Shown here: positions 1 through 46,554 of the stretch, piece by piece
Layout: every line of letters starts with the position of its first letter
Position numbering within the stretch: the stretch's first letter is position 1
Source: Bacteroidetes bacterium GWF2_49_14
Lineage (GTDB): Bacteria > Bacteroidota > Bacteroidia > Bacteroidales > UBA12481
DNA length: 46,554 nucleotides
Direction of reading: 5' to 3'
NCBI GenBank assembly: GCA_001769295.1
Contig: MEOR01000104.1
Span: 1 to 46,554 of the forward strand
The notes under the pieces: model-generated
The model's input: only the letters and a program-made list of their open reading frames with translations
The model's database searches: none
What the model was told of the DNA's origin: nothing
Program-made: the position numbers and the translations under genes

Positions 1-142
1 CGGGCTTGATGTAAATGAACTGTGCCCGATAGCCGGTGAAAAATCATCGGATTTTCTTGCTTCAAAACTCACGGGCTTGATGTAAATGAACTGTGCCCGA
101 TAGCCGGTGAAAAATCATCGGATTTTCTTGCTTCAAAACTCA
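1..142. repeat. 71-bp perfect tandem duplication at the window edge
   Basis: Bases 1-71 and 72-142 are identical. The unit carries the coding sequence for the end of the agmatinase. Because 71 is not a multiple of three, the first copy leads into a premature stop at 83-85, while only the second copy continues into the natural C-terminus. A duplication lying exactly at the contig end is typical of an assembly artefact, but a real tandem duplication cannot be excluded from the sequence. Confidence 0.95.
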
Positions 143-174
143 TTTATCAAATTATAAGCCTCATTAACAAGTAA
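73..174 (+). CDS. Agmatinase/arginase-family protein, C-terminal fragment (5' end outside window)
   Basis: The frame from 73 to the TAA at 172-174 encodes 33 residues including ELCPI, SDFLASKLIY and a short hydrophobic end, which matches the usual C-terminus of agmatinases (ureohydrolase family, agmatine to putrescine plus urea). The stop lies only 5 bases before the deoxyhypusine-synthase-like gene, so the two are probably co-transcribed. The upstream part is missing, and the duplicated copy at 1-71 is in another frame, so the gene as assembled is disrupted. The family call rests on a short stretch and on the neighbour. Confidence 0.55.
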   Translation, partial: GLDVNELCPIAGEKSSDFLASKLIYQIISLINK

Positions 175-179
175 TTACA

Positions 180-1196
180 ATGGAAAAGAAGGACCTGCTA
201 AAAGAAGTCATCGAGCATATTGATATTACCTCTTTTGACTCAACCCCGATCATTGATTCGATGAGGAAAATGTCTTTCTCGTCAAGGGATACCGCAGCTG
301 CAACCGACATTTTGATGAGGATGGTTAATGACAAGGATTGCACCGTAATGCTTACACTGGCCGGCAGCACCAGTGCCGGCGGATGCATGCAGGTTTATGT
401 CGATATGGTCCGCAACAAAATGGTCGATGTGATTGTGGCCACCGGCGCTTCGATAATTGACATGGATTTCTTTGAAGCGCTGGGATTCAAACACTATCGC
501 GGACGGATGGATGTTCTTGACAGCAAGCTCAGGAGCCTTTATATCGACAGGATCTACGATACGTTTATCGATGAGGAGGAACTTCAGAATTGCGATTCTA
601 CCATTAAAGCAGTTGCGGATACACTGGAGCCAAGGCCCTATTCCTCACGGGAGTTTATTGCTGAGCTTGGTAAATATCTTGTACAGCATTCCGTTAAGAA
701 GAATTCGCTGGTACAGGCTGCATATGAAATGGGCGTTCCGATTTTTTGCCCCGCATTTTCAGATAGCAGTGCCGGTTTCGGCCTGGTCAAGCATCAGTGG
801 GAAAATCCCGACAGGCATGTTTCCATCGACAGTGTTAAAGACTTTCTTGAACTGACGATGATTAAAATGGAAGCAGGCACCTCCGGTTTGTTCATGATTG
901 GCGGAGGTGTTCCAAAGAACTTTGCCCAGGATACGGTTGTTTGCGCCGAGATTTTAGGCAAGGAAGTACCGATGCATCAGTATGCAGTTCAGATTACGGT
1001 GGCAGACGTTCGAGATGGAGCCTGTTCTTCTTCAACGCTGAAAGAAGCCAGTTCGTGGGGGAAAGTGGAAACGATTTATGAACAAATGGTTTATGCTGAG
1101 GCAACTACGGTATTGCCGTTGATCGTGAGCTATGTGTATCATCATGCCGACTGGAGAAACCGCCCGGCTCGGGAATGGGCTAACCTATTCAGGTAA
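180..1196 (+). CDS. Deoxyhypusine synthase-like protein (probable polyamine enzyme)
   Basis: This 338-residue protein matches the deoxyhypusine synthase fold over its whole length. Visible motifs are LAGSTSAGG (about 60-68), the NAD-site segment GGGVPKNF (241-248) and SSWGKVE with Lys295, which aligns with the catalytic lysine of deoxyhypusine synthase. The family transfers an aminobutyl group from spermidine. Bacteria have no eIF5A, so the bacterial paralogues are thought to act on small polyamines, for example making homospermidine. The agmatinase end 5 bases upstream supports a polyamine role. The stop overlaps the convergent histidine kinase by 12 bases. The exact substrate cannot be read from the sequence. 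Confidence 0.85.
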   Translation: MEKKDLLKEVIEHIDITSFDSTPIIDSMRKMSFSSRDTAAATDILMRMVNDKDCTVMLTLAGSTSAGGCMQVYVDMVRNKMVDVIVATGASIIDMDFFEALGFKHYRGRMDVLDSKLRSLYIDRIYDTFIDEEELQNCDSTIKAVADTLEPRPYSSREFIAELGKYLVQHSVKKNSLVQAAYEMGVPIFCPAFSDSSAGFGLVKHQWENPDRHVSIDSVKDFLELTMIKMEAGTSGLFMIGGGVPKNFAQDTVVCAEILGKEVPMHQYAVQITVADVRDGACSSSTLKEASSWGKVETIYEQMVYAEATTVLPLIVSYVYHHADWRNRPAREWANLFR

Positions 1197-2342
1197 CCCG
1201 CCCAGGTTGGCTTTTACATAGGGCAGGCTGAAGAAGAAGGTGGTGCCCTTGGTTGGTTCGGATTGCAGCCAGATGTTGCCACCCATCAATTCGACAAGGT
1301 TTTTACAGATAGCCAGGCCCAGTCCGGTTCCGGCACTTCCGCGGGTGAGGGTGTTTTCCAGTTGCCTGAAATACTGGAAGACCTCATCATGCTTTTCAGG
1401 GGGAATACCGATGCCTGTATCCCGGCAAAAGAAAAGAATCTGCTCGGCCTCCTTCAAACGGTACCCGAACTGGATATACCCTTTGGGGGTGAATTTTACT
1501 GCATTAACAAGCAGATTTGTAAGTATCTGCCTGAGGCGGTAAGGATCCGTGATAACCAGCGCCTGGTCATTTTCCAGTTCTTTTTCCTGAATAATCAATA
1601 TATGGGATTTCGAACGGATCTTCTTTTCATTTTCGGCCAATTCCTGAACTTCCTGCAATATTTGGTTCAGATTGGTTGGGGAGGATCGTATAATCAGCTG
1701 GTTGCTTTCAAGTTTTGAAATGTCAATGATATCGTTGACCAGCCCGATCAATTGATTGGAGTTCTGATAAATGTATTCAAAATAGCGTGACCTCTCCTCT
1801 GTTTCCAGGTCATCTTCCAGTATGATCTGGGAGAATCCAACAATGGCATTAAGCGGGGTACGGATTTCGTGGGACATGTTGGCGAGAAAAGCTGATTTCA
1901 AACGGTCGCTCTCCTCGGCATGTTGTTTAGCCAGGAGCAGTTTGCGCTCTGCCTCTTTTTTTATCGTTATATCCCTAATCATCAGGATAATGTGCTCCTC
2001 CTTGTTACCTGGGAGGGGATCGGGCAAAATCCGGATCTCGATATGCATCTGATGACCGTCGTCGGTGGCGAAATAACTCTCCAGGATCTCGGCATTATGG
2101 TCGGCGAAAACCTTTTCCAGGATGGCCTCCGGAATAACCTGCTTATCAGAATGATTGAAAACCTTATAGAAATTCAATCCCACCACATCTTCCGGTACAC
2201 GGCCCAAAAATATCACTGAAGCAGGATTGATGAACGTGATGACCCTTTCCCGGTTCAATCGCACAATTAAATCCGGAAGATTGCTGATTATATAATTCAG
2301 CTCTTCGGAGGTTTGGAGCGGCTTCTTTTTTCTGGAGAACAT
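1185..2342 (-). CDS. PAS-domain sensor histidine kinase (orphan, cytoplasmic)
   Basis: The 385-residue protein has a PAS domain (about 13-125), a short coiled linker (128-148), a HisKA dimerisation domain with the H-box ANMSHEIRTPLN (phospho-acceptor His158), and a HATPase_c domain with an N-box (LTNLLVNAVKFTP), G1 (DTGIGIP) and G2 (GTGLGLAI). There is no signal peptide or membrane segment, so it should sense something inside the cell. No response regulator gene lies beside it and it has no receiver domain of its own, making it an orphan kinase. It converges on the deoxyhypusine synthase gene with a 12-base overlap. The stimulus is unknown. Confidence 0.93.
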   Translation of the reverse strand: MFSRKKKPLQTSEELNYIISNLPDLIVRLNRERVITFINPASVIFLGRVPEDVVGLNFYKVFNHSDKQVIPEAILEKVFADHNAEILESYFATDDGHQMHIEIRILPDPLPGNKEEHIILMIRDITIKKEAERKLLLAKQHAEESDRLKSAFLANMSHEIRTPLNAIVGFSQIILEDDLETEERSRYFEYIYQNSNQLIGLVNDIIDISKLESNQLIIRSSPTNLNQILQEVQELAENEKKIRSKSHILIIQEKELENDQALVITDPYRLRQILTNLLVNAVKFTPKGYIQFGYRLKEAEQILFFCRDTGIGIPPEKHDEVFQYFRQLENTLTRGSAGTGLGLAICKNLVELMGGNIWLQSEPTKGTTFFFSLPYVKANLGGLPE

Positions 2343-2441
2343 GGTTGACCAAAGTTACCGAATCCTGAGAACAAAGGCAAACGGTGAACCTGCTTTTTGA
2401 CCAACGGATTCAGGCAGTCTGGTCAGAATTCCGTCACCAGG

Positions 2442-3818
2442 TCATGTAGTCTGCTTGATTGTTCTGAGCTTGATATTTTTAAAACTAACCTGATTGCCAT
2501 GGTCCTGTAAAAGGATAAGTCCTTTTGGGGCTTCCCCGAAGGAGGGATAGGTGGCATATTTGCTTTTTTGGACCAGCGCCCTGAAGATCTGGGTCCCACG
2601 CTCATATTCAACCACTTTTTGTCCGTTCAGCCAGTGCTCCACATGTGATCCTATCACAATAATCCTGGCGGTGTTCCATTGGCCGGGCGGGTTGATGGTT
2701 TTGGTTTCGAATGGTGGAATCAGGTCATAGAGGCCGCCGCATGTCCGGTTATTTCCAACTCCCAGCTTTGCATCAGGATGGTTGGCATCATCCAGCAGTT
2801 GGAATTCAAGTCCGATGGCTGATCCCACACCCTGATTTAATCCTTCGGCAACAAAATACTTTATGCCGCTGTTGGCGCCTTTGGTCAGCATGAAATCAAC
2901 GGATAATTCGAAGTTGCCGTATGTATCAGTGGTTACAATGTCGCCGCCATTGGTGGATTCCCCACCGGTACCGGGTTCAACAACCAGGCAGCGATCCTTA
3001 ATGGCCCATCCTTTCAGAGGGAATCCTGTTTTATCGGCTCCCCGCCACCCCGTAGTGGATTTGCCGTCCCAAAGGAGCCGCCAGCCATTCGCAACCTCAG
3101 TCGGTGTAAGGGCATTCGGGATCGCAGATATCTCTTTAACCAATGGTGACATTGGCAATGCATAAGCAGCAGGGTTCTTGGTTATGATCCTGATATCCTT
3201 CCATTTAACCTGAATTCCGACCTTTTTTGCATCGCTTCCGATTCCATGGACCTGAAGTGCAATAAACCCTGATGCGTCCATGTCATCCAGCAGGTTGGCC
3301 GCCGGAATTCCATTGAGCCAGGTTCGTATCGAATTACCTATAGCCTCAACACGAAAATGATTCCATTCATTCTGCCTGAATGCCCTCTGTGCATCCGGAT
3401 TATCATCCAGCGGATACAGCCAGGCCCGGCGGGCTTCATCATAAATACCTGCTGACCACCCGCGATCCGATGGATCAATTTCAATCTGATATCCATGTAC
3501 ACGGCCGTTCTGATACTCCTTGTAACTGTGACTCCGGACCTGGACGCCGCTGTTCAGCTGCGGGTCGACCCATACATCATACTCGAGAATAAAATCGCCA
3601 AAATCTTTTTCTGTGCAGAGAAAGCTGTTAGGTGAATTGAGCACGGTTGTTCCAACCAGAATCCCGTCTTTTACCTTATACTTCGCCGATCCATTCAATT
3701 GTTTCCATCCTTTCAGGTTTTTGCCATTAAAAAGGGGTTCCCATTTCTCCTGGGCTGATAATGATGTAACAAAAGCAAATAGAAGTAATGAAATGAAAAT
3801 CGTTAGAGATTTCTTCAT
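2442..3818 (-). CDS. Secreted two-domain DUF1080 (3-keto-disaccharide hydrolase-type) protein
   Basis: The 458-residue protein starts with a signal peptide (charged MKK, hydrophobic run, cleavage near LSAQ). Two DUF1080 domains follow, about 25-215 and 240-455, each opening with a W-x-x-L-(F/W)-(N/D)-G-K pattern ([16 protein letters not shown]) and carrying the concanavalin-like NSG(V/I)xx motif ([17 protein letters not shown]). Members of this family are linked to the breakdown of 3-keto sugars and other glycans in Bacteroidota and Planctomycetota. It lies 10 bases downstream of the T9SS protein gene on the same strand, so both could be one transcript. The substrate is unknown. Confidence 0.88.
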
Positions 3819-3828
3819 GATAGGTGTT

Positions 3829-5151
3829 TTAATTGTTGATGATCAGTTTTTTATATTGGATTGGATTCGAACTTTCCTTCCAGCAAACCCAATAGGTTCC
3901 GGAAGCCCATCTTGAACAGTTCATAGTCAACCGGTTCGTACCCTGAGGAAAAGCCTGAAAGTAGATAACTTTTCCCGATAGATCAAGAATACAAATGCTT
4001 CCGGCAAGCGGTGAAGGGGACAAGGAAGAAATAGTCACCTGCTGGCTTGCCGGGTTTGGATATACCTGAAATGATTCCTTCGGGATAATGGTCTCAATAC
4101 CCAGAGAAACATAGTCAGAAAATACTTCTTTGATCTCGTTGACCCAATTATCATTTCCACTCTTTGACCCAGGCTGAGGTTTTTGATATAGCTGCTTGAT
4201 ATGTTCAAGAAGCAGATTCTGGGCATATGAAAAGGCATTCTTCTCCCCGGAATAAACCGTCCATCCACCCTTTCCGTCGGTAACCTCATGCAGTTCCAAT
4301 ATTGTATTATCATGATCATCTACTTGAAAGGTCGTTCTCGAAATGGGATACTCTGTTCCATCAAGCATTGTATAGGTGGTTACTGTCACGGTGCCATCTG
4401 AATAATATTCATACACGGAATACATGCCAAAAATCCAGTCCTCAAGCCAGGAGTCGATTAAAACCTTTTTAAATCTTCCGGTTTCATCATACATATACCG
4501 GTATCGTTGAAAGTGTTCCCATTGGGATGATGCATACTGATCAACAATCATCTCACTTGTTTTTCCATCAGCCTGATATTGATAGGAATACCGTTGCTGG
4601 TCCTCATAGTTACCGGTGGTCGTATTGTAATTGGAAACGATACTTTGTGACACGTGACCAGACATATCATAATCATTGGAGTATTTGTTACCGTACAGAG
4701 TCTGCCAAAGATCATTGATCCAGGATTCTTTCACATAGAGGGAATGGTGACCATGTCCGTCAACCTCCTGCCTGATTCTCTCATAGTTTTGATAGTCTCC
4801 GGTCCCACCTGGCTTAATTTCCGTTAATTGAGTGGTCGCCAGTGTTGACAGGTCACGGCGATCAGTGATCCTGAAATCATCGCCTAACACATAGTCTCGC
4901 TCAATGACTTTATTAAAAGGGTTCAGAATCTCAACCAAACGGTCGTATCGGTTGGGATCCCAGTTATTGTTAGCATATACATATACACTAACCAGGGCCG
5001 GGAAAAACGAGGGATCAAAATTCTTTTGCGAAAAACTCGAAGGGGTCGACAAACTACCTGGTTTTGTGTCCGGTTGGATTGGCTGCGCGTTTGTCATTGA
5101 AAACATGAGCAGCGCAGCTACGATTAAAAGCAGTGTCCTTTTCATGAGCAT
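3829..5151 (-). CDS. T9SS type A sorting domain-containing secreted protein
   Basis: The 440-residue protein has a signal peptide ([17 protein letters not shown]) and ends in a type IX secretion sorting domain of about 75 residues ([13 protein letters not shown], then LDLSGKVIY, and the terminal ASGTYWVCW...KLIINN). The central region (about 130-320) is rich in Tyr, Asp and Thr with YxYxxDGxxxE-like repeats resembling RHS/YD repeats, which suggests a beta-rich surface protein. The start could be the first ATG (5151) or the second, two codons in (5145); both keep the signal peptide. Function beyond export is not recognisable. Confidence 0.85.
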
Positions 5152-5281
5152 TATGGTTTAAGTTCGAGACATTCAAGATATTAAAAAAAATTAATAGCTT
5201 AAGTACCCTTTTTGGAGTTAATGCTTTCATTTTGCAGATATGGCACCGAGAAGGTTTAATACAAGAACCGGCAATATCGGC

Positions 5282-5289
5282 TATATTTG
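5282..5289 (+). promoter_or_regulatory. Candidate Bacteroidota -7 box for the alcohol dehydrogenase gene
   Basis: TATATTTG fits the TAnnTTTG consensus and lies 27 bases before the ATG at 5317. No clear TTTG element is present at the expected 19-base spacing, so only the -7 part is supported. The rest of the 5152-5316 spacer is AT-rich with nothing else recognised. Confidence 0.45.
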
Positions 5290-5316
5290 ATGCAAAATCA
5301 AAATTATTGAGGACTG

Positions 5317-6477
5317 ATGAAAAATTTCGAATATTATAACCCCGTAAGAATTCTTTTTGGCAAGGGAACCATTGCAAAGATCAGTGAGCATATTCCGGCA
5401 GGCATTCCGGTCCTGCTTGTCTACGGCGGCGGAAGTATCAAGAAAAATGGTGTGTATGAGCAGGTTATTGCTGCCCTCGGGGGATATGAGTTCTATGAAT
5501 ATCCTGGTGTCCAGCCGAATCCTGTCTATGAGCAGTTGATGCCGGCTCTGGATGTCATCAAGGCTAAGAAAATCGGATTTATCCTGGCTGTGGGTGGCGG
5601 ATCGGTGATCGACGGGGCTAAGTTCCTTGCAGCAGCTGCCTGTTATGAGGGGGATGATCCCTGGGATATTCTTCTGAAAGGATTGCCGGTGAACGAAGCG
5701 CTACCGTTAGGGACTGTACTTACCATACCTGCCACCGGAACCGAAATGAATGGTAACTCGGTTGTTACGAGGAAGTCACTGGGTCAAAAGCTGGCTTTCG
5801 GCTCCAGCGCCGTGATGCCGAAGTTTTCCATTCTGGACCCTGAAGTGACCTTTTCCCTGCCCAAAAACCAGATTGCAAATGGAGTCATCGATGCATTCAT
5901 CCATGTGATAGAGCAATATCTCACTTATCCTTCGCGGGCTGAGGTTCAGGATCGTTTTGCCGAGAGCCTGCTTCACATTCTGAAGGATACCGGATCAAAA
6001 GTTTATGCGGCAGTTACTCCTGATTATAACGACCACGCGAATTTTATCTGGGCGGCGACCAATGCCCTGAACACATCCCTTTCTATGGGTGTCACCACGG
6101 ACTGGTCAACCCATACGATAGGGCATGAGCTGACCGTACTTTACGGTTGGGACCATGCCGTTACCCTGGCAATCGTTCTCCCGGGTGTAATGCAGGTAAC
6201 CGGTCAGAAACGGAAGGAAAAGATGCTCCAGTATGCTGAGAGAATCTGGGGAATCACCAGCTTTGACCAAAATGCGGTTATCGCCGAGGTCATTAAGCAA
6301 ACCGAACAGTTCTTCCGTTGCCTTGGGATGAAAACGCACTTCTCGGAATACGGAGTGGGCGAGGAGGTCATTGAGAAGGTTGTAAACCAGCTACAAAGCC
6401 GGGATGTGAATTACCTGGGCAGGGGCCGGGATATAACCATCGATGACGTCCCGGCCATTCTGCGGTCCAGATTGTAG
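5317..6477 (+). CDS. Iron-containing alcohol/aldehyde dehydrogenase, YqhD type (NADP-dependent)
   Basis: This 386-residue protein belongs to the group III metal-dependent alcohol dehydrogenases and interconverts alcohols and aldehydes or ketones. The N-terminal dinucleotide domain shows GGGS (38-40 region) and GGGSVIDG (93-100), as in YqhD, which uses NADPH. The metal ligands are in place: Asp192 and His196 in IDAFIHVIEQ, His266 in STHTIGHEL, and His280 in YGWDHA. Length matches the family (about 385). It stands alone with its own likely promoter and converges on a NifX-like gene 8 bases away. In anaerobes it would serve aldehyde detoxification or fermentation; the real substrate is not evident. 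Confidence 0.93.
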   Translation: MKNFEYYNPVRILFGKGTIAKISEHIPAGIPVLLVYGGGSIKKNGVYEQVIAALGGYEFYEYPGVQPNPVYEQLMPALDVIKAKKIGFILAVGGGSVIDGAKFLAAAACYEGDDPWDILLKGLPVNEALPLGTVLTIPATGTEMNGNSVVTRKSLGQKLAFGSSAVMPKFSILDPEVTFSLPKNQIANGVIDAFIHVIEQYLTYPSRAEVQDRFAESLLHILKDTGSKVYAAVTPDYNDHANFIWAATNALNTSLSMGVTTDWSTHTIGHELTVLYGWDHAVTLAIVLPGVMQVTGQKRKEKMLQYAERIWGITSFDQNAVIAEVIKQTEQFFRCLGMKTHFSEYGVGEEVIEKVVNQLQSRDVNYLGRGRDITIDDVPAILRSRL

Positions 6478-6485
6478 TGTCCTGT

Positions 6486-6860
6486 TTAGTGGTTGCACTG
6501 GTGTGCACCGTCATGCTGCCCATGTTCGTGACAACCCTGGCCTGAATCATCAACCTGGCCCTGGAGGAAAGCCATGACCACATCATTGATCTTGCCGTTA
6601 CAACCCCGGTAAACGTCAATGCCATGATAATTAAGTACATTAAGCGCACCGTCGCCCATGTTACCTGCCAACATAATGCCTACACCTGCATTCTGCAAAA
6701 CGGAGGCGATATTGCTCTTGCATCCACACCCTGCCGGTGAAGGCAATGTTTCCTGTTTTTCGATGCTGTTGTTCTTATCAATTGTAAAAATCGTATAGGC
6801 TTCACAATGACCGAAATGGTCATCTACATAATTCGCCCTGGTGGGTATTGCTATCTTCAT
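6486..6860 (-). CDS. NifX/NifB-C-terminal-type (dinitrogenase Fe-Mo cofactor binding family) protein with His/Cys-rich tail
   Basis: The 124-residue protein starts MKIAIPTRANYVDDHFGHCE, the usual opening of the NifX/NifB-C-terminal family. The frame stays open further upstream, but this ATG at 6860 starts the conserved domain and sits just behind a -7 box. Other marks are LPSPAGCGCKSNIA (about 60-73) and MLAGNMGDGALNVL. Family members bind Fe-S or Fe-Mo clusters or metals; outside nitrogenase loci, as here, the role is unknown. The C-terminus, from about residue 103, is rich in His, Cys and Asp (GCHEHGQHDGAHQCNH) and looks like a metal-binding tail. It diverges from the DUF134 regulator gene, with shared control likely. 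Confidence 0.85.
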   Translation of the reverse strand: MKIAIPTRANYVDDHFGHCEAYTIFTIDKNNSIEKQETLPSPAGCGCKSNIASVLQNAGVGIMLAGNMGDGALNVLNYHGIDVYRGCNGKINDVVMAFLQGQVDDSGQGCHEHGQHDGAHQCNH

Positions 6861-6889
6861 GCTTTGTCTTATTTTATATTTTAATGCCC

Positions 6890-6897
6890 CAAAGATA
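6890..6897 (-). promoter_or_regulatory. Candidate -7 box for the leftward NifX-like gene
   Basis: Read on the minus strand the bases are TATCTTTG, fitting TAnnTTTG, 29 bases upstream of the ATG at 6860. An ATTG (6916-6913) lies 15 bases upstream, shorter than the usual 19-base spacing, so the -33 element is uncertain. Confidence 0.45.
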
Positions 6898-6901
6898 ATC
6901 A

Positions 6902-6931
6902 TTTGAAATGAACAATAGTTCACTATATTTG
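6902..6931 (+). promoter_or_regulatory. Promoter of the DUF134 regulator operon (TTTG-18-TATATTTG)
   Basis: TTTG at 6902-6905 is followed after 18 bases by TATATTTG at 6924-6931, a close match to the Bacteroidota promoter (TTTG, about 19 bases, TAnnTTTG). The predicted transcript start near 6938 leaves a leader of under 20 bases before the ATG at 6955. It also argues against the in-frame GTG at 6934, which would lie inside the promoter. Confidence 0.65.
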
Positions 6932-6940
6932 CTGTGAACT
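6917..6940. promoter_or_regulatory. Palindromic candidate operator overlapping the -7 box
   Basis: AGTTCAC (6917-6923) and GTGAACT (6934-6940) form a perfect 7-base inverted repeat with a 10-base spacer, about one helical turn between centres of dyad halves. The spacer contains the TATATTTG -7 box, so a bound dimer would block the rightward promoter directly. The adjacent gene encodes a DUF134 helix-turn-helix protein, the obvious candidate ligand (inference). Confidence 0.55.
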
Positions 6941-6954
6941 TTAGATGGTTCCAA

Positions 6955-7380
6955 ATGTCCCCAAGAAACACTACCCTCAGAAAGGTTGTTAATCCTCCCC
7001 AAATCAAGGGTTTTAAACCTTACGGGGCAGAAAACAGCAAGCTGAATTCAGAACCTGTGATCCTGCTTCTTGAAGAATATGAAGCTCTTAGATTATGCGA
7101 TTACGATCATTGCAATCAACTTGAAGCCTCTGTGCTTATGGGTGTTTCCAGGCCTACTTTTACCCGGGTTTACGCCTCGGCGCTAAGGAAAATTGCCAAA
7201 GCATTTGTTGAGGCGAGGGTGATCTCCATCAAAGGTGGCCGGGTTTATTTTGACAGTGACTGGTTTCACTGCCGATCATGCGGATGTTTCTTCAATAATC
7301 CGGATAAGGAGCAGACGATTGCTAATTGTCCGTTGTGTTGTAGTGATGAAATTTCAGGATATGACTATGCCTGCGGGTAA
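6955..7380 (+). CDS. DUF134 family DNA-binding protein (helix-turn-helix plus zinc ribbon)
   Basis: The ATG at 6955 gives 141 residues beginning MSPRNTTLRKV, a start that resembles the MxRPR opening of DUF134 proteins. The body has LLLEEYEALRLCDYDHCNQ followed by a sigma-70 region-4-like helix-turn-helix (EASVLMGVSRPTFTRVYASA), and then a two-CxxC-type zinc or Fe-S site (CRSCGCFF...CPLCC). DUF134 genes commonly sit beside NifX-like genes, as here on both sides. It probably autoregulates through the palindrome in its promoter. The signal may be metal or Fe-S status, judged by the Cys site and neighbours (inference). Confidence 0.85.
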   Translation: MSPRNTTLRKVVNPPQIKGFKPYGAENSKLNSEPVILLLEEYEALRLCDYDHCNQLEASVLMGVSRPTFTRVYASALRKIAKAFVEARVISIKGGRVYFDSDWFHCRSCGCFFNNPDKEQTIANCPLCCSDEISGYDYACG

Positions 7381-7398
7381 AAATCTTAAATCAAAGAA

Positions 7399-7716
7399 AT
7401 GAAAATCGCAATAGCTTCAAAAGGAAATTCGCTGGATTCTCTTTTGGATATGAATTTTGGACGATGCGAATGTTTTATTATTTATGACACAGAAAATAAG
7501 GAGGTTGAGGTACTTTCTAATCCTAACAAAGATGCTCTTGAAGCAGCCGGAACTACATCGGTACAACTAATGGCAGCTCGCAGTGTCTCTAAAATTGTTG
7601 CGGGGGAATTTGGCATGAAAATCAAACCTCTTCTCGACAGTCTCAGGATACAAATGATAGTATTTAACAAGCCGGAGACAAGTGTGCGCAAGTTGATATC
7701 TATGCTAAATCATTAA
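7399..7716 (+). CDS. Second NifX/NifB-C-terminal-type protein
   Basis: The 105-residue protein opens MKIAIASKGNSLDSLLDMNF and contains FGRCECFIIYD and AAGTTSVQLMAARSV, matching the compact NifX-like fold that binds metal clusters. It is 18 bases downstream of the DUF134 gene and on the same transcript. Unlike the divergent paralogue at 6486-6860 it has no His/Cys-rich tail and only two cysteines. The two may be carriers for the same cofactor with different partners. No nitrogenase gene is present in the window. Confidence 0.85.
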   Translation: MKIAIASKGNSLDSLLDMNFGRCECFIIYDTENKEVEVLSNPNKDALEAAGTTSVQLMAARSVSKIVAGEFGMKIKPLLDSLRIQMIVFNKPETSVRKLISMLNH

Positions 7717-7757
7717 AAAGATAGGAATTTGCAAAGGATCATTTGTAGTTTTAAATT

Positions 7758-8201
7758 ATGGAAAAGATTAAAATCGGAATTATTATCTGCGACCGGTATC
7801 ATACCTGTGCAGGGGGGAAATGCCTTAGGTCTTTACGGAATCTTGAAGGGGCTTTTGAAATGTATCGGGGAAAAGAGGTTGAACTGGCTGGTTTCACTTC
7901 TTGCGGAGGCTGCCCCGGGGGAAACATCGAATATGCACCGGAGGAGATGCAAAAAAACGGAGTCACACATGTACATTTTGCAACCGGGTTTCTGGTTGGT
8001 TATCCTCCATGCCCCTATATGGAGCAATTGGAGAAATTCATCAATGAAAAGTATGGTATGACCGTAGTTTATGGAACACACCCTGTTCCCCAAAAGTACT
8101 ATCTCACTCATTCCCGCATGGGAACATGGAATTCTCCATTTTTTGAGAAGACCATTCAAGCAACGGTTACCGATGAAGAAACCAGACTAAACTATGATTA
8201 A
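7758..8201 (+). CDS. CGGC domain-containing protein (putative metal-binding)
   Basis: The 147-residue protein has the CGGC domain (named for its motif; SCGGCPGGN at about 49-57) together with other conserved cysteines (CDRYHTCAGGKC at 11-22, PPCPYM near 86) and HxxFATG (HVHFATGF). These suggest a metal or Fe-S binding site, but no activity is established for the family. It follows the NifX-like gene by 41 bases and precedes the PLP enzyme by 8 bases, within one operon. Confidence 0.82.
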   Translation: MEKIKIGIIICDRYHTCAGGKCLRSLRNLEGAFEMYRGKEVELAGFTSCGGCPGGNIEYAPEEMQKNGVTHVHFATGFLVGYPPCPYMEQLEKFINEKYGMTVVYGTHPVPQKYYLTHSRMGTWNSPFFEKTIQATVTDEETRLNYD

Positions 8202-8209
8202 GCTATACT

Positions 8210-9391
8210 ATGAATACTAAAGACAAAGGCTTTAACACCAAACTGATTCATGCCGGGGTTTTCGAGGACGAATTCGGCAGTGCAACGGTACCGATTTATC
8301 AGAGTTCAACCTTCCGGTTCAAAAGCGCCCAGGATGGGGCGGATTGTTTCTCGGGAAAGAGTAAGGGGTTTATTTATACCCGGATTGCCAATCCCACGAT
8401 CCGGGTACTGGAAAAAAATGTTGCTGAACTTGAGAACGGGTACGACGGAATTGCAACCAGTTCCGGAATGGGTGCCATCAGCAGCGTATACCTGGCTTTG
8501 CTGGGTGCCGGTCAGCACATTGTGAGCTCTGATGCCGTTTACGGTCCCGCCCGGGGTCTGCTGGAACAGGACTTCAGCCGCTTCAATGTTGAGTCAACCT
8601 TCGTCAACACCGCATCAACGGACGAGATCCTTGCTGCCATCCGGCCGAATACTAAAGTCCTTTACGTTGAGACGCCGGCCAATCCCACCATGAACATCAC
8701 CGACATTGCGGCATGTGCCCGTATTGCCAGGGAAAATAATTTGCTTTTGGTTGTTGACAATACTTTCTGCTCACCGTATCTCCAAAAGCCTCTCGACCTG
8801 GGTGCCGATGTGGTTCTGCATTCGGTAACCAAGTTTATCAACGGCCATGCGGATATTGTGGGAGGAGTGATTATTGCCAAAGACCCGGAAATCTACAAGC
8901 GAATCCGCCATTCCATGGTGTACCTGGGGAACAACATGGACCCAACCCAGGCATTTATGGTCATCCGGGGCTTGAAGACCCTGGCCATCCGAATTGAGCG
9001 GGCCCAGGAAAATGCAATCAGGGTAGCACATTTCCTGAAGGACCATCCGCGGGTTGCATGGCTCAAGTATCCGGGTTTGGAATCGCATCCGCAGTTTGAA
9101 TTAGCCAAAACACAGATGAGAGGTCCCGGCTCAATGATGAGCTTTGGGCTGAAGGGAGGATATGAGGCAGGAAGATCACTGATGGACAACGTTCACCTCG
9201 CACTTTTGGCAGTATCCCTTGGAGGCGTGGAAACCCTGATCCAGCACCCGGCATCCATGACGCATGCCGGCATGAACGCGGAGAGTAAACTGGCTGCCGG
9301 TATTACTGACGACTTGGTACGCTTTTCTATTGGTATTGAGGATGTTGAGGATATTATTGAAGATTTGGATCAGGCCCTGGCAAAAGTCTGA
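8210..9391 (+). CDS. PLP-dependent Cys/Met metabolism enzyme (methionine gamma-lyase / cystathionine gamma-synthase family)
   Basis: The 393-residue protein is a complete fold-type I enzyme of the Cys/Met metabolism family. It has YTRIANPT (56-63), SSGMGAI for PLP phosphate binding (84-90), Asp184 in VVDNTF, and the PLP lysine Lys208 in HSVTKFINGHAD. Members cleave or exchange C-S bonds: methionine gamma-lyase, cystathionine gamma-lyase, or O-acylhomoserine sulfhydrylase. The catalytic cysteine found in typical methionine gamma-lyases (YGCT) is replaced by proline (YGPA, 111-114), so methionine lysis is not assured. It is 8 bases behind the CGGC gene, suggesting its sulfur or sulfide chemistry serves cofactor or Fe-S metabolism (inference). 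Confidence 0.9.
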   Translation: MNTKDKGFNTKLIHAGVFEDEFGSATVPIYQSSTFRFKSAQDGADCFSGKSKGFIYTRIANPTIRVLEKNVAELENGYDGIATSSGMGAISSVYLALLGAGQHIVSSDAVYGPARGLLEQDFSRFNVESTFVNTASTDEILAAIRPNTKVLYVETPANPTMNITDIAACARIARENNLLLVVDNTFCSPYLQKPLDLGADVVLHSVTKFINGHADIVGGVIIAKDPEIYKRIRHSMVYLGNNMDPTQAFMVIRGLKTLAIRIERAQENAIRVAHFLKDHPRVAWLKYPGLESHPQFELAKTQMRGPGSMMSFGLKGGYEAGRSLMDNVHLALLAVSLGGVETLIQHPASMTHAGMNAESKLAAGITDDLVRFSIGIEDVEDIIEDLDQALAKV

Positions 9392-9421
9392 AAATCTAGC
9401 AGAAGGACCTCTTTCGGATTC

Positions 9422-10696
9422 TTATTCAATATCCCAGATTCCCGCTGCCCGCTCCAGGTTGATAAGGGCTGCCAGGTATTCGTAATGTGTTTCGTAAAAA
9501 CTCTTTCGGATTTCGTTATACGTCCGTTGAGCATTTAGTACATCGAGTAAACTGGTTTCACCCCTTTTGTAGCTGTAAATCTTGTTGTTGAGGATTATTT
9601 CAGCCTCTTTCAGCAGACCGGAATGGAACTCATCAAGTTGCTCCTTTTGAGACTGATAAAGGATAAACGCTTCAGTTACCTCACTGAGTATGATTTGCCT
9701 TGCTTCCTGGTATAGGATCTCCTGCTGTCTTACTGCCAAGTGAGAGGCTGAGAGCTGACCATGGTTCAGGGACGAGAATTTAAGGGGAATTGAAACACCC
9801 AGATTGAATGCATAATGTGACGGTGACGGTGCAATTTCATTAGTGGCTATCGTACTGTAGGATATTCCTGTTTCAATTCCAAGTTCCATAGCGCGGCTTG
9901 CTTTAACCAGGCTGACCATTTTTTCAGAAAGAACCTGGTTCTGTCGGGCCTCCTGAAGTTCCAACCGGTTTTCCATCGCTTTTTCAACCAGCCATGGAAA
10001 TGAGAAGTCTCTCAGGGTGTACTCCAGAGAACCAACCGGGAAGCAAGCGCTATCCGCACCTACTGATCCTCTTAAAAGGTCCATCTGAATCAGTGATATC
10101 CTTCGTGTAGCCTCTGCCCGGATCACTTCATTCTTTTGCATCCTGGCCTCGATAGCCGACTGTCTCGCATCCACTTCCATAATCATGCCGGCATGGTATC
10201 GGATGCTGTCAGCTTTTGCCAGCTCAAGCATCCGGATTAAATTGTCCTGCTGAATATCGGCTAGCAGCTTCTCTTTAAGGGCATTGTAGTAAACGAGTGC
10301 AGCCTCGGCCCTCAAGTTTTGAAAATAAACCTGCAGGACCAAAGCTGTCAGTTCCTTTTCTGATTTTGCCAATCCGATCCTTGCACCACGTAAATTGCCC
10401 AGATTTAACGAATAGCTGACCCCGGCATCCAAACCCCTTCCCATTTGCAGGATCTTGTCCTGATTGTCTGTGTATGCGACTGCGATTTCAGGATCATTAA
10501 AAACCCTGGCCGCGTTCAATGCCGCATCTGCTATCCGGAGATTGTATTGTCCGGCCAGATAAGAAAGATTTCCCTTTGCAACATGGGCGAGATATTCATT
10601 TATCCCGATAGGCTTTTCTGGTCCGGTTCCGTTGTCCTGAGCCTGCACCTGGTTACTTGCCAGCATCAGGGCAATAATGATAATGGTTTTCTTCAT
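9422..10696 (-). CDS. TolC-family outer membrane efflux protein (CusC/CzcC-like)
   Basis: Starting at the ATG at 10696, the protein is 424 residues with a signal peptide ending near QVQAQ. The frame is open 27 codons further upstream, but that lies within the RND gene and lacks a signal peptide start. The rest shows long helical segments with the typical internal duplication (two outer-membrane-efflux domains, about 35-210 and 235-420, the second ending with LLDVLNAQRTYNE). It forms the outer-membrane channel of the tripartite metal exporter. The start codon comes one base after the RND stop codon, so translation is coupled. Confidence 0.9.
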   Translation of the reverse strand: MKKTIIIIALMLASNQVQAQDNGTGPEKPIGINEYLAHVAKGNLSYLAGQYNLRIADAALNAARVFNDPEIAVAYTDNQDKILQMGRGLDAGVSYSLNLGNLRGARIGLAKSEKELTALVLQVYFQNLRAEAALVYYNALKEKLLADIQQDNLIRMLELAKADSIRYHAGMIMEVDARQSAIEARMQKNEVIRAEATRRISLIQMDLLRGSVGADSACFPVGSLEYTLRDFSFPWLVEKAMENRLELQEARQNQVLSEKMVSLVKASRAMELGIETGISYSTIATNEIAPSPSHYAFNLGVSIPLKFSSLNHGQLSASHLAVRQQEILYQEARQIILSEVTEAFILYQSQKEQLDEFHSGLLKEAEIILNNKIYSYKRGETSLLDVLNAQRTYNEIRKSFYETHYEYLAALINLERAAGIWDIE

Positions 10697-10697
10697 T

Positions 10698-13600
10698 TTA
10701 CTGGCTAATGATGATCTTTTCATCCGCGGGTTCGTTATATTTTCTCTCAAGCATGTAATAGAGAGCAGGCAAAGCATAAAGGGTAATCAGGGTTCCGAAG
10801 GCCAGACCATAAACAATGACGGTTGCCAACGGCCTTTGCACATCAGATCCGATATTTGTTGAAAGTGATGCCGGAATCAGTCCGATAATCGCCACTGTTG
10901 CGGTAATCAGCACTGGCCTGAAACATTGAATGGTACCGTCAATAACGGATTTTTTCAATTCAATGCCTTTGGTCCGCAATTGATTTATCCGGGTGATAAT
11001 GATCACTCCGTTTTGTATGAAAACACCAAACAATGCAATGAACCCAACAGCTGAGGATACATTAAAGGTCATCCCGGTAATATTGAGTGCCAGCATCCCT
11101 CCAAACAGTGAAAATGGCAGTAGGCTTATAAGAAAACCGGCCTGACGGAAAATGCCAAAGGCTCCGAATAAAAGCAGGAACATTATCGCAAGGGCTAATG
11201 GCACAATAATGAACAGGCGCGCATATGCCCGTTTCTGACTGTCGAATTGCCCGCCCCAGTGGATTCTGAATGCACCGTGATCATAGTTGACCCCTTCCTG
11301 GATCTTCTGGCGGGCTTCATCAAGGAATGAGGTCATGTCGCGGCCTCTGAGATTGACCCTGACTGTGAGAAAACGGTGGTTGCTTTCTCTGTTGATAATG
11401 CTGGGGCCCATGGTTGTTTTGATCTCCGCAATCTGGGATAGGGGAATTTTTGCGCCGCTTACCGAAGTAAGCATCAAAGAGCCAATAGCTTCCGGGGTAT
11501 TACGGTGAATTTCATTATACCTGCAAATCACATCATAAACCTTATTCCCGATGAAAATCTGTGAAATGGCAGCCCCCCCGATGGCAACCTCGATCAATTC
11601 CGAAACATCTGATACGTTTAGTCCATATTGTGCAATTTTATCCCGGTCTGCCAGAATCTGCAACTGCGGAACGGGAGGCTCCTGCTCGATATTGACATCA
11701 GCGGCTCCTGGAATCGGACGGATAATGTTGCATATATTTTCGGCTATATGCCGTGCTTCCGGCAGATCCTCCCCGTAAATCTTGATTGCCAGATCACTGT
11801 GAGACCCGGCAATCTGGTCCATGACCATATCAATGATTGGTTGGGAAAAACCTACCTGATAACCGGGCAATTCAGCCAGATCACCGGCAATCTGATCCAC
11901 CAGTTCTTTCTTTTTTTTCCCCTTTTCCCATTGTTTGTAAGGAGTTAATCCAACCGAGCATTCAATATGCGAGGTGGAAAATGGATCAACCCCTTCATCA
12001 TCACGTCCGACCTGGGTCATTACATAGGTAACCTCCTCATATTTCATGATATGGCTTCGGAGAGTGTTAGCCATTTCTTTGGATTTATCAAGTGCAATGC
12101 CAGTAGGCAACTGAACCTGCAACCATAAGGAGCCTTCATCAAGTGTGGGGAGAAAATCCTTTCCAACGGTAATGCTTAGAATAACGGTTGTTGCGAGGAT
12201 AATAACAAGTGGCAGAAATACTTTTTTTGGTTTATCCAATATCTTTTTCGTCCTGCTCAGATATAATCCGGTAAGATGCTCAAGCCATTTGTTATGGTAT
12301 ATTTTGCGGGGTTTCCTGAAGATCGCATAAGCCAGACCGGGCATTAAAAGCAGGGCAACCAGCATGGCCCCGATCAGGGCAAATCCAATGGTGAAAGCCA
12401 TTGGGGCAAACATCTTTTTCTCAATTCTTTCAAAGGCGAAAAGAGGAAGATAAGCCATAATAATGATTAGCAAGGAAAAAAAGATGGGCTTGGCAACGGC
12501 AACACTACGGGTGGTGATATCCCGGATATCAAGGTATTCCCTGGGGTGATCCTCACGCTTCTTCAGAATGGTTTCCATCATTATTATGGAGCCTTCCACG
12601 ATGATTCCGAAATCAATGGCACCTAACGACAGCAGGTTGGCTGGTATTCCTGTAAGATGCATCAGAATAAAGGCAAAAAGCAGGGCCAGAGGAATTGTTA
12701 TGGCTACCAGAACTGCTCCTCGCCAGCTGCCCAGAAAAGCAATAAGGGCGGCCAAAACCAGAAAAACCCCGAAAAGAAGAGTGTGGGACACCGTAGTAAG
12801 TGTAGCATTTACCAAGTTTCTCCGGTCCATAAACACATGGATGTGAATACCTTCTGGAAGAATCTCGTTGTTTAGCTCTTCAATAGCTGCACTTACTCCT
12901 TCCAGTACTTCAGAGGGATTCTGGTAGCGGAGCAGCTGTACAATTCCTTCGACCCCATCCGATAAATCACGCTGGTGGTCCGTGTAGCTAAGTATGCCCT
13001 TGCGCTCAAGGTTTCCATATTTGAGTTCACCCAGATCGTTCAGGTAAACCGGAAAGCCATGATTCGTCTTGATTACTACCTTGCCAAGATCCTCGAGGTT
13101 TTTCATCAGGCCGATTCCTCTCACCACAAAGGATAGGTCGCCGCGTGTGATCACACTTCCACCCGAGTTGGCACTGTTTTTTTCAACTTGCTGGATGACT
13201 TCACTTAAGGAAAGGGAATATTTCTCAAGTTTTCTCGGATCAATCTCAATCTGGAATTGTGTTGTAATTCCGCCAAAGTTGCTCACCTCGGCAACCCCTG
13301 TAATCTCTTTAATACGAGGTATAATGACCCACTTCTGGAGATCGGTGAGTTCCCGCAAGGTATGGTTCTTGCTCTGGAGCACATACCGGCATACCTCCCC
13401 TGTGGGCGAGGTCAGCGGGTTTAACCCGGGTTGAGCTTCAAAGGGAAGTTCAATACCCTCAATTCGCTCCTTAGTGCGCTGACGGGCCCAGTAATCATCA
13501 GTACCGTCATCAAAAACCAGTAAAATGGTGGATACTCCAAACATGTTCTTGCTGCGCATCGTATGCAGGCCGGGAAGTCCGTTCAGCTCCCGTTCGATCG

Positions 13601-13799
13601 GAATGGTTATCTGCTGCTCGATCTCCTCAGCCGCCAATCCGGGTACCTGGGTGACTACCTGGACTGTCACATCAGCGATATCAGGGTATGCATCAACGGG
13701 AAGCCGGGTCCATGAATAGATTCCGAAAGCAGCAATCAAACCAAAAATGGACGCAACTAAAAGACGCCTTCGAATCAGCAGTTCTATAAACTTATCCAT
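10698..13799 (-). CDS. Heavy-metal RND efflux pump, CusA/CzcA family
   Basis: The 1033-residue inner-membrane protein has the RND architecture: a first TM helix (about 11-30), a large periplasmic loop, six TM helices (about 335-540), a second loop, and a last TM block (about 860-1010). The transmembrane motif DFGIIVEGSIIMME marks the heavy-metal-efflux (HME) branch, where Asp and Glu relay protons in CzcA. It pumps metal cations from periplasm or cytosol by proton antiport. It sits between the adaptor (12 bases upstream) and the TolC-like gene. Whether it moves Cu/Ag or Zn/Co/Cd is not decided; I did not find a clear Cus-type methionine cluster by eye. Confidence 0.93.
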   Translation of the reverse strand: MDKFIELLIRRRLLVASIFGLIAAFGIYSWTRLPVDAYPDIADVTVQVVTQVPGLAAEEIEQQITIPIERELNGLPGLHTMRSKNMFGVSTILLVFDDGTDDYWARQRTKERIEGIELPFEAQPGLNPLTSPTGEVCRYVLQSKNHTLRELTDLQKWVIIPRIKEITGVAEVSNFGGITTQFQIEIDPRKLEKYSLSLSEVIQQVEKNSANSGGSVITRGDLSFVVRGIGLMKNLEDLGKVVIKTNHGFPVYLNDLGELKYGNLERKGILSYTDHQRDLSDGVEGIVQLLRYQNPSEVLEGVSAAIEELNNEILPEGIHIHVFMDRRNLVNATLTTVSHTLLFGVFLVLAALIAFLGSWRGAVLVAITIPLALLFAFILMHLTGIPANLLSLGAIDFGIIVEGSIIMMETILKKREDHPREYLDIRDITTRSVAVAKPIFFSLLIIIMAYLPLFAFERIEKKMFAPMAFTIGFALIGAMLVALLLMPGLAYAIFRKPRKIYHNKWLEHLTGLYLSRTKKILDKPKKVFLPLVIILATTVILSITVGKDFLPTLDEGSLWLQVQLPTGIALDKSKEMANTLRSHIMKYEEVTYVMTQVGRDDEGVDPFSTSHIECSVGLTPYKQWEKGKKKKELVDQIAGDLAELPGYQVGFSQPIIDMVMDQIAGSHSDLAIKIYGEDLPEARHIAENICNIIRPIPGAADVNIEQEPPVPQLQILADRDKIAQYGLNVSDVSELIEVAIGGAAISQIFIGNKVYDVICRYNEIHRNTPEAIGSLMLTSVSGAKIPLSQIAEIKTTMGPSIINRESNHRFLTVRVNLRGRDMTSFLDEARQKIQEGVNYDHGAFRIHWGGQFDSQKRAYARLFIIVPLALAIMFLLLFGAFGIFRQAGFLISLLPFSLFGGMLALNITGMTFNVSSAVGFIALFGVFIQNGVIIITRINQLRTKGIELKKSVIDGTIQCFRPVLITATVAIIGLIPASLSTNIGSDVQRPLATVIVYGLAFGTLITLYALPALYYMLERKYNEPADEKIIISQ

Positions 13800-13811
13800 G
13801 TTTGCTGTGAT

Positions 13812-14918
13812 TTACTGTAAATAGATGCTGCCGTCACTGACAATGGTTTCGCCTGCCTGGATACCAGAGATTGCTATCACTTTTCCATCAGGAGCAGAAA
13901 TGATTTCAACCTCAGTTTTGAGGTAGCGGTCCACTCCCAGGCTTTTTACAACAAAGGTATGGTCCTCATCCTGAATCAGTGCGGTGGCGGGCAGCAGGAT
14001 CCCTTCATCATGTGCATTACTGAAGGTAACCGTTGCAAACATACCGGGTTTGAGAAGCTGATTCTGATTCTGGCAATCAATAATAACTTCCAGCGAGCGG
14101 GTTTGCTCATCGAGAATCTTGCCGATATATCTCACGAATCCTGTAAATGATTGATCAGGATATGCATTAATGGTTATGCTAACCTCATCCTGATCTTTGA
14201 CCTGGCCGATCATATCTTCCTTCAACTGGGCAATCACCCAAATATTTTTAAGATCAGCGACACAGACCATCGGATCTGAATCAGCGGTAAGATACTGACC
14301 GATTCTGATGGTACTCCTGACGATTTCACCTTTGATCGGAGATCTTACAACCATTGGTTTTCCTACCTCAATTTCCTCCCCGCTAACATTATAGATCGAC
14401 AAAGTGGCAGCCAGGTTTTCAACCTGTCCTTTGGCAATTTCATACTGTAAACGAGCTTCATCCAGCTCTTTCTGAATCCCGACCCCTTTGTCTACAAGGT
14501 CCTGATGACGGCGAAAGTTCAGTTCAGCCACCTGCTTCTCCTGCCTGGCCTGCTGGTACGTTTTAACGGTCTCGAAAAATACGGGCGAATGGATGGAGAA
14601 AAGTGGTGTGCCTGCCCTGACCGATTGGCCGGTTTTAACAAATGACTCAACAATTCGTCCATCAAAAGGAACTGCAATATCAGCAATGCATTCCGGAATA
14701 GCCCGGATCGTTCCGGTTGTGGAACAAGATCTGACCACCGGTTCGGGATGAAGGGTTAAAAGCTTGATTTTTTTCCCTACCGCCGACTCCACGGGTATGA
14801 TAATCGTATCACCCGATGATGTGACATCAAGGTTTGGAGAATTATCATTCTTTTGCCCTTTCGGCTTGCAGGAAAATAAGCTGATGAGGCAGACAAGTAG
14901 TATTAATAATTTTTTCAT
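13812..14918 (-). CDS. RND efflux periplasmic adaptor, lipoprotein (CusB/CzcB-like)
   Basis: The 368-residue protein begins with a lipoprotein signal whose lipobox LFSC puts the acylated Cys at residue 17. It then has the membrane-fusion-protein layout: a half-motif barrel-sandwich (VPFDGRIVESFVKTGQSV, about 84-101), a helical hairpin (about 115-170, coiled-coil-like), the second lipoyl half (VRSPIKGEIVRSTIRIGQYL), and beta-barrel/membrane-proximal domains. It bridges the pump and the TolC-like channel. It is the first gene of the efflux operon, 115 bases from the His-rich protein gene upstream. Confidence 0.92.
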   Translation of the reverse strand: MKKLLILLVCLISLFSCKPKGQKNDNSPNLDVTSSGDTIIIPVESAVGKKIKLLTLHPEPVVRSCSTTGTIRAIPECIADIAVPFDGRIVESFVKTGQSVRAGTPLFSIHSPVFFETVKTYQQARQEKQVAELNFRRHQDLVDKGVGIQKELDEARLQYEIAKGQVENLAATLSIYNVSGEEIEVGKPMVVRSPIKGEIVRSTIRIGQYLTADSDPMVCVADLKNIWVIAQLKEDMIGQVKDQDEVSITINAYPDQSFTGFVRYIGKILDEQTRSLEVIIDCQNQNQLLKPGMFATVTFSNAHDEGILLPATALIQDEDHTFVVKSLGVDRYLKTEVEIISAPDGKVIAISGIQAGETIVSDGSIYLQ

Positions 14919-14960
14919 CCTGTTGCTGTTGAATTCTTGGTTTTACCACAGAGTCTTGAG

Positions 14961-14976
14961 TCCTGATTATTCAGGA
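14961..14976. promoter_or_regulatory. Short inverted repeat upstream of the efflux operon
   Basis: TCCTGA (14961-14966), TTAT loop, TCAGGA (14971-14976). It lies 43 bases upstream of the adaptor ATG on the minus strand. There is no T-tract, so it is more likely an operator or chance than a terminator for the preceding His-rich gene. Confidence 0.25.
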
Positions 14977-15033
14977 TGGAGACGTGATTGATGGAAGAAG
15001 GAAGCCGGAATAATCCAGGTTTGATCGGAAGAA

Positions 15034-15390
15034 TTAACAGGAAGCAGGGGGGGCTCTTAACTGAATATTTTGCTCAAGTTGCTGGCTTCTTGGAACAATG
15101 GCCAAGACAATATAGGACCGGCGATATGTTTGTTCTAGAGCAAACAGTACTGTCCCTAAAGCCAGGGCCAGGGCGAGGAAAAGTGACAGATCATTGATGA
15201 TGGCCAGGCTGGAATCTGAGTGTGAGTGAGCCGGATGTGCAGATGTGGTAATCCCCCCATAGAAGTGGGAGTGTGTGATAACCTGGTCCCCAAGGATATG
15301 GGAATGTGGGAAAAAGGTGATGTTTGCATAATAAAATGAAAACAAAACCAACAATAATGAAGCAAGATATTTACGATCCGGAATAAACAT
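15034..15390 (-). CDS. Small His-rich membrane protein of unknown function
   Basis: From the ATG at 15390 the protein has 118 residues (the frame is open 13 codons further up, to 15429). It shows an N-terminal hydrophobic helix (LASLLLVLFSFYYANITFF), a His-rich loop (PHSHILGD, THSHFYGG, HPAHSHSDS) and a second helix (LSLFLALALALGTVLFAL). The topology suggests a loop on the periplasmic side able to bind metal ions. Small His-rich proteins of this kind are often found beside CusABC operons in Bacteroidota; I do not recognise a named family. It lies upstream of the efflux genes on the same strand and may share their control. Confidence 0.6.
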   Translation of the reverse strand: MFIPDRKYLASLLLVLFSFYYANITFFPHSHILGDQVITHSHFYGGITTSAHPAHSHSDSSLAIINDLSLFLALALALGTVLFALEQTYRRSYIVLAIVPRSQQLEQNIQLRAPPASC

Positions 15391-15536
15391 GTTTTTGGTA
15401 CCGAAAGCCAACAGCCATAGGCCGACCAAATATAGGCTATGTATGGTAAAGAAAAAAGTTTTGCCTTGTGCCGCAAGTTTTTTTATTCCAGGGTTTCTAA
15501 AGTAGTAAAATGTCTAATTTTTAAATATTTACCACT

Positions 15537-15989
15537 ATGAAAAGAATTAGTATTAAAATGTCAGCCCTGACCGCAATCCTCCTGATTGCGATGAACGGGC
15601 TGAACGCCCAGAACTTTCGGGGGAATCAGTATCTGAACAACCAGAGAGGTGCCTGTGTAAACAGCACTGGAATGACTGTTGAACAGCAGGCGCAGGTGCT
15701 TAAAGTATCGGCTGCACACCAGGCAGAAATGGATGCATTACGTGTAAGCCTCCGCTCTTCTACCACATTATCCGAGAGAAATGCTGTCAGGGCTAAAATG
15801 GATCAGAGCCTCCTTTCACATCGGGCTCAAATCATTGAATTGGGCGCAACTCCTGTTAATACACCGCATGCAGGCTTTATCGGAAGAGGCCGGGGAGCCG
15901 GACGCGGGGTTGGTTTGAGGGCTGCTCGCTCCACGGGTTATGGAAGAGGCTTGGGGCCTTGTGGAGGTGGATTGGGCCGTCGCAGGTAA
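15537..15989 (+). CDS. Secreted Spy/CpxP/ZraP-like protein with Gly/Arg-rich tail
   Basis: The 150-residue protein has a signal peptide (ending LNAQ near residue 25), a helical stretch at about 45-105 (MTVEQQAQVLKVSAAHQAEM and following) resembling the metal-sensing Spy/CpxP/ZraP proteins, and a 40-residue tail made mostly of Gly and Arg (GRGRGAGRGVG, GGGLGRRR). These proteins are periplasmic chaperones or zinc-binding stress proteins. It diverges from the His-rich/efflux operon. Weak similarity only: the helix pattern, size and context carry the call. Confidence 0.55.
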   Translation: MKRISIKMSALTAILLIAMNGLNAQNFRGNQYLNNQRGACVNSTGMTVEQQAQVLKVSAAHQAEMDALRVSLRSSTTLSERNAVRAKMDQSLLSHRAQIIELGATPVNTPHAGFIGRGRGAGRGVGLRAARSTGYGRGLGPCGGGLGRRR

Positions 15990-16118
15990 AGTCCGATACT
16001 ATTAAGATTGGTTTATTGCGACCGGATCCAGATTGAGGGGCAATTTCTCCGGGCCGGCCAGGAATTAGTTTAGTGTGCTCTCATTGCACTACACGTTTTT
16101 AGTCCCAGCCAAAAATTG

Positions 16119-16126
16119 TAGCTTTG
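16119..16126 (+). promoter_or_regulatory. Candidate -7 box for the sugar permease gene
   Basis: TAGCTTTG fits TAnnTTTG, 44 bases before the ATG at 16171. A TTTTT stretch ends at 16100, 18 bases upstream, but there is no exact TTTG. The rest of the 15990-16170 spacer shows nothing I could assign. Confidence 0.4.
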
Positions 16127-16170
16127 GCAAACTCTGAACGTAAAACATCTGAAACTAAAATTTTCTGGTC

Positions 16171-17415
16171 ATGATTCAAGAAAAAACCTCTCTTGTCAAA
16201 GTCGACGGTAAGAATTACCTGATCCCCTTTATTCTGGTAACCAGCCTGTTTTTTTTATGGGGTTTTGCCCATAGCCTGCTCGATGTACTGAACAAGCACT
16301 TTCAGGACATTCTGGGAATCACCAAAGCCAAATCAGGCTGGATCCAGGCAGCTTTATACGGAGGTTATTTTCTGATCGGGATTCCGGCCGGACTGTTCAT
16401 GAAGCGTTTCGGATACCGGAAAGGCATTATTACCGGACTGCTGTTATATGTACTAGGTGCCTACATGTTTCTTCCGGCAACGTATGTCCAGACTTTCGAA
16501 TTTACCCTGTTGTGCCTCTTCGTCATTGCATGTGGTCTGACCTTCCTGGAAACGGCCGCCAATCCCTATACAACGGTCCTTGGGCCCCATAAAAGCGCTG
16601 CTCAGCGTATCAATCTTTCCCAATCCTTTAACGGGCTCGGCTGGATGATAGGACCCACCGTCGGCGGGTTTTTAATTCTTGGCAATACCACCGGTGACGG
16701 CGGAAACAAGTTTTCATCTATGGCACTGCCCTACATGATTGTCGGATCATTCGTACTGCTGGTCGCCTTTCTGTTCATCATGACGAAGCTTCCTGAGATC
16801 AAGGAAGAAGAGGCACATCATGAGCCGGGTGCTATTGCCAAACCGTTCTGGAAACAGCGTCATTTTCAGTTTGCAGTTATCGCCCAGTTTTTTTATGTTG
16901 CTGCCCAAACTGGTATTAATAGCTTCTTTATCAATTATGTAACCGAGACAATGCCTGACATTTCACCTGAAAAAGCGGCCTATCTGTTATCTCTTGGGTT
17001 CCTGTTTTTCTGGTTCGGGAGAGTCTCCGGAAGCGTGGTCATGAAATGGATCAAGCCGAACCGGATGATCGCAGTTTATGCGCTGGTTAATGTGATCACC
17101 ATGGTCGTTGTTGTAGCAAATCTGGGCTGGATCTCCCTCATCGCCCTGTTTGTTACCTATTTCTGCATGTCGATCATGTTCCCGACCATTTTTGCACTTG
17201 GAATCAAGGGATTGGGCGACCAGACAAAACAGGCTTCTTCCTATCTGGTTATGGCCATTGTCGGCGGTGCCATCTGTCCGGTTTTTATGGGTATGTTAGC
17301 TGATAAGGTGAATATGCAGATCGGATTCGTCGTTCCGATGGCCTGCTTTATCATCATATTCTTTTTCGGGTATCGCGGGTACAAGGTGCGGGGTCCGAAG
17401 CCTGCCACCATCTAA
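16171..17415 (+). CDS. Sugar MFS transporter, FucP (fucose:H+ symporter) family
   Basis: The 414-residue protein has about 12 membrane helices and clear FucP-family motifs: FFLWGFAHSLLDVLNKHFQ (27-45), LETAANPYTTVLGP (near 130-143) and NLSQSFNGLGWMIGP (about 149-163). The family takes up fucose, glucose, galactose or other sugars with protons. No sugar-metabolism gene is beside it, so the sugar is unknown. The stop overlaps the convergent DmsC gene by four bases. Confidence 0.92.
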   Translation: MIQEKTSLVKVDGKNYLIPFILVTSLFFLWGFAHSLLDVLNKHFQDILGITKAKSGWIQAALYGGYFLIGIPAGLFMKRFGYRKGIITGLLLYVLGAYMFLPATYVQTFEFTLLCLFVIACGLTFLETAANPYTTVLGPHKSAAQRINLSQSFNGLGWMIGPTVGGFLILGNTTGDGGNKFSSMALPYMIVGSFVLLVAFLFIMTKLPEIKEEEAHHEPGAIAKPFWKQRHFQFAVIAQFFYVAAQTGINSFFINYVTETMPDISPEKAAYLLSLGFLFFWFGRVSGSVVMKWIKPNRMIAVYALVNVITMVVVVANLGWISLIALFVTYFCMSIMFPTIFALGIKGLGDQTKQASSYLVMAIVGGAICPVFMGMLADKVNMQIGFVVPMACFIIIFFFGYRGYKVRGPKPATI

Positions 17416-18281
17416 AAACCTTCAGCAGGCAGATTCTGCGCGTAGAACAGATACCGGTCGATGATCTGAGCGGCTAGTATTGCAGCCCAGGCCAGAATCG
17501 CCGGTGTGAACAAAAGATGATTTCGCAGCGTATCAGAACGTATCGAGAAAAATGCCCAGATTCCGAATCCGATTGCCAGAATGAAAAATCCAAGACGGAG
17601 ATAGAATGCTGCCATATGGTTATCCAGGATAATGGCCAGGGCATTCCCTGAAACAAGATCCTTCTGTCCCAGCCAGGCCATGAATACAGGTAAAATGGCA
17701 AGCTGAATCAATGGAATGCTGAAAGAAAGGATGGCCAGCAATTTCTGACTTGCCCAGGAACCATGATTGATCTGAAAAATCAGCAACAGGCTGGATCCCA
17801 GAATAATGGCTGCCAGGTAAAACCCAAGGGGGGTGAAAACCGAGTTCCAGGCTGGTCGGGTGGGAATCATGTAAATCCGGCTCATGATAAAAACAAGCAC
17901 GATGCCGGAAATGGCAGTAAAGTCAACCATCCATTTGAGGGATCGGGCTGCGGATGGCATCGTGAAGTGTAAAATGGTGACCACCGCCAAAAGTAATGTG
18001 TACGCCAGAACACTGAAAATCTCCCTGCTTAGCCATGAACTGTGCAGGTTGGCCAATGTCCGGGTGGCATTACCTGGATTACCCAGATGCATCAGCGAAA
18101 AGGCAACACCAACCAATGCGGCGGTGAGGGCAATCATCAGGATCCACTGAAACCTCGCCGGAATATCCACACGGGTGCGGTACAGTGGTGACAACAGGAA
18201 CAGATCGTATATCAGGATAATACCTGCCGACAGTTGCATTGCCATCGAAAAAACTATTAGTGACCATTCTTTACCGATCAT
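17412..18281 (-). CDS. dmsC: DmsC-like membrane anchor subunit of a molybdoenzyme
   Basis: The 289-residue protein has about eight hydrophobic helices and the DmsC pattern (EWSLIVFSMAMQLSAG at 5-20; LGNPGNATRTLANLHSSWLSREI at about 67-89, conserved in DMSO reductase anchors). It would oxidise menaquinol and pass electrons to the Fe-S subunit. It overlaps dmsB by 11 bases and is the last gene of the dmsABC order. There are no heme-binding requirements in the family. Confidence 0.87.
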   Translation of the reverse strand: MIGKEWSLIVFSMAMQLSAGIILIYDLFLLSPLYRTRVDIPARFQWILMIALTAALVGVAFSLMHLGNPGNATRTLANLHSSWLSREIFSVLAYTLLLAVVTILHFTMPSAARSLKWMVDFTAISGIVLVFIMSRIYMIPTRPAWNSVFTPLGFYLAAIILGSSLLLIFQINHGSWASQKLLAILSFSIPLIQLAILPVFMAWLGQKDLVSGNALAIILDNHMAAFYLRLGFFILAIGFGIWAFFSIRSDTLRNHLLFTPAILAWAAILAAQIIDRYLFYAQNLPAEGF

Positions 18282-18900
18282 TCCTGACCTCCTCCCTGTT
18301 TATGATTGAAGCTTTTAATTCTTTTGCCTTCGCGGCACCCGGATGAGCCTTGATGATGACTGCCGGGCCCGTCTGGCCGGAGTGGGGCAGGGGAAACACA
18401 TCCCGGTTGGCACCATAGTGGGATTCAAGGTTTTCAAGGGTGTCAAAATCCAGTGCCCTCATCAGGCATGAGGTAACACAGACGGGTTTCTTCCCTTCCT
18501 TGATATAATCTGAGCAGAAATCACATTTCTGCATGATTCCCTTTTGTGGGTTGTACTGAGGCGCTCCGTAAGGACAAGCCCATTCGCAGTACCGGCAGCC
18601 CACACATTTATCAGGGTCAACAAGGACAATGCCATCATTCCCAATATGCATGGCTTTTGTGGGGCAGGCTGCAACGCATGACGGATTCTCGCAGTGATTG
18701 CAGGCCACGGAGAGATTGTAGGCAACGATATCCGGAACCCAGGTACCCTTGCTGTCTTTCTCCCATGCCGATCCGCAAACCTCATAAACACGGCGGAAAC
18801 GAATACCTTCGGTCAGGTCGTTTTTATCCTTGCAGGCCACCTGACAGGTCTTACAACCGGAACAGCAGGAAGAGTCAAAGTAGAATCCGTATTTCGTCAT
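18271..18900 (-). CDS. dmsB: DmsB-like four-[4Fe-4S] electron transfer subunit
   Basis: The 209-residue protein holds four Cys-rich clusters: CCSGCKTCQVACKD (14-27), CNHCENPSCVAACP, CVGCRYCEWACPYGAP, and CDFCSDYIKEGKKPVCVTSC, enough for four [4Fe-4S] centres as in DmsB. It has no export signal of its own and would travel with the Tat-signalled catalytic subunit. It overlaps dmsA by 4 bases (ATGA) and dmsC by 11, so the three are translationally coupled. Confidence 0.93.
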   Translation of the reverse strand: MTKYGFYFDSSCCSGCKTCQVACKDKNDLTEGIRFRRVYEVCGSAWEKDSKGTWVPDIVAYNLSVACNHCENPSCVAACPTKAMHIGNDGIVLVDPDKCVGCRYCEWACPYGAPQYNPQKGIMQKCDFCSDYIKEGKKPVCVTSCLMRALDFDTLENLESHYGANRDVFPLPHSGQTGPAVIIKAHPGAAKAKELKASIINREEVRNDR

Positions 18901-21275
18901 GCTTTATATTTCTCAACCTGGACCATAATCGTGTGCTGTGCATTTCCAAAGGCTAGAGGAGTCCACCTTTCGGAAGAGAGGGTATTAATGTTCCCGCCAA
19001 AGTCCGTGCCATCCTTCCCATAAACCGACCAGGCACCCTGCGGAACGGATACAACTCCGGGCATGACACGAGGGGTAACCCGGCAAGGAAGCACAATTGT
19101 TCCCCGTTCATTGAATACTTTTACCCGGTCCCCGTCCTTGATATTCCTTGGCTTTGCGTCAGCTGCATTCATGAAAATCCGCTGGGGGAATGCCTCATTT
19201 AACCAATCTATGTTGGCGTGAGTTGAGTGCACACGGGCCATGTAATGAGGCCCGATCGCCTGCAGGGGGTACTCTTTGGCCTCTGGACCAAAGGGTGATT
19301 CCCATTCACATATATATTTCGGAACTGCGGGAATTTCAACGGGCTGATTCATCCTGAAAAGCGTCTCACTGAATATTTCGATTTTTCCGCTGGGAGTCGT
19401 TAAAGGAAACTTCTCCGGATCCATCCGGAAATTCTCGAATGATATAGCGGGTTTGACAACGGGTACGCTATACACGCCCTGGTTGGATTTAACGAAAGCA
19501 TCGAAATCCGGAAGGTCAGGAAACCGGATATGCCGGTATTCATCCCAAAGTTTATGTGTCCATCCTTTCTCATCCAGACCACTGGTATAGGCCCCCGCAA
19601 GTCCGAGTTTTGAAGCCAGGTCCGCGCAGATCCTGTAATCCGATTTTGTCTCCTGATAGGGTTCAAGCAGCTGAGGCAGTAAAATCAACTCTTCTCCATA
19701 CTTCCAGCCGTCCTGCAAACCCCATGTTTCGAAATGTGTACAGGCAGGCAAAATCAGGTCGGCAAACCGGCCCGATTCTGTCATGAACTGATCCTGAACC
19801 ACGATGAATTCAAGAAGGCTCTCATCCTCCAGTATTTTTGCGGCTTTCCGGCTGTTGCCATGCTGGTTGACGAGGATATTGGAGGCCACTGCCCAGATCA
19901 TTTTAATGCTGGTGGATAACTTTTCAGCACCTGTCAGGCCCTCTTTTTCAGTGAGTGTATGCCCTCTGACAACAGCCTCCGACCAAAGGAAAGTCGGAAT
20001 CTTTGCCTTAACCTTGTTCTCCCCGGTCGGAAAAATGCTCCAGAACGGCTCACCGCCAGGCTGGCGCGCTATACCGGAAGCCCAGCCACCATGATTACCC
20101 ACGTTACCTGTTATAGCAGCCAGCACGCACCCTCCCCGAACCGGCTGTTCACCGTAGGCCCTACGCTGCATTCCGTAACCCTGGTAAAGCATGGCCGGCT
20201 TTGTATTGGCAAACTCCCTTGCGATACGGGCAATAGTTGCTGAAGGAATCCCGGTTATCCGGGCCGCCCATTCCGGTGTTTTCGGCTCCCCGTCGAAGGT
20301 GCCAAAAAGGTAATCCAAATAGGATTCCTCCTTCTCGAGCCCTTTGGGCATCTGGGTAGAGTCAAATCCTATGCAGTGAGTCCTTACAAATTCTTTGTCG
20401 AATAAGCCCTCTTCGGCTATAACATAGGCCATAGCCGACATCATCGCCGTGTCGGTTCCGGGCCGTATCGGGATCCATTCATCTGCAAGTGCTACAGCAG
20501 ACATAGTCATTCTGGGATCGATGCAGACGATCCGGGCCCCATTTTCCCTGGCCAGCTTCAGAAAATAATCGGAATTAGTTCCATCCCTCATCTCTGCCGG
20601 ATTCCAGCCCCACATCAGGATATATTTAGAATTGAGCCAATCCTGTCTCTGATTGCCGGTTATGGCAGTACCATAGACGGTTGGAGTGGCTTTGCTGATG
20701 CATGCCCAGGAGTATGAATTGTAATAATCAAGCGCACCTCCGAAAAGGTTCATCAGCCTGACAGCCGGCCACCTGCCATTTATGTGGCTGTAACTGCCGG
20801 TTCCGTAAGGCACAAAAAAGGCTTCGTTTCCATATTTTTCCCGAATGCGGATCATCTCGGAAGACATCTTTTCCAGTGCTGCTTCCCAGGAAACTCGTTT
20901 AAACTTTCCTTCCCCGCGCTTACCTGTGCGCATCATCGGAAACATGAGCCTGTCGGGGTGGTACTGTCTTCTTCGATAACTTCTTCCGCGGATACAGGCG
21001 CGGAGCTGAGGGTCTTCCGGCGAGTCTCCCGGCCTGTCGTCCGTCTCTAGGTGGGTGATTATTCCGTCTGTCAACTGCACTTTCAGCAGGCATCTGCCGC
21101 CGCAGTTATGTGCCGGGCAGCCGGCATATACCCAGCCGTTGCGGGGGAGGTGAGCAGCGAGAACCTCACCGGTCTCATAACCAAATGTTTCACGCAAAAG
21201 TCCGGTGGCAGTTAGGGCAACGCCTCCAACTACCGCACTGTTTCTTATAAACTCCCTTCGGTTTTGCCCGGCCAT
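18897..21275 (-). CDS. dmsA: DmsA-like molybdopterin oxidoreductase catalytic subunit (DMSO/related reductase)
   Basis: The 792-residue protein starts with a Tat signal (NRREFIRNSAVVGG) and belongs to the DMSO reductase family. The [4Fe-4S] ligands are Cys53, Cys58, Cys62 and Cys94. The Mo ligand position is serine (Ser189 in NSYSWACI), as in DmsA rather than the Cys of Psr/Nap types. The bis-MGD motifs follow (CIDPRMT; IPIRPGTD) and the C-terminal MopB domain (about 670-790). It likely reduces DMSO, amine N-oxides or a related S/N-oxide in the periplasm; family members also include selenate and other oxyanion reductases, so the acceptor is open. Confidence 0.9.
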   Translation of the reverse strand: MAGQNRREFIRNSAVVGGVALTATGLLRETFGYETGEVLAAHLPRNGWVYAGCPAHNCGGRCLLKVQLTDGIITHLETDDRPGDSPEDPQLRACIRGRSYRRRQYHPDRLMFPMMRTGKRGEGKFKRVSWEAALEKMSSEMIRIREKYGNEAFFVPYGTGSYSHINGRWPAVRLMNLFGGALDYYNSYSWACISKATPTVYGTAITGNQRQDWLNSKYILMWGWNPAEMRDGTNSDYFLKLARENGARIVCIDPRMTMSAVALADEWIPIRPGTDTAMMSAMAYVIAEEGLFDKEFVRTHCIGFDSTQMPKGLEKEESYLDYLFGTFDGEPKTPEWAARITGIPSATIARIAREFANTKPAMLYQGYGMQRRAYGEQPVRGGCVLAAITGNVGNHGGWASGIARQPGGEPFWSIFPTGENKVKAKIPTFLWSEAVVRGHTLTEKEGLTGAEKLSTSIKMIWAVASNILVNQHGNSRKAAKILEDESLLEFIVVQDQFMTESGRFADLILPACTHFETWGLQDGWKYGEELILLPQLLEPYQETKSDYRICADLASKLGLAGAYTSGLDEKGWTHKLWDEYRHIRFPDLPDFDAFVKSNQGVYSVPVVKPAISFENFRMDPEKFPLTTPSGKIEIFSETLFRMNQPVEIPAVPKYICEWESPFGPEAKEYPLQAIGPHYMARVHSTHANIDWLNEAFPQRIFMNAADAKPRNIKDGDRVKVFNERGTIVLPCRVTPRVMPGVVSVPQGAWSVYGKDGTDFGGNINTLSSERWTPLAFGNAQHTIMVQVEKYKA

Positions 21276-21316
21276 CCAGTTTGACGATATATCGTATTAA
21301 AAATACAAAACCATTA

Positions 21317-22006
21317 TCAGGAAAACAACCGGACCAGATTGCCCCTCAGGATTTCCTTCACCTTGTCCATATCCTGGGGAGAGCCAAGCTCGGCCTGGAG
21401 GGAAGTAACACCTTTATCCTGAAACCCGCACGGATTGATATACTTGAAATAGTTCAGGTCGGTGTTCACATTAAATGCAAAACCATGCATGGTGATGTGC
21501 CGGCTGGCTTTAACCCCGATGGCACAGATCTTCCGGGCTTTGGGGGAATCGGCATCCAGCCAGACACCGGTTGCCCCTTCGAGACGGGCAGAATGTAGGC
21601 CGTAATGTTCCAATGTCAGGATAATGCTTTCCTCAAGGGCATGTACATACTGCTTGATATGCATTCCGAATTGCTCCAGGTCGAAAATCGGATACCCTAC
21701 GATCTGGCCCGGTCCATGGTAGGTAATGTCACCGCCGCGGTCGATATGATAATAGGTAGCCTTTATGCTCCGGAGAAAGTCATCATTGATCAGAAGATTA
21801 TGCTGATCGCCTGATTTTCCCAGCGTGAACACATGCGGATGCTCAACAAAAAGCAGCCGGTTATCGGGATATATCCATTCTTCGGCTGGAAGACTTCGGT
21901 TAATGAGTTTTCGGTTCACCCGCTCATCAAACAAGGAAACCTGATAATCCCAGGCCGCCTGATAATCCAGCAGGCCTAAATCCGTATAAACAATTGAACC
22001 TTTCAT
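21317..22006 (-). CDS. lipB: Octanoyltransferase LipB
   Basis: The 229-residue protein transfers octanoyl from acyl carrier protein to lipoyl domains. It has the family motifs RGGDITYHGPGQ (about 85-96), the active-site lysine in KICAIGVK, and the catalytic cysteine in INPCGF (about 190-195). It overlaps lipA by 4 bases (ATGA), so the two steps of lipoate synthesis are coupled. Downstream, dmsA follows on the opposite side of a 41-base gap in the same direction. Confidence 0.95.
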   Translation of the reverse strand: MKGSIVYTDLGLLDYQAAWDYQVSLFDERVNRKLINRSLPAEEWIYPDNRLLFVEHPHVFTLGKSGDQHNLLINDDFLRSIKATYYHIDRGGDITYHGPGQIVGYPIFDLEQFGMHIKQYVHALEESIILTLEHYGLHSARLEGATGVWLDADSPKARKICAIGVKASRHITMHGFAFNVNTDLNYFKYINPCGFQDKGVTSLQAELGSPQDMDKVKEILRGNLVRLFS

Positions 22007-22872
22007 TCGCGGGGTTTAACGTGTTTCTCCGCATGGTAGGAGGAACGGACCAGCGGTTGGCTCTCAACGTGCATGAATCCCATGTTCAATCCGGTCTCCT
22101 CATATTCCAGAAATTTTTCCGGTGTAATCCATTCCTTTACCCCGATATGTGCGGTGGAAGGCTGGAGGTACTGACCAATGGTCATCACTGTGCACCCTGC
22201 ATCAAGCAAGTCTTCCATCGTTTTAAGGATCTCTTCTTCAGTCTCTCCAAGTCCGAGCATAATACCTGATTTTGCCACCAAACCCGATTTTGCGATTCTT
22301 GAAATAACCGAGAGGCTGGTTTCATATTTCGCTTTTGTCCGGATCTCCGGGGTAAGGCGCCGAACGGTTTCCAAATTGTGTGAAATGACCTCGGGACCCG
22401 CTGCAATGACCTGGTCAATCAGTTCAGGCCTTCCATCGAAATCTGGAATCAGGGTCTCCATGGTCAGTCCCGGGTTCACCTCCTTGATTACACGGATGGT
22501 TTCTGCCCAGAATCCGGCACCACGGTCAGGAAGGTCATCCCGGTCGACCGATGTTATTACTGCATGCTTAAGTTTCATTCGGCGGATGGATTCCGCTACC
22601 CGAGCCGGTTCTTCCGGATCCGGGGGCAGGGGCTTGCCGGTGGTTACCCCGCAAAACTTGCATGAACGCGTGCAGATATCTCCGAGAATCATGAATGTGG
22701 CAGTGCCGGCCCTCCAGCATTCCCCGATGTTGGGGCAATTGCCGGCAGTACATATGGTGTGAAGATGCAGGTCTTCCAGTGTCTTCCTGACTTCCGAAAA
22801 ACTTTCATCCGGTTTGAGACGAGATTTCAGCTTCATCCAGTGCGGCAGTCTCGACCTTTTGTTATCCTCCAT
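22003..22872 (-). CDS. lipA: Lipoyl synthase LipA (radical SAM)
   Basis: Starting at the ATG at 22872, the protein has 289 residues. An upstream in-frame start would add 15 residues unlike any LipA. It has the auxiliary cluster Cys41, Cys46, Cys52 (CTAGNCPNIGEC), the radical SAM cluster Cys67, Cys71, Cys74 (CTRSCKFC), and the conserved C-terminal serine motif VRSSYHAE. It inserts two sulfurs into octanoyl groups. Encoded just before lipB; the two molybdoenzyme loci lie on either side. Confidence 0.95.
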   Translation of the reverse strand: MEDNKRSRLPHWMKLKSRLKPDESFSEVRKTLEDLHLHTICTAGNCPNIGECWRAGTATFMILGDICTRSCKFCGVTTGKPLPPDPEEPARVAESIRRMKLKHAVITSVDRDDLPDRGAGFWAETIRVIKEVNPGLTMETLIPDFDGRPELIDQVIAAGPEVISHNLETVRRLTPEIRTKAKYETSLSVISRIAKSGLVAKSGIMLGLGETEEEILKTMEDLLDAGCTVMTIGQYLQPSTAHIGVKEWITPEKFLEYEETGLNMGFMHVESQPLVRSSYHAEKHVKPRE

Positions 22873-22983
22873 ATAAACGTTAAAAATGAGGTTCAAAATT
22901 AGTTTAATAACTGTCAATATTTTTCTGTTAATTGAATAGCAGTAAAGTAAATTATACTAATTTTACGAAGTCAATAACCTATA

Positions 22984-22993
22984 TATCTAGATA
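22984..22993. promoter_or_regulatory. Palindrome in the lipA-psrA divergent spacer
   Basis: TATCTAGATA is a perfect 10-base palindrome ending 10 bases before the psrA-like ATG. A weak -7-like element TAATTTTA (22958-22965) is upstream. The spacer is very AT-rich, so chance is a real possibility. Confidence 0.25.
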
Positions 22994-23003
22994 ATTATAT
23001 AAA

Positions 23004-25232
23004 ATGTCAACAAGACGAAATTTTATCAGGATTTCAGCCCTGGGTGCGGGCGGTACAGCTATTGCCTGGCCGTTGATGAAGAACTTCGCAAAAGAGCTGG
23101 TTGACACGGAGCGTTTAGATTTTGAGGGTATGAGGCGGACTCCGACCTATTGCGAAATCTGTTTCTGGAAATGTGCAGGATGGGTTTACAAGAATGATAA
23201 AGGCGACTTGTGGAAAATCACTGGCAATGACGAGGATCTTCATTGCAACGGTCGTTTTTGTCCACGGGGAACCGGCGGGGTAGGGATGTACAACGACGAG
23301 GATCGGTTGAAAACTCCACTGATCCGGACACAGGAAAAGGGTCAGCAGACTTTCCGTGAGGCAACCTGGGATGAAGCTTTTACCTATATCGCAGACAAAC
23401 TGAAAAAGATAGCCGCAGAACATGGACCGGAGTGTACGGCTCTGTTTACACATGGTTCCGGCGGAAAATACTTCTCCACGCTGCTCAAGGCATTCGGATC
23501 ACCGCATGTTGCTGCACCATCCTATGCACAATGCCGCGGCCCAAGGGAAGTTGCCTTTCAGAATACTTTCGGAGAGGGGATTGAGAGTCCTGAGAGGACT
23601 GATATCCGGGATACTAAATGTCTGGTCCTGATAGGCAGTCATATTGGTGAAAACATGCACAACGGACAGGTTCAGGAAATGTCAGACGCTATTGACAAGG
23701 GAGCTACCATAATCACAGTTGATCCGCGTTATTCGACTGCGGCCAGCAAAGCCAAATTCTGGCTTCCCATTAAGCCTGCAACTGATCTTGCACTTCTGCT
23801 GTCATGGATCCATGTGATAATCGAAGAAGGACTCTACGATAAAGAATATGTTGAGAAATATGCCTCCGGATTCGACCTGCTCAAGGCGCATGTCCAAAGC
23901 ATGACTCCGGAATGGGCGTATGGTATCACAACCATTAAGCCGGATATTATCAGGCAGACCGCCCGCGAAATGGGAAATGCTTCTCCGGCCGTCATCGTGC
24001 ATCCCGGTCGTCATGTTACCTGGTATGGTGATGACACTCAAAGGCTCAGGGCAGTGGCCATACTGAATGCCCTCCTGGGATCATGGGGCAGACGGGGTGG
24101 TTTTTACCGGCCGGAATCAATTACTCTCCCGGAACCCCCGCATCCTGCCTATCCAACCCCTTCTAGAACCTGGAGAACGGAATTCCCCGACCTTTACCGG
24201 CTTTCCGATTCTGTTCTGGCAAACGGGGTTTGCGATGCAACAATCCCTGATCCGAGCCGTGGCTGTAATTTCAAAGCCTGGATTGTGAACGGAACCAACT
24301 TGATAGAGACGCTTCCAAATCAGGCTAATACCATAAAAGCAATAGAGGCGTTGGACCTTTTGGTGGTTATTGACACAATGCCGATGGAGATAACCGGTTA
24401 TGCCGACGTGGTGCTTCCCGAATGCACCTATATTGAAAGGTACGATGAAATCCGGGTGAGTCCCCATCGCAAACCCCAGATTGCACTCCGGATGCCGGGA
24501 ATGAAACCAAAGAATAATACCAAGCCTGCTTATTGGATGGCAAGGGAGCTGGCAAAAAAAATGGGGCTTGAGGCATATTTCCCGTTTGAAAAAATAGAAG
24601 ATTTGCTGGATTGGCAGCTTAAGCAGCTGGGCACCAGCCTGGCCGAAATGAAGAAGATCGGGGTTAAAACATTTGACCGGACGGCAGACGATCTTTATTT
24701 CGCACCCAATGAGGAAATCGAGTTTTCAACCAATACAGGAAAAATTGAACTCTATGCTACGGCTTTCGAAATGGAAGGATTTGATCCGCTGCCGAAATAT
24801 ACGGCCCATGAAGAACCTCCGGCCGGATTCTACAGGCTGAATTATGGCAGGGCACCGATGCACACCTTCAGCCGGACCTCCAATAATCCTAATCTTACTG
24901 ATCTGATGGATGAAAACACCGTTTGGGTGAATCCGAAAGTTGCAAAAGAGTGGGGACTTACGAATGATCAATATATAAACCTCAAAAATCAGGACGGAAA
25001 AGTATCGGAATTTCCGATTAAAGTGAGAATCACGGAAAGAATCCGCTGGGATTCGGTTTACATGGTCCATGGATTTGGTCATGATCAAAAGCGCATGAAG
25101 AGATGTTATGGTAAAGGCGCAAGTGACACAAACCTGATAACCAGGGTTCTGGTTGATCCCCTGATGGGCGGAACCGGAATGCGAGGCAATTTTGTCACTT
25201 TCATCACCGAAATGGAGGAGGTTAAGTCATGA
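23004..25232 (+). CDS. psrA: PsrA/PhsA-like molybdopterin oxidoreductase (polysulfide/thiosulfate reductase family)
   Basis: The 742-residue protein starts with a Tat signal (TRRNFIRISALGAGG). The [4Fe-4S] ligands are Cys50, Cys53, Cys57 and Cys86 (FCPRG). The Mo ligand position is cysteine, Cys177 in SYAQCRGP, the pattern of polysulfide, thiosulfate and related reductases, which separates it from the serine-type DmsA in the same window. The bis-MGD and C-terminal MopB domains are intact (about 610-740). With PsrB and PsrC it would reduce a sulfur substrate in the periplasm with quinol electrons. Sulfur-transport and rhodanese genes downstream support a sulfur role. Tetrathionate or arsenate type activity is less likely from the gene order. 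Confidence 0.87.
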   Translation: MSTRRNFIRISALGAGGTAIAWPLMKNFAKELVDTERLDFEGMRRTPTYCEICFWKCAGWVYKNDKGDLWKITGNDEDLHCNGRFCPRGTGGVGMYNDEDRLKTPLIRTQEKGQQTFREATWDEAFTYIADKLKKIAAEHGPECTALFTHGSGGKYFSTLLKAFGSPHVAAPSYAQCRGPREVAFQNTFGEGIESPERTDIRDTKCLVLIGSHIGENMHNGQVQEMSDAIDKGATIITVDPRYSTAASKAKFWLPIKPATDLALLLSWIHVIIEEGLYDKEYVEKYASGFDLLKAHVQSMTPEWAYGITTIKPDIIRQTAREMGNASPAVIVHPGRHVTWYGDDTQRLRAVAILNALLGSWGRRGGFYRPESITLPEPPHPAYPTPSRTWRTEFPDLYRLSDSVLANGVCDATIPDPSRGCNFKAWIVNGTNLIETLPNQANTIKAIEALDLLVVIDTMPMEITGYADVVLPECTYIERYDEIRVSPHRKPQIALRMPGMKPKNNTKPAYWMARELAKKMGLEAYFPFEKIEDLLDWQLKQLGTSLAEMKKIGVKTFDRTADDLYFAPNEEIEFSTNTGKIELYATAFEMEGFDPLPKYTAHEEPPAGFYRLNYGRAPMHTFSRTSNNPNLTDLMDENTVWVNPKVAKEWGLTNDQYINLKNQDGKVSEFPIKVRITERIRWDSVYMVHGFGHDQKRMKRCYGKGASDTNLITRVLVDPLMGGTGMRGNFVTFITEMEEVKS

Positions 25233-25762
25233 GATATGCAATGGCTGTTGACACAAAAAAGTGTGTAGGTTGCAGCGACTGCGTAGTTGCCTGCCAGACC
25301 GAGAATAATGTCCCCATTGGCTACTGCCGCGACTGGGTTGTTGAGGTTACGGACGGAACCTATCCTCAGCTTGAACTCGAGCTTCGTTCGGAGCGATGCA
25401 ACCATTGCGATAACTCACCTTGTGTACGTTGCTGCCCTACCGGTGCCAGTCACTATGAAAAAGGGGGGATCGTAACCGTCACGCATAACAAATGCATCGG
25501 CTGCGGTGCCTGCATCACTTCCTGTCCATATGACGCAAGGTATTCACATCCTGATGGATACGTTGATAAATGTACCTTCTGCATTCATCGGGTGGAGAAA
25601 GGCCTTATGCCTGCCTGCGTGGCCGCTTGTCCTACCAAATGCATGTATTTCGGTGATCTCGATGATCCGAAGAGTCCGGTATCCGAGATTCTCAAAACCC
25701 GAAAATACAAGACACTGATTCCGGAAGCAGGTACCAACCCGCAGCTCTTTTTCTTAATCTAA
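25229..25762 (+). CDS. psrB: PsrB-like four-[4Fe-4S] electron transfer subunit
   Basis: The 177-residue protein contains sixteen ligand cysteines in four groups: CVGCSDCVVAC, CNHCDNSPCVRCCP, CIGCGACITSC and CTFCIHRVEKGLMPACVAAC. This is the ferredoxin-like electron wire between the quinol-oxidising PsrC and PsrA. The ATG overlaps the psrA stop by 4 bases (ATGA). No export signal, as expected for a partner carried by the Tat-signalled PsrA. Confidence 0.93.
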   Translation: MRYAMAVDTKKCVGCSDCVVACQTENNVPIGYCRDWVVEVTDGTYPQLELELRSERCNHCDNSPCVRCCPTGASHYEKGGIVTVTHNKCIGCGACITSCPYDARYSHPDGYVDKCTFCIHRVEKGLMPACVAACPTKCMYFGDLDDPKSPVSEILKTRKYKTLIPEAGTNPQLFFLI

Positions 25763-25775
25763 ACCTGATAATACC

Positions 25776-26717
25776 ATGCGTGAAGAAATTATTGTCAGCG
25801 GCAGGATGAATCCAAATATCGATCCGTACCTGCATATTTGGCACTGGCAGATTCCCTTATATCTTTTCCTTGGAGGCCTGGCTGCAGGGATCCTGTTTTT
25901 TGCCGCGTATTTTGTCATCCGTGGAAAAGAAAAAGAGTACCCAACAGCCGTTAACCTTGCTCCGTTGATAGTTCCGATCCTGCTGATCCTTGGGTTGTTC
26001 GCACTGTTTCTGGACCTTAAGCACAAGCTGTTCTTCTGGAGATTGTACACTGTGATACGGCTTGAATCCCCCATGTCATGGGGTGCCTGGACCCTGATGA
26101 TTATCACTCCGATCTCCTTTATCTGGGCTGCCCTGAATATTCGCCAGGTATTTCCCCGTTGGGACTGGAAATACAAATGGCTGAAGGATCTGGAAGCATT
26201 CTTTGTAAAATACAAAGTGGTTCTGGCTTGGGTGACGATTTTTTATGCAGTAATCCTTGGGGTCTATACCGGAATCCTTTTTTCGGCCTTTAACGCACGT
26301 CCGCTCTGGAACACGTCCATTCTGGGGCCCCTCTTCCTGGTATCCGGGATGTCAACCGGGGCGGCAACCATCATCCTGTTCTCACGAAACCATGAAGAGC
26401 GAAAATCCATTGCCCGGACGGACCTGCTGCTGATCGGAATTGAATTATTCCTGATCGTCCACATGTTCATGGGCTTTCTGGCCAGCACCCAGGTACAGAT
26501 CGATTCGGCCAACCTGTTCCTCGGCGGTCCGTTTACGGCTGCCTTCTGGATGCTGGTTGTGGCTATCGGGCTGATCCTCCCGGCAATTCTCGAATCCCTT
26601 GAACTGTTCAAGTTCAGGATTCCCTATTACATTCCTCCGATTCTTGTAATTTTCGGCGGAATCATGCTGAGGTTCATTCTGGCCTACGCCGGGCAGATGA
26701 GCAGATGGCTGTATTAG
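25776..26717 (+). CDS. psrC: PsrC/NrfD-like integral membrane quinol dehydrogenase subunit
   Basis: The 313-residue protein has about eight membrane helices and the NrfD opening HIWHWQIPLYLFLGGLAAG (residues 21-39). Other conserved marks are ESPMSWGAW (about 94-102) and the end segment LRFILAYAGQMSR. It anchors PsrAB and exchanges electrons with the menaquinone pool. It follows psrB by 13 bases, completing the psrABC order. Confidence 0.92.
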   Translation: MREEIIVSGRMNPNIDPYLHIWHWQIPLYLFLGGLAAGILFFAAYFVIRGKEKEYPTAVNLAPLIVPILLILGLFALFLDLKHKLFFWRLYTVIRLESPMSWGAWTLMIITPISFIWAALNIRQVFPRWDWKYKWLKDLEAFFVKYKVVLAWVTIFYAVILGVYTGILFSAFNARPLWNTSILGPLFLVSGMSTGAATIILFSRNHEERKSIARTDLLLIGIELFLIVHMFMGFLASTQVQIDSANLFLGGPFTAAFWMLVVAIGLILPAILESLELFKFRIPYYIPPILVIFGGIMLRFILAYAGQMSRWLY

Positions 26718-26724
26718 GTAGACC

Positions 26725-26766
26725 GATGACGGACGACGGACGACGGATGACGGATGACAGATGACA
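26725..26766. repeat. Heptanucleotide tandem repeat, six copies
   Basis: Six consecutive 7-base units follow the pattern GA(T/C)GAC(G/A). They fill the spacer between psrC and the first YeeE gene. An apparent minus-strand open frame with a Ser-Val-Arg-Pro pattern here is a by-product of the repeat. Confidence 0.9.
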
Positions 26767-26791
26767 GACAAACTAAGTAACATAACATACT

Positions 26792-27322
26792 ATGGAATCT
26801 ACAAAAACTGACCGCTCCCGCAGATATCTGAATCCCTATCTTGGGGGCGTGCTGCTCGGCCTGGTGCTGATTGCAGCCAATTATGTTGCCGGCCGCGGTC
26901 TGGGTGCCAGCGGTGCGGTAAAAAGCGTGATCGTGGCTGCAACCGATGTGATCGCACCGGCTCATGTGAAGAACAATGCCTATTACAGCGAATATGCGAA
27001 ACAGCACAGCAGTCCCCTGAAAAACTGGCTGGTTTTTCAGATGGCAGGGGTGCTGGTCGGCGGATTTCTTTCCGGCGCACTTTGGGGCCGGCTGAAACTT
27101 AAGGTTGAGCATAGTCCGAAAATCACCTCCCGCAAACGCCTCCTGATGGCGGGCACCGGAGGAATATTATTCGGCTTCGGCTCCCAGCTCGGCAGGGGAT
27201 GTACGAGCGGCTCCGCACTCAGTGGGATGGCCGTAATATCCGTCGGTGGCTTCATTACCATGGCCGCCATTTTCGGTACCGCGTTCATGCTGGCTTACTT
27301 TTTTCGTAAAAACTGGATCTAA
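26792..27322 (+). CDS. YeeE/YedE-type sulfur transport protein, first half-size subunit
   Basis: The 176-residue membrane protein has about four to five helices and the signature GFGSQLGRGCTSGSALSG (about 129-146), with the conserved cysteine that relays sulfur in thiosulfate importer TsuA. TsuA is about twice this size, so this gene and the next appear to form the two halves. The long periplasmic or cytosolic loop at about 40-75 (NAYYSEYAKQHSSP) is a feature of this half. It probably moves thiosulfate or a sulfane-sulfur species for the Psr enzyme or for assimilation (inference). Confidence 0.85.
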   Translation: MESTKTDRSRRYLNPYLGGVLLGLVLIAANYVAGRGLGASGAVKSVIVAATDVIAPAHVKNNAYYSEYAKQHSSPLKNWLVFQMAGVLVGGFLSGALWGRLKLKVEHSPKITSRKRLLMAGTGGILFGFGSQLGRGCTSGSALSGMAVISVGGFITMAAIFGTAFMLAYFFRKNWI

Positions 27323-27339
27323 CCTAAAACTGACAAACC

Positions 27340-27930
27340 ATGGGACCTTTAGTAGTCAATGAAATAATATCGGAAAACACAAATTTCCTTCTGGCCTTCC
27401 TTATCGGAATAGGCTTTGGCCTCGTGCTGGAAAGCAGCGGCTTTTCATCAAGCCGCAAGCTTGCCGGCGTATTTTACGGGTATGATACGGTTGTGCTGAA
27501 AGTCTTCTTTACAGCCGCCATTACCGCAATGCTCGGACTCCTGTTTATGAGCCTCTTCGGATGGATCGACCTGGATCTGGTTTATGTGAATCCCGCCTAT
27601 ATCCCGTCGGCAATTATTGGCGGCGTTGTGATGGGAGGCGGATTCATTATCGGAGGATTCTGCCCGGGCACCAGCTTCTGCGGAGCTGCAATCGGTAAAC
27701 TCGATGCCATGGTCTTTATCGGCGGCCTCTTTATCGGCGTGATTCTATTTTCCGAAACCTACGGTCTTTGGGATAAGCTCTATATGGCCGGATTCCAGGG
27801 CAGTCCGAAACTCAGCGAATCCCTGGGAATGTCTGACGGCTTGTTTGCCTTATTCCTGATTCTGGCTGCCATCGGAATGTTTTATGTTGCCGAATGGGCC
27901 GAGAAAAAATTTCCACGCGAAGAATATTAA
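27340..27930 (+). CDS. YeeE/YedE-type sulfur transport protein, second half-size subunit
   Basis: The 196-residue membrane protein has about five helices, with LVLESSGFSSSRKLAG (about 29-44) and the signature GGFCPGTSFCGAAIGKLDA (about 105-123), which holds two cysteines. It begins 17 bases after the first half. Together they would make one pore with cysteine relay sites, as in the single-chain TsuA. It ends 11 bases before the rhodanese gene. Confidence 0.85.
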   Translation: MGPLVVNEIISENTNFLLAFLIGIGFGLVLESSGFSSSRKLAGVFYGYDTVVLKVFFTAAITAMLGLLFMSLFGWIDLDLVYVNPAYIPSAIIGGVVMGGGFIIGGFCPGTSFCGAAIGKLDAMVFIGGLFIGVILFSETYGLWDKLYMAGFQGSPKLSESLGMSDGLFALFLILAAIGMFYVAEWAEKKFPREEY

Positions 27931-27941
27931 TATATAAAAAG

Positions 27942-28571
27942 ATGAAACCACGAGTAATACTTTCCATTTCGGTTGTAAGCCTGGGGCTGCTCATTGCAGC
28001 AGTTCCGCAGAACACCACCCACCCGTATAAGCTTACGGCTGACCAGCTTCTTGAGGAAGTTAAGGGTCGCCAGCAATACTTCAGTCCTGATGAACTTGCT
28101 GATATGCTGGTTAATAAAGATCCCTCAATCCAACTCATTGATGTAAGGAGTGCGGATGAGTTTGAAAAGTTCAGCTTGCCCGGAGCGATAAATATTCCCC
28201 TAACGGATCTGTTAAGTGATCAGTATTCTGATGTTCTGAATCAGGATGTCAAGATGAATATCTTTTACTCCAACGGCACCGTAGATGCAAACCAGGCATG
28301 GCTCATCACACGCCAGCTTGGCTTTGAGAATAATTTTGTTCTGGAAGGGGGACTCAATCATTGGGTGGAAACGATCATGAATCCTGAGAAACCTGCAGCC
28401 ACGAATCCGAATGAGGAGTTGGCCCGATATGACTTCCGGCTGGCGGCAGGATCTGCACTGGGAGGCGGGGGAGCCGTTAATGCGGCTATTGTTGCAACAG
28501 GAGATCAGGGTGGGGCACCCAAGCCAATTGTGAAAAAGCCAGCCAAGAAAAAAGCTTCAGGCGGCTGCTGA
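27942..28571 (+). CDS. Exported rhodanese-like protein with no active-site Cys and a C-terminal Cys
   Basis: From the ATG at 27942 (an upstream frame opening overlaps the YeeE gene) the protein has 209 residues. An N-terminal hydrophobic segment (about 5-22) indicates export or anchoring. A rhodanese domain covers about 47-145 (LIDVRSADEF, LPGAINIP, GGLNHW). The active-site loop reads FYSNGTVDA, where rhodanese normally has Y-C-x-x-G, so Ser takes the catalytic place. The only cysteine in the whole protein is the last residue, after a Lys/Pro/Ala-rich tail ending KKKASGGC. It is the last gene of the psr-yedE cluster and may bind or carry sulfur through its tail (inference). Stop abuts the convergent next gene. 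Confidence 0.85.
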   Translation: MKPRVILSISVVSLGLLIAAVPQNTTHPYKLTADQLLEEVKGRQQYFSPDELADMLVNKDPSIQLIDVRSADEFEKFSLPGAINIPLTDLLSDQYSDVLNQDVKMNIFYSNGTVDANQAWLITRQLGFENNFVLEGGLNHWVETIMNPEKPAATNPNEELARYDFRLAAGSALGGGGAVNAAIVATGDQGGAPKPIVKKPAKKKASGGC

Positions 28572-28889
28572 TCAGTCCTGAATCCAATAATTAACCTGAA
28601 CCTCGGTTTGCTGGTCACTGTTCTGAAGCCAGTAACCCGGGGTTATTATTTTGCCATTTGGCGAGTGGAGCCTTCGTTTATAGACATCTACAACGGCATG
28701 GAAAACCAGGTCGGTGACCCCGATTTTAAAGCCGCCGTCTTCGGTTGATTCCACTTTCACCACATACTTGTTGAACTCCAGAATCTCTTTCAGAAATTCC
28801 ATACGCTGACGTGTGATACCGGATTCTACCAGCGTGCAACGTGTGCCTTCAATAACCTCAATGCTGTGTTTACCCTGATTCAGAGGCAT
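28572..28889 (-). CDS. Uncharacterised small protein at the end of the complex I operon
   Basis: The 105-residue protein is soluble, with no signal or membrane helix and a mixed alpha/beta pattern: a short N-terminal strand and helix (RQRMEFLKEILEFNKY at about 28-43), then strands (VVKVESTEDGGFKIGVTDLV). I do not recognise a family. It starts 8 bases after the nuoN stop on the same strand, so it is in the nuo transcript. Its single Cys (Cys18) sits in TRCTLVESG. It may be a regulator or accessory factor of complex I, or only a passenger. Stop-to-stop contact with the rhodanese gene. Confidence 0.72.
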   Translation of the reverse strand: MPLNQGKHSIEVIEGTRCTLVESGITRQRMEFLKEILEFNKYVVKVESTEDGGFKIGVTDLVFHAVVDVYKRRLHSPNGKIITPGYWLQNSDQQTEVQVNYWIQD

Positions 28890-28897
28890 AATCGTAA

Positions 28898-30322
28898 TTA
28901 GTTAATTCCGAAACTGATACTGGAAATATACTCATAAATTGCACTGGCAAAACCAATGACAAAGATACCTGCAACGCAGATAAGAAGACTGGCCCGCATC
29001 GCCCAGGGAGTTTTAAAGGTCCCGATCGGTTCATCCGATTTGTCGATCAGCATGGCCTTTACAACACGCAGGTAATAATACAGGGAAACCGTGGCGTTTA
29101 AAACAGCAATCAGAACCAGAATATAATATCCTTTGGCCCCCGCTGCAGTGAACAGGAAGAACTTACCGAAGAATCCGGCTACCGGCGGAATGCCGGCCAG
29201 CGAAAACATGGCAAGCAGCATAATCAGGCTGAGCTTCGGATTGGTTTTGTAGAGGCTGTTGTAATCGGTGATATTCTCTTTTCCGGTTGCCTCCGAGATG
29301 GCAGAAACCACTCCGAAAGCAGCCAGGTTGGTGAACACATATATCAGCATGAAATAGACAACTGTCGTCATACCGAGCTCCCCGCCCTGCATGATACCGA
29401 GGAGAATAAAACCGGCCTGCGCAATAGAGGAGAAAGCAAGGAATCGTTTCATGTTGTTCTGCCTGATGGCAAAAAGGTTACCCACAGTCATGGTTGCAAC
29501 CGCGAGGGTATACAGCAGAGGCTGCCAGATTTCGGTAACCGCCGAAAATACCCTGAACAGGATAATCATAAACGTGAAGGCTGCAGCACCCTTGGAAACG
29601 ACAGACAGGTATGCGGTGATGTTTATCGGAGCACCTTCATAAACATCAGCTGTCCACAGATGGAAGGGAACCAGTGAGATCTTGAAAGCCATCCCTGCAA
29701 CAAAGAATACCAGCCCGAATGTCTGTAGTGGATTGCTGCTGATTTTATCAACGATATCCACAAAGTAGATCGAGCCGGTTGTTCCGTAAATAAAAGACAA
29801 CCCATACAAAAGAATCCCAGAGGAGAGAGCTGAGGTCAGAATCAGTTTAATACCGGCTTCGGCTGACTTTTCATGAAACTTCTCAAAAGCAGCCAGGGCC
29901 GCTATCGGAATGGTTGCCAGCTCAAGCCCGATATACATCATCAGGAAATCACCGGAGGATATCATGAAATTCATCCCGATAAGGGTGGAGATCACAAGAA
30001 TGAAATATTCCGATATTTTCCCGTGGTTTTCCTCTTTGCGCAGCCAGGTCACCGACTGTAGAAAAACAATAAAGACCCCGATATTCAGGACGCTCTTCAT
30101 GAATACCGTCATCGGATTGGTTATAAAACTTCCGCCAAACAGCGTCCCTTCCGGTACAGGAAAGAAATTTGCCACTGTGGCAAGTCCGAAAAGAACTGCG
30201 GCAAGCGTGATAATCCCGTTCTTTTTTTCAGGCTTGGTAAAGATTTCTGCAACCAGCAGGATCATTGCAATCCCAACCAGTATCAGTTCGTTTCTCATGA
30301 GAAAAAATGAGTTGCTCTCCAT
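28898..30322 (-). CDS. nuoN: NADH-quinone oxidoreductase subunit N
   Basis: The 474-residue membrane protein has about 14 helices and the antiporter-like domain (proton-conducting MFS of complex I), with KISLVPFHLWTADVYEGAP (about 213-231), the hallmark of NuoN. It is the last proton channel gene in the nuo cluster, 12 bases behind nuoM. Confidence 0.95.
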   Translation of the reverse strand: MESNSFFLMRNELILVGIAMILLVAEIFTKPEKKNGIITLAAVLFGLATVANFFPVPEGTLFGGSFITNPMTVFMKSVLNIGVFIVFLQSVTWLRKEENHGKISEYFILVISTLIGMNFMISSGDFLMMYIGLELATIPIAALAAFEKFHEKSAEAGIKLILTSALSSGILLYGLSFIYGTTGSIYFVDIVDKISSNPLQTFGLVFFVAGMAFKISLVPFHLWTADVYEGAPINITAYLSVVSKGAAAFTFMIILFRVFSAVTEIWQPLLYTLAVATMTVGNLFAIRQNNMKRFLAFSSIAQAGFILLGIMQGGELGMTTVVYFMLIYVFTNLAAFGVVSAISEATGKENITDYNSLYKTNPKLSLIMLLAMFSLAGIPPVAGFFGKFFLFTAAGAKGYYILVLIAVLNATVSLYYYLRVVKAMLIDKSDEPIGTFKTPWAMRASLLICVAGIFVIGFASAIYEYISSISFGIN

Positions 30323-30334
30323 GGCGTAAGTCTG

Positions 30335-31831
30335 TTATAACATGGCTGTTAAGCGTTCAACAATAGGGACGATTGCATCGGCAAGGGTTCCTGACAGGAA
30401 AGCAGGATAAATCCCGATGATGGCGATCGGAAGGATCAGGACAACCAGGCTGAGTCTTTCATACCAGCGGGCATCCGGGAATTCGAGGTACTCCTTCTCA
30501 CGAAGCGGGCCGAGCAGCAGCTGGCCCACAACGCGCAGGATATAGACTGCAGTGATCACGATAGACATTGTGGCGATAATGGTGATCACCCTGTGGAAAG
30601 TATCGGTGTGTGCAAAGGCCCCAACGAATACGGTCATTTCTGCGATGAAACCGCTAAGTCCCGGAAGACCCAGTGAAGCCAGGCCGGCGATCACGTAGGA
30701 CACCCCGAGGAATGGAATAACAGCCATCAAACCGCCCATTTCCGGTACGTTCCGCGTGTGGGTCCGGCCGTAGATCATGCCGATAAGCGCAAAGAAGAGG
30801 GCCGTCATGAGTCCGTGAGAAATCATCTGAAGAACCGCACCGTTGATGGCGGTTTTATTCATCATCAGGAGTGCGAAAAGAACCAACCCGCAATGGCTCA
30901 CAGAAGAATAGGCATTGATATATTTCAGGTCTTTCTGCCAGATGGCGCCGAAGGCTCCGTAAACAATGCTTATCGTAGTTAGGATCAGGAAAATCCAGGC
31001 CATCTCATTGGCGGCTTCAGGTAGCAGGAACATGGCCACCCTAAGGCAGCCGTATCCTCCGAGCTTCATCAATACACCGGCATGCAGCATCGAAACCGCA
31101 GTTGGTGCCGAGGAGTGACCGTCAGGCGACCAGGTATGCAGGGGAAACAAGGCACCAAGAATTCCGAATCCTACGAAGAGGAACGGGAAGAAGAAGCGCT
31201 GCATAGCCATCGGGAAGTTGATTTTCGACAGTTCCAGGAGGTTGAAGGTTACAGGACCGGCAGCCGAGGAATTGAAATAGAGGCCGAGCAGGCCAACCAC
31301 CAGAAGGGCAGATCCTCCCATCAGCATCAGTGTCAGCTTCATGGCCGAATACTCTTTGGGCCCGCTCCCCCATATTCCAATAAGCAAATACATCGGGATA
31401 ACCGCCAACTCATAGAAAAGGAACATGGTAAACAAATCGAGGGAGATAAAGAACCCGAATACACCGGTAGCCAGCAGAATCAGGGAAATATAGAACTCGC
31501 GCGACAAGTATTGCACCTCCCAGGAGGCGAAGATCCCGGCAAAAACAACAATGGAAGCCAGGCAGATCATCCACACCGCAATGCTGTCAACTCCAACGGT
31601 ATAATGGATATTCAAGGTTTTAAACCAGGTTATATCCGTATAAAACAGAAACTCCCCGGACGCTCCGGCCTTGCGCTCTGCGAAATACATCAGGGTCATC
31701 ACTAAGGCAGCGACAAGCTGCAATGACATGCCAATGGCTGCGGTCATCCGGGCGCCCTTATAATCTTTGACAAACATGATTCCCAGTACCGTGAGGACCG
31801 GGATGATGACGAACAGGTTCAGAATATTCAT
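30335..31831 (-). CDS. nuoM: NADH-quinone oxidoreductase subunit M
   Basis: The 498-residue protein has about 14 membrane helices and the NuoM marks VPMYLLIGIWG (about 145-155), FPLHTWSPDGHSSAPTAVS (about 225-243) with the conserved broken helix, and GLSGFIAEM near 385. It is one of three proton-pumping subunits. It lies 28 bases downstream of nuoL. Confidence 0.95.
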   Translation of the reverse strand: MNILNLFVIIPVLTVLGIMFVKDYKGARMTAAIGMSLQLVAALVMTLMYFAERKAGASGEFLFYTDITWFKTLNIHYTVGVDSIAVWMICLASIVVFAGIFASWEVQYLSREFYISLILLATGVFGFFISLDLFTMFLFYELAVIPMYLLIGIWGSGPKEYSAMKLTLMLMGGSALLVVGLLGLYFNSSAAGPVTFNLLELSKINFPMAMQRFFFPFLFVGFGILGALFPLHTWSPDGHSSAPTAVSMLHAGVLMKLGGYGCLRVAMFLLPEAANEMAWIFLILTTISIVYGAFGAIWQKDLKYINAYSSVSHCGLVLFALLMMNKTAINGAVLQMISHGLMTALFFALIGMIYGRTHTRNVPEMGGLMAVIPFLGVSYVIAGLASLGLPGLSGFIAEMTVFVGAFAHTDTFHRVITIIATMSIVITAVYILRVVGQLLLGPLREKEYLEFPDARWYERLSLVVLILPIAIIGIYPAFLSGTLADAIVPIVERLTAML

Positions 31832-31859
31832 AGTCGGCTTCTTTTCTGTTTACTCTGCA

Positions 31860-33785
31860 TTATCGGACCAGGAAGGCGAAAATCAGCACGAACACCACTG
31901 CCGCCAGGGCGAACACCATGCCATACTGAGGCAGGTACCCGGATTGCAGCCCTTTGATTTTCTTCGCACTGGTCAGGGTGATCCAACCGATTCCGTTCAT
32001 GGTACCGTCAACGATATGACGGTCGAACCATGCGACAGGACGTGATATATAGTTGAAAATGATCTTCTTGGTAATGAAGAGATAGATCTCATCGATATAA
32101 AACTTGTTATAAACCGTCTTGTAAAAGCCACCCAGGGCGATAGAGATCCTCTCAGGAATATGGGTCTCTTTACGGTACATCAGCATTGCAAGTCCAATGC
32201 CGACCAATCCGATCAAAACCGAAGGAATGGCTATGGCAAAATCAATGTGGGATTCGAACGGTCTTCCATCGGCCGTAATAAGCTTTGCGAAAGGCACATA
32301 CCCGGCAAAAATTGATCCGATGGCCAGGATCATGAGCGGAATGGTCATAACCTTTGGTGCTTCATGCGGGGTATGGTGATACTGTGTGTCCTTGCCCCAG
32401 AAGATGCTGAAATAGAGCCTGAACATATAGAAGGCAGTGATTCCGGCAACAAGATATTCAACGGCGAAAAGGAGCTTGTTGTGGTGAAATGCAGCAACCA
32501 GAATTTCATCCTTGCTGAAGAACGCCGACAGGAAAGGTACCCCTGAGATAGTGAGACAGGCAATCAGGAATGTGATATGCGTGATTGGCATATATTTCCG
32601 TAAGCCGCCCATGTCCTGCATGACGTTGCTGTGAACGGCATGGATGATTGCGCCGGCACCGAGGAAAAGCAGAGCCTTGAAGAAAGCGTGCGTAAAAAGG
32701 TGAAACATGGATGCCATGTAACCGACTCCCTCATGACCTTCATAACCGGAAACCCCAAGTGCAAGGATCATGTATCCGATCTGCGACAGGGTAGAGAAGG
32801 CAAGCACCCGTTTTATGTCATACTGGGTGCAGGCGATTATGGCCGCGAAAAGCGAAGTGAAACCGCCGACATATGCGATTACCTCCAGCGCATCCGGGGC
32901 CTGGAAAAAGAATACCGGGAACATCCGGGCTACCAGGAAAACACCGGCAACAACCATGGTTGCGGCATGGATGAGGGCGGAAACAGGAGTTGGACCCTCC
33001 ATGGCATCAGGAAGCCATATGTGAAACGGAAACATGGCCGATTTACCGGCACCACCCATGAAAATCAGTAAGCAGGCCCAGGTAAAGACCGACATCCCCA
33101 TGAAACTCTTGGCGGCGCCGGATTCAAAAATCGAATGGTCGGCCCCGGTAAGAGTGGTAAAGTCAAAAGTCTGGGTGAAAAACGAAAGAAGAAGGATGCC
33201 GATCAAAAATCCCAGGTCGGCAAACCGTGTAACAATAAAAGCCTTTTTGGAGGCGGCAACAGCCGATGGTTTCTGATAATAAAACCCGATGAGGAGGAAA
33301 GAGGAGATTCCAACCAGTTCCCAGAAAACATACATCTGGAAAATATTTGTAGCAACAACCAGCCCTAACATCGAAAAACTGAATAAGGAAAGAAATGAGT
33401 AAAATCTTTCAAATCCCTTTTCACCCTTCATATAGCCAAGGCTGTAAATATGAACCATAAAGGATACCGACGAAACCACAACCAGCATCATAACCGAAAT
33501 CGGATCGAGCATGATCCCCATCCGGATTGTCAGCTTATCGGTAAACTGCAGCCAATCCATTGACATGGCTATGATTTTGGGGAACTCACCATCGACCATA
33601 CCCCCAACGAAGAAGTACTGCCAGGCTGTGTACCAGGATAACAGGAAAACGATTCCGAGTCCGATGGTCCCGACGAGGCCTGATACGATCGGCTTGAACT
33701 TCATTCCCAGCAGGCCGTTAAACAGGAATGCCGCAATGGGTATCAGAAGGATTAATATTGTATAGGAGTAGTTCATATCAGCCAA
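31860..33785 (-). CDS. nuoL: NADH-quinone oxidoreductase subunit L
   Basis: The 641-residue protein has about 16 helices: the antiporter-like core with FPFHIWLPDAMEGPTPVSAL (about 251-270) and a C-terminal long lateral helix with a further anchoring helix (residues about 520-640), as in NuoL. The segment after about 505 (FESHIDFAIAIPSVLIG) leads to the horizontal helix HL that couples the pumps. It follows nuoK by 9 bases. Confidence 0.95.
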   Translation of the reverse strand: MADMNYSYTILILLIPIAAFLFNGLLGMKFKPIVSGLVGTIGLGIVFLLSWYTAWQYFFVGGMVDGEFPKIIAMSMDWLQFTDKLTIRMGIMLDPISVMMLVVVSSVSFMVHIYSLGYMKGEKGFERFYSFLSLFSFSMLGLVVATNIFQMYVFWELVGISSFLLIGFYYQKPSAVAASKKAFIVTRFADLGFLIGILLLSFFTQTFDFTTLTGADHSIFESGAAKSFMGMSVFTWACLLIFMGGAGKSAMFPFHIWLPDAMEGPTPVSALIHAATMVVAGVFLVARMFPVFFFQAPDALEVIAYVGGFTSLFAAIIACTQYDIKRVLAFSTLSQIGYMILALGVSGYEGHEGVGYMASMFHLFTHAFFKALLFLGAGAIIHAVHSNVMQDMGGLRKYMPITHITFLIACLTISGVPFLSAFFSKDEILVAAFHHNKLLFAVEYLVAGITAFYMFRLYFSIFWGKDTQYHHTPHEAPKVMTIPLMILAIGSIFAGYVPFAKLITADGRPFESHIDFAIAIPSVLIGLVGIGLAMLMYRKETHIPERISIALGGFYKTVYNKFYIDEIYLFITKKIIFNYISRPVAWFDRHIVDGTMNGIGWITLTSAKKIKGLQSGYLPQYGMVFALAAVVFVLIFAFLVR

Positions 33786-33794
33786 AAGATTGGA

Positions 33795-34112
33795 TTAATA
33801 CTTCATTTCGTTCACCTGTTCCACATTGATCGAGTTTAATCGCCTGTAAATATTGATAATCAGGGCAATTGCAACGGAGGCTTCCGCAGCGGCAATACCT
33901 ACCACGAAAAGTGCGAAGAACTGGCCCTGCAGCTGGTCGGGGTATAGATACTTATTGAAAACGACCAGGTTGATATTTACCGCGTTAAGGATCAATTCGA
34001 TCGACATAAGGATGGTGATCATGTTTCTCCGGATAATAAAGCCGCAGATTCCGGCGAAGAACATGAATGCGCTGACTATCAGCACGTGGGTCATTGGAAT
34101 TCCTTCTATCAT
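33795..34112 (-). CDS. nuoK: NADH-quinone oxidoreductase subunit K
   Basis: From the ATG at 34112 the protein has 105 residues (MIEGIPMTHVLIV...), matching the normal NuoK length of about 100. The frame remains open further upstream (to 34175), but this would run into the nuoJ gene and add a non-homologous stretch. Three helices, with the conserved Glu in SIELILNAVN (about 38-47) and AAAEASVAIALIINIYRR (about 75-92) in the proton path. 37 bases downstream of nuoJ. Confidence 0.92.
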   Translation of the reverse strand: MIEGIPMTHVLIVSAFMFFAGICGFIIRRNMITILMSIELILNAVNINLVVFNKYLYPDQLQGQFFALFVVGIAAAEASVAIALIINIYRRLNSINVEQVNEMKY

Positions 34113-34149
34113 GGCTTGGCGATTAGCGATTTGAATTAATGCGTAAAAA

Positions 34150-34656
34150 TTATTTACCTTTTTTAGCAACCACAATGGCTCCGATCATGGCTGCGAGCAG
34201 CAGAACGCTGATGACCTCAAAGGGAAGGGCATAGCCGTTTTTTCCAGTGCCCAGCAACTGGGTTCCGATGGCCTGCATATCCACCTTTATGGCTGCATTC
34301 TCTGTTTCCTTGAAAGCAAATTGCAAAATGGCAATGGTCGACAGGGCAAATCCCGATACTCCCACAATCAGTCCCATTACCAGGCGCATGGCTTCAGGCT
34401 TGGCAAATTTGTGGCTGATGTGGCTGGTCAGCAGAATGGAGAAAATGATCAGGACAACAATACCCCCGGCATACAGGACCAGCTGAACCCCTGCCATGAA
34501 TTGGTAATCCACCATAAAATAGAAACCGGCCGTGGCAACGAGAACGCAAAGCAGGTAAAAGGCTGCCCGCAGAATTCTCCGGCTGGTTATCGTGAGCACT
34601 GAGAAGATCACGATTACTGCCGATAATATGTAAAACATCAATACGTTGAGTGCCAT
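34150..34656 (-). CDS. nuoJ: NADH-quinone oxidoreductase subunit J
   Basis: The 168-residue membrane protein has five helices, with ALNVLMFYILSAVIVIFSVL (residues 2-21) and the central GVQLVLYAGGIVVLIIF (about 55-71), where NuoJ has the pi-bulge helix involved in coupling. It is in the standard place between nuoI and nuoK. Confidence 0.93.
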   Translation of the reverse strand: MALNVLMFYILSAVIVIFSVLTITSRRILRAAFYLLCVLVATAGFYFMVDYQFMAGVQLVLYAGGIVVLIIFSILLTSHISHKFAKPEAMRLVMGLIVGVSGFALSTIAILQFAFKETENAAIKVDMQAIGTQLLGTGKNGYALPFEVISVLLLAAMIGAIVVAKKGK

Positions 34657-34663
34657 ATCGGAA

Positions 34664-35215
34664 TTAATTTGCAGGGTTAGGTACTTCTTCGGTTACAGGC
34701 GTGGGTGCAGGTGCTGGCGCTGGCTTTGGAACTTTCGGCTCTTTCTTGATTTTGGAACCGGGCTGGTTCAAAACCTTGGTAAGTTTCTGCCGGTCGAATA
34801 CGGCATGTTCAAATTCCTGGGAAAAAGCCAGTGCATTGCTGGGACAGCTCTTTACACAGAGACCGCAGAATGTGCACATGGATAAATGATAAATATGCTT
34901 GTCGATGATTCTTTCTGATTTACCATCCTCATTTACCGCTGAATCGGTGATGATCTCAATCGACCCGTTGGGGCAGTTTAACTGGCAGATGCCACAACCA
35001 TTGCATTTATGGGTGTTGTCCGTATCATGAACAAGAATAACCTCCCCCTTGAACCGGTCAAACATCTCAAGAGTCTTGCGGTTTTCAGGATACTGCTGGG
35101 TAACGATCTGCTTCGGATGGACGAAGTAGTATCCGGTTACCATCAAACCCTTCCACAAGGATCTGATTGCTTTAAAGATATCGCTGAAATATTGTGCTAC
35201 TGAGTTCATAGTCAT
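34664..35215 (-). CDS. nuoI: NADH-quinone oxidoreductase subunit I (two [4Fe-4S]) with Pro-rich tail
   Basis: The 183-residue protein carries the N6a/N6b cluster motifs CNGCGICQLNCP (about 71-82) and CTFCGLCVKSCP (about 112-123). In complexes without NuoEFG this subunit and NuoB take electrons from an external donor, often ferredoxin. The last 25 residues are very rich in Pro and Ala (PKPAPAPAPTPV), not part of ordinary NuoI. The start codon overlaps the nuoH stop (TAATG). Confidence 0.95.
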   Translation of the reverse strand: MTMNSVAQYFSDIFKAIRSLWKGLMVTGYYFVHPKQIVTQQYPENRKTLEMFDRFKGEVILVHDTDNTHKCNGCGICQLNCPNGSIEIITDSAVNEDGKSERIIDKHIYHLSMCTFCGLCVKSCPSNALAFSQEFEHAVFDRQKLTKVLNQPGSKIKKEPKVPKPAPAPAPTPVTEEVPNPAN

Positions 35216-36306
35216 TATTTAAAATACCATCCCATCAGGACGAGGAAGGCGATTAATAGAGTATTCACCAGATTGATCGGAAGGAGATATTTCCATTCCA
35301 GGTTCAGGAGTTGATCGATCCTGAGCCGTGGGAATGTCCATTTAAACCACATAATCAAGTAGATAACAAAAATTGTTTTGCCGAAATACCAGAATATCGG
35401 GGGTATGAAATCCATGATTCTGTTGAATGCTTCAAGGTTTCCGATATGCAGCGGCATCCAGCCTCCCAGGAAAACGGTGGCCGCCAGTGAGGCAACGATG
35501 AACATATTCATGAATTCACTGAGGAAGAAGAACGCAAACTTTATCCCTGAATATTCGGTATGGAAGCCGGCAGTCAGCTCGGATTCTGCTTCTGCAAGGT
35601 CAAAGGGTCCACGGTTGATCTCGGCGGTGCTTGCAATCAGGAACATGAAGAAGGCGACAATCGCCGGAAGATGCCCCTTGAAGATCCACCATCCGTTTGC
35701 CTGACTTTCAACGATGGTGGAGAGCTGCATGGATCCGCTGAAAATAACGACTGAAACCAGCGCTAGTCCTACAGACAGCTCATAGCTCACAACCTGCGCG
35801 CCACTTCGCATGGCACCGATCAGGGAATACTTGCTGTTACTGGACCATCCTGCGATCAAAATACCGACTACACCGATCGAAGAGACTGCCATCATATAAA
35901 ATACTCCGATATTAAAGTCCACAGCGTGAAGGCCCTTGGCAAACGGAATAGCGGCTATAGCCATAAAGGATGCGATGATCACGATAAAGGGTGCAACATT
36001 GTATAGAAGCTTGTCAGCTTTCTTAATGGTGATCAGTTCCTTCATCAACAGCTTGATCAGGTCGGCAATGGTCTGAAACAGTCCCCACTTGCCGACACGG
36101 TTGGGACCGACCCTGTTCTGCATGAAGGCGCAGACCTTTCGCTCGGCGTAAACCAGGTAGAGTCCGACTATTGCGTAGAAAATGAGAAACACGAGTCCCA
36201 CAATGGTCAACTCAGTAATAAAAGCCCACGTTGGTGACATGTTAGCCTTAAGAAACTCGTCAACGGCTTTTGTTGTGGTTGAAAAATCGTAGATATTAAA
36301 TGGCAT
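35215..36306 (-). CDS. nuoH: NADH-quinone oxidoreductase subunit H
   Basis: I prefer the ATG at 36306 (363 residues, beginning [15 protein letters not shown]), which lies near an AGGA and matches NuoH starts. A GTG at 36330 overlapping the nuoD stop would add 8 residues. The protein has about eight helices, with [20 protein letters not shown] (about 55-74), the quinone-site loop, and [20 protein letters not shown] (about 229-248), both diagnostic of NuoH. It forms the quinone chamber with NuoB and NuoD. Confidence 0.93.
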
Positions 36307-36329
36307 TTGTCCTGTTATATGCGTTAACA

Positions 36330-37460
36330 CTATCGGTCAATGTCAGGAATTACAAGGTCAAGGGAACCGCTGATGGCAATCAGGTCGGCGATCTTGAATC
36401 CTGCGGCTAATCGGTTCATCACAAACAGATTAGAAAAGTTAGGAGTGCGAAAATGCATCCTGTAGGGGTTTTTCTCTCCCGTGCTGATAATATAAACACC
36501 AAGCTCGCCCCTTGCGGTTTCCACCCGCTGGTGGTATTCACCTTCCGGCAGCCTGATGATGGGTTTCATTTTTGCAGTGAAGTCGCCTTCAGGAATATTG
36601 TCTATCAGTTGTTCAATGATTCTCATGGACTCCCACATCTCATCCATCCTGACCTTATACCGGGCCCATGTGTCACCCTCATTGTACAGGATCTCTTTGA
36701 AATTCACCTTGTCATAGGCGCTGTAGGGGAAACGCTTCCGGATATCGCAGGCGAATCCGGAACCGCGTCCTGAAGGGCCCGTCAGTCCGTATCCGACAGC
36801 TTCCTCTTTCGACAGGATTCCGATATTTTTGGTGCGCTGCTCGAAGATGATATTGCCCGTAAGGAGCTCATCATATTCAGGAAGTTTTTTCCGGAAGTAG
36901 GTGATGAAATCCTTGGTTCTTTTTTGAAAATTAGGATGAATGTCGTTCATCAGCCCACCCGGACAGATATAGCTGTGCAGGAGCCGTGATCCGAATGATT
37001 CTTCAAAAATGTCCAGAATCTTTTCCCGGTCACGCAGGCCATAGAAAAAGCAGGTAAGTCCGCCAAGGTCCATCCCGAATGCTGCCCACCAGAGCTGATG
37101 GGAGGCCAGGCGCTGCAGTTCTGACAGAATGGTCCGGATGTATTTAACACGATCCGGAACTTCAATTCCAAGGCCCTTCTCAACGGCAAGGGAAACAGCC
37201 TCATTGTTCATGTGCGCTGAAAGGTAATCCATCCGGTCGGTAAGATGAATGATCTGCGGGTAGGTCAGCCTTTCACACATTTTCTCAATTCCGCGATGGA
37301 TATAACCGCAATGCGGGATCACATATTCCAGCGTTTCGCCCTTCAGGGAAACCACAAAACGGAGAACACCATGTGTTGACGGGTGCTGCGGTCCAATATT
37401 TATGATATAATCGCCGTCTTCACGGGCGGTCAGAATATCTTGCAATTCAACTTCCTGCAT
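36330..37460 (-). CDS. nuoD: NADH-quinone oxidoreductase subunit D
   Basis: The 376-residue protein is the 49-kDa subunit that lines the quinone site, with [15 protein letters not shown] (about 21-35), [13 protein letters not shown] (about 51-63) and the C-terminal [11 protein letters not shown]. NuoC and NuoD are separate genes here; in Escherichia coli and many Bacteroidota they are fused. It lies 3 bases after nuoC. Confidence 0.95.
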
Positions 37461-37463
37461 GGC

Positions 37464-37919
37464 TTATCGTTCGATGAAGTTAATATCGTCCTTGTAGTCT
37501 TTTCTCAAAGGAAATCCCCAGCCGTCCTCGAGGAAAAGCCTTCGCAAATCGGGATGGTTGCTGAAAGAGATGCCCAAAAGGTCATAAATCTCACGTTCCT
37601 GAAAATTCGCGGTAATCCAAATATCACTTATAGTATCCAGCGAAGGATTATCATGGTCGGCCACTTCAGTCCGTACAATCAGGGAATACCCGAGAATGGT
37701 AGAATCCAGGTAGGCGATTACGGTAAAATAAGTCTGCCAGTCAACTCCGTAAAGGTTATGCAGATAGTTAAACTGCAGCCTGGGATCCGATGCCAGCTTT
37801 CCGGCCAGTTCATGCCAGGTATTGCTTGCTGCCTTAACCTCCAAAATCTCTTTACTGCTGTTTATCTCCAGGCCGGGAACCAGTTCCGCCAGGATTTGGG
37901 CTAATTGTTCTTTTTCCAT
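37464..37919 (-). CDS. nuoC: NADH-quinone oxidoreductase subunit C
   Basis: The 151-residue protein is the 30-kDa subunit of the peripheral arm, with FQEREIYDLLGISFSNHPDL (about 106-125) and RRLFLEDGWGFPLRKDY (about 126-142), the signature of NuoC. It is a separate gene, 8 bases downstream of nuoB and 3 bases upstream of nuoD. Confidence 0.94.
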   Translation of the reverse strand: MEKEQLAQILAELVPGLEINSSKEILEVKAASNTWHELAGKLASDPRLQFNYLHNLYGVDWQTYFTVIAYLDSTILGYSLIVRTEVADHDNPSLDTISDIWITANFQEREIYDLLGISFSNHPDLRRLFLEDGWGFPLRKDYKDDINFIER

Positions 37920-37927
37920 GGCCTTGG

Positions 37928-38488
37928 TTAAATAAAGTTTTCCATCGGGTCGCGCGGATCCTTGATGGTATCCGTCTTCATTTTTCGCTGCAGCTGCATT
38001 ACCCCATAGAGTAGAGCCTCCGGGCGGGGCGGACAGCCTGGAACGTAAACATCAACCGGGATCACGTGGTCAACACCTCGTACCACAGAGTAGGTATTGT
38101 AGTAAAAAGGTCCGCCCGAACAGGCGCAGGCTCCCATGGCTATCACGAACTTTGGGTCTGCCATCTGGTCATAAAGCCTTTTTAAAACAGGGGCCATTTT
38201 ATGGACGATGGTTCCTGCCACGACAATCACATCGGCCTGTCGGGGTGAGGCACGGTATACTTCGATACCGAACCGGGAGAAATCATGCCTCGCAGCACCG
38301 GCAGCCATCATCTCAATGCCGCAGCAGCTGGTGGCAAAAGTTAAGGGCCAGACAGAATTTGACCGGCCCCAGTTAATAATATCGTCGATGGTAGTCAGAA
38401 GGATATTTCCGCCGGACTGCTTGAAGATATCCAGGGTTTCATTATCCCCGAAATCTTCATTCTTCATGTTTTTAATCTTTACGCCCAT
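37928..38488 (-). CDS. nuoB: NADH-quinone oxidoreductase subunit B ([4Fe-4S] N2)
   Basis: The start at 38488 is chosen because AGGAG lies 7 bases before this ATG; the longer frame to 38509 has no such site. The 186-residue protein has TSCCGIEMM (about 53-61, the tandem Cys ligands of cluster N2), [10 protein letters not shown] and [11 protein letters not shown], which complete the N2 ligands. It hands electrons to quinone. It overlaps the nuoA stop by 10 bases. Confidence 0.95.
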
Positions 38489-38832
38489 TTCAAAGCTCCT
38501 TTTTTCCATGCATACAGCAACCCCAAACCCAGGACAATGAAGAAGATCACGATCTCAATAAAAGCCCTGAGCCCCGTCTCTCTCATGACTACCGCCCATG
38601 GAAAAACAAAAACCGTTTCCACTGCAAAAATGAGGTAGATGATGGCAAACAGGTAATACCCGACGTTAAACTGGATCCAGGCGTTTCCTTCGGCCGGGAT
38701 GCCGCATTCGTAGGGCTCGAACTTTACTGGCGACTTGCTGATCCGCGGCGCAACAAAGTGAGAGAACAGAATTGCCCCGCCCACAAGTACAACGCCTACG
38801 ATAAAGAATAATACAAGTGATTCGCTGGTCAT
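38479..38832 (-). CDS. nuoA: NADH-quinone oxidoreductase subunit A
   Basis: The 117-residue protein has three helices and [19 protein letters not shown] (about 37-55), the NuoA signature with conserved Glu and Cys. It is the first gene of the eleven-gene nuo operon, with a -7 promoter element just upstream. Confidence 0.94.
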
Positions 38833-38852
38833 AGTGTTAGGAAATTATCAGG

Positions 38853-38860
38853 CAAAAGTA
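38853..38860 (-). promoter_or_regulatory. Candidate -7 box of the nuo operon
   Basis: On the minus strand the bases are TACTTTTG (TAnnTTTG), 20 bases before the nuoA ATG. I do not see a TTTG at the usual distance upstream; the region there is an AT-rich TATATATA stretch. Confidence 0.5.
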
Positions 38861-38989
38861 GAACTTTCACTATATATAAATGTAGATACCCCAATATTTA
38901 AGGATTGTCATTTATCAGGATTATTCTGATGTAGATCACGAATAAGGCGATATATATCAATGCCGGTTGCCGGATATTTCGCCAGAACT

Positions 38990-39110
38990 GTCATTCCGGC
39001 GTATGCCGGAATCTCCCACCTCGGAGCGTTGTCATCCCCGCGAATGCGGGGATCGCGTCCCTTAAAGCGCGCTAAGCAGTGGAACCGGTCCCCGCTTTCG
39101 CGGGGATGAC
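38990..39110. repeat. Palindromic repeat element with GTCAT/ATGAC ends
   Basis: The element holds three stem-loops with 4-base loops: ATTCCGGC/GCCGGAAT (38993-39012), ATCCCCGC/GCGGGGAT (39034-39053) and TCCCCGC/GCGGGGA (39089-39106). Its outer ends are GTCAT (38990-38994) and ATGAC (39106-39110). It matches a widespread class of short intergenic repeats found in many bacteria. It occupies part of the 339-base gap between nuoA and the radical SAM gene; the rest of the gap holds the nuo promoter and a heptamer run. Apparent open frames through it are not genes. Confidence 0.8.
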
Positions 39111-39132
39111 AAGTACTCCGAGGCCAAACCAG

Positions 39133-39153
39133 CAACCGGCAACTGGCAACCAG
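39133..39153. repeat. Heptanucleotide tandem run, three copies
   Basis: CAACCGG, CAACTGG, CAACCAG follow each other, next to a degenerate fourth copy (CGGCAACCG). They lie just downstream of the radical SAM gene stop. Confidence 0.6.
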
Positions 39154-39171
39154 TCTTAACCGGCAACCGTT

Positions 39172-40299
39172 CTACCACCTCCCCGGGATCGTTGCCTGAC
39201 ACTTGGGACACCGGCCATTGACGATCAGGTTTTGTTCAATCTCGAAACCATTGCGCTTTACCAGGAGTACCTTGCATGCGTGACAATAGGTGTCTTCACC
39301 TCCGATGCCCGGAATATTTCCTATGTAGACATAATTTAGCCCGGCCTTGATTGCGATCTCCTTAGCTTTTGTAAGAGTTTGGAGCGGGGTGGGGGGGAGG
39401 CGGGTAAGCTTATGCTGGGGATGAAACCGGCTGAAATGGAGGGGGTTACCTGAGAAACCTTCTTTAGCCAGCCAGTCACACATCCTGGTGATGTGGTCAA
39501 AGTTATCGGTCCAACCCGGAATGATGAGATTGGTGATCTCAACCCAGACTCCCTTATCCCGGAAAGTCTTAAGAGTTTCTAGTATCGGCTTGAGGTTTCC
39601 GGCTGTCAGCTTCAGGTGCGTCTCCGGGTCAAAAGTCTTCAGATCAATATTTGCAGCATCAATTACCCTGCATAACTCCAGGAGAGGTTCCTCATTGATA
39701 TATCCATTGGAGACCATGATGTTCTTCACACCCCTGGCTTTGGCCGCGGTTGCCGTGTCCCGCATGTATTCAAAAAACGTGATGGGTTCGGAATACGTAT
39801 AGGCAATGGATTTGCAGTTCTCATTGATAGCCTGATTTACAACATTCTCCGGGCTAGCCATGTAATTCCTTGTTTCTGTTGGACTCACCTGGCTGATTTC
39901 CCAGTTCTGACAATTGAGGCAGGCAAAATTGCATCCCGCTGTTGCCAGACTGAACGAAAGACTGGCCGGATAAAAATGGAGAAGTGGCTTTTTCTCTACC
40001 GGATCAATGTGGACCGCGCAGGGATTCCCATAGGCCATGGTATAGAGTTTTCCATCCCTCGCAATCCGGTTATGACAATCGCTTAACTCCCCTTCTTTCA
40101 GGGTGCACTCATTGGGACAGATAAGGCATTTTACACCCCGTGGTGTGACAATATAATGACTTGCCTCACGCTCTCCCGGTCTCTGAATATTCTGGTCGTC
40201 CATAATGAATGATGCTTTATTTCCGAATCCTGTGGCACCGCAAAGAAAGGTACCAAATCCTGCTGTAAATGACCTTTTAATGAAATCCCTCTTGTTCAT
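39172..40299 (-). CDS. AmmeMemoRadiSam system radical SAM enzyme with Tat-like leader
   Basis: From the ATG at 40299 the protein has 375 residues (a TTG at 40317 is possible). The N-terminus KRDFIKRSFTAGFGTFL resembles a Tat leader, with Lys-Arg in place of the usual Arg-Arg. The radical SAM cluster is CNFACLNC (Cys123, Cys127, Cys130). A Cys group precedes it (CLICPNECTL at 58-67 and Cys75) and a zinc-ribbon-like CxxC pair ends the protein (CHACK, CPKC). This is the family named for its co-occurrence with AMMECR1 and MEMO; the reaction is unknown. Stop follows a gap with repeats; the membrane-protein gene is upstream. Confidence 0.88.
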   Translation of the reverse strand: MNKRDFIKRSFTAGFGTFLCGATGFGNKASFIMDDQNIQRPGEREASHYIVTPRGVKCLICPNECTLKEGELSDCHNRIARDGKLYTMAYGNPCAVHIDPVEKKPLLHFYPASLSFSLATAGCNFACLNCQNWEISQVSPTETRNYMASPENVVNQAINENCKSIAYTYSEPITFFEYMRDTATAAKARGVKNIMVSNGYINEEPLLELCRVIDAANIDLKTFDPETHLKLTAGNLKPILETLKTFRDKGVWVEITNLIIPGWTDNFDHITRMCDWLAKEGFSGNPLHFSRFHPQHKLTRLPPTPLQTLTKAKEIAIKAGLNYVYIGNIPGIGGEDTYCHACKVLLVKRNGFEIEQNLIVNGRCPKCQATIPGRW

Positions 40300-40317
40300 G
40301 GTTGACTCGCCGGACAA

Positions 40318-42687
40318 CTATCTTTTTACCAATATCAGCCCTAAAGATACGATTCCGAAAAGTGAAATAACGGCAATAGCCGGTATCATTCCCATAAAAG
40401 GCAGTATGGCCAGTGGGAACAGGATTGCTCCGATGGCAGATCCAATGAGGTCGGAAGCATAGAGCTTCCCGGATCTTCTGGCATCCTTCTGGCTGGTACT
40501 GAGCGTATTGTATATCCGGCCTATAAACCAGGCTGATAGGAAAAGCAGGATCATCAGGAACAGGATTTTCAGGATGGATCCGGACCCGCTTCCGGTCAAT
40601 GATTTAGCCACCACCCCAAGCACGCAGGCCACAATTGAAAAGCCGGCAGGCAGGATCCATGGACGGATATTGACCCGGAACCCTCCTTCTGGGGAAGCCG
40701 ACTGACTGCCCGCGGCAAGACCGATCATGAAAACCGCCAGGAAAAGTCCGGTCATAAGGTAAAGGGAGCCCGATATGCCCTGAAGCAGCAACAGCACGAT
40801 TAAAGTGAGCCCGGATGAGCCTGCCCCCATCAGGAACATGATGGAATCCTCCCTTCTGCCGGCGAAAAGTGATACTAAGAGGATTACTGAAACCAGAATG
40901 ATTCCCGACCAGAGAATACGGTCAGGATATTGTCCCAGCCACCATCTGATCTGGGCAAAGAATGCCGAGGGCTTAAGGTTGCTGTTGGCTTTGGTTAGAT
41001 AGTCAATTAGTTGGTCAGCTTTCTTGGATTGTTCCTGAAACAGGTTTGCGTCGAAGTACCCGGGACTGAGGTAGGTTGCCCTGATGCCGCGGATTTCCAT
41101 CTGATTCAGAATATCGGTTTTCAGATCGGAGTCTGAAGCCAGCAGGAAGGTGTTTTCACCGGCGAAAACCTGAACATCAGCAAAAGATTTTTTTGCAGCA
41201 GAAGCAACCGGATTCAATGTATTGATGGCCTCCCCTGAAATGTAATTGGCGATTCCTGGTAGCATAACCGACACTACCCCGTCTGGCGACAGGCTTCTCT
41301 TTGCGAGACTGAAGAAGTCTTCCGAATAAAACCGGTTCAGGCTCAGGTTTTGGGGACCGGGCAAGAGGACCAAAATAGCCTGGTAGAATCCTTCCTTCCG
41401 TTTTAACCAGACCATGGGTTCCTTTTGAACGATCTGGATCCTGCCGTCAGCCGAAGGAAGCAGTGCGAGCCCCTTGGCCATGTTTCTCAATTGGGCGACA
41501 GGTTCAACAAAATCAACACATTCCACTTGATATTTCAGCAATTCAGCCTCTATCCCGGTTATCAGGCCGCCGATGAGCAGGATGTTCCTGGTCGAATCGG
41601 GCTGTACAAGGGTGAAGTGGGCTGCCTGCTCATTGATCAGAGTGTTGGCCGACGAAGCTGCCAGGATCCCGTTTTCATAGATGTTCGACTGGTCTGCCAT
41701 CCGGGTTACGGTAATTCTTCCGGCAGCTCCGGAGCGGGTGGCAATGATTTCTTCATTCGGGTGAGCCAGTTTTTCAAAATATTCTGCTGCCGGGACCGTA
41801 AACCAGCCCATAAGAATCAGCAGGGTTACAAGAACGCCGCCGGTTGCCGCTCCCAGACTTTCCCGCATGTAGGCTTTCGCCGGTGTAAAGTCGTCTTTTT
41901 CAAAATGTTGAAGAATGTAAGTGAAAGCGAATCCGTTAAGAAAACAAAACGGGGTCAGGATCAGTAACAGGAATCCGGCAAAATCCGATGGACCTACCTC
42001 TATTCCCGGGGCAAAAAAAAGATATTTTAAATAGAACGCGAGTGGCACAAGAACCACCGGTAGTATCAGAATAAACAATAAGAGAAGGCCTGGTCTGCCG
42101 CGGCTACCCTCCGTTTGTGATTGAGTTTCCGGAGCCCGGCTTCCTGTTAAGGCACCGGCACCCGTTAGAACCAGCCAGATAAAGAATATCAGCGAGATCA
42201 TCAGTTCGTTACCGTTAAACAAGCCGAGCATTTCGCGGATCACCAGGGTCTGGAAAACAATTCCAATAAACCCTATCGCAAACGGGAGAAATTTGGTGAG
42301 GTGTTGTGAGGTGTTGTGAGGTGTTGTCTCCCTGTCCCCGTTGGGGCGCCCTGCGGGTGCCCGTTTTCCCCTTACTCGTCCCTTTGGCAGATAGTACCCC
42401 CAATGCCACAAAAAATGAAACACCCCGATCCCCGACATGGCAATTCCAAAGTTTACATGCCATTTCAGTACTTTTTCCGTCCATGGGACCTCTATTTTGT
42501 AGTTGATCTGGACGGCCATAAGGACCCCGAGAACAGCGGTTGTGATAAAGGCTGTTAGCAGTAGGTAATTCCAGATTTTCCGGTGTGTTGCGCGGCTGAT
42601 TATTTGCAGGGTATTGAAAAGGAGGCTGATCCCATAAAACATCAGGAGTATTACAGCGATGGGGATCAGGAGGTAAGGGGCGGTCAT
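40318..42687 (-). CDS. Membrane protein: cytochrome-b-like region fused to spermidine-synthase-like domain
   Basis: The 789-residue protein has an N-terminal four-helix region (about 1-105) with His residues in FHFLWHWGYYLP, suggestive of heme b binding. A low-complexity linker follows (about 103-130), then membrane helices (about 130-330), a Rossmann domain like spermidine synthases (about 335-560; YENGILAASSANTLINE, NILLIGGLITGI) and a last helix block (about 590-785). The spermidine-synthase active-site segment, usually LPDPS or DxxDP, reads LLPGPQ, so the catalytic aspartate is lost. Similar fused membrane proteins exist in respiratory bacteria without known function. It is 18 bases before the radical SAM ATG and 11 after the MEMO-AMMECR1 stop. 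Confidence 0.75.
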   Translation of the reverse strand: MTAPYLLIPIAVILLMFYGISLLFNTLQIISRATHRKIWNYLLLTAFITTAVLGVLMAVQINYKIEVPWTEKVLKWHVNFGIAMSGIGVFHFLWHWGYYLPKGRVRGKRAPAGRPNGDRETTPHNTSQHLTKFLPFAIGFIGIVFQTLVIREMLGLFNGNELMISLIFFIWLVLTGAGALTGSRAPETQSQTEGSRGRPGLLLLFILILPVVLVPLAFYLKYLFFAPGIEVGPSDFAGFLLLILTPFCFLNGFAFTYILQHFEKDDFTPAKAYMRESLGAATGGVLVTLLILMGWFTVPAAEYFEKLAHPNEEIIATRSGAAGRITVTRMADQSNIYENGILAASSANTLINEQAAHFTLVQPDSTRNILLIGGLITGIEAELLKYQVECVDFVEPVAQLRNMAKGLALLPSADGRIQIVQKEPMVWLKRKEGFYQAILVLLPGPQNLSLNRFYSEDFFSLAKRSLSPDGVVSVMLPGIANYISGEAINTLNPVASAAKKSFADVQVFAGENTFLLASDSDLKTDILNQMEIRGIRATYLSPGYFDANLFQEQSKKADQLIDYLTKANSNLKPSAFFAQIRWWLGQYPDRILWSGIILVSVILLVSLFAGRREDSIMFLMGAGSSGLTLIVLLLLQGISGSLYLMTGLFLAVFMIGLAAGSQSASPEGGFRVNIRPWILPAGFSIVACVLGVVAKSLTGSGSGSILKILFLMILLFLSAWFIGRIYNTLSTSQKDARRSGKLYASDLIGSAIGAILFPLAILPFMGMIPAIAVISLFGIVSLGLILVKR
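42298..42327. repeat. Three perfect copies of a 10-bp repeat inside a coding region
   Basis: GAGGTGTTGT is repeated three times with no mismatch. It encodes part of the linker between the cytochrome-b-like and the spermidine-synthase-like parts of the membrane protein (TTPHNTSQHLT region). Gain or loss of a single copy shifts the reading frame. Confidence 0.92.
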
Positions 42688-42698
42688 GTCTGACGTGA

Positions 42699-44204
42699 CT
42701 ATTCTTCCTCAAAGATAATTGCCTCATAGATAAAGACATCGGCATCTTTCCAGCCGCTCCAGCCTATCCCTGCCTTGTCGCGTGCACAATGGCCCAGGAA
42801 CTCTTCAAGAGTCCATCCGGTTTCGGTGGCAACCTGGGGCAGGAAGGTGCCGCCCTGGAATCCTTTTTTTATATAGATTCCATGTGTTCCCAGCTTAATT
42901 TCCGAGATATCCCGGATTTTCTTCATTGGGGTCAGCACCGATATCTCAATATGAATCTCCTTCAATTCCTTCGACTGAACGGGCAGAAACCGGCTGTCCC
43001 GGGTGGACGAGGCAATCGCCATTTCCTGTACTACCTTGAAAAGCGGAGACGACGGTTCAAAGGATCCGATGCAACCCCTCAATTGTCCATCTGATTTCAG
43101 AGTTACAAATGCACCCGCAGGAGTTTTAAGCGACTCACTGAAACCGGATGTAGTAATTTCGGGTATGGTACGATTCCTGACATAAGATTCGAGGGTGGTT
43201 CGTGCGATTTGAACGAGCTCTTTTTTATCGGTATCGCTGAGTTCGAATTGCCCTGATTTTTTCTCGGAAATGCAGATGGAATGGTAACCCACAACCGATG
43301 CCTTGTCACCATATGGCCTGATGTCGCCCGAATTTTTGTATTGGATCCGGCTGAATTTCAACGAGGGATTGTTTTCAGTGAGGTTGAGCAGAATCAGGGC
43401 CGACGGCCAGGCACACATGCTGGTTGCCAGATCCGGAATCCGTAGTTTGTCATTAGCTTCCAGAACCTTGAGAAATCCGCTGATGGAATTGGTGCAGAAG
43501 GCTTCAGCAGTGGCGGCATCTACTTTAAGGGCATTCTCGTAGGACGGATAATGAGAAAAATCTGCACTGATAATAAACAGGTTATCCGCAGTGAACCAGG
43601 GTTTTAACACTTCGGCAATCCCTTTGCATATGGATGGAAGCTGGGTGCCGACCACAATCGGGACTATGGGTATGGGCTTTGTCAGGCTGATCTGCAAAAA
43701 AGGTAACTGTACCTCAATGCTGTGTTCCTGAATATGTGCTGAGGGGTCGTCGGTAAAGAATTCCTTGTTAGCTGCCAGTTTTGCCGACACCTCTTTATCT
43801 ACTTCCATTTTACCCAGAGGGGTGAGATAATCTCCCCGGGTATAGACCGATGCTTTACCCAGGCTCATCCGGTGCGAGGAAGCTATGATGAAGATTCTTT
43901 TATAAGGGTGATCCGGATTGATCTGGTTGTAACCTGATGCCGCCACACCGCCGGAAAAAACATACCCGGCATGCGGCACCACCAAGGCTCTCACGACTCC
44001 GCTGGTCTGGTCAGGCTTGCCCTCTTTCAGAAAACCGGAAACCAGGGTCCGGAGTTGGGTTGCCTCCGCCGGATAAAAGGAACCGGCAACCGCCGGCTTC
44101 CGGTCTTGCTGTGATTTTTGCATGACGGCTTGGGAATTAATTGTTTGCGGAAACATGAAAATCGAAATGAGCCCCCCTGTAACGATAACGGGAATGCGGG
44201 TCAT
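42699..44204 (-). CDS. AmmeMemoRadiSam MEMO-AMMECR1 fusion with signal-peptide-like N-terminus
   Basis: The 501-residue protein begins with a signal-peptide-like segment (about 5-26, ending INSQA). The MEMO domain (about 36-310) has the metal-binding residues of human MEMO1 in place: His78 (PHAGY), His111 (SSHRM) and Cys264 (TSMCAW), plus EHSIEVQLPFL. The AMMECR1 domain (about 335-500) has the signature LRGCIG (375-380) and a terminal GWKDADVFIYE. Human MEMO1 binds copper; AMMECR1 has no known reaction. Fusion of the two is a known arrangement. Its ATG overlaps the stop of the transposase remnant upstream (ATGA). Confidence 0.9.
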   Translation of the reverse strand: MTRIPVIVTGGLISIFMFPQTINSQAVMQKSQQDRKPAVAGSFYPAEATQLRTLVSGFLKEGKPDQTSGVVRALVVPHAGYVFSGGVAASGYNQINPDHPYKRIFIIASSHRMSLGKASVYTRGDYLTPLGKMEVDKEVSAKLAANKEFFTDDPSAHIQEHSIEVQLPFLQISLTKPIPIVPIVVGTQLPSICKGIAEVLKPWFTADNLFIISADFSHYPSYENALKVDAATAEAFCTNSISGFLKVLEANDKLRIPDLATSMCAWPSALILLNLTENNPSLKFSRIQYKNSGDIRPYGDKASVVGYHSICISEKKSGQFELSDTDKKELVQIARTTLESYVRNRTIPEITTSGFSESLKTPAGAFVTLKSDGQLRGCIGSFEPSSPLFKVVQEMAIASSTRDSRFLPVQSKELKEIHIEISVLTPMKKIRDISEIKLGTHGIYIKKGFQGGTFLPQVATETGWTLEEFLGHCARDKAGIGWSGWKDADVFIYEAIIFEEE

Positions 44205-44671
44205 CCGATTATTTTTTTCCAGAAATTTTTCTTCCGTCGATCGGAATAGGTGCCGTAAGTCCTGGAATCCGGATTGCCGAATTGCTTGAGGGTAATATCA
44301 TGCAATACATCCATGCCCTCTTTGCCAACCCGCTGGCGAAAGCGTGAAAGTTCGCTGTGGGAAAACGGTTTTTCTGTCTGGAAGTGAACCTCACCGCAGA
44401 AATATTGCCAATAGGGATTTTCAGGCCATATTTTGAGCACCTTTTCATCACTCAGGTTGAAGCGCTCCTTAAGAAGCATCATCCCGATAATCTTTCGGGG
44501 AGGGATGGAGGGACGGCCCTTGGGGGAATAAAAAGGCATGAATTTGTCCTCAATGGCTTCCCAGTCAATCTGATCCGCTCCGATAACGAGCTCGTGTTTT
44601 TTGCTTATAAACCGTGCGACAGGAACTTCAAAAATCTCGAGTTGCCGCTTGTTCCTAGATCTGCCCAGCAT
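44201..44671 (-). pseudogene. IS5-family transposase remnant (N-terminal part only)
   Basis: The 156-residue frame matches the N-terminal part of IS5-type transposases: RPSIPPRKIIGMMLLKERFN, NLSDEKV, NPYWQYFCGEVHFQ, and SHSELSRFRQRVGKEGM. Intact members are two to three times longer, with the DDE catalytic domain after this point. Here the frame ends after KKNFWKKIIG, so the catalytic residues are missing. I found no terminal inverted repeats around it. The stop is fused to the start of the MEMO-AMMECR1 gene (ATGA overlap). Confidence 0.8.
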
Positions 44672-44745
44672 AGATAATAGAGGTTAAAGGTTAAACTACC
44701 AACCTCTTACAAGATAAGGTTTTTTACCGGAATATGTCAAGTCTT

Positions 44746-45450
44746 CTAACGGAAAAGCCATGCCAGGGTCTGAACGGCAACCACGCCTGCTGTTTCGGTC
44801 CTGAGGCGGCTTTCACCAAGTGTAATCGGGGAATAACCCGCTCCGTATGCCAGCTGGATTTCGTCGGGAGTGAAATCACCTTCCGGACCGATGAGAATAA
44901 TGTTGTTTGTTGTTTTGTCGCTGGCCTCATTGAGCCAAAGTTTCGTGCCCGGCACGCAATGTGCGATCCCTTTTGATCCCGGCATTTCCCGGGCAAGAAA
45001 CTTTCTCAGGGAAACAGAAGGATGAATAACCGGATGAAAAGCTTTCAGGGACTGCTTCATGGCAGAAATCGCAACCTTTACCAGGCGTTCGGGCTTAACA
45101 TCCCGGCGTTCTGAACGGTCGCAGATCAGAGGGGTGATTTCCGATATCCCGATTTCCGTGGCTTTTTCAATAAACCACTCAAACCGGTCAATCTGTTTGG
45201 TTGGTGCCATGGCAATATGTAAATGATAGCGCGGCACTCCGAGCCCTTGTTCCCGGCTGATTATTTCTACCCTGCAGGCTTTGGGATCGGGGTGGACGAT
45301 TTTTGAGGTATACCATCCACCCTTGCCATTAACCAATATGATCTGCTCACCGGCTGAAATCCGGAGAACCCGCACCGCATGGTGGGACTCTTCGGCCGAC
45401 AGGACTATTTCCTCCTGGTCAGCTAGTTCGGGAGCATAAAACAAGTTCAT
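44746..45450 (-). CDS. rsmE: 16S rRNA (uracil(1498)-N3)-methyltransferase RsmE
   Basis: The 234-residue protein methylates N3 of U1498 in 16S rRNA. It has an N-terminal PUA-like domain (SHHAVRVLRISAGEQIILVNG, about 25-45) and a SPOUT knot domain with LIGPEGDFTPDEI (about 179-191) and LGESRLRTETA (about 203-213), the SAM-binding trefoil. It starts directly next to the stop of the thioredoxin-like gene (no gap). Confidence 0.95.
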   Translation of the reverse strand: MNLFYAPELADQEEIVLSAEESHHAVRVLRISAGEQIILVNGKGGWYTSKIVHPDPKACRVEIISREQGLGVPRYHLHIAMAPTKQIDRFEWFIEKATEIGISEITPLICDRSERRDVKPERLVKVAISAMKQSLKAFHPVIHPSVSLRKFLAREMPGSKGIAHCVPGTKLWLNEASDKTTNNIILIGPEGDFTPDEIQLAYGAGYSPITLGESRLRTETAGVVAVQTLAWLFR

Positions 45451-45948
45451 TTATTTTATATTCTTCGTATCCAGTGCTTTAACCGTCCAATTGCGAAAAA
45501 AAGTCATTACTTTCCCTTTATTATAACCTTTCCCTTCCTCGAGGAGTCCGGAGTCTTGCGTATGAATCAGCTGGCCGTTGCCGTCGAGGACAAGAAACAC
45601 CGGAAATCCAAAGCGGCCGGGATTGTTATATTTGATCATCAATTCCGGGTTTTTATTCTCCGGACTCCAGTTTAATAGCGTAAAAACGAAATTGTCCTCA
45701 ATAAACTTCTTGATCTCCGGGTCTTCATTGATAAATCCGTGAAACAGGATACACCATCCGCACCAGTTGCCGCCGACCTGGATTAAAACATGCTTGCCTT
45801 CGGCCTTGGCTTTCTCAACAGCTTTGGTAATTTCCTCTTTCGCATTGGCTTCGGGATTGTAAATCTTCTTTGGATCTTTGGCTTCCTGAGCCAGAACGGT
45901 TCCGGCCAGCATGGACAAGACCATCATCAGGGAAATCAGTTTTTTCAT
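45451..45948 (-). CDS. Secreted thioredoxin-fold protein (CGWC active site)
   Basis: The 165-residue protein has a signal peptide (MKKLISLMMVLSMLAGTVLAQ) and one thioredoxin domain with the active site NWCGWC (about 61-66) and cis-Pro in FGFPVFL. The family (thioredoxin_7 type) is common as periplasmic thiol-disulfide proteins in Bacteroidota. It is adjacent to rsmE, which begins where it ends. The substrate is unknown. Confidence 0.88.
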   Translation of the reverse strand: MKKLISLMMVLSMLAGTVLAQEAKDPKKIYNPEANAKEEITKAVEKAKAEGKHVLIQVGGNWCGWCILFHGFINEDPEIKKFIEDNFVFTLLNWSPENKNPELMIKYNNPGRFGFPVFLVLDGNGQLIHTQDSGLLEEGKGYNKGKVMTFFRNWTVKALDTKNIK

Positions 45949-45998
45949 CTGTTTTGTATTAGTATTGGATTCGTAAATGTAAAAATTCCCCGACTGTT

Positions 45999-46006
45999 TA
46001 TATTTG
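45999..46006 (+). promoter_or_regulatory. Candidate -7 box very close to the phosphoesterase start
   Basis: TATATTTG fits TAnnTTTG and ends only 4 bases before the ATG at 46011, which would make the transcript leaderless or nearly so. No TTTG is found at the usual spacing. Confidence 0.3.
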
Positions 46007-46010
46007 CCGT

Positions 46011-46508
46011 ATGATCAGAATAGGAGTTTTATCAGATACGCATGGGCATATGGATGAACCTGTGCTTGATTTCTTCAAGGATTGCAATGAAATCTGGCAT
46101 GCAGGCGATCTCGGGGATATTGAAATTATGGACCTTTTAAGCCAGAACAGAACTTATCGGGGTGTATACGGCAATATTGACGGTTGGGAGGTGAGGCGCG
46201 AGCTGCCGGAATTTCTTGAATTTACAATCGAGAACGTAAAGGTCCTTATCACACATATCGGATTATATGCCGGACATTACAAAAATGAGGTGGTTGACCG
46301 GCTGAACTCATTCAAACCCAATATTTTCGTGTGCGGCCATTCCCATATTTTAAAAGTGAAATACGATCAATCCCGCAAAATGCTTCATATCAACCCTGGT
46401 TCCGCCGGTGTCCAGGGCATCCACCAGGTCCGCACCGCTGTTCGGTTTGAGATCGATGGCGAAAAAATTGAAAACATGGATGTGCTGGAGCTGCCAAAGC
46501 GGAGGTGA
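46011..46508 (+). CDS. YfcE/MJ0936-type metallophosphoesterase
   Basis: The 165-residue protein has the calcineurin-like metal motifs: LSDTHGH (7-13), HAGDLGD (30-36), VYGNIDGW (about 52-60), ITHIG (80-84) and CGHSHI (104-109) with INPGS. This small family hydrolyses phosphodiesters in vitro; the natural substrate is not known. It diverges from the thioredoxin-like gene. Confidence 0.92.
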   Translation: MIRIGVLSDTHGHMDEPVLDFFKDCNEIWHAGDLGDIEIMDLLSQNRTYRGVYGNIDGWEVRRELPEFLEFTIENVKVLITHIGLYAGHYKNEVVDRLNSFKPNIFVCGHSHILKVKYDQSRKMLHINPGSAGVQGIHQVRTAVRFEIDGEKIENMDVLELPKRR

Positions 46509-46513
46509 AGAGG

Positions 46514-46554
46514 GGTATCGGGTTTCGGGTATCGGGTGCAGGGTATGAGGTATG
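46514..46554. repeat. Heptanucleotide tandem run at the right edge
   Basis: GGTATCG, GGTTTCG, GGTATCG, GGTGCAG, GGTATGA and GGTATG follow one another and run out of the window. It is the third such 7-base array in the window, with another motif. Confidence 0.8.

Follow-up and report, generated by a model that had tools for sequence, protein, structure and literature searches.

A putative extracytoplasmic AmmeMemoRadiSam system with a Tat-like leader on its radical SAM enzyme in Bacteroidetes bacterium GWF2_49_14

Results

Genes and features of the locus

The window, i.e., the whole analysed stretch of 46,554 nucleotides of contig MEOR01000104.1 from Bacteroidetes bacterium GWF2_49_14, contains on its minus strand three genes that are arranged in the order MEMO-AMMECR1 fusion, membrane protein, radical SAM enzyme (Table 1). 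The radical SAM protein matches TIGR04337 with 357.5 bits (cut-off 220), while the two parts of the fusion protein match TIGR04336 (MEMO; 229.2 bits, cut-off 26) and TIGR04335 (AMMECR1; 167.6 bits, cut-off 99). In the profile search the fusion matched PF01875 and PF01871, and the sole domain match of the middle protein was Spermine_synth. The start codon of the radical SAM gene is the ATG at 40299, which gives MNKRDFIKRSFTAGFGTFLCG; an alternative, longer start is the TTG at 40317 that abuts the preceding stop. The radical SAM Cys triad (C123, C127, and C130) and the MEMO ligands H78, H111, and C264 are intact, as was claimed in a sequence-only reading of this DNA, and so is the AMMECR1 motif LRGCIG. 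Among 27 aligned radical SAM homologues, all of which match TIGR04337, the triad, the motifs around CxxxCxxC, and eight further cysteines are invariant.

Table 1. Features of the three-gene module and their positions in the window
Feature	Position	Strand	Basis
Radical SAM enzyme, AmmeMemoRadiSam family, TIGR04337, 375 aa	39172..40299	minus	ORF and profile match
Tat-like leader of radical SAM enzyme, residues 1-32, MNKRDFIKRSFTAGFGTFLCGATGFGNKASFI; followed by in-frame Met33, conserved in the genus	40204..40299	minus	
Tat-type motif KRDFIK, radical SAM residues 3-8; Arg4 and Phe6 invariant in 27 homologues	40276..40293	minus	
Radical SAM N-terminal Cys group C58-x2-C61-x3-C65 ... C75, invariant	40075..40128	minus	alignment
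Radical SAM CxxxCxxC motif (C123, C127, C130)	39910..39933	minus	
Radical SAM C-terminal CxxC...CxxC (C339, C342, C364, C367), zinc-ribbon- or auxiliary-cluster-like	39199..39285	minus	
Membrane protein, 789 aa: 3 TM b-like part and 12 TM MFS-fold part with inserted spermidine-synthase-fold domain	40318..42687	minus	
Optional cytochrome-b-like (DUF4405-like) 3-TM part of membrane protein, residues 1-99	42391..42687	minus	
Spermidine-synthase-fold domain of membrane protein, residues 297-590, predicted outside the cytoplasm	40918..41799	minus	
MEMO-AMMECR1 fusion, 501 aa	42699..44204	minus	
Sec-type signal peptide of MEMO-AMMECR1, residues 1-26, MTRIPVIVTGGLISIFMFPQTINSQA	44127..44204	minus	
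MEMO domain, ligands His78, His111, Cys264	43275..44099	minus	
AMMECR1 domain with LRGCIG motif (Cys378)	42711..43214	minus	

The start of the MEMO-AMMECR1 gene overlaps, by ATGA, a 156-aa open reading frame at 44201-44671 (minus strand) that corresponds to an IS5 transposase reduced to its N-terminal DUF772 part. Since eight genus-level loci share this IS5-like fragment at the same position (L063-L067, L100, L101, and the window), a fresh IS insertion upstream of MEMO was ruled out; perhaps the frame is a domesticated fragment with the role of a regulator. On the other side of the module, the intergenic stretch 38960-39160 contains repeated palindrome-like units (TCATCCCCGCGAAAGCGGGGA and its variants) and is followed by a complex I (nuo-like) gene set at 28898-38832 (minus strand), which likewise follows the radical SAM gene in other loci of the genus (L063, L064, and L065).

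Leader of the radical SAM enzyme

The Tat-like leader noticed earlier near position 40299 belongs to a confirmed open reading frame, and a survey of homologues, which could have turned up close relatives without leaders, bore it out. About 30 homologues from the same order, compared together with their gene neighbourhoods, carry radical SAM leaders, and those that adjoin the membrane protein start with [S/N/T]-(K/R)-R-x-F-(L/I)-K. The consensus, S-[K/R]-R-x-F-[L/I]-K, is followed by a weakly hydrophobic stretch; the MEMO signals of the same operons are strongly hydrophobic. R4 and F6 are the only invariant leader residues (27 of 27 aligned homologues), and the remaining leader varies. Over 75 leaders from different phyla the consensus is [S/N/T]-[K/R]-R-[E/D]-F-[L/I]-K, with the Arg kept in 74 and the Phe in 66 of them. 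The invariance of R4 and F6 amid variation, together with the retention of the Arg across phyla, argues that the leader is not a product of chance.

The motif of the window protein, N-K-R-D-F-I-K, is the KR variant of the [S/T]-R-R-x-F-L-K type. Leaders found outside Bacteroidota comprise 26 of RR and three of KR type, as opposed to 39 of KR and six of RR type inside this phylum, the division being made by locus number, with a few rows on the wrong side (e.g., Ignavibacteriota locus L133). According to a 2019 review, TtrB is the only known native Tat cargo with KR, and a single Arg-to-Lys change merely slows Tat export in most bacteria (PMC6708511). The conservation of its residues makes the radical SAM leader a probable Tat-type signal, the main caveat being KR instead of RR in this clade.

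MEMO-AMMECR1 export signal and metal ligands

The signal-peptide-like segment attributed earlier to the N-terminus of MEMO-AMMECR1 appears to be of Sec type. Homologous fusions bear Sec or lipoprotein signals: the partners of leadered radical SAM proteins from the same order have strongly hydrophobic Sec-type signals, and a lipobox-like Cys is present in several of the MEMO-AMMECR1 signals (L072, L073, L078, L085, and L086). The ligands H78, H111, and C264 correspond to H49, H81, and C244 of human MEMO1 (PMC11081632). Since human MEMO1 uses these ligands to bind Fe(II) or Cu(I) (PMC11081632, PMC11918410), the previous assignment of copper to MEMO was too specific, and by analogy the metal of the window protein may be either of the two.

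Predicted structure of the membrane protein

The predicted model of the membrane protein (pLDDT 86, pTM 0.88) comprises three N-terminal helices, five helices, a globular domain (residues 297-590), and seven more helices, which makes 12 predicted helices besides the b-like part. In this model the helices adopt the MFS fold (Z score of 25.1 over 335 residues to NarK and 24.1 to PepTSt), and the globular domain adopts the fold of spermidine synthase (Foldseek 7.5e-10 to 1uir; Z score of 25.9, 3.2 A over 271 residues). Lys and Arg residues are concentrated opposite the inserted domain (13.8 vs. 2.1 on the side of the domain), with the same bias in all 46 sequences, and hence the spermidine-synthase-fold domain is predicted to lie outside the cytoplasm.

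Three positions of this domain were compared, which we take to be those of the ribose-binding acid (395), the adenine-binding Asp (423), and the catalytic Asp of the D-x-x-D-P motif (441). The first two are mostly kept across relatives, while the catalytic Asp is mostly replaced: position 441 is occupied by Leu in the window protein, and among 46 relatives by Asn in 18 and by Asp in only seven. Such a combination suggests that the domain of the relatives binds an adenosyl compound but does not transfer aminopropyl groups. In the window protein itself the nucleoside-binding positions are partly lost (Glu at 423, Gln at 436, and Leu at 441), which makes its binding of SAM doubtful.

The description of this protein as a large membrane protein with a cytochrome-b-like region holds in part. 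The b-like part is present, although it makes up only the first ~100 residues of the protein and matches DUF4405 with 21.3 bits, i.e., below the Pfam gathering threshold of 26.7; the main MFS and spermidine-synthase fold had gone unrecognised. The b-like part occurs in 19 of 46 membrane proteins, in which His35, His77, His91, and His95 are mostly conserved; in one further case (L125) a small gene of its own encodes it. Because it is missing from most of the 46 proteins, cytochrome b was rejected as a core partner in general. At L062:1480-2196, a homologue of the b-like segment is encoded as a separate protein, which has a Cys-rich motif, CPFGEKVNCLGECGRF...CD, at its N-terminus.

Distribution and co-occurrence

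A scan of 84,980 species genomes revealed the module, whole or partial, in Bacteroidota (including about 20 genera of the order of the window organism), Ignavibacteriota, Desulfobacterota, KSB1, Latescibacterota, Planctomycetota, Acidobacteriota, Myxococcota, Omnitrophota, and MAGs labelled archaeal. Canonical, leaderless family members, mostly of 335-345 aa, are encoded in many of these genomes as well, so that leadered and cytoplasmic forms are present together; the MEMO proteins beside these leaderless canonical copies have no leader either. The membrane protein is encoded nearby in the case of 51 of 85 leadered and two of 53 leaderless radical SAM copies (p 2.7e-12), and the MEMO signal peptide is present at 44 of 45 leadered vs. 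nine of 20 leaderless loci (p 1.9e-6); the rows are related by descent, so these p values are indicative only, and phylogenetically independent pairs are too few to confirm the correlations. In a tree built from 137 radical SAM cores, nine changes of the Tat label are needed, compared to 45 with shuffled labels; thus, the leader type follows the tree. Clustering of neighbours revealed no further gene conserved across phyla except those of DUF362 and DsbD/FMN types. One genome contains three tandem leadered radical SAM copies adjoining a membrane-protein homologue (L098:7949-11766).

Possible link to the Tat translocase

TatC is encoded in the genome of the window organism (216 bits) and in those of 85 of 99 relatives. 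Nearly all genomes with leadered copies have TatC, but the background is also high (85 of 99), and therefore the presence of TatC was rejected as a discriminating test for the leader and is merely consistent with Tat export. The window organism's own genome yields at least 12 matches above the Tat-signal cut-off, and most of those that were read contain RR; the radical SAM leader of the window is absent from the 20 TIGR01409 matches of this genome. One of the matches above the cut-off lies elsewhere in the window, at 21204-21263 (minus strand): it is the true twin-arginine leader, MAGQNRREFIRNSAVVGG, of the 792-aa product of the open reading frame 18897-21275, and another Tat-like start, of weak score, is located at 23010 (plus strand).

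The strongest single item for the Tat link is a locus from a MAG labelled Altiarchaeota (L150:4938-7125), where the gene order is tatA-like, tatC, tatA-like, radical SAM, and lipoprotein-type MEMO-AMMECR1. The two tatA-like frames and tatC form a chain of head-to-tail overlaps that stops three bases before the radical SAM gene; TatC was assigned there by Pfam and the TatA-like proteins by reading of their sequences.

Redox proteins encoded next to the radical SAM gene

In several other phyla the neighbours or extensions of the radical SAM enzyme are of redox type. A DsbD_2 domain is fused to the enzyme at L173:5221-7047, a DsbD_2-FMN_bind-Fer4_5 protein is encoded just upstream of it in L152, L156, and L158, and an FMN_bind-Fer4_5 protein in L168. 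DUF362 proteins, some with Tat-like leaders, precede it in L151, L164, and L187, and open reading frames similar to them in L193 and L197. These neighbours support the notion of a working redox enzyme that would be supplied from the membrane. The earlier proposal that the system is fed by a b-type region is plausible in the window but does not apply generally, as this region is absent from most homologues and DsbD/FMN/4Fe-4S proteins occur elsewhere.

Discussion

Radical SAM enzymes are regarded as cytoplasmic, since they need SAM and a strong, low-potential reductant, both of which are available in the cytoplasm. The leaders described here and the transporter-like membrane partner indicate that radical SAM chemistry outside the cytoplasm is possible. 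The view that all three products of the module are directed to the envelope has gained support from the conservation of the radical SAM leader, its co-occurrence with the MEMO signal and the membrane protein, the predicted topology of the latter, and the tatA-tatC-tatA-radical SAM operon. We propose that the module is probably an extracytoplasmic AmmeMemoRadiSam system, consisting of an exported radical SAM enzyme, MEMO-AMMECR1, and a partner of the MFS fold.

According to this proposal, the radical SAM enzyme would fold and acquire its Fe-S cluster(s) in the cytoplasm and then be exported by Tat to the outer face of the inner membrane; in the case of Fe-S Tat cargo, a block in Fe-S insertion is known to block export (PMC6708511). 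MEMO-AMMECR1 would be exported by Sec, with a lipoprotein anchor in many relatives, and the radical SAM enzyme would work with it and with the MFS-fold protein, whose spermidine-synthase-fold domain is predicted outside and which may serve as a docking and adenosyl-handling partner. Electrons for SAM cleavage would cross the membrane through the b-type domain here and through DsbD/FMN/4Fe-4S proteins elsewhere. The membrane protein might bind and/or move SAM or the spent adenosyl product, as suggested by the retention, in most relatives, of the acids with which spermidine synthase binds the nucleoside, but not of its catalytic Asp. Finally, the target modified by the radical enzyme might be MEMO-AMMECR1 itself or a substrate in the envelope, in analogy to pyruvate formate-lyase activase, the closest solved relative of its core, which modifies a partner protein. 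Taken jointly, these three steps are a speculative scheme that we consider doubtful as a whole. More broadly, it is possible, although we lean slightly towards doubt, that we deal with a widespread envelope system in which the loaded radical SAM enzyme passes through Tat, a dedicated MFS transporter, whose spermidine-synthase-like binding domain faces outward, supplies SAM or removes its cleavage products, and electrons are delivered across the membrane. The export signals, topology, operon conservation, and redox partners elsewhere are the parts of the proposal that have support in sequences, while the supply of SAM, the direction of transport, and the substrate are inferred.

Alternatively, the radical SAM enzyme could stay in the cytoplasm, its N-terminus being a segment that docks it to the inner face of the membrane near the membrane protein, so that only MEMO-AMMECR1 would be outside and the products would cross the MFS-fold protein. 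The cytoplasmic location of SAM and reductant, the replacement of the Tat motif by a plain N-terminal TM anchor in L152, L156, L158, L169, and L177, and the KR of the window leader, missed by TIGR01409, are in line with such docking. However, docking does not need the fixed R-x-F, whose Arg and Phe do not vary among the 27 homologues and are largely retained across phyla, and it is at odds with RR in most other phyla and with tatA-tatC-tatA in L150; moreover, in several TM-anchored lineages the positive charges that precede the TM segments suggest that the enzyme domain is outside as well. We therefore consider docking unlikely. More unlikely still is that the exported protein no longer performs SAM chemistry and acts together with MEMO in a redox chain of the envelope, as an Fe-S electron carrier or a metal protein. 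Although no SAM pool is known outside the cytoplasm, and the neighbours in other phyla are electron-transfer proteins, the invariant CxxxCxxC triad and its surroundings, the match of all 27 homologues to TIGR04337, and the spermidine-synthase-type fold of the partner, with adenosyl-binding acids kept in most copies, argue for an enzyme that uses SAM. Very improbable is an artefact in which translation starts at Met33 and the enzyme is an ordinary cytoplasmic one: Met33 is conserved in six genus-level sequences, the gene of L067 begins there, and the amino acids of the leader change faster than those of the core, but the frame is held over 33 codons without indels in the genus with KR-x-F invariant, other genera keep the motif without Met33, a fixed motif combined with fast change is usual for signal peptides, and the L067 contig has only 3.3 kb and lacks the membrane gene as well.

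If the proposed extracytoplasmic location is right, a conserved, exported radical SAM lineage with its own membrane partner would break the cytoplasm-only rule, and the presence of SAM or its analogue outside the cytoplasm would be implied. The MEMO/AMMECR1 pair, both members of which have human homologues linked to disease, would gain a defined place and a genetically testable set of partners. With these leaders, Tat signals of KR type would also turn out to form a large family in nature; up to 2019, a single native cargo of this type had been known (PMC6708511).

Comparison with known systems

Memo-AMMECR1 systems with radical SAM were already described by Burroughs in 2019 (cited in PMC7159879). 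The AmmeMemoRadiSam family is known, while the exported form and its membrane partner are apparently undescribed: our literature search, which is no proof of absence, found neither of them reported, nor a paper joining a radical SAM enzyme, a Tat signal, and the periplasm in this sense. The module shares with the AmmeMemoRadiSam system (TIGR04335, TIGR04336, and TIGR04337) all three domains, each above its cut-off, as well as the metal ligands and Cys motifs. Unlike the canonical copies in the same genomes, it has export leaders on both products, MEMO fused to AMMECR1, and a partner of MFS and spermidine-synthase fold.

By profile, the closest solved relative of the radical SAM core is pyruvate formate-lyase activating enzyme (3c8f, 4e-16), a cytoplasmic protein of 245 aa; the match is confined to the core and includes neither the leader nor the Cys groups at the two termini. 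The MEMO domain is homologous to human MEMO1 (7kq8, 1e-23), which has the same His/His/Cys ligand set but is intracellular, with neither AMMECR1 fusion nor export signal. A spermidine-synthase fold joined to a membrane domain, as here, is also found in the group of membrane-fused spermidine synthases (PRK03612 type) and Thermus aminopropyltransferase (1uir, 3anx). The window membrane protein scores 80 bits against PRK03612 (cut-off 472), and, in contrast to synthases of this type, the protein of the module has its catalytic Asp mostly replaced and its domain predicted outside, and is linked to radical SAM and MEMO. Transmembrane electron donors of NosR/DsbD type are represented in other phyla by DsbD_2, FMN_bind, and Fer4_5 domains fused or adjacent to the radical SAM enzyme; in the window module, from which these domains are absent, the DUF4405-like b-type segment may take their place.
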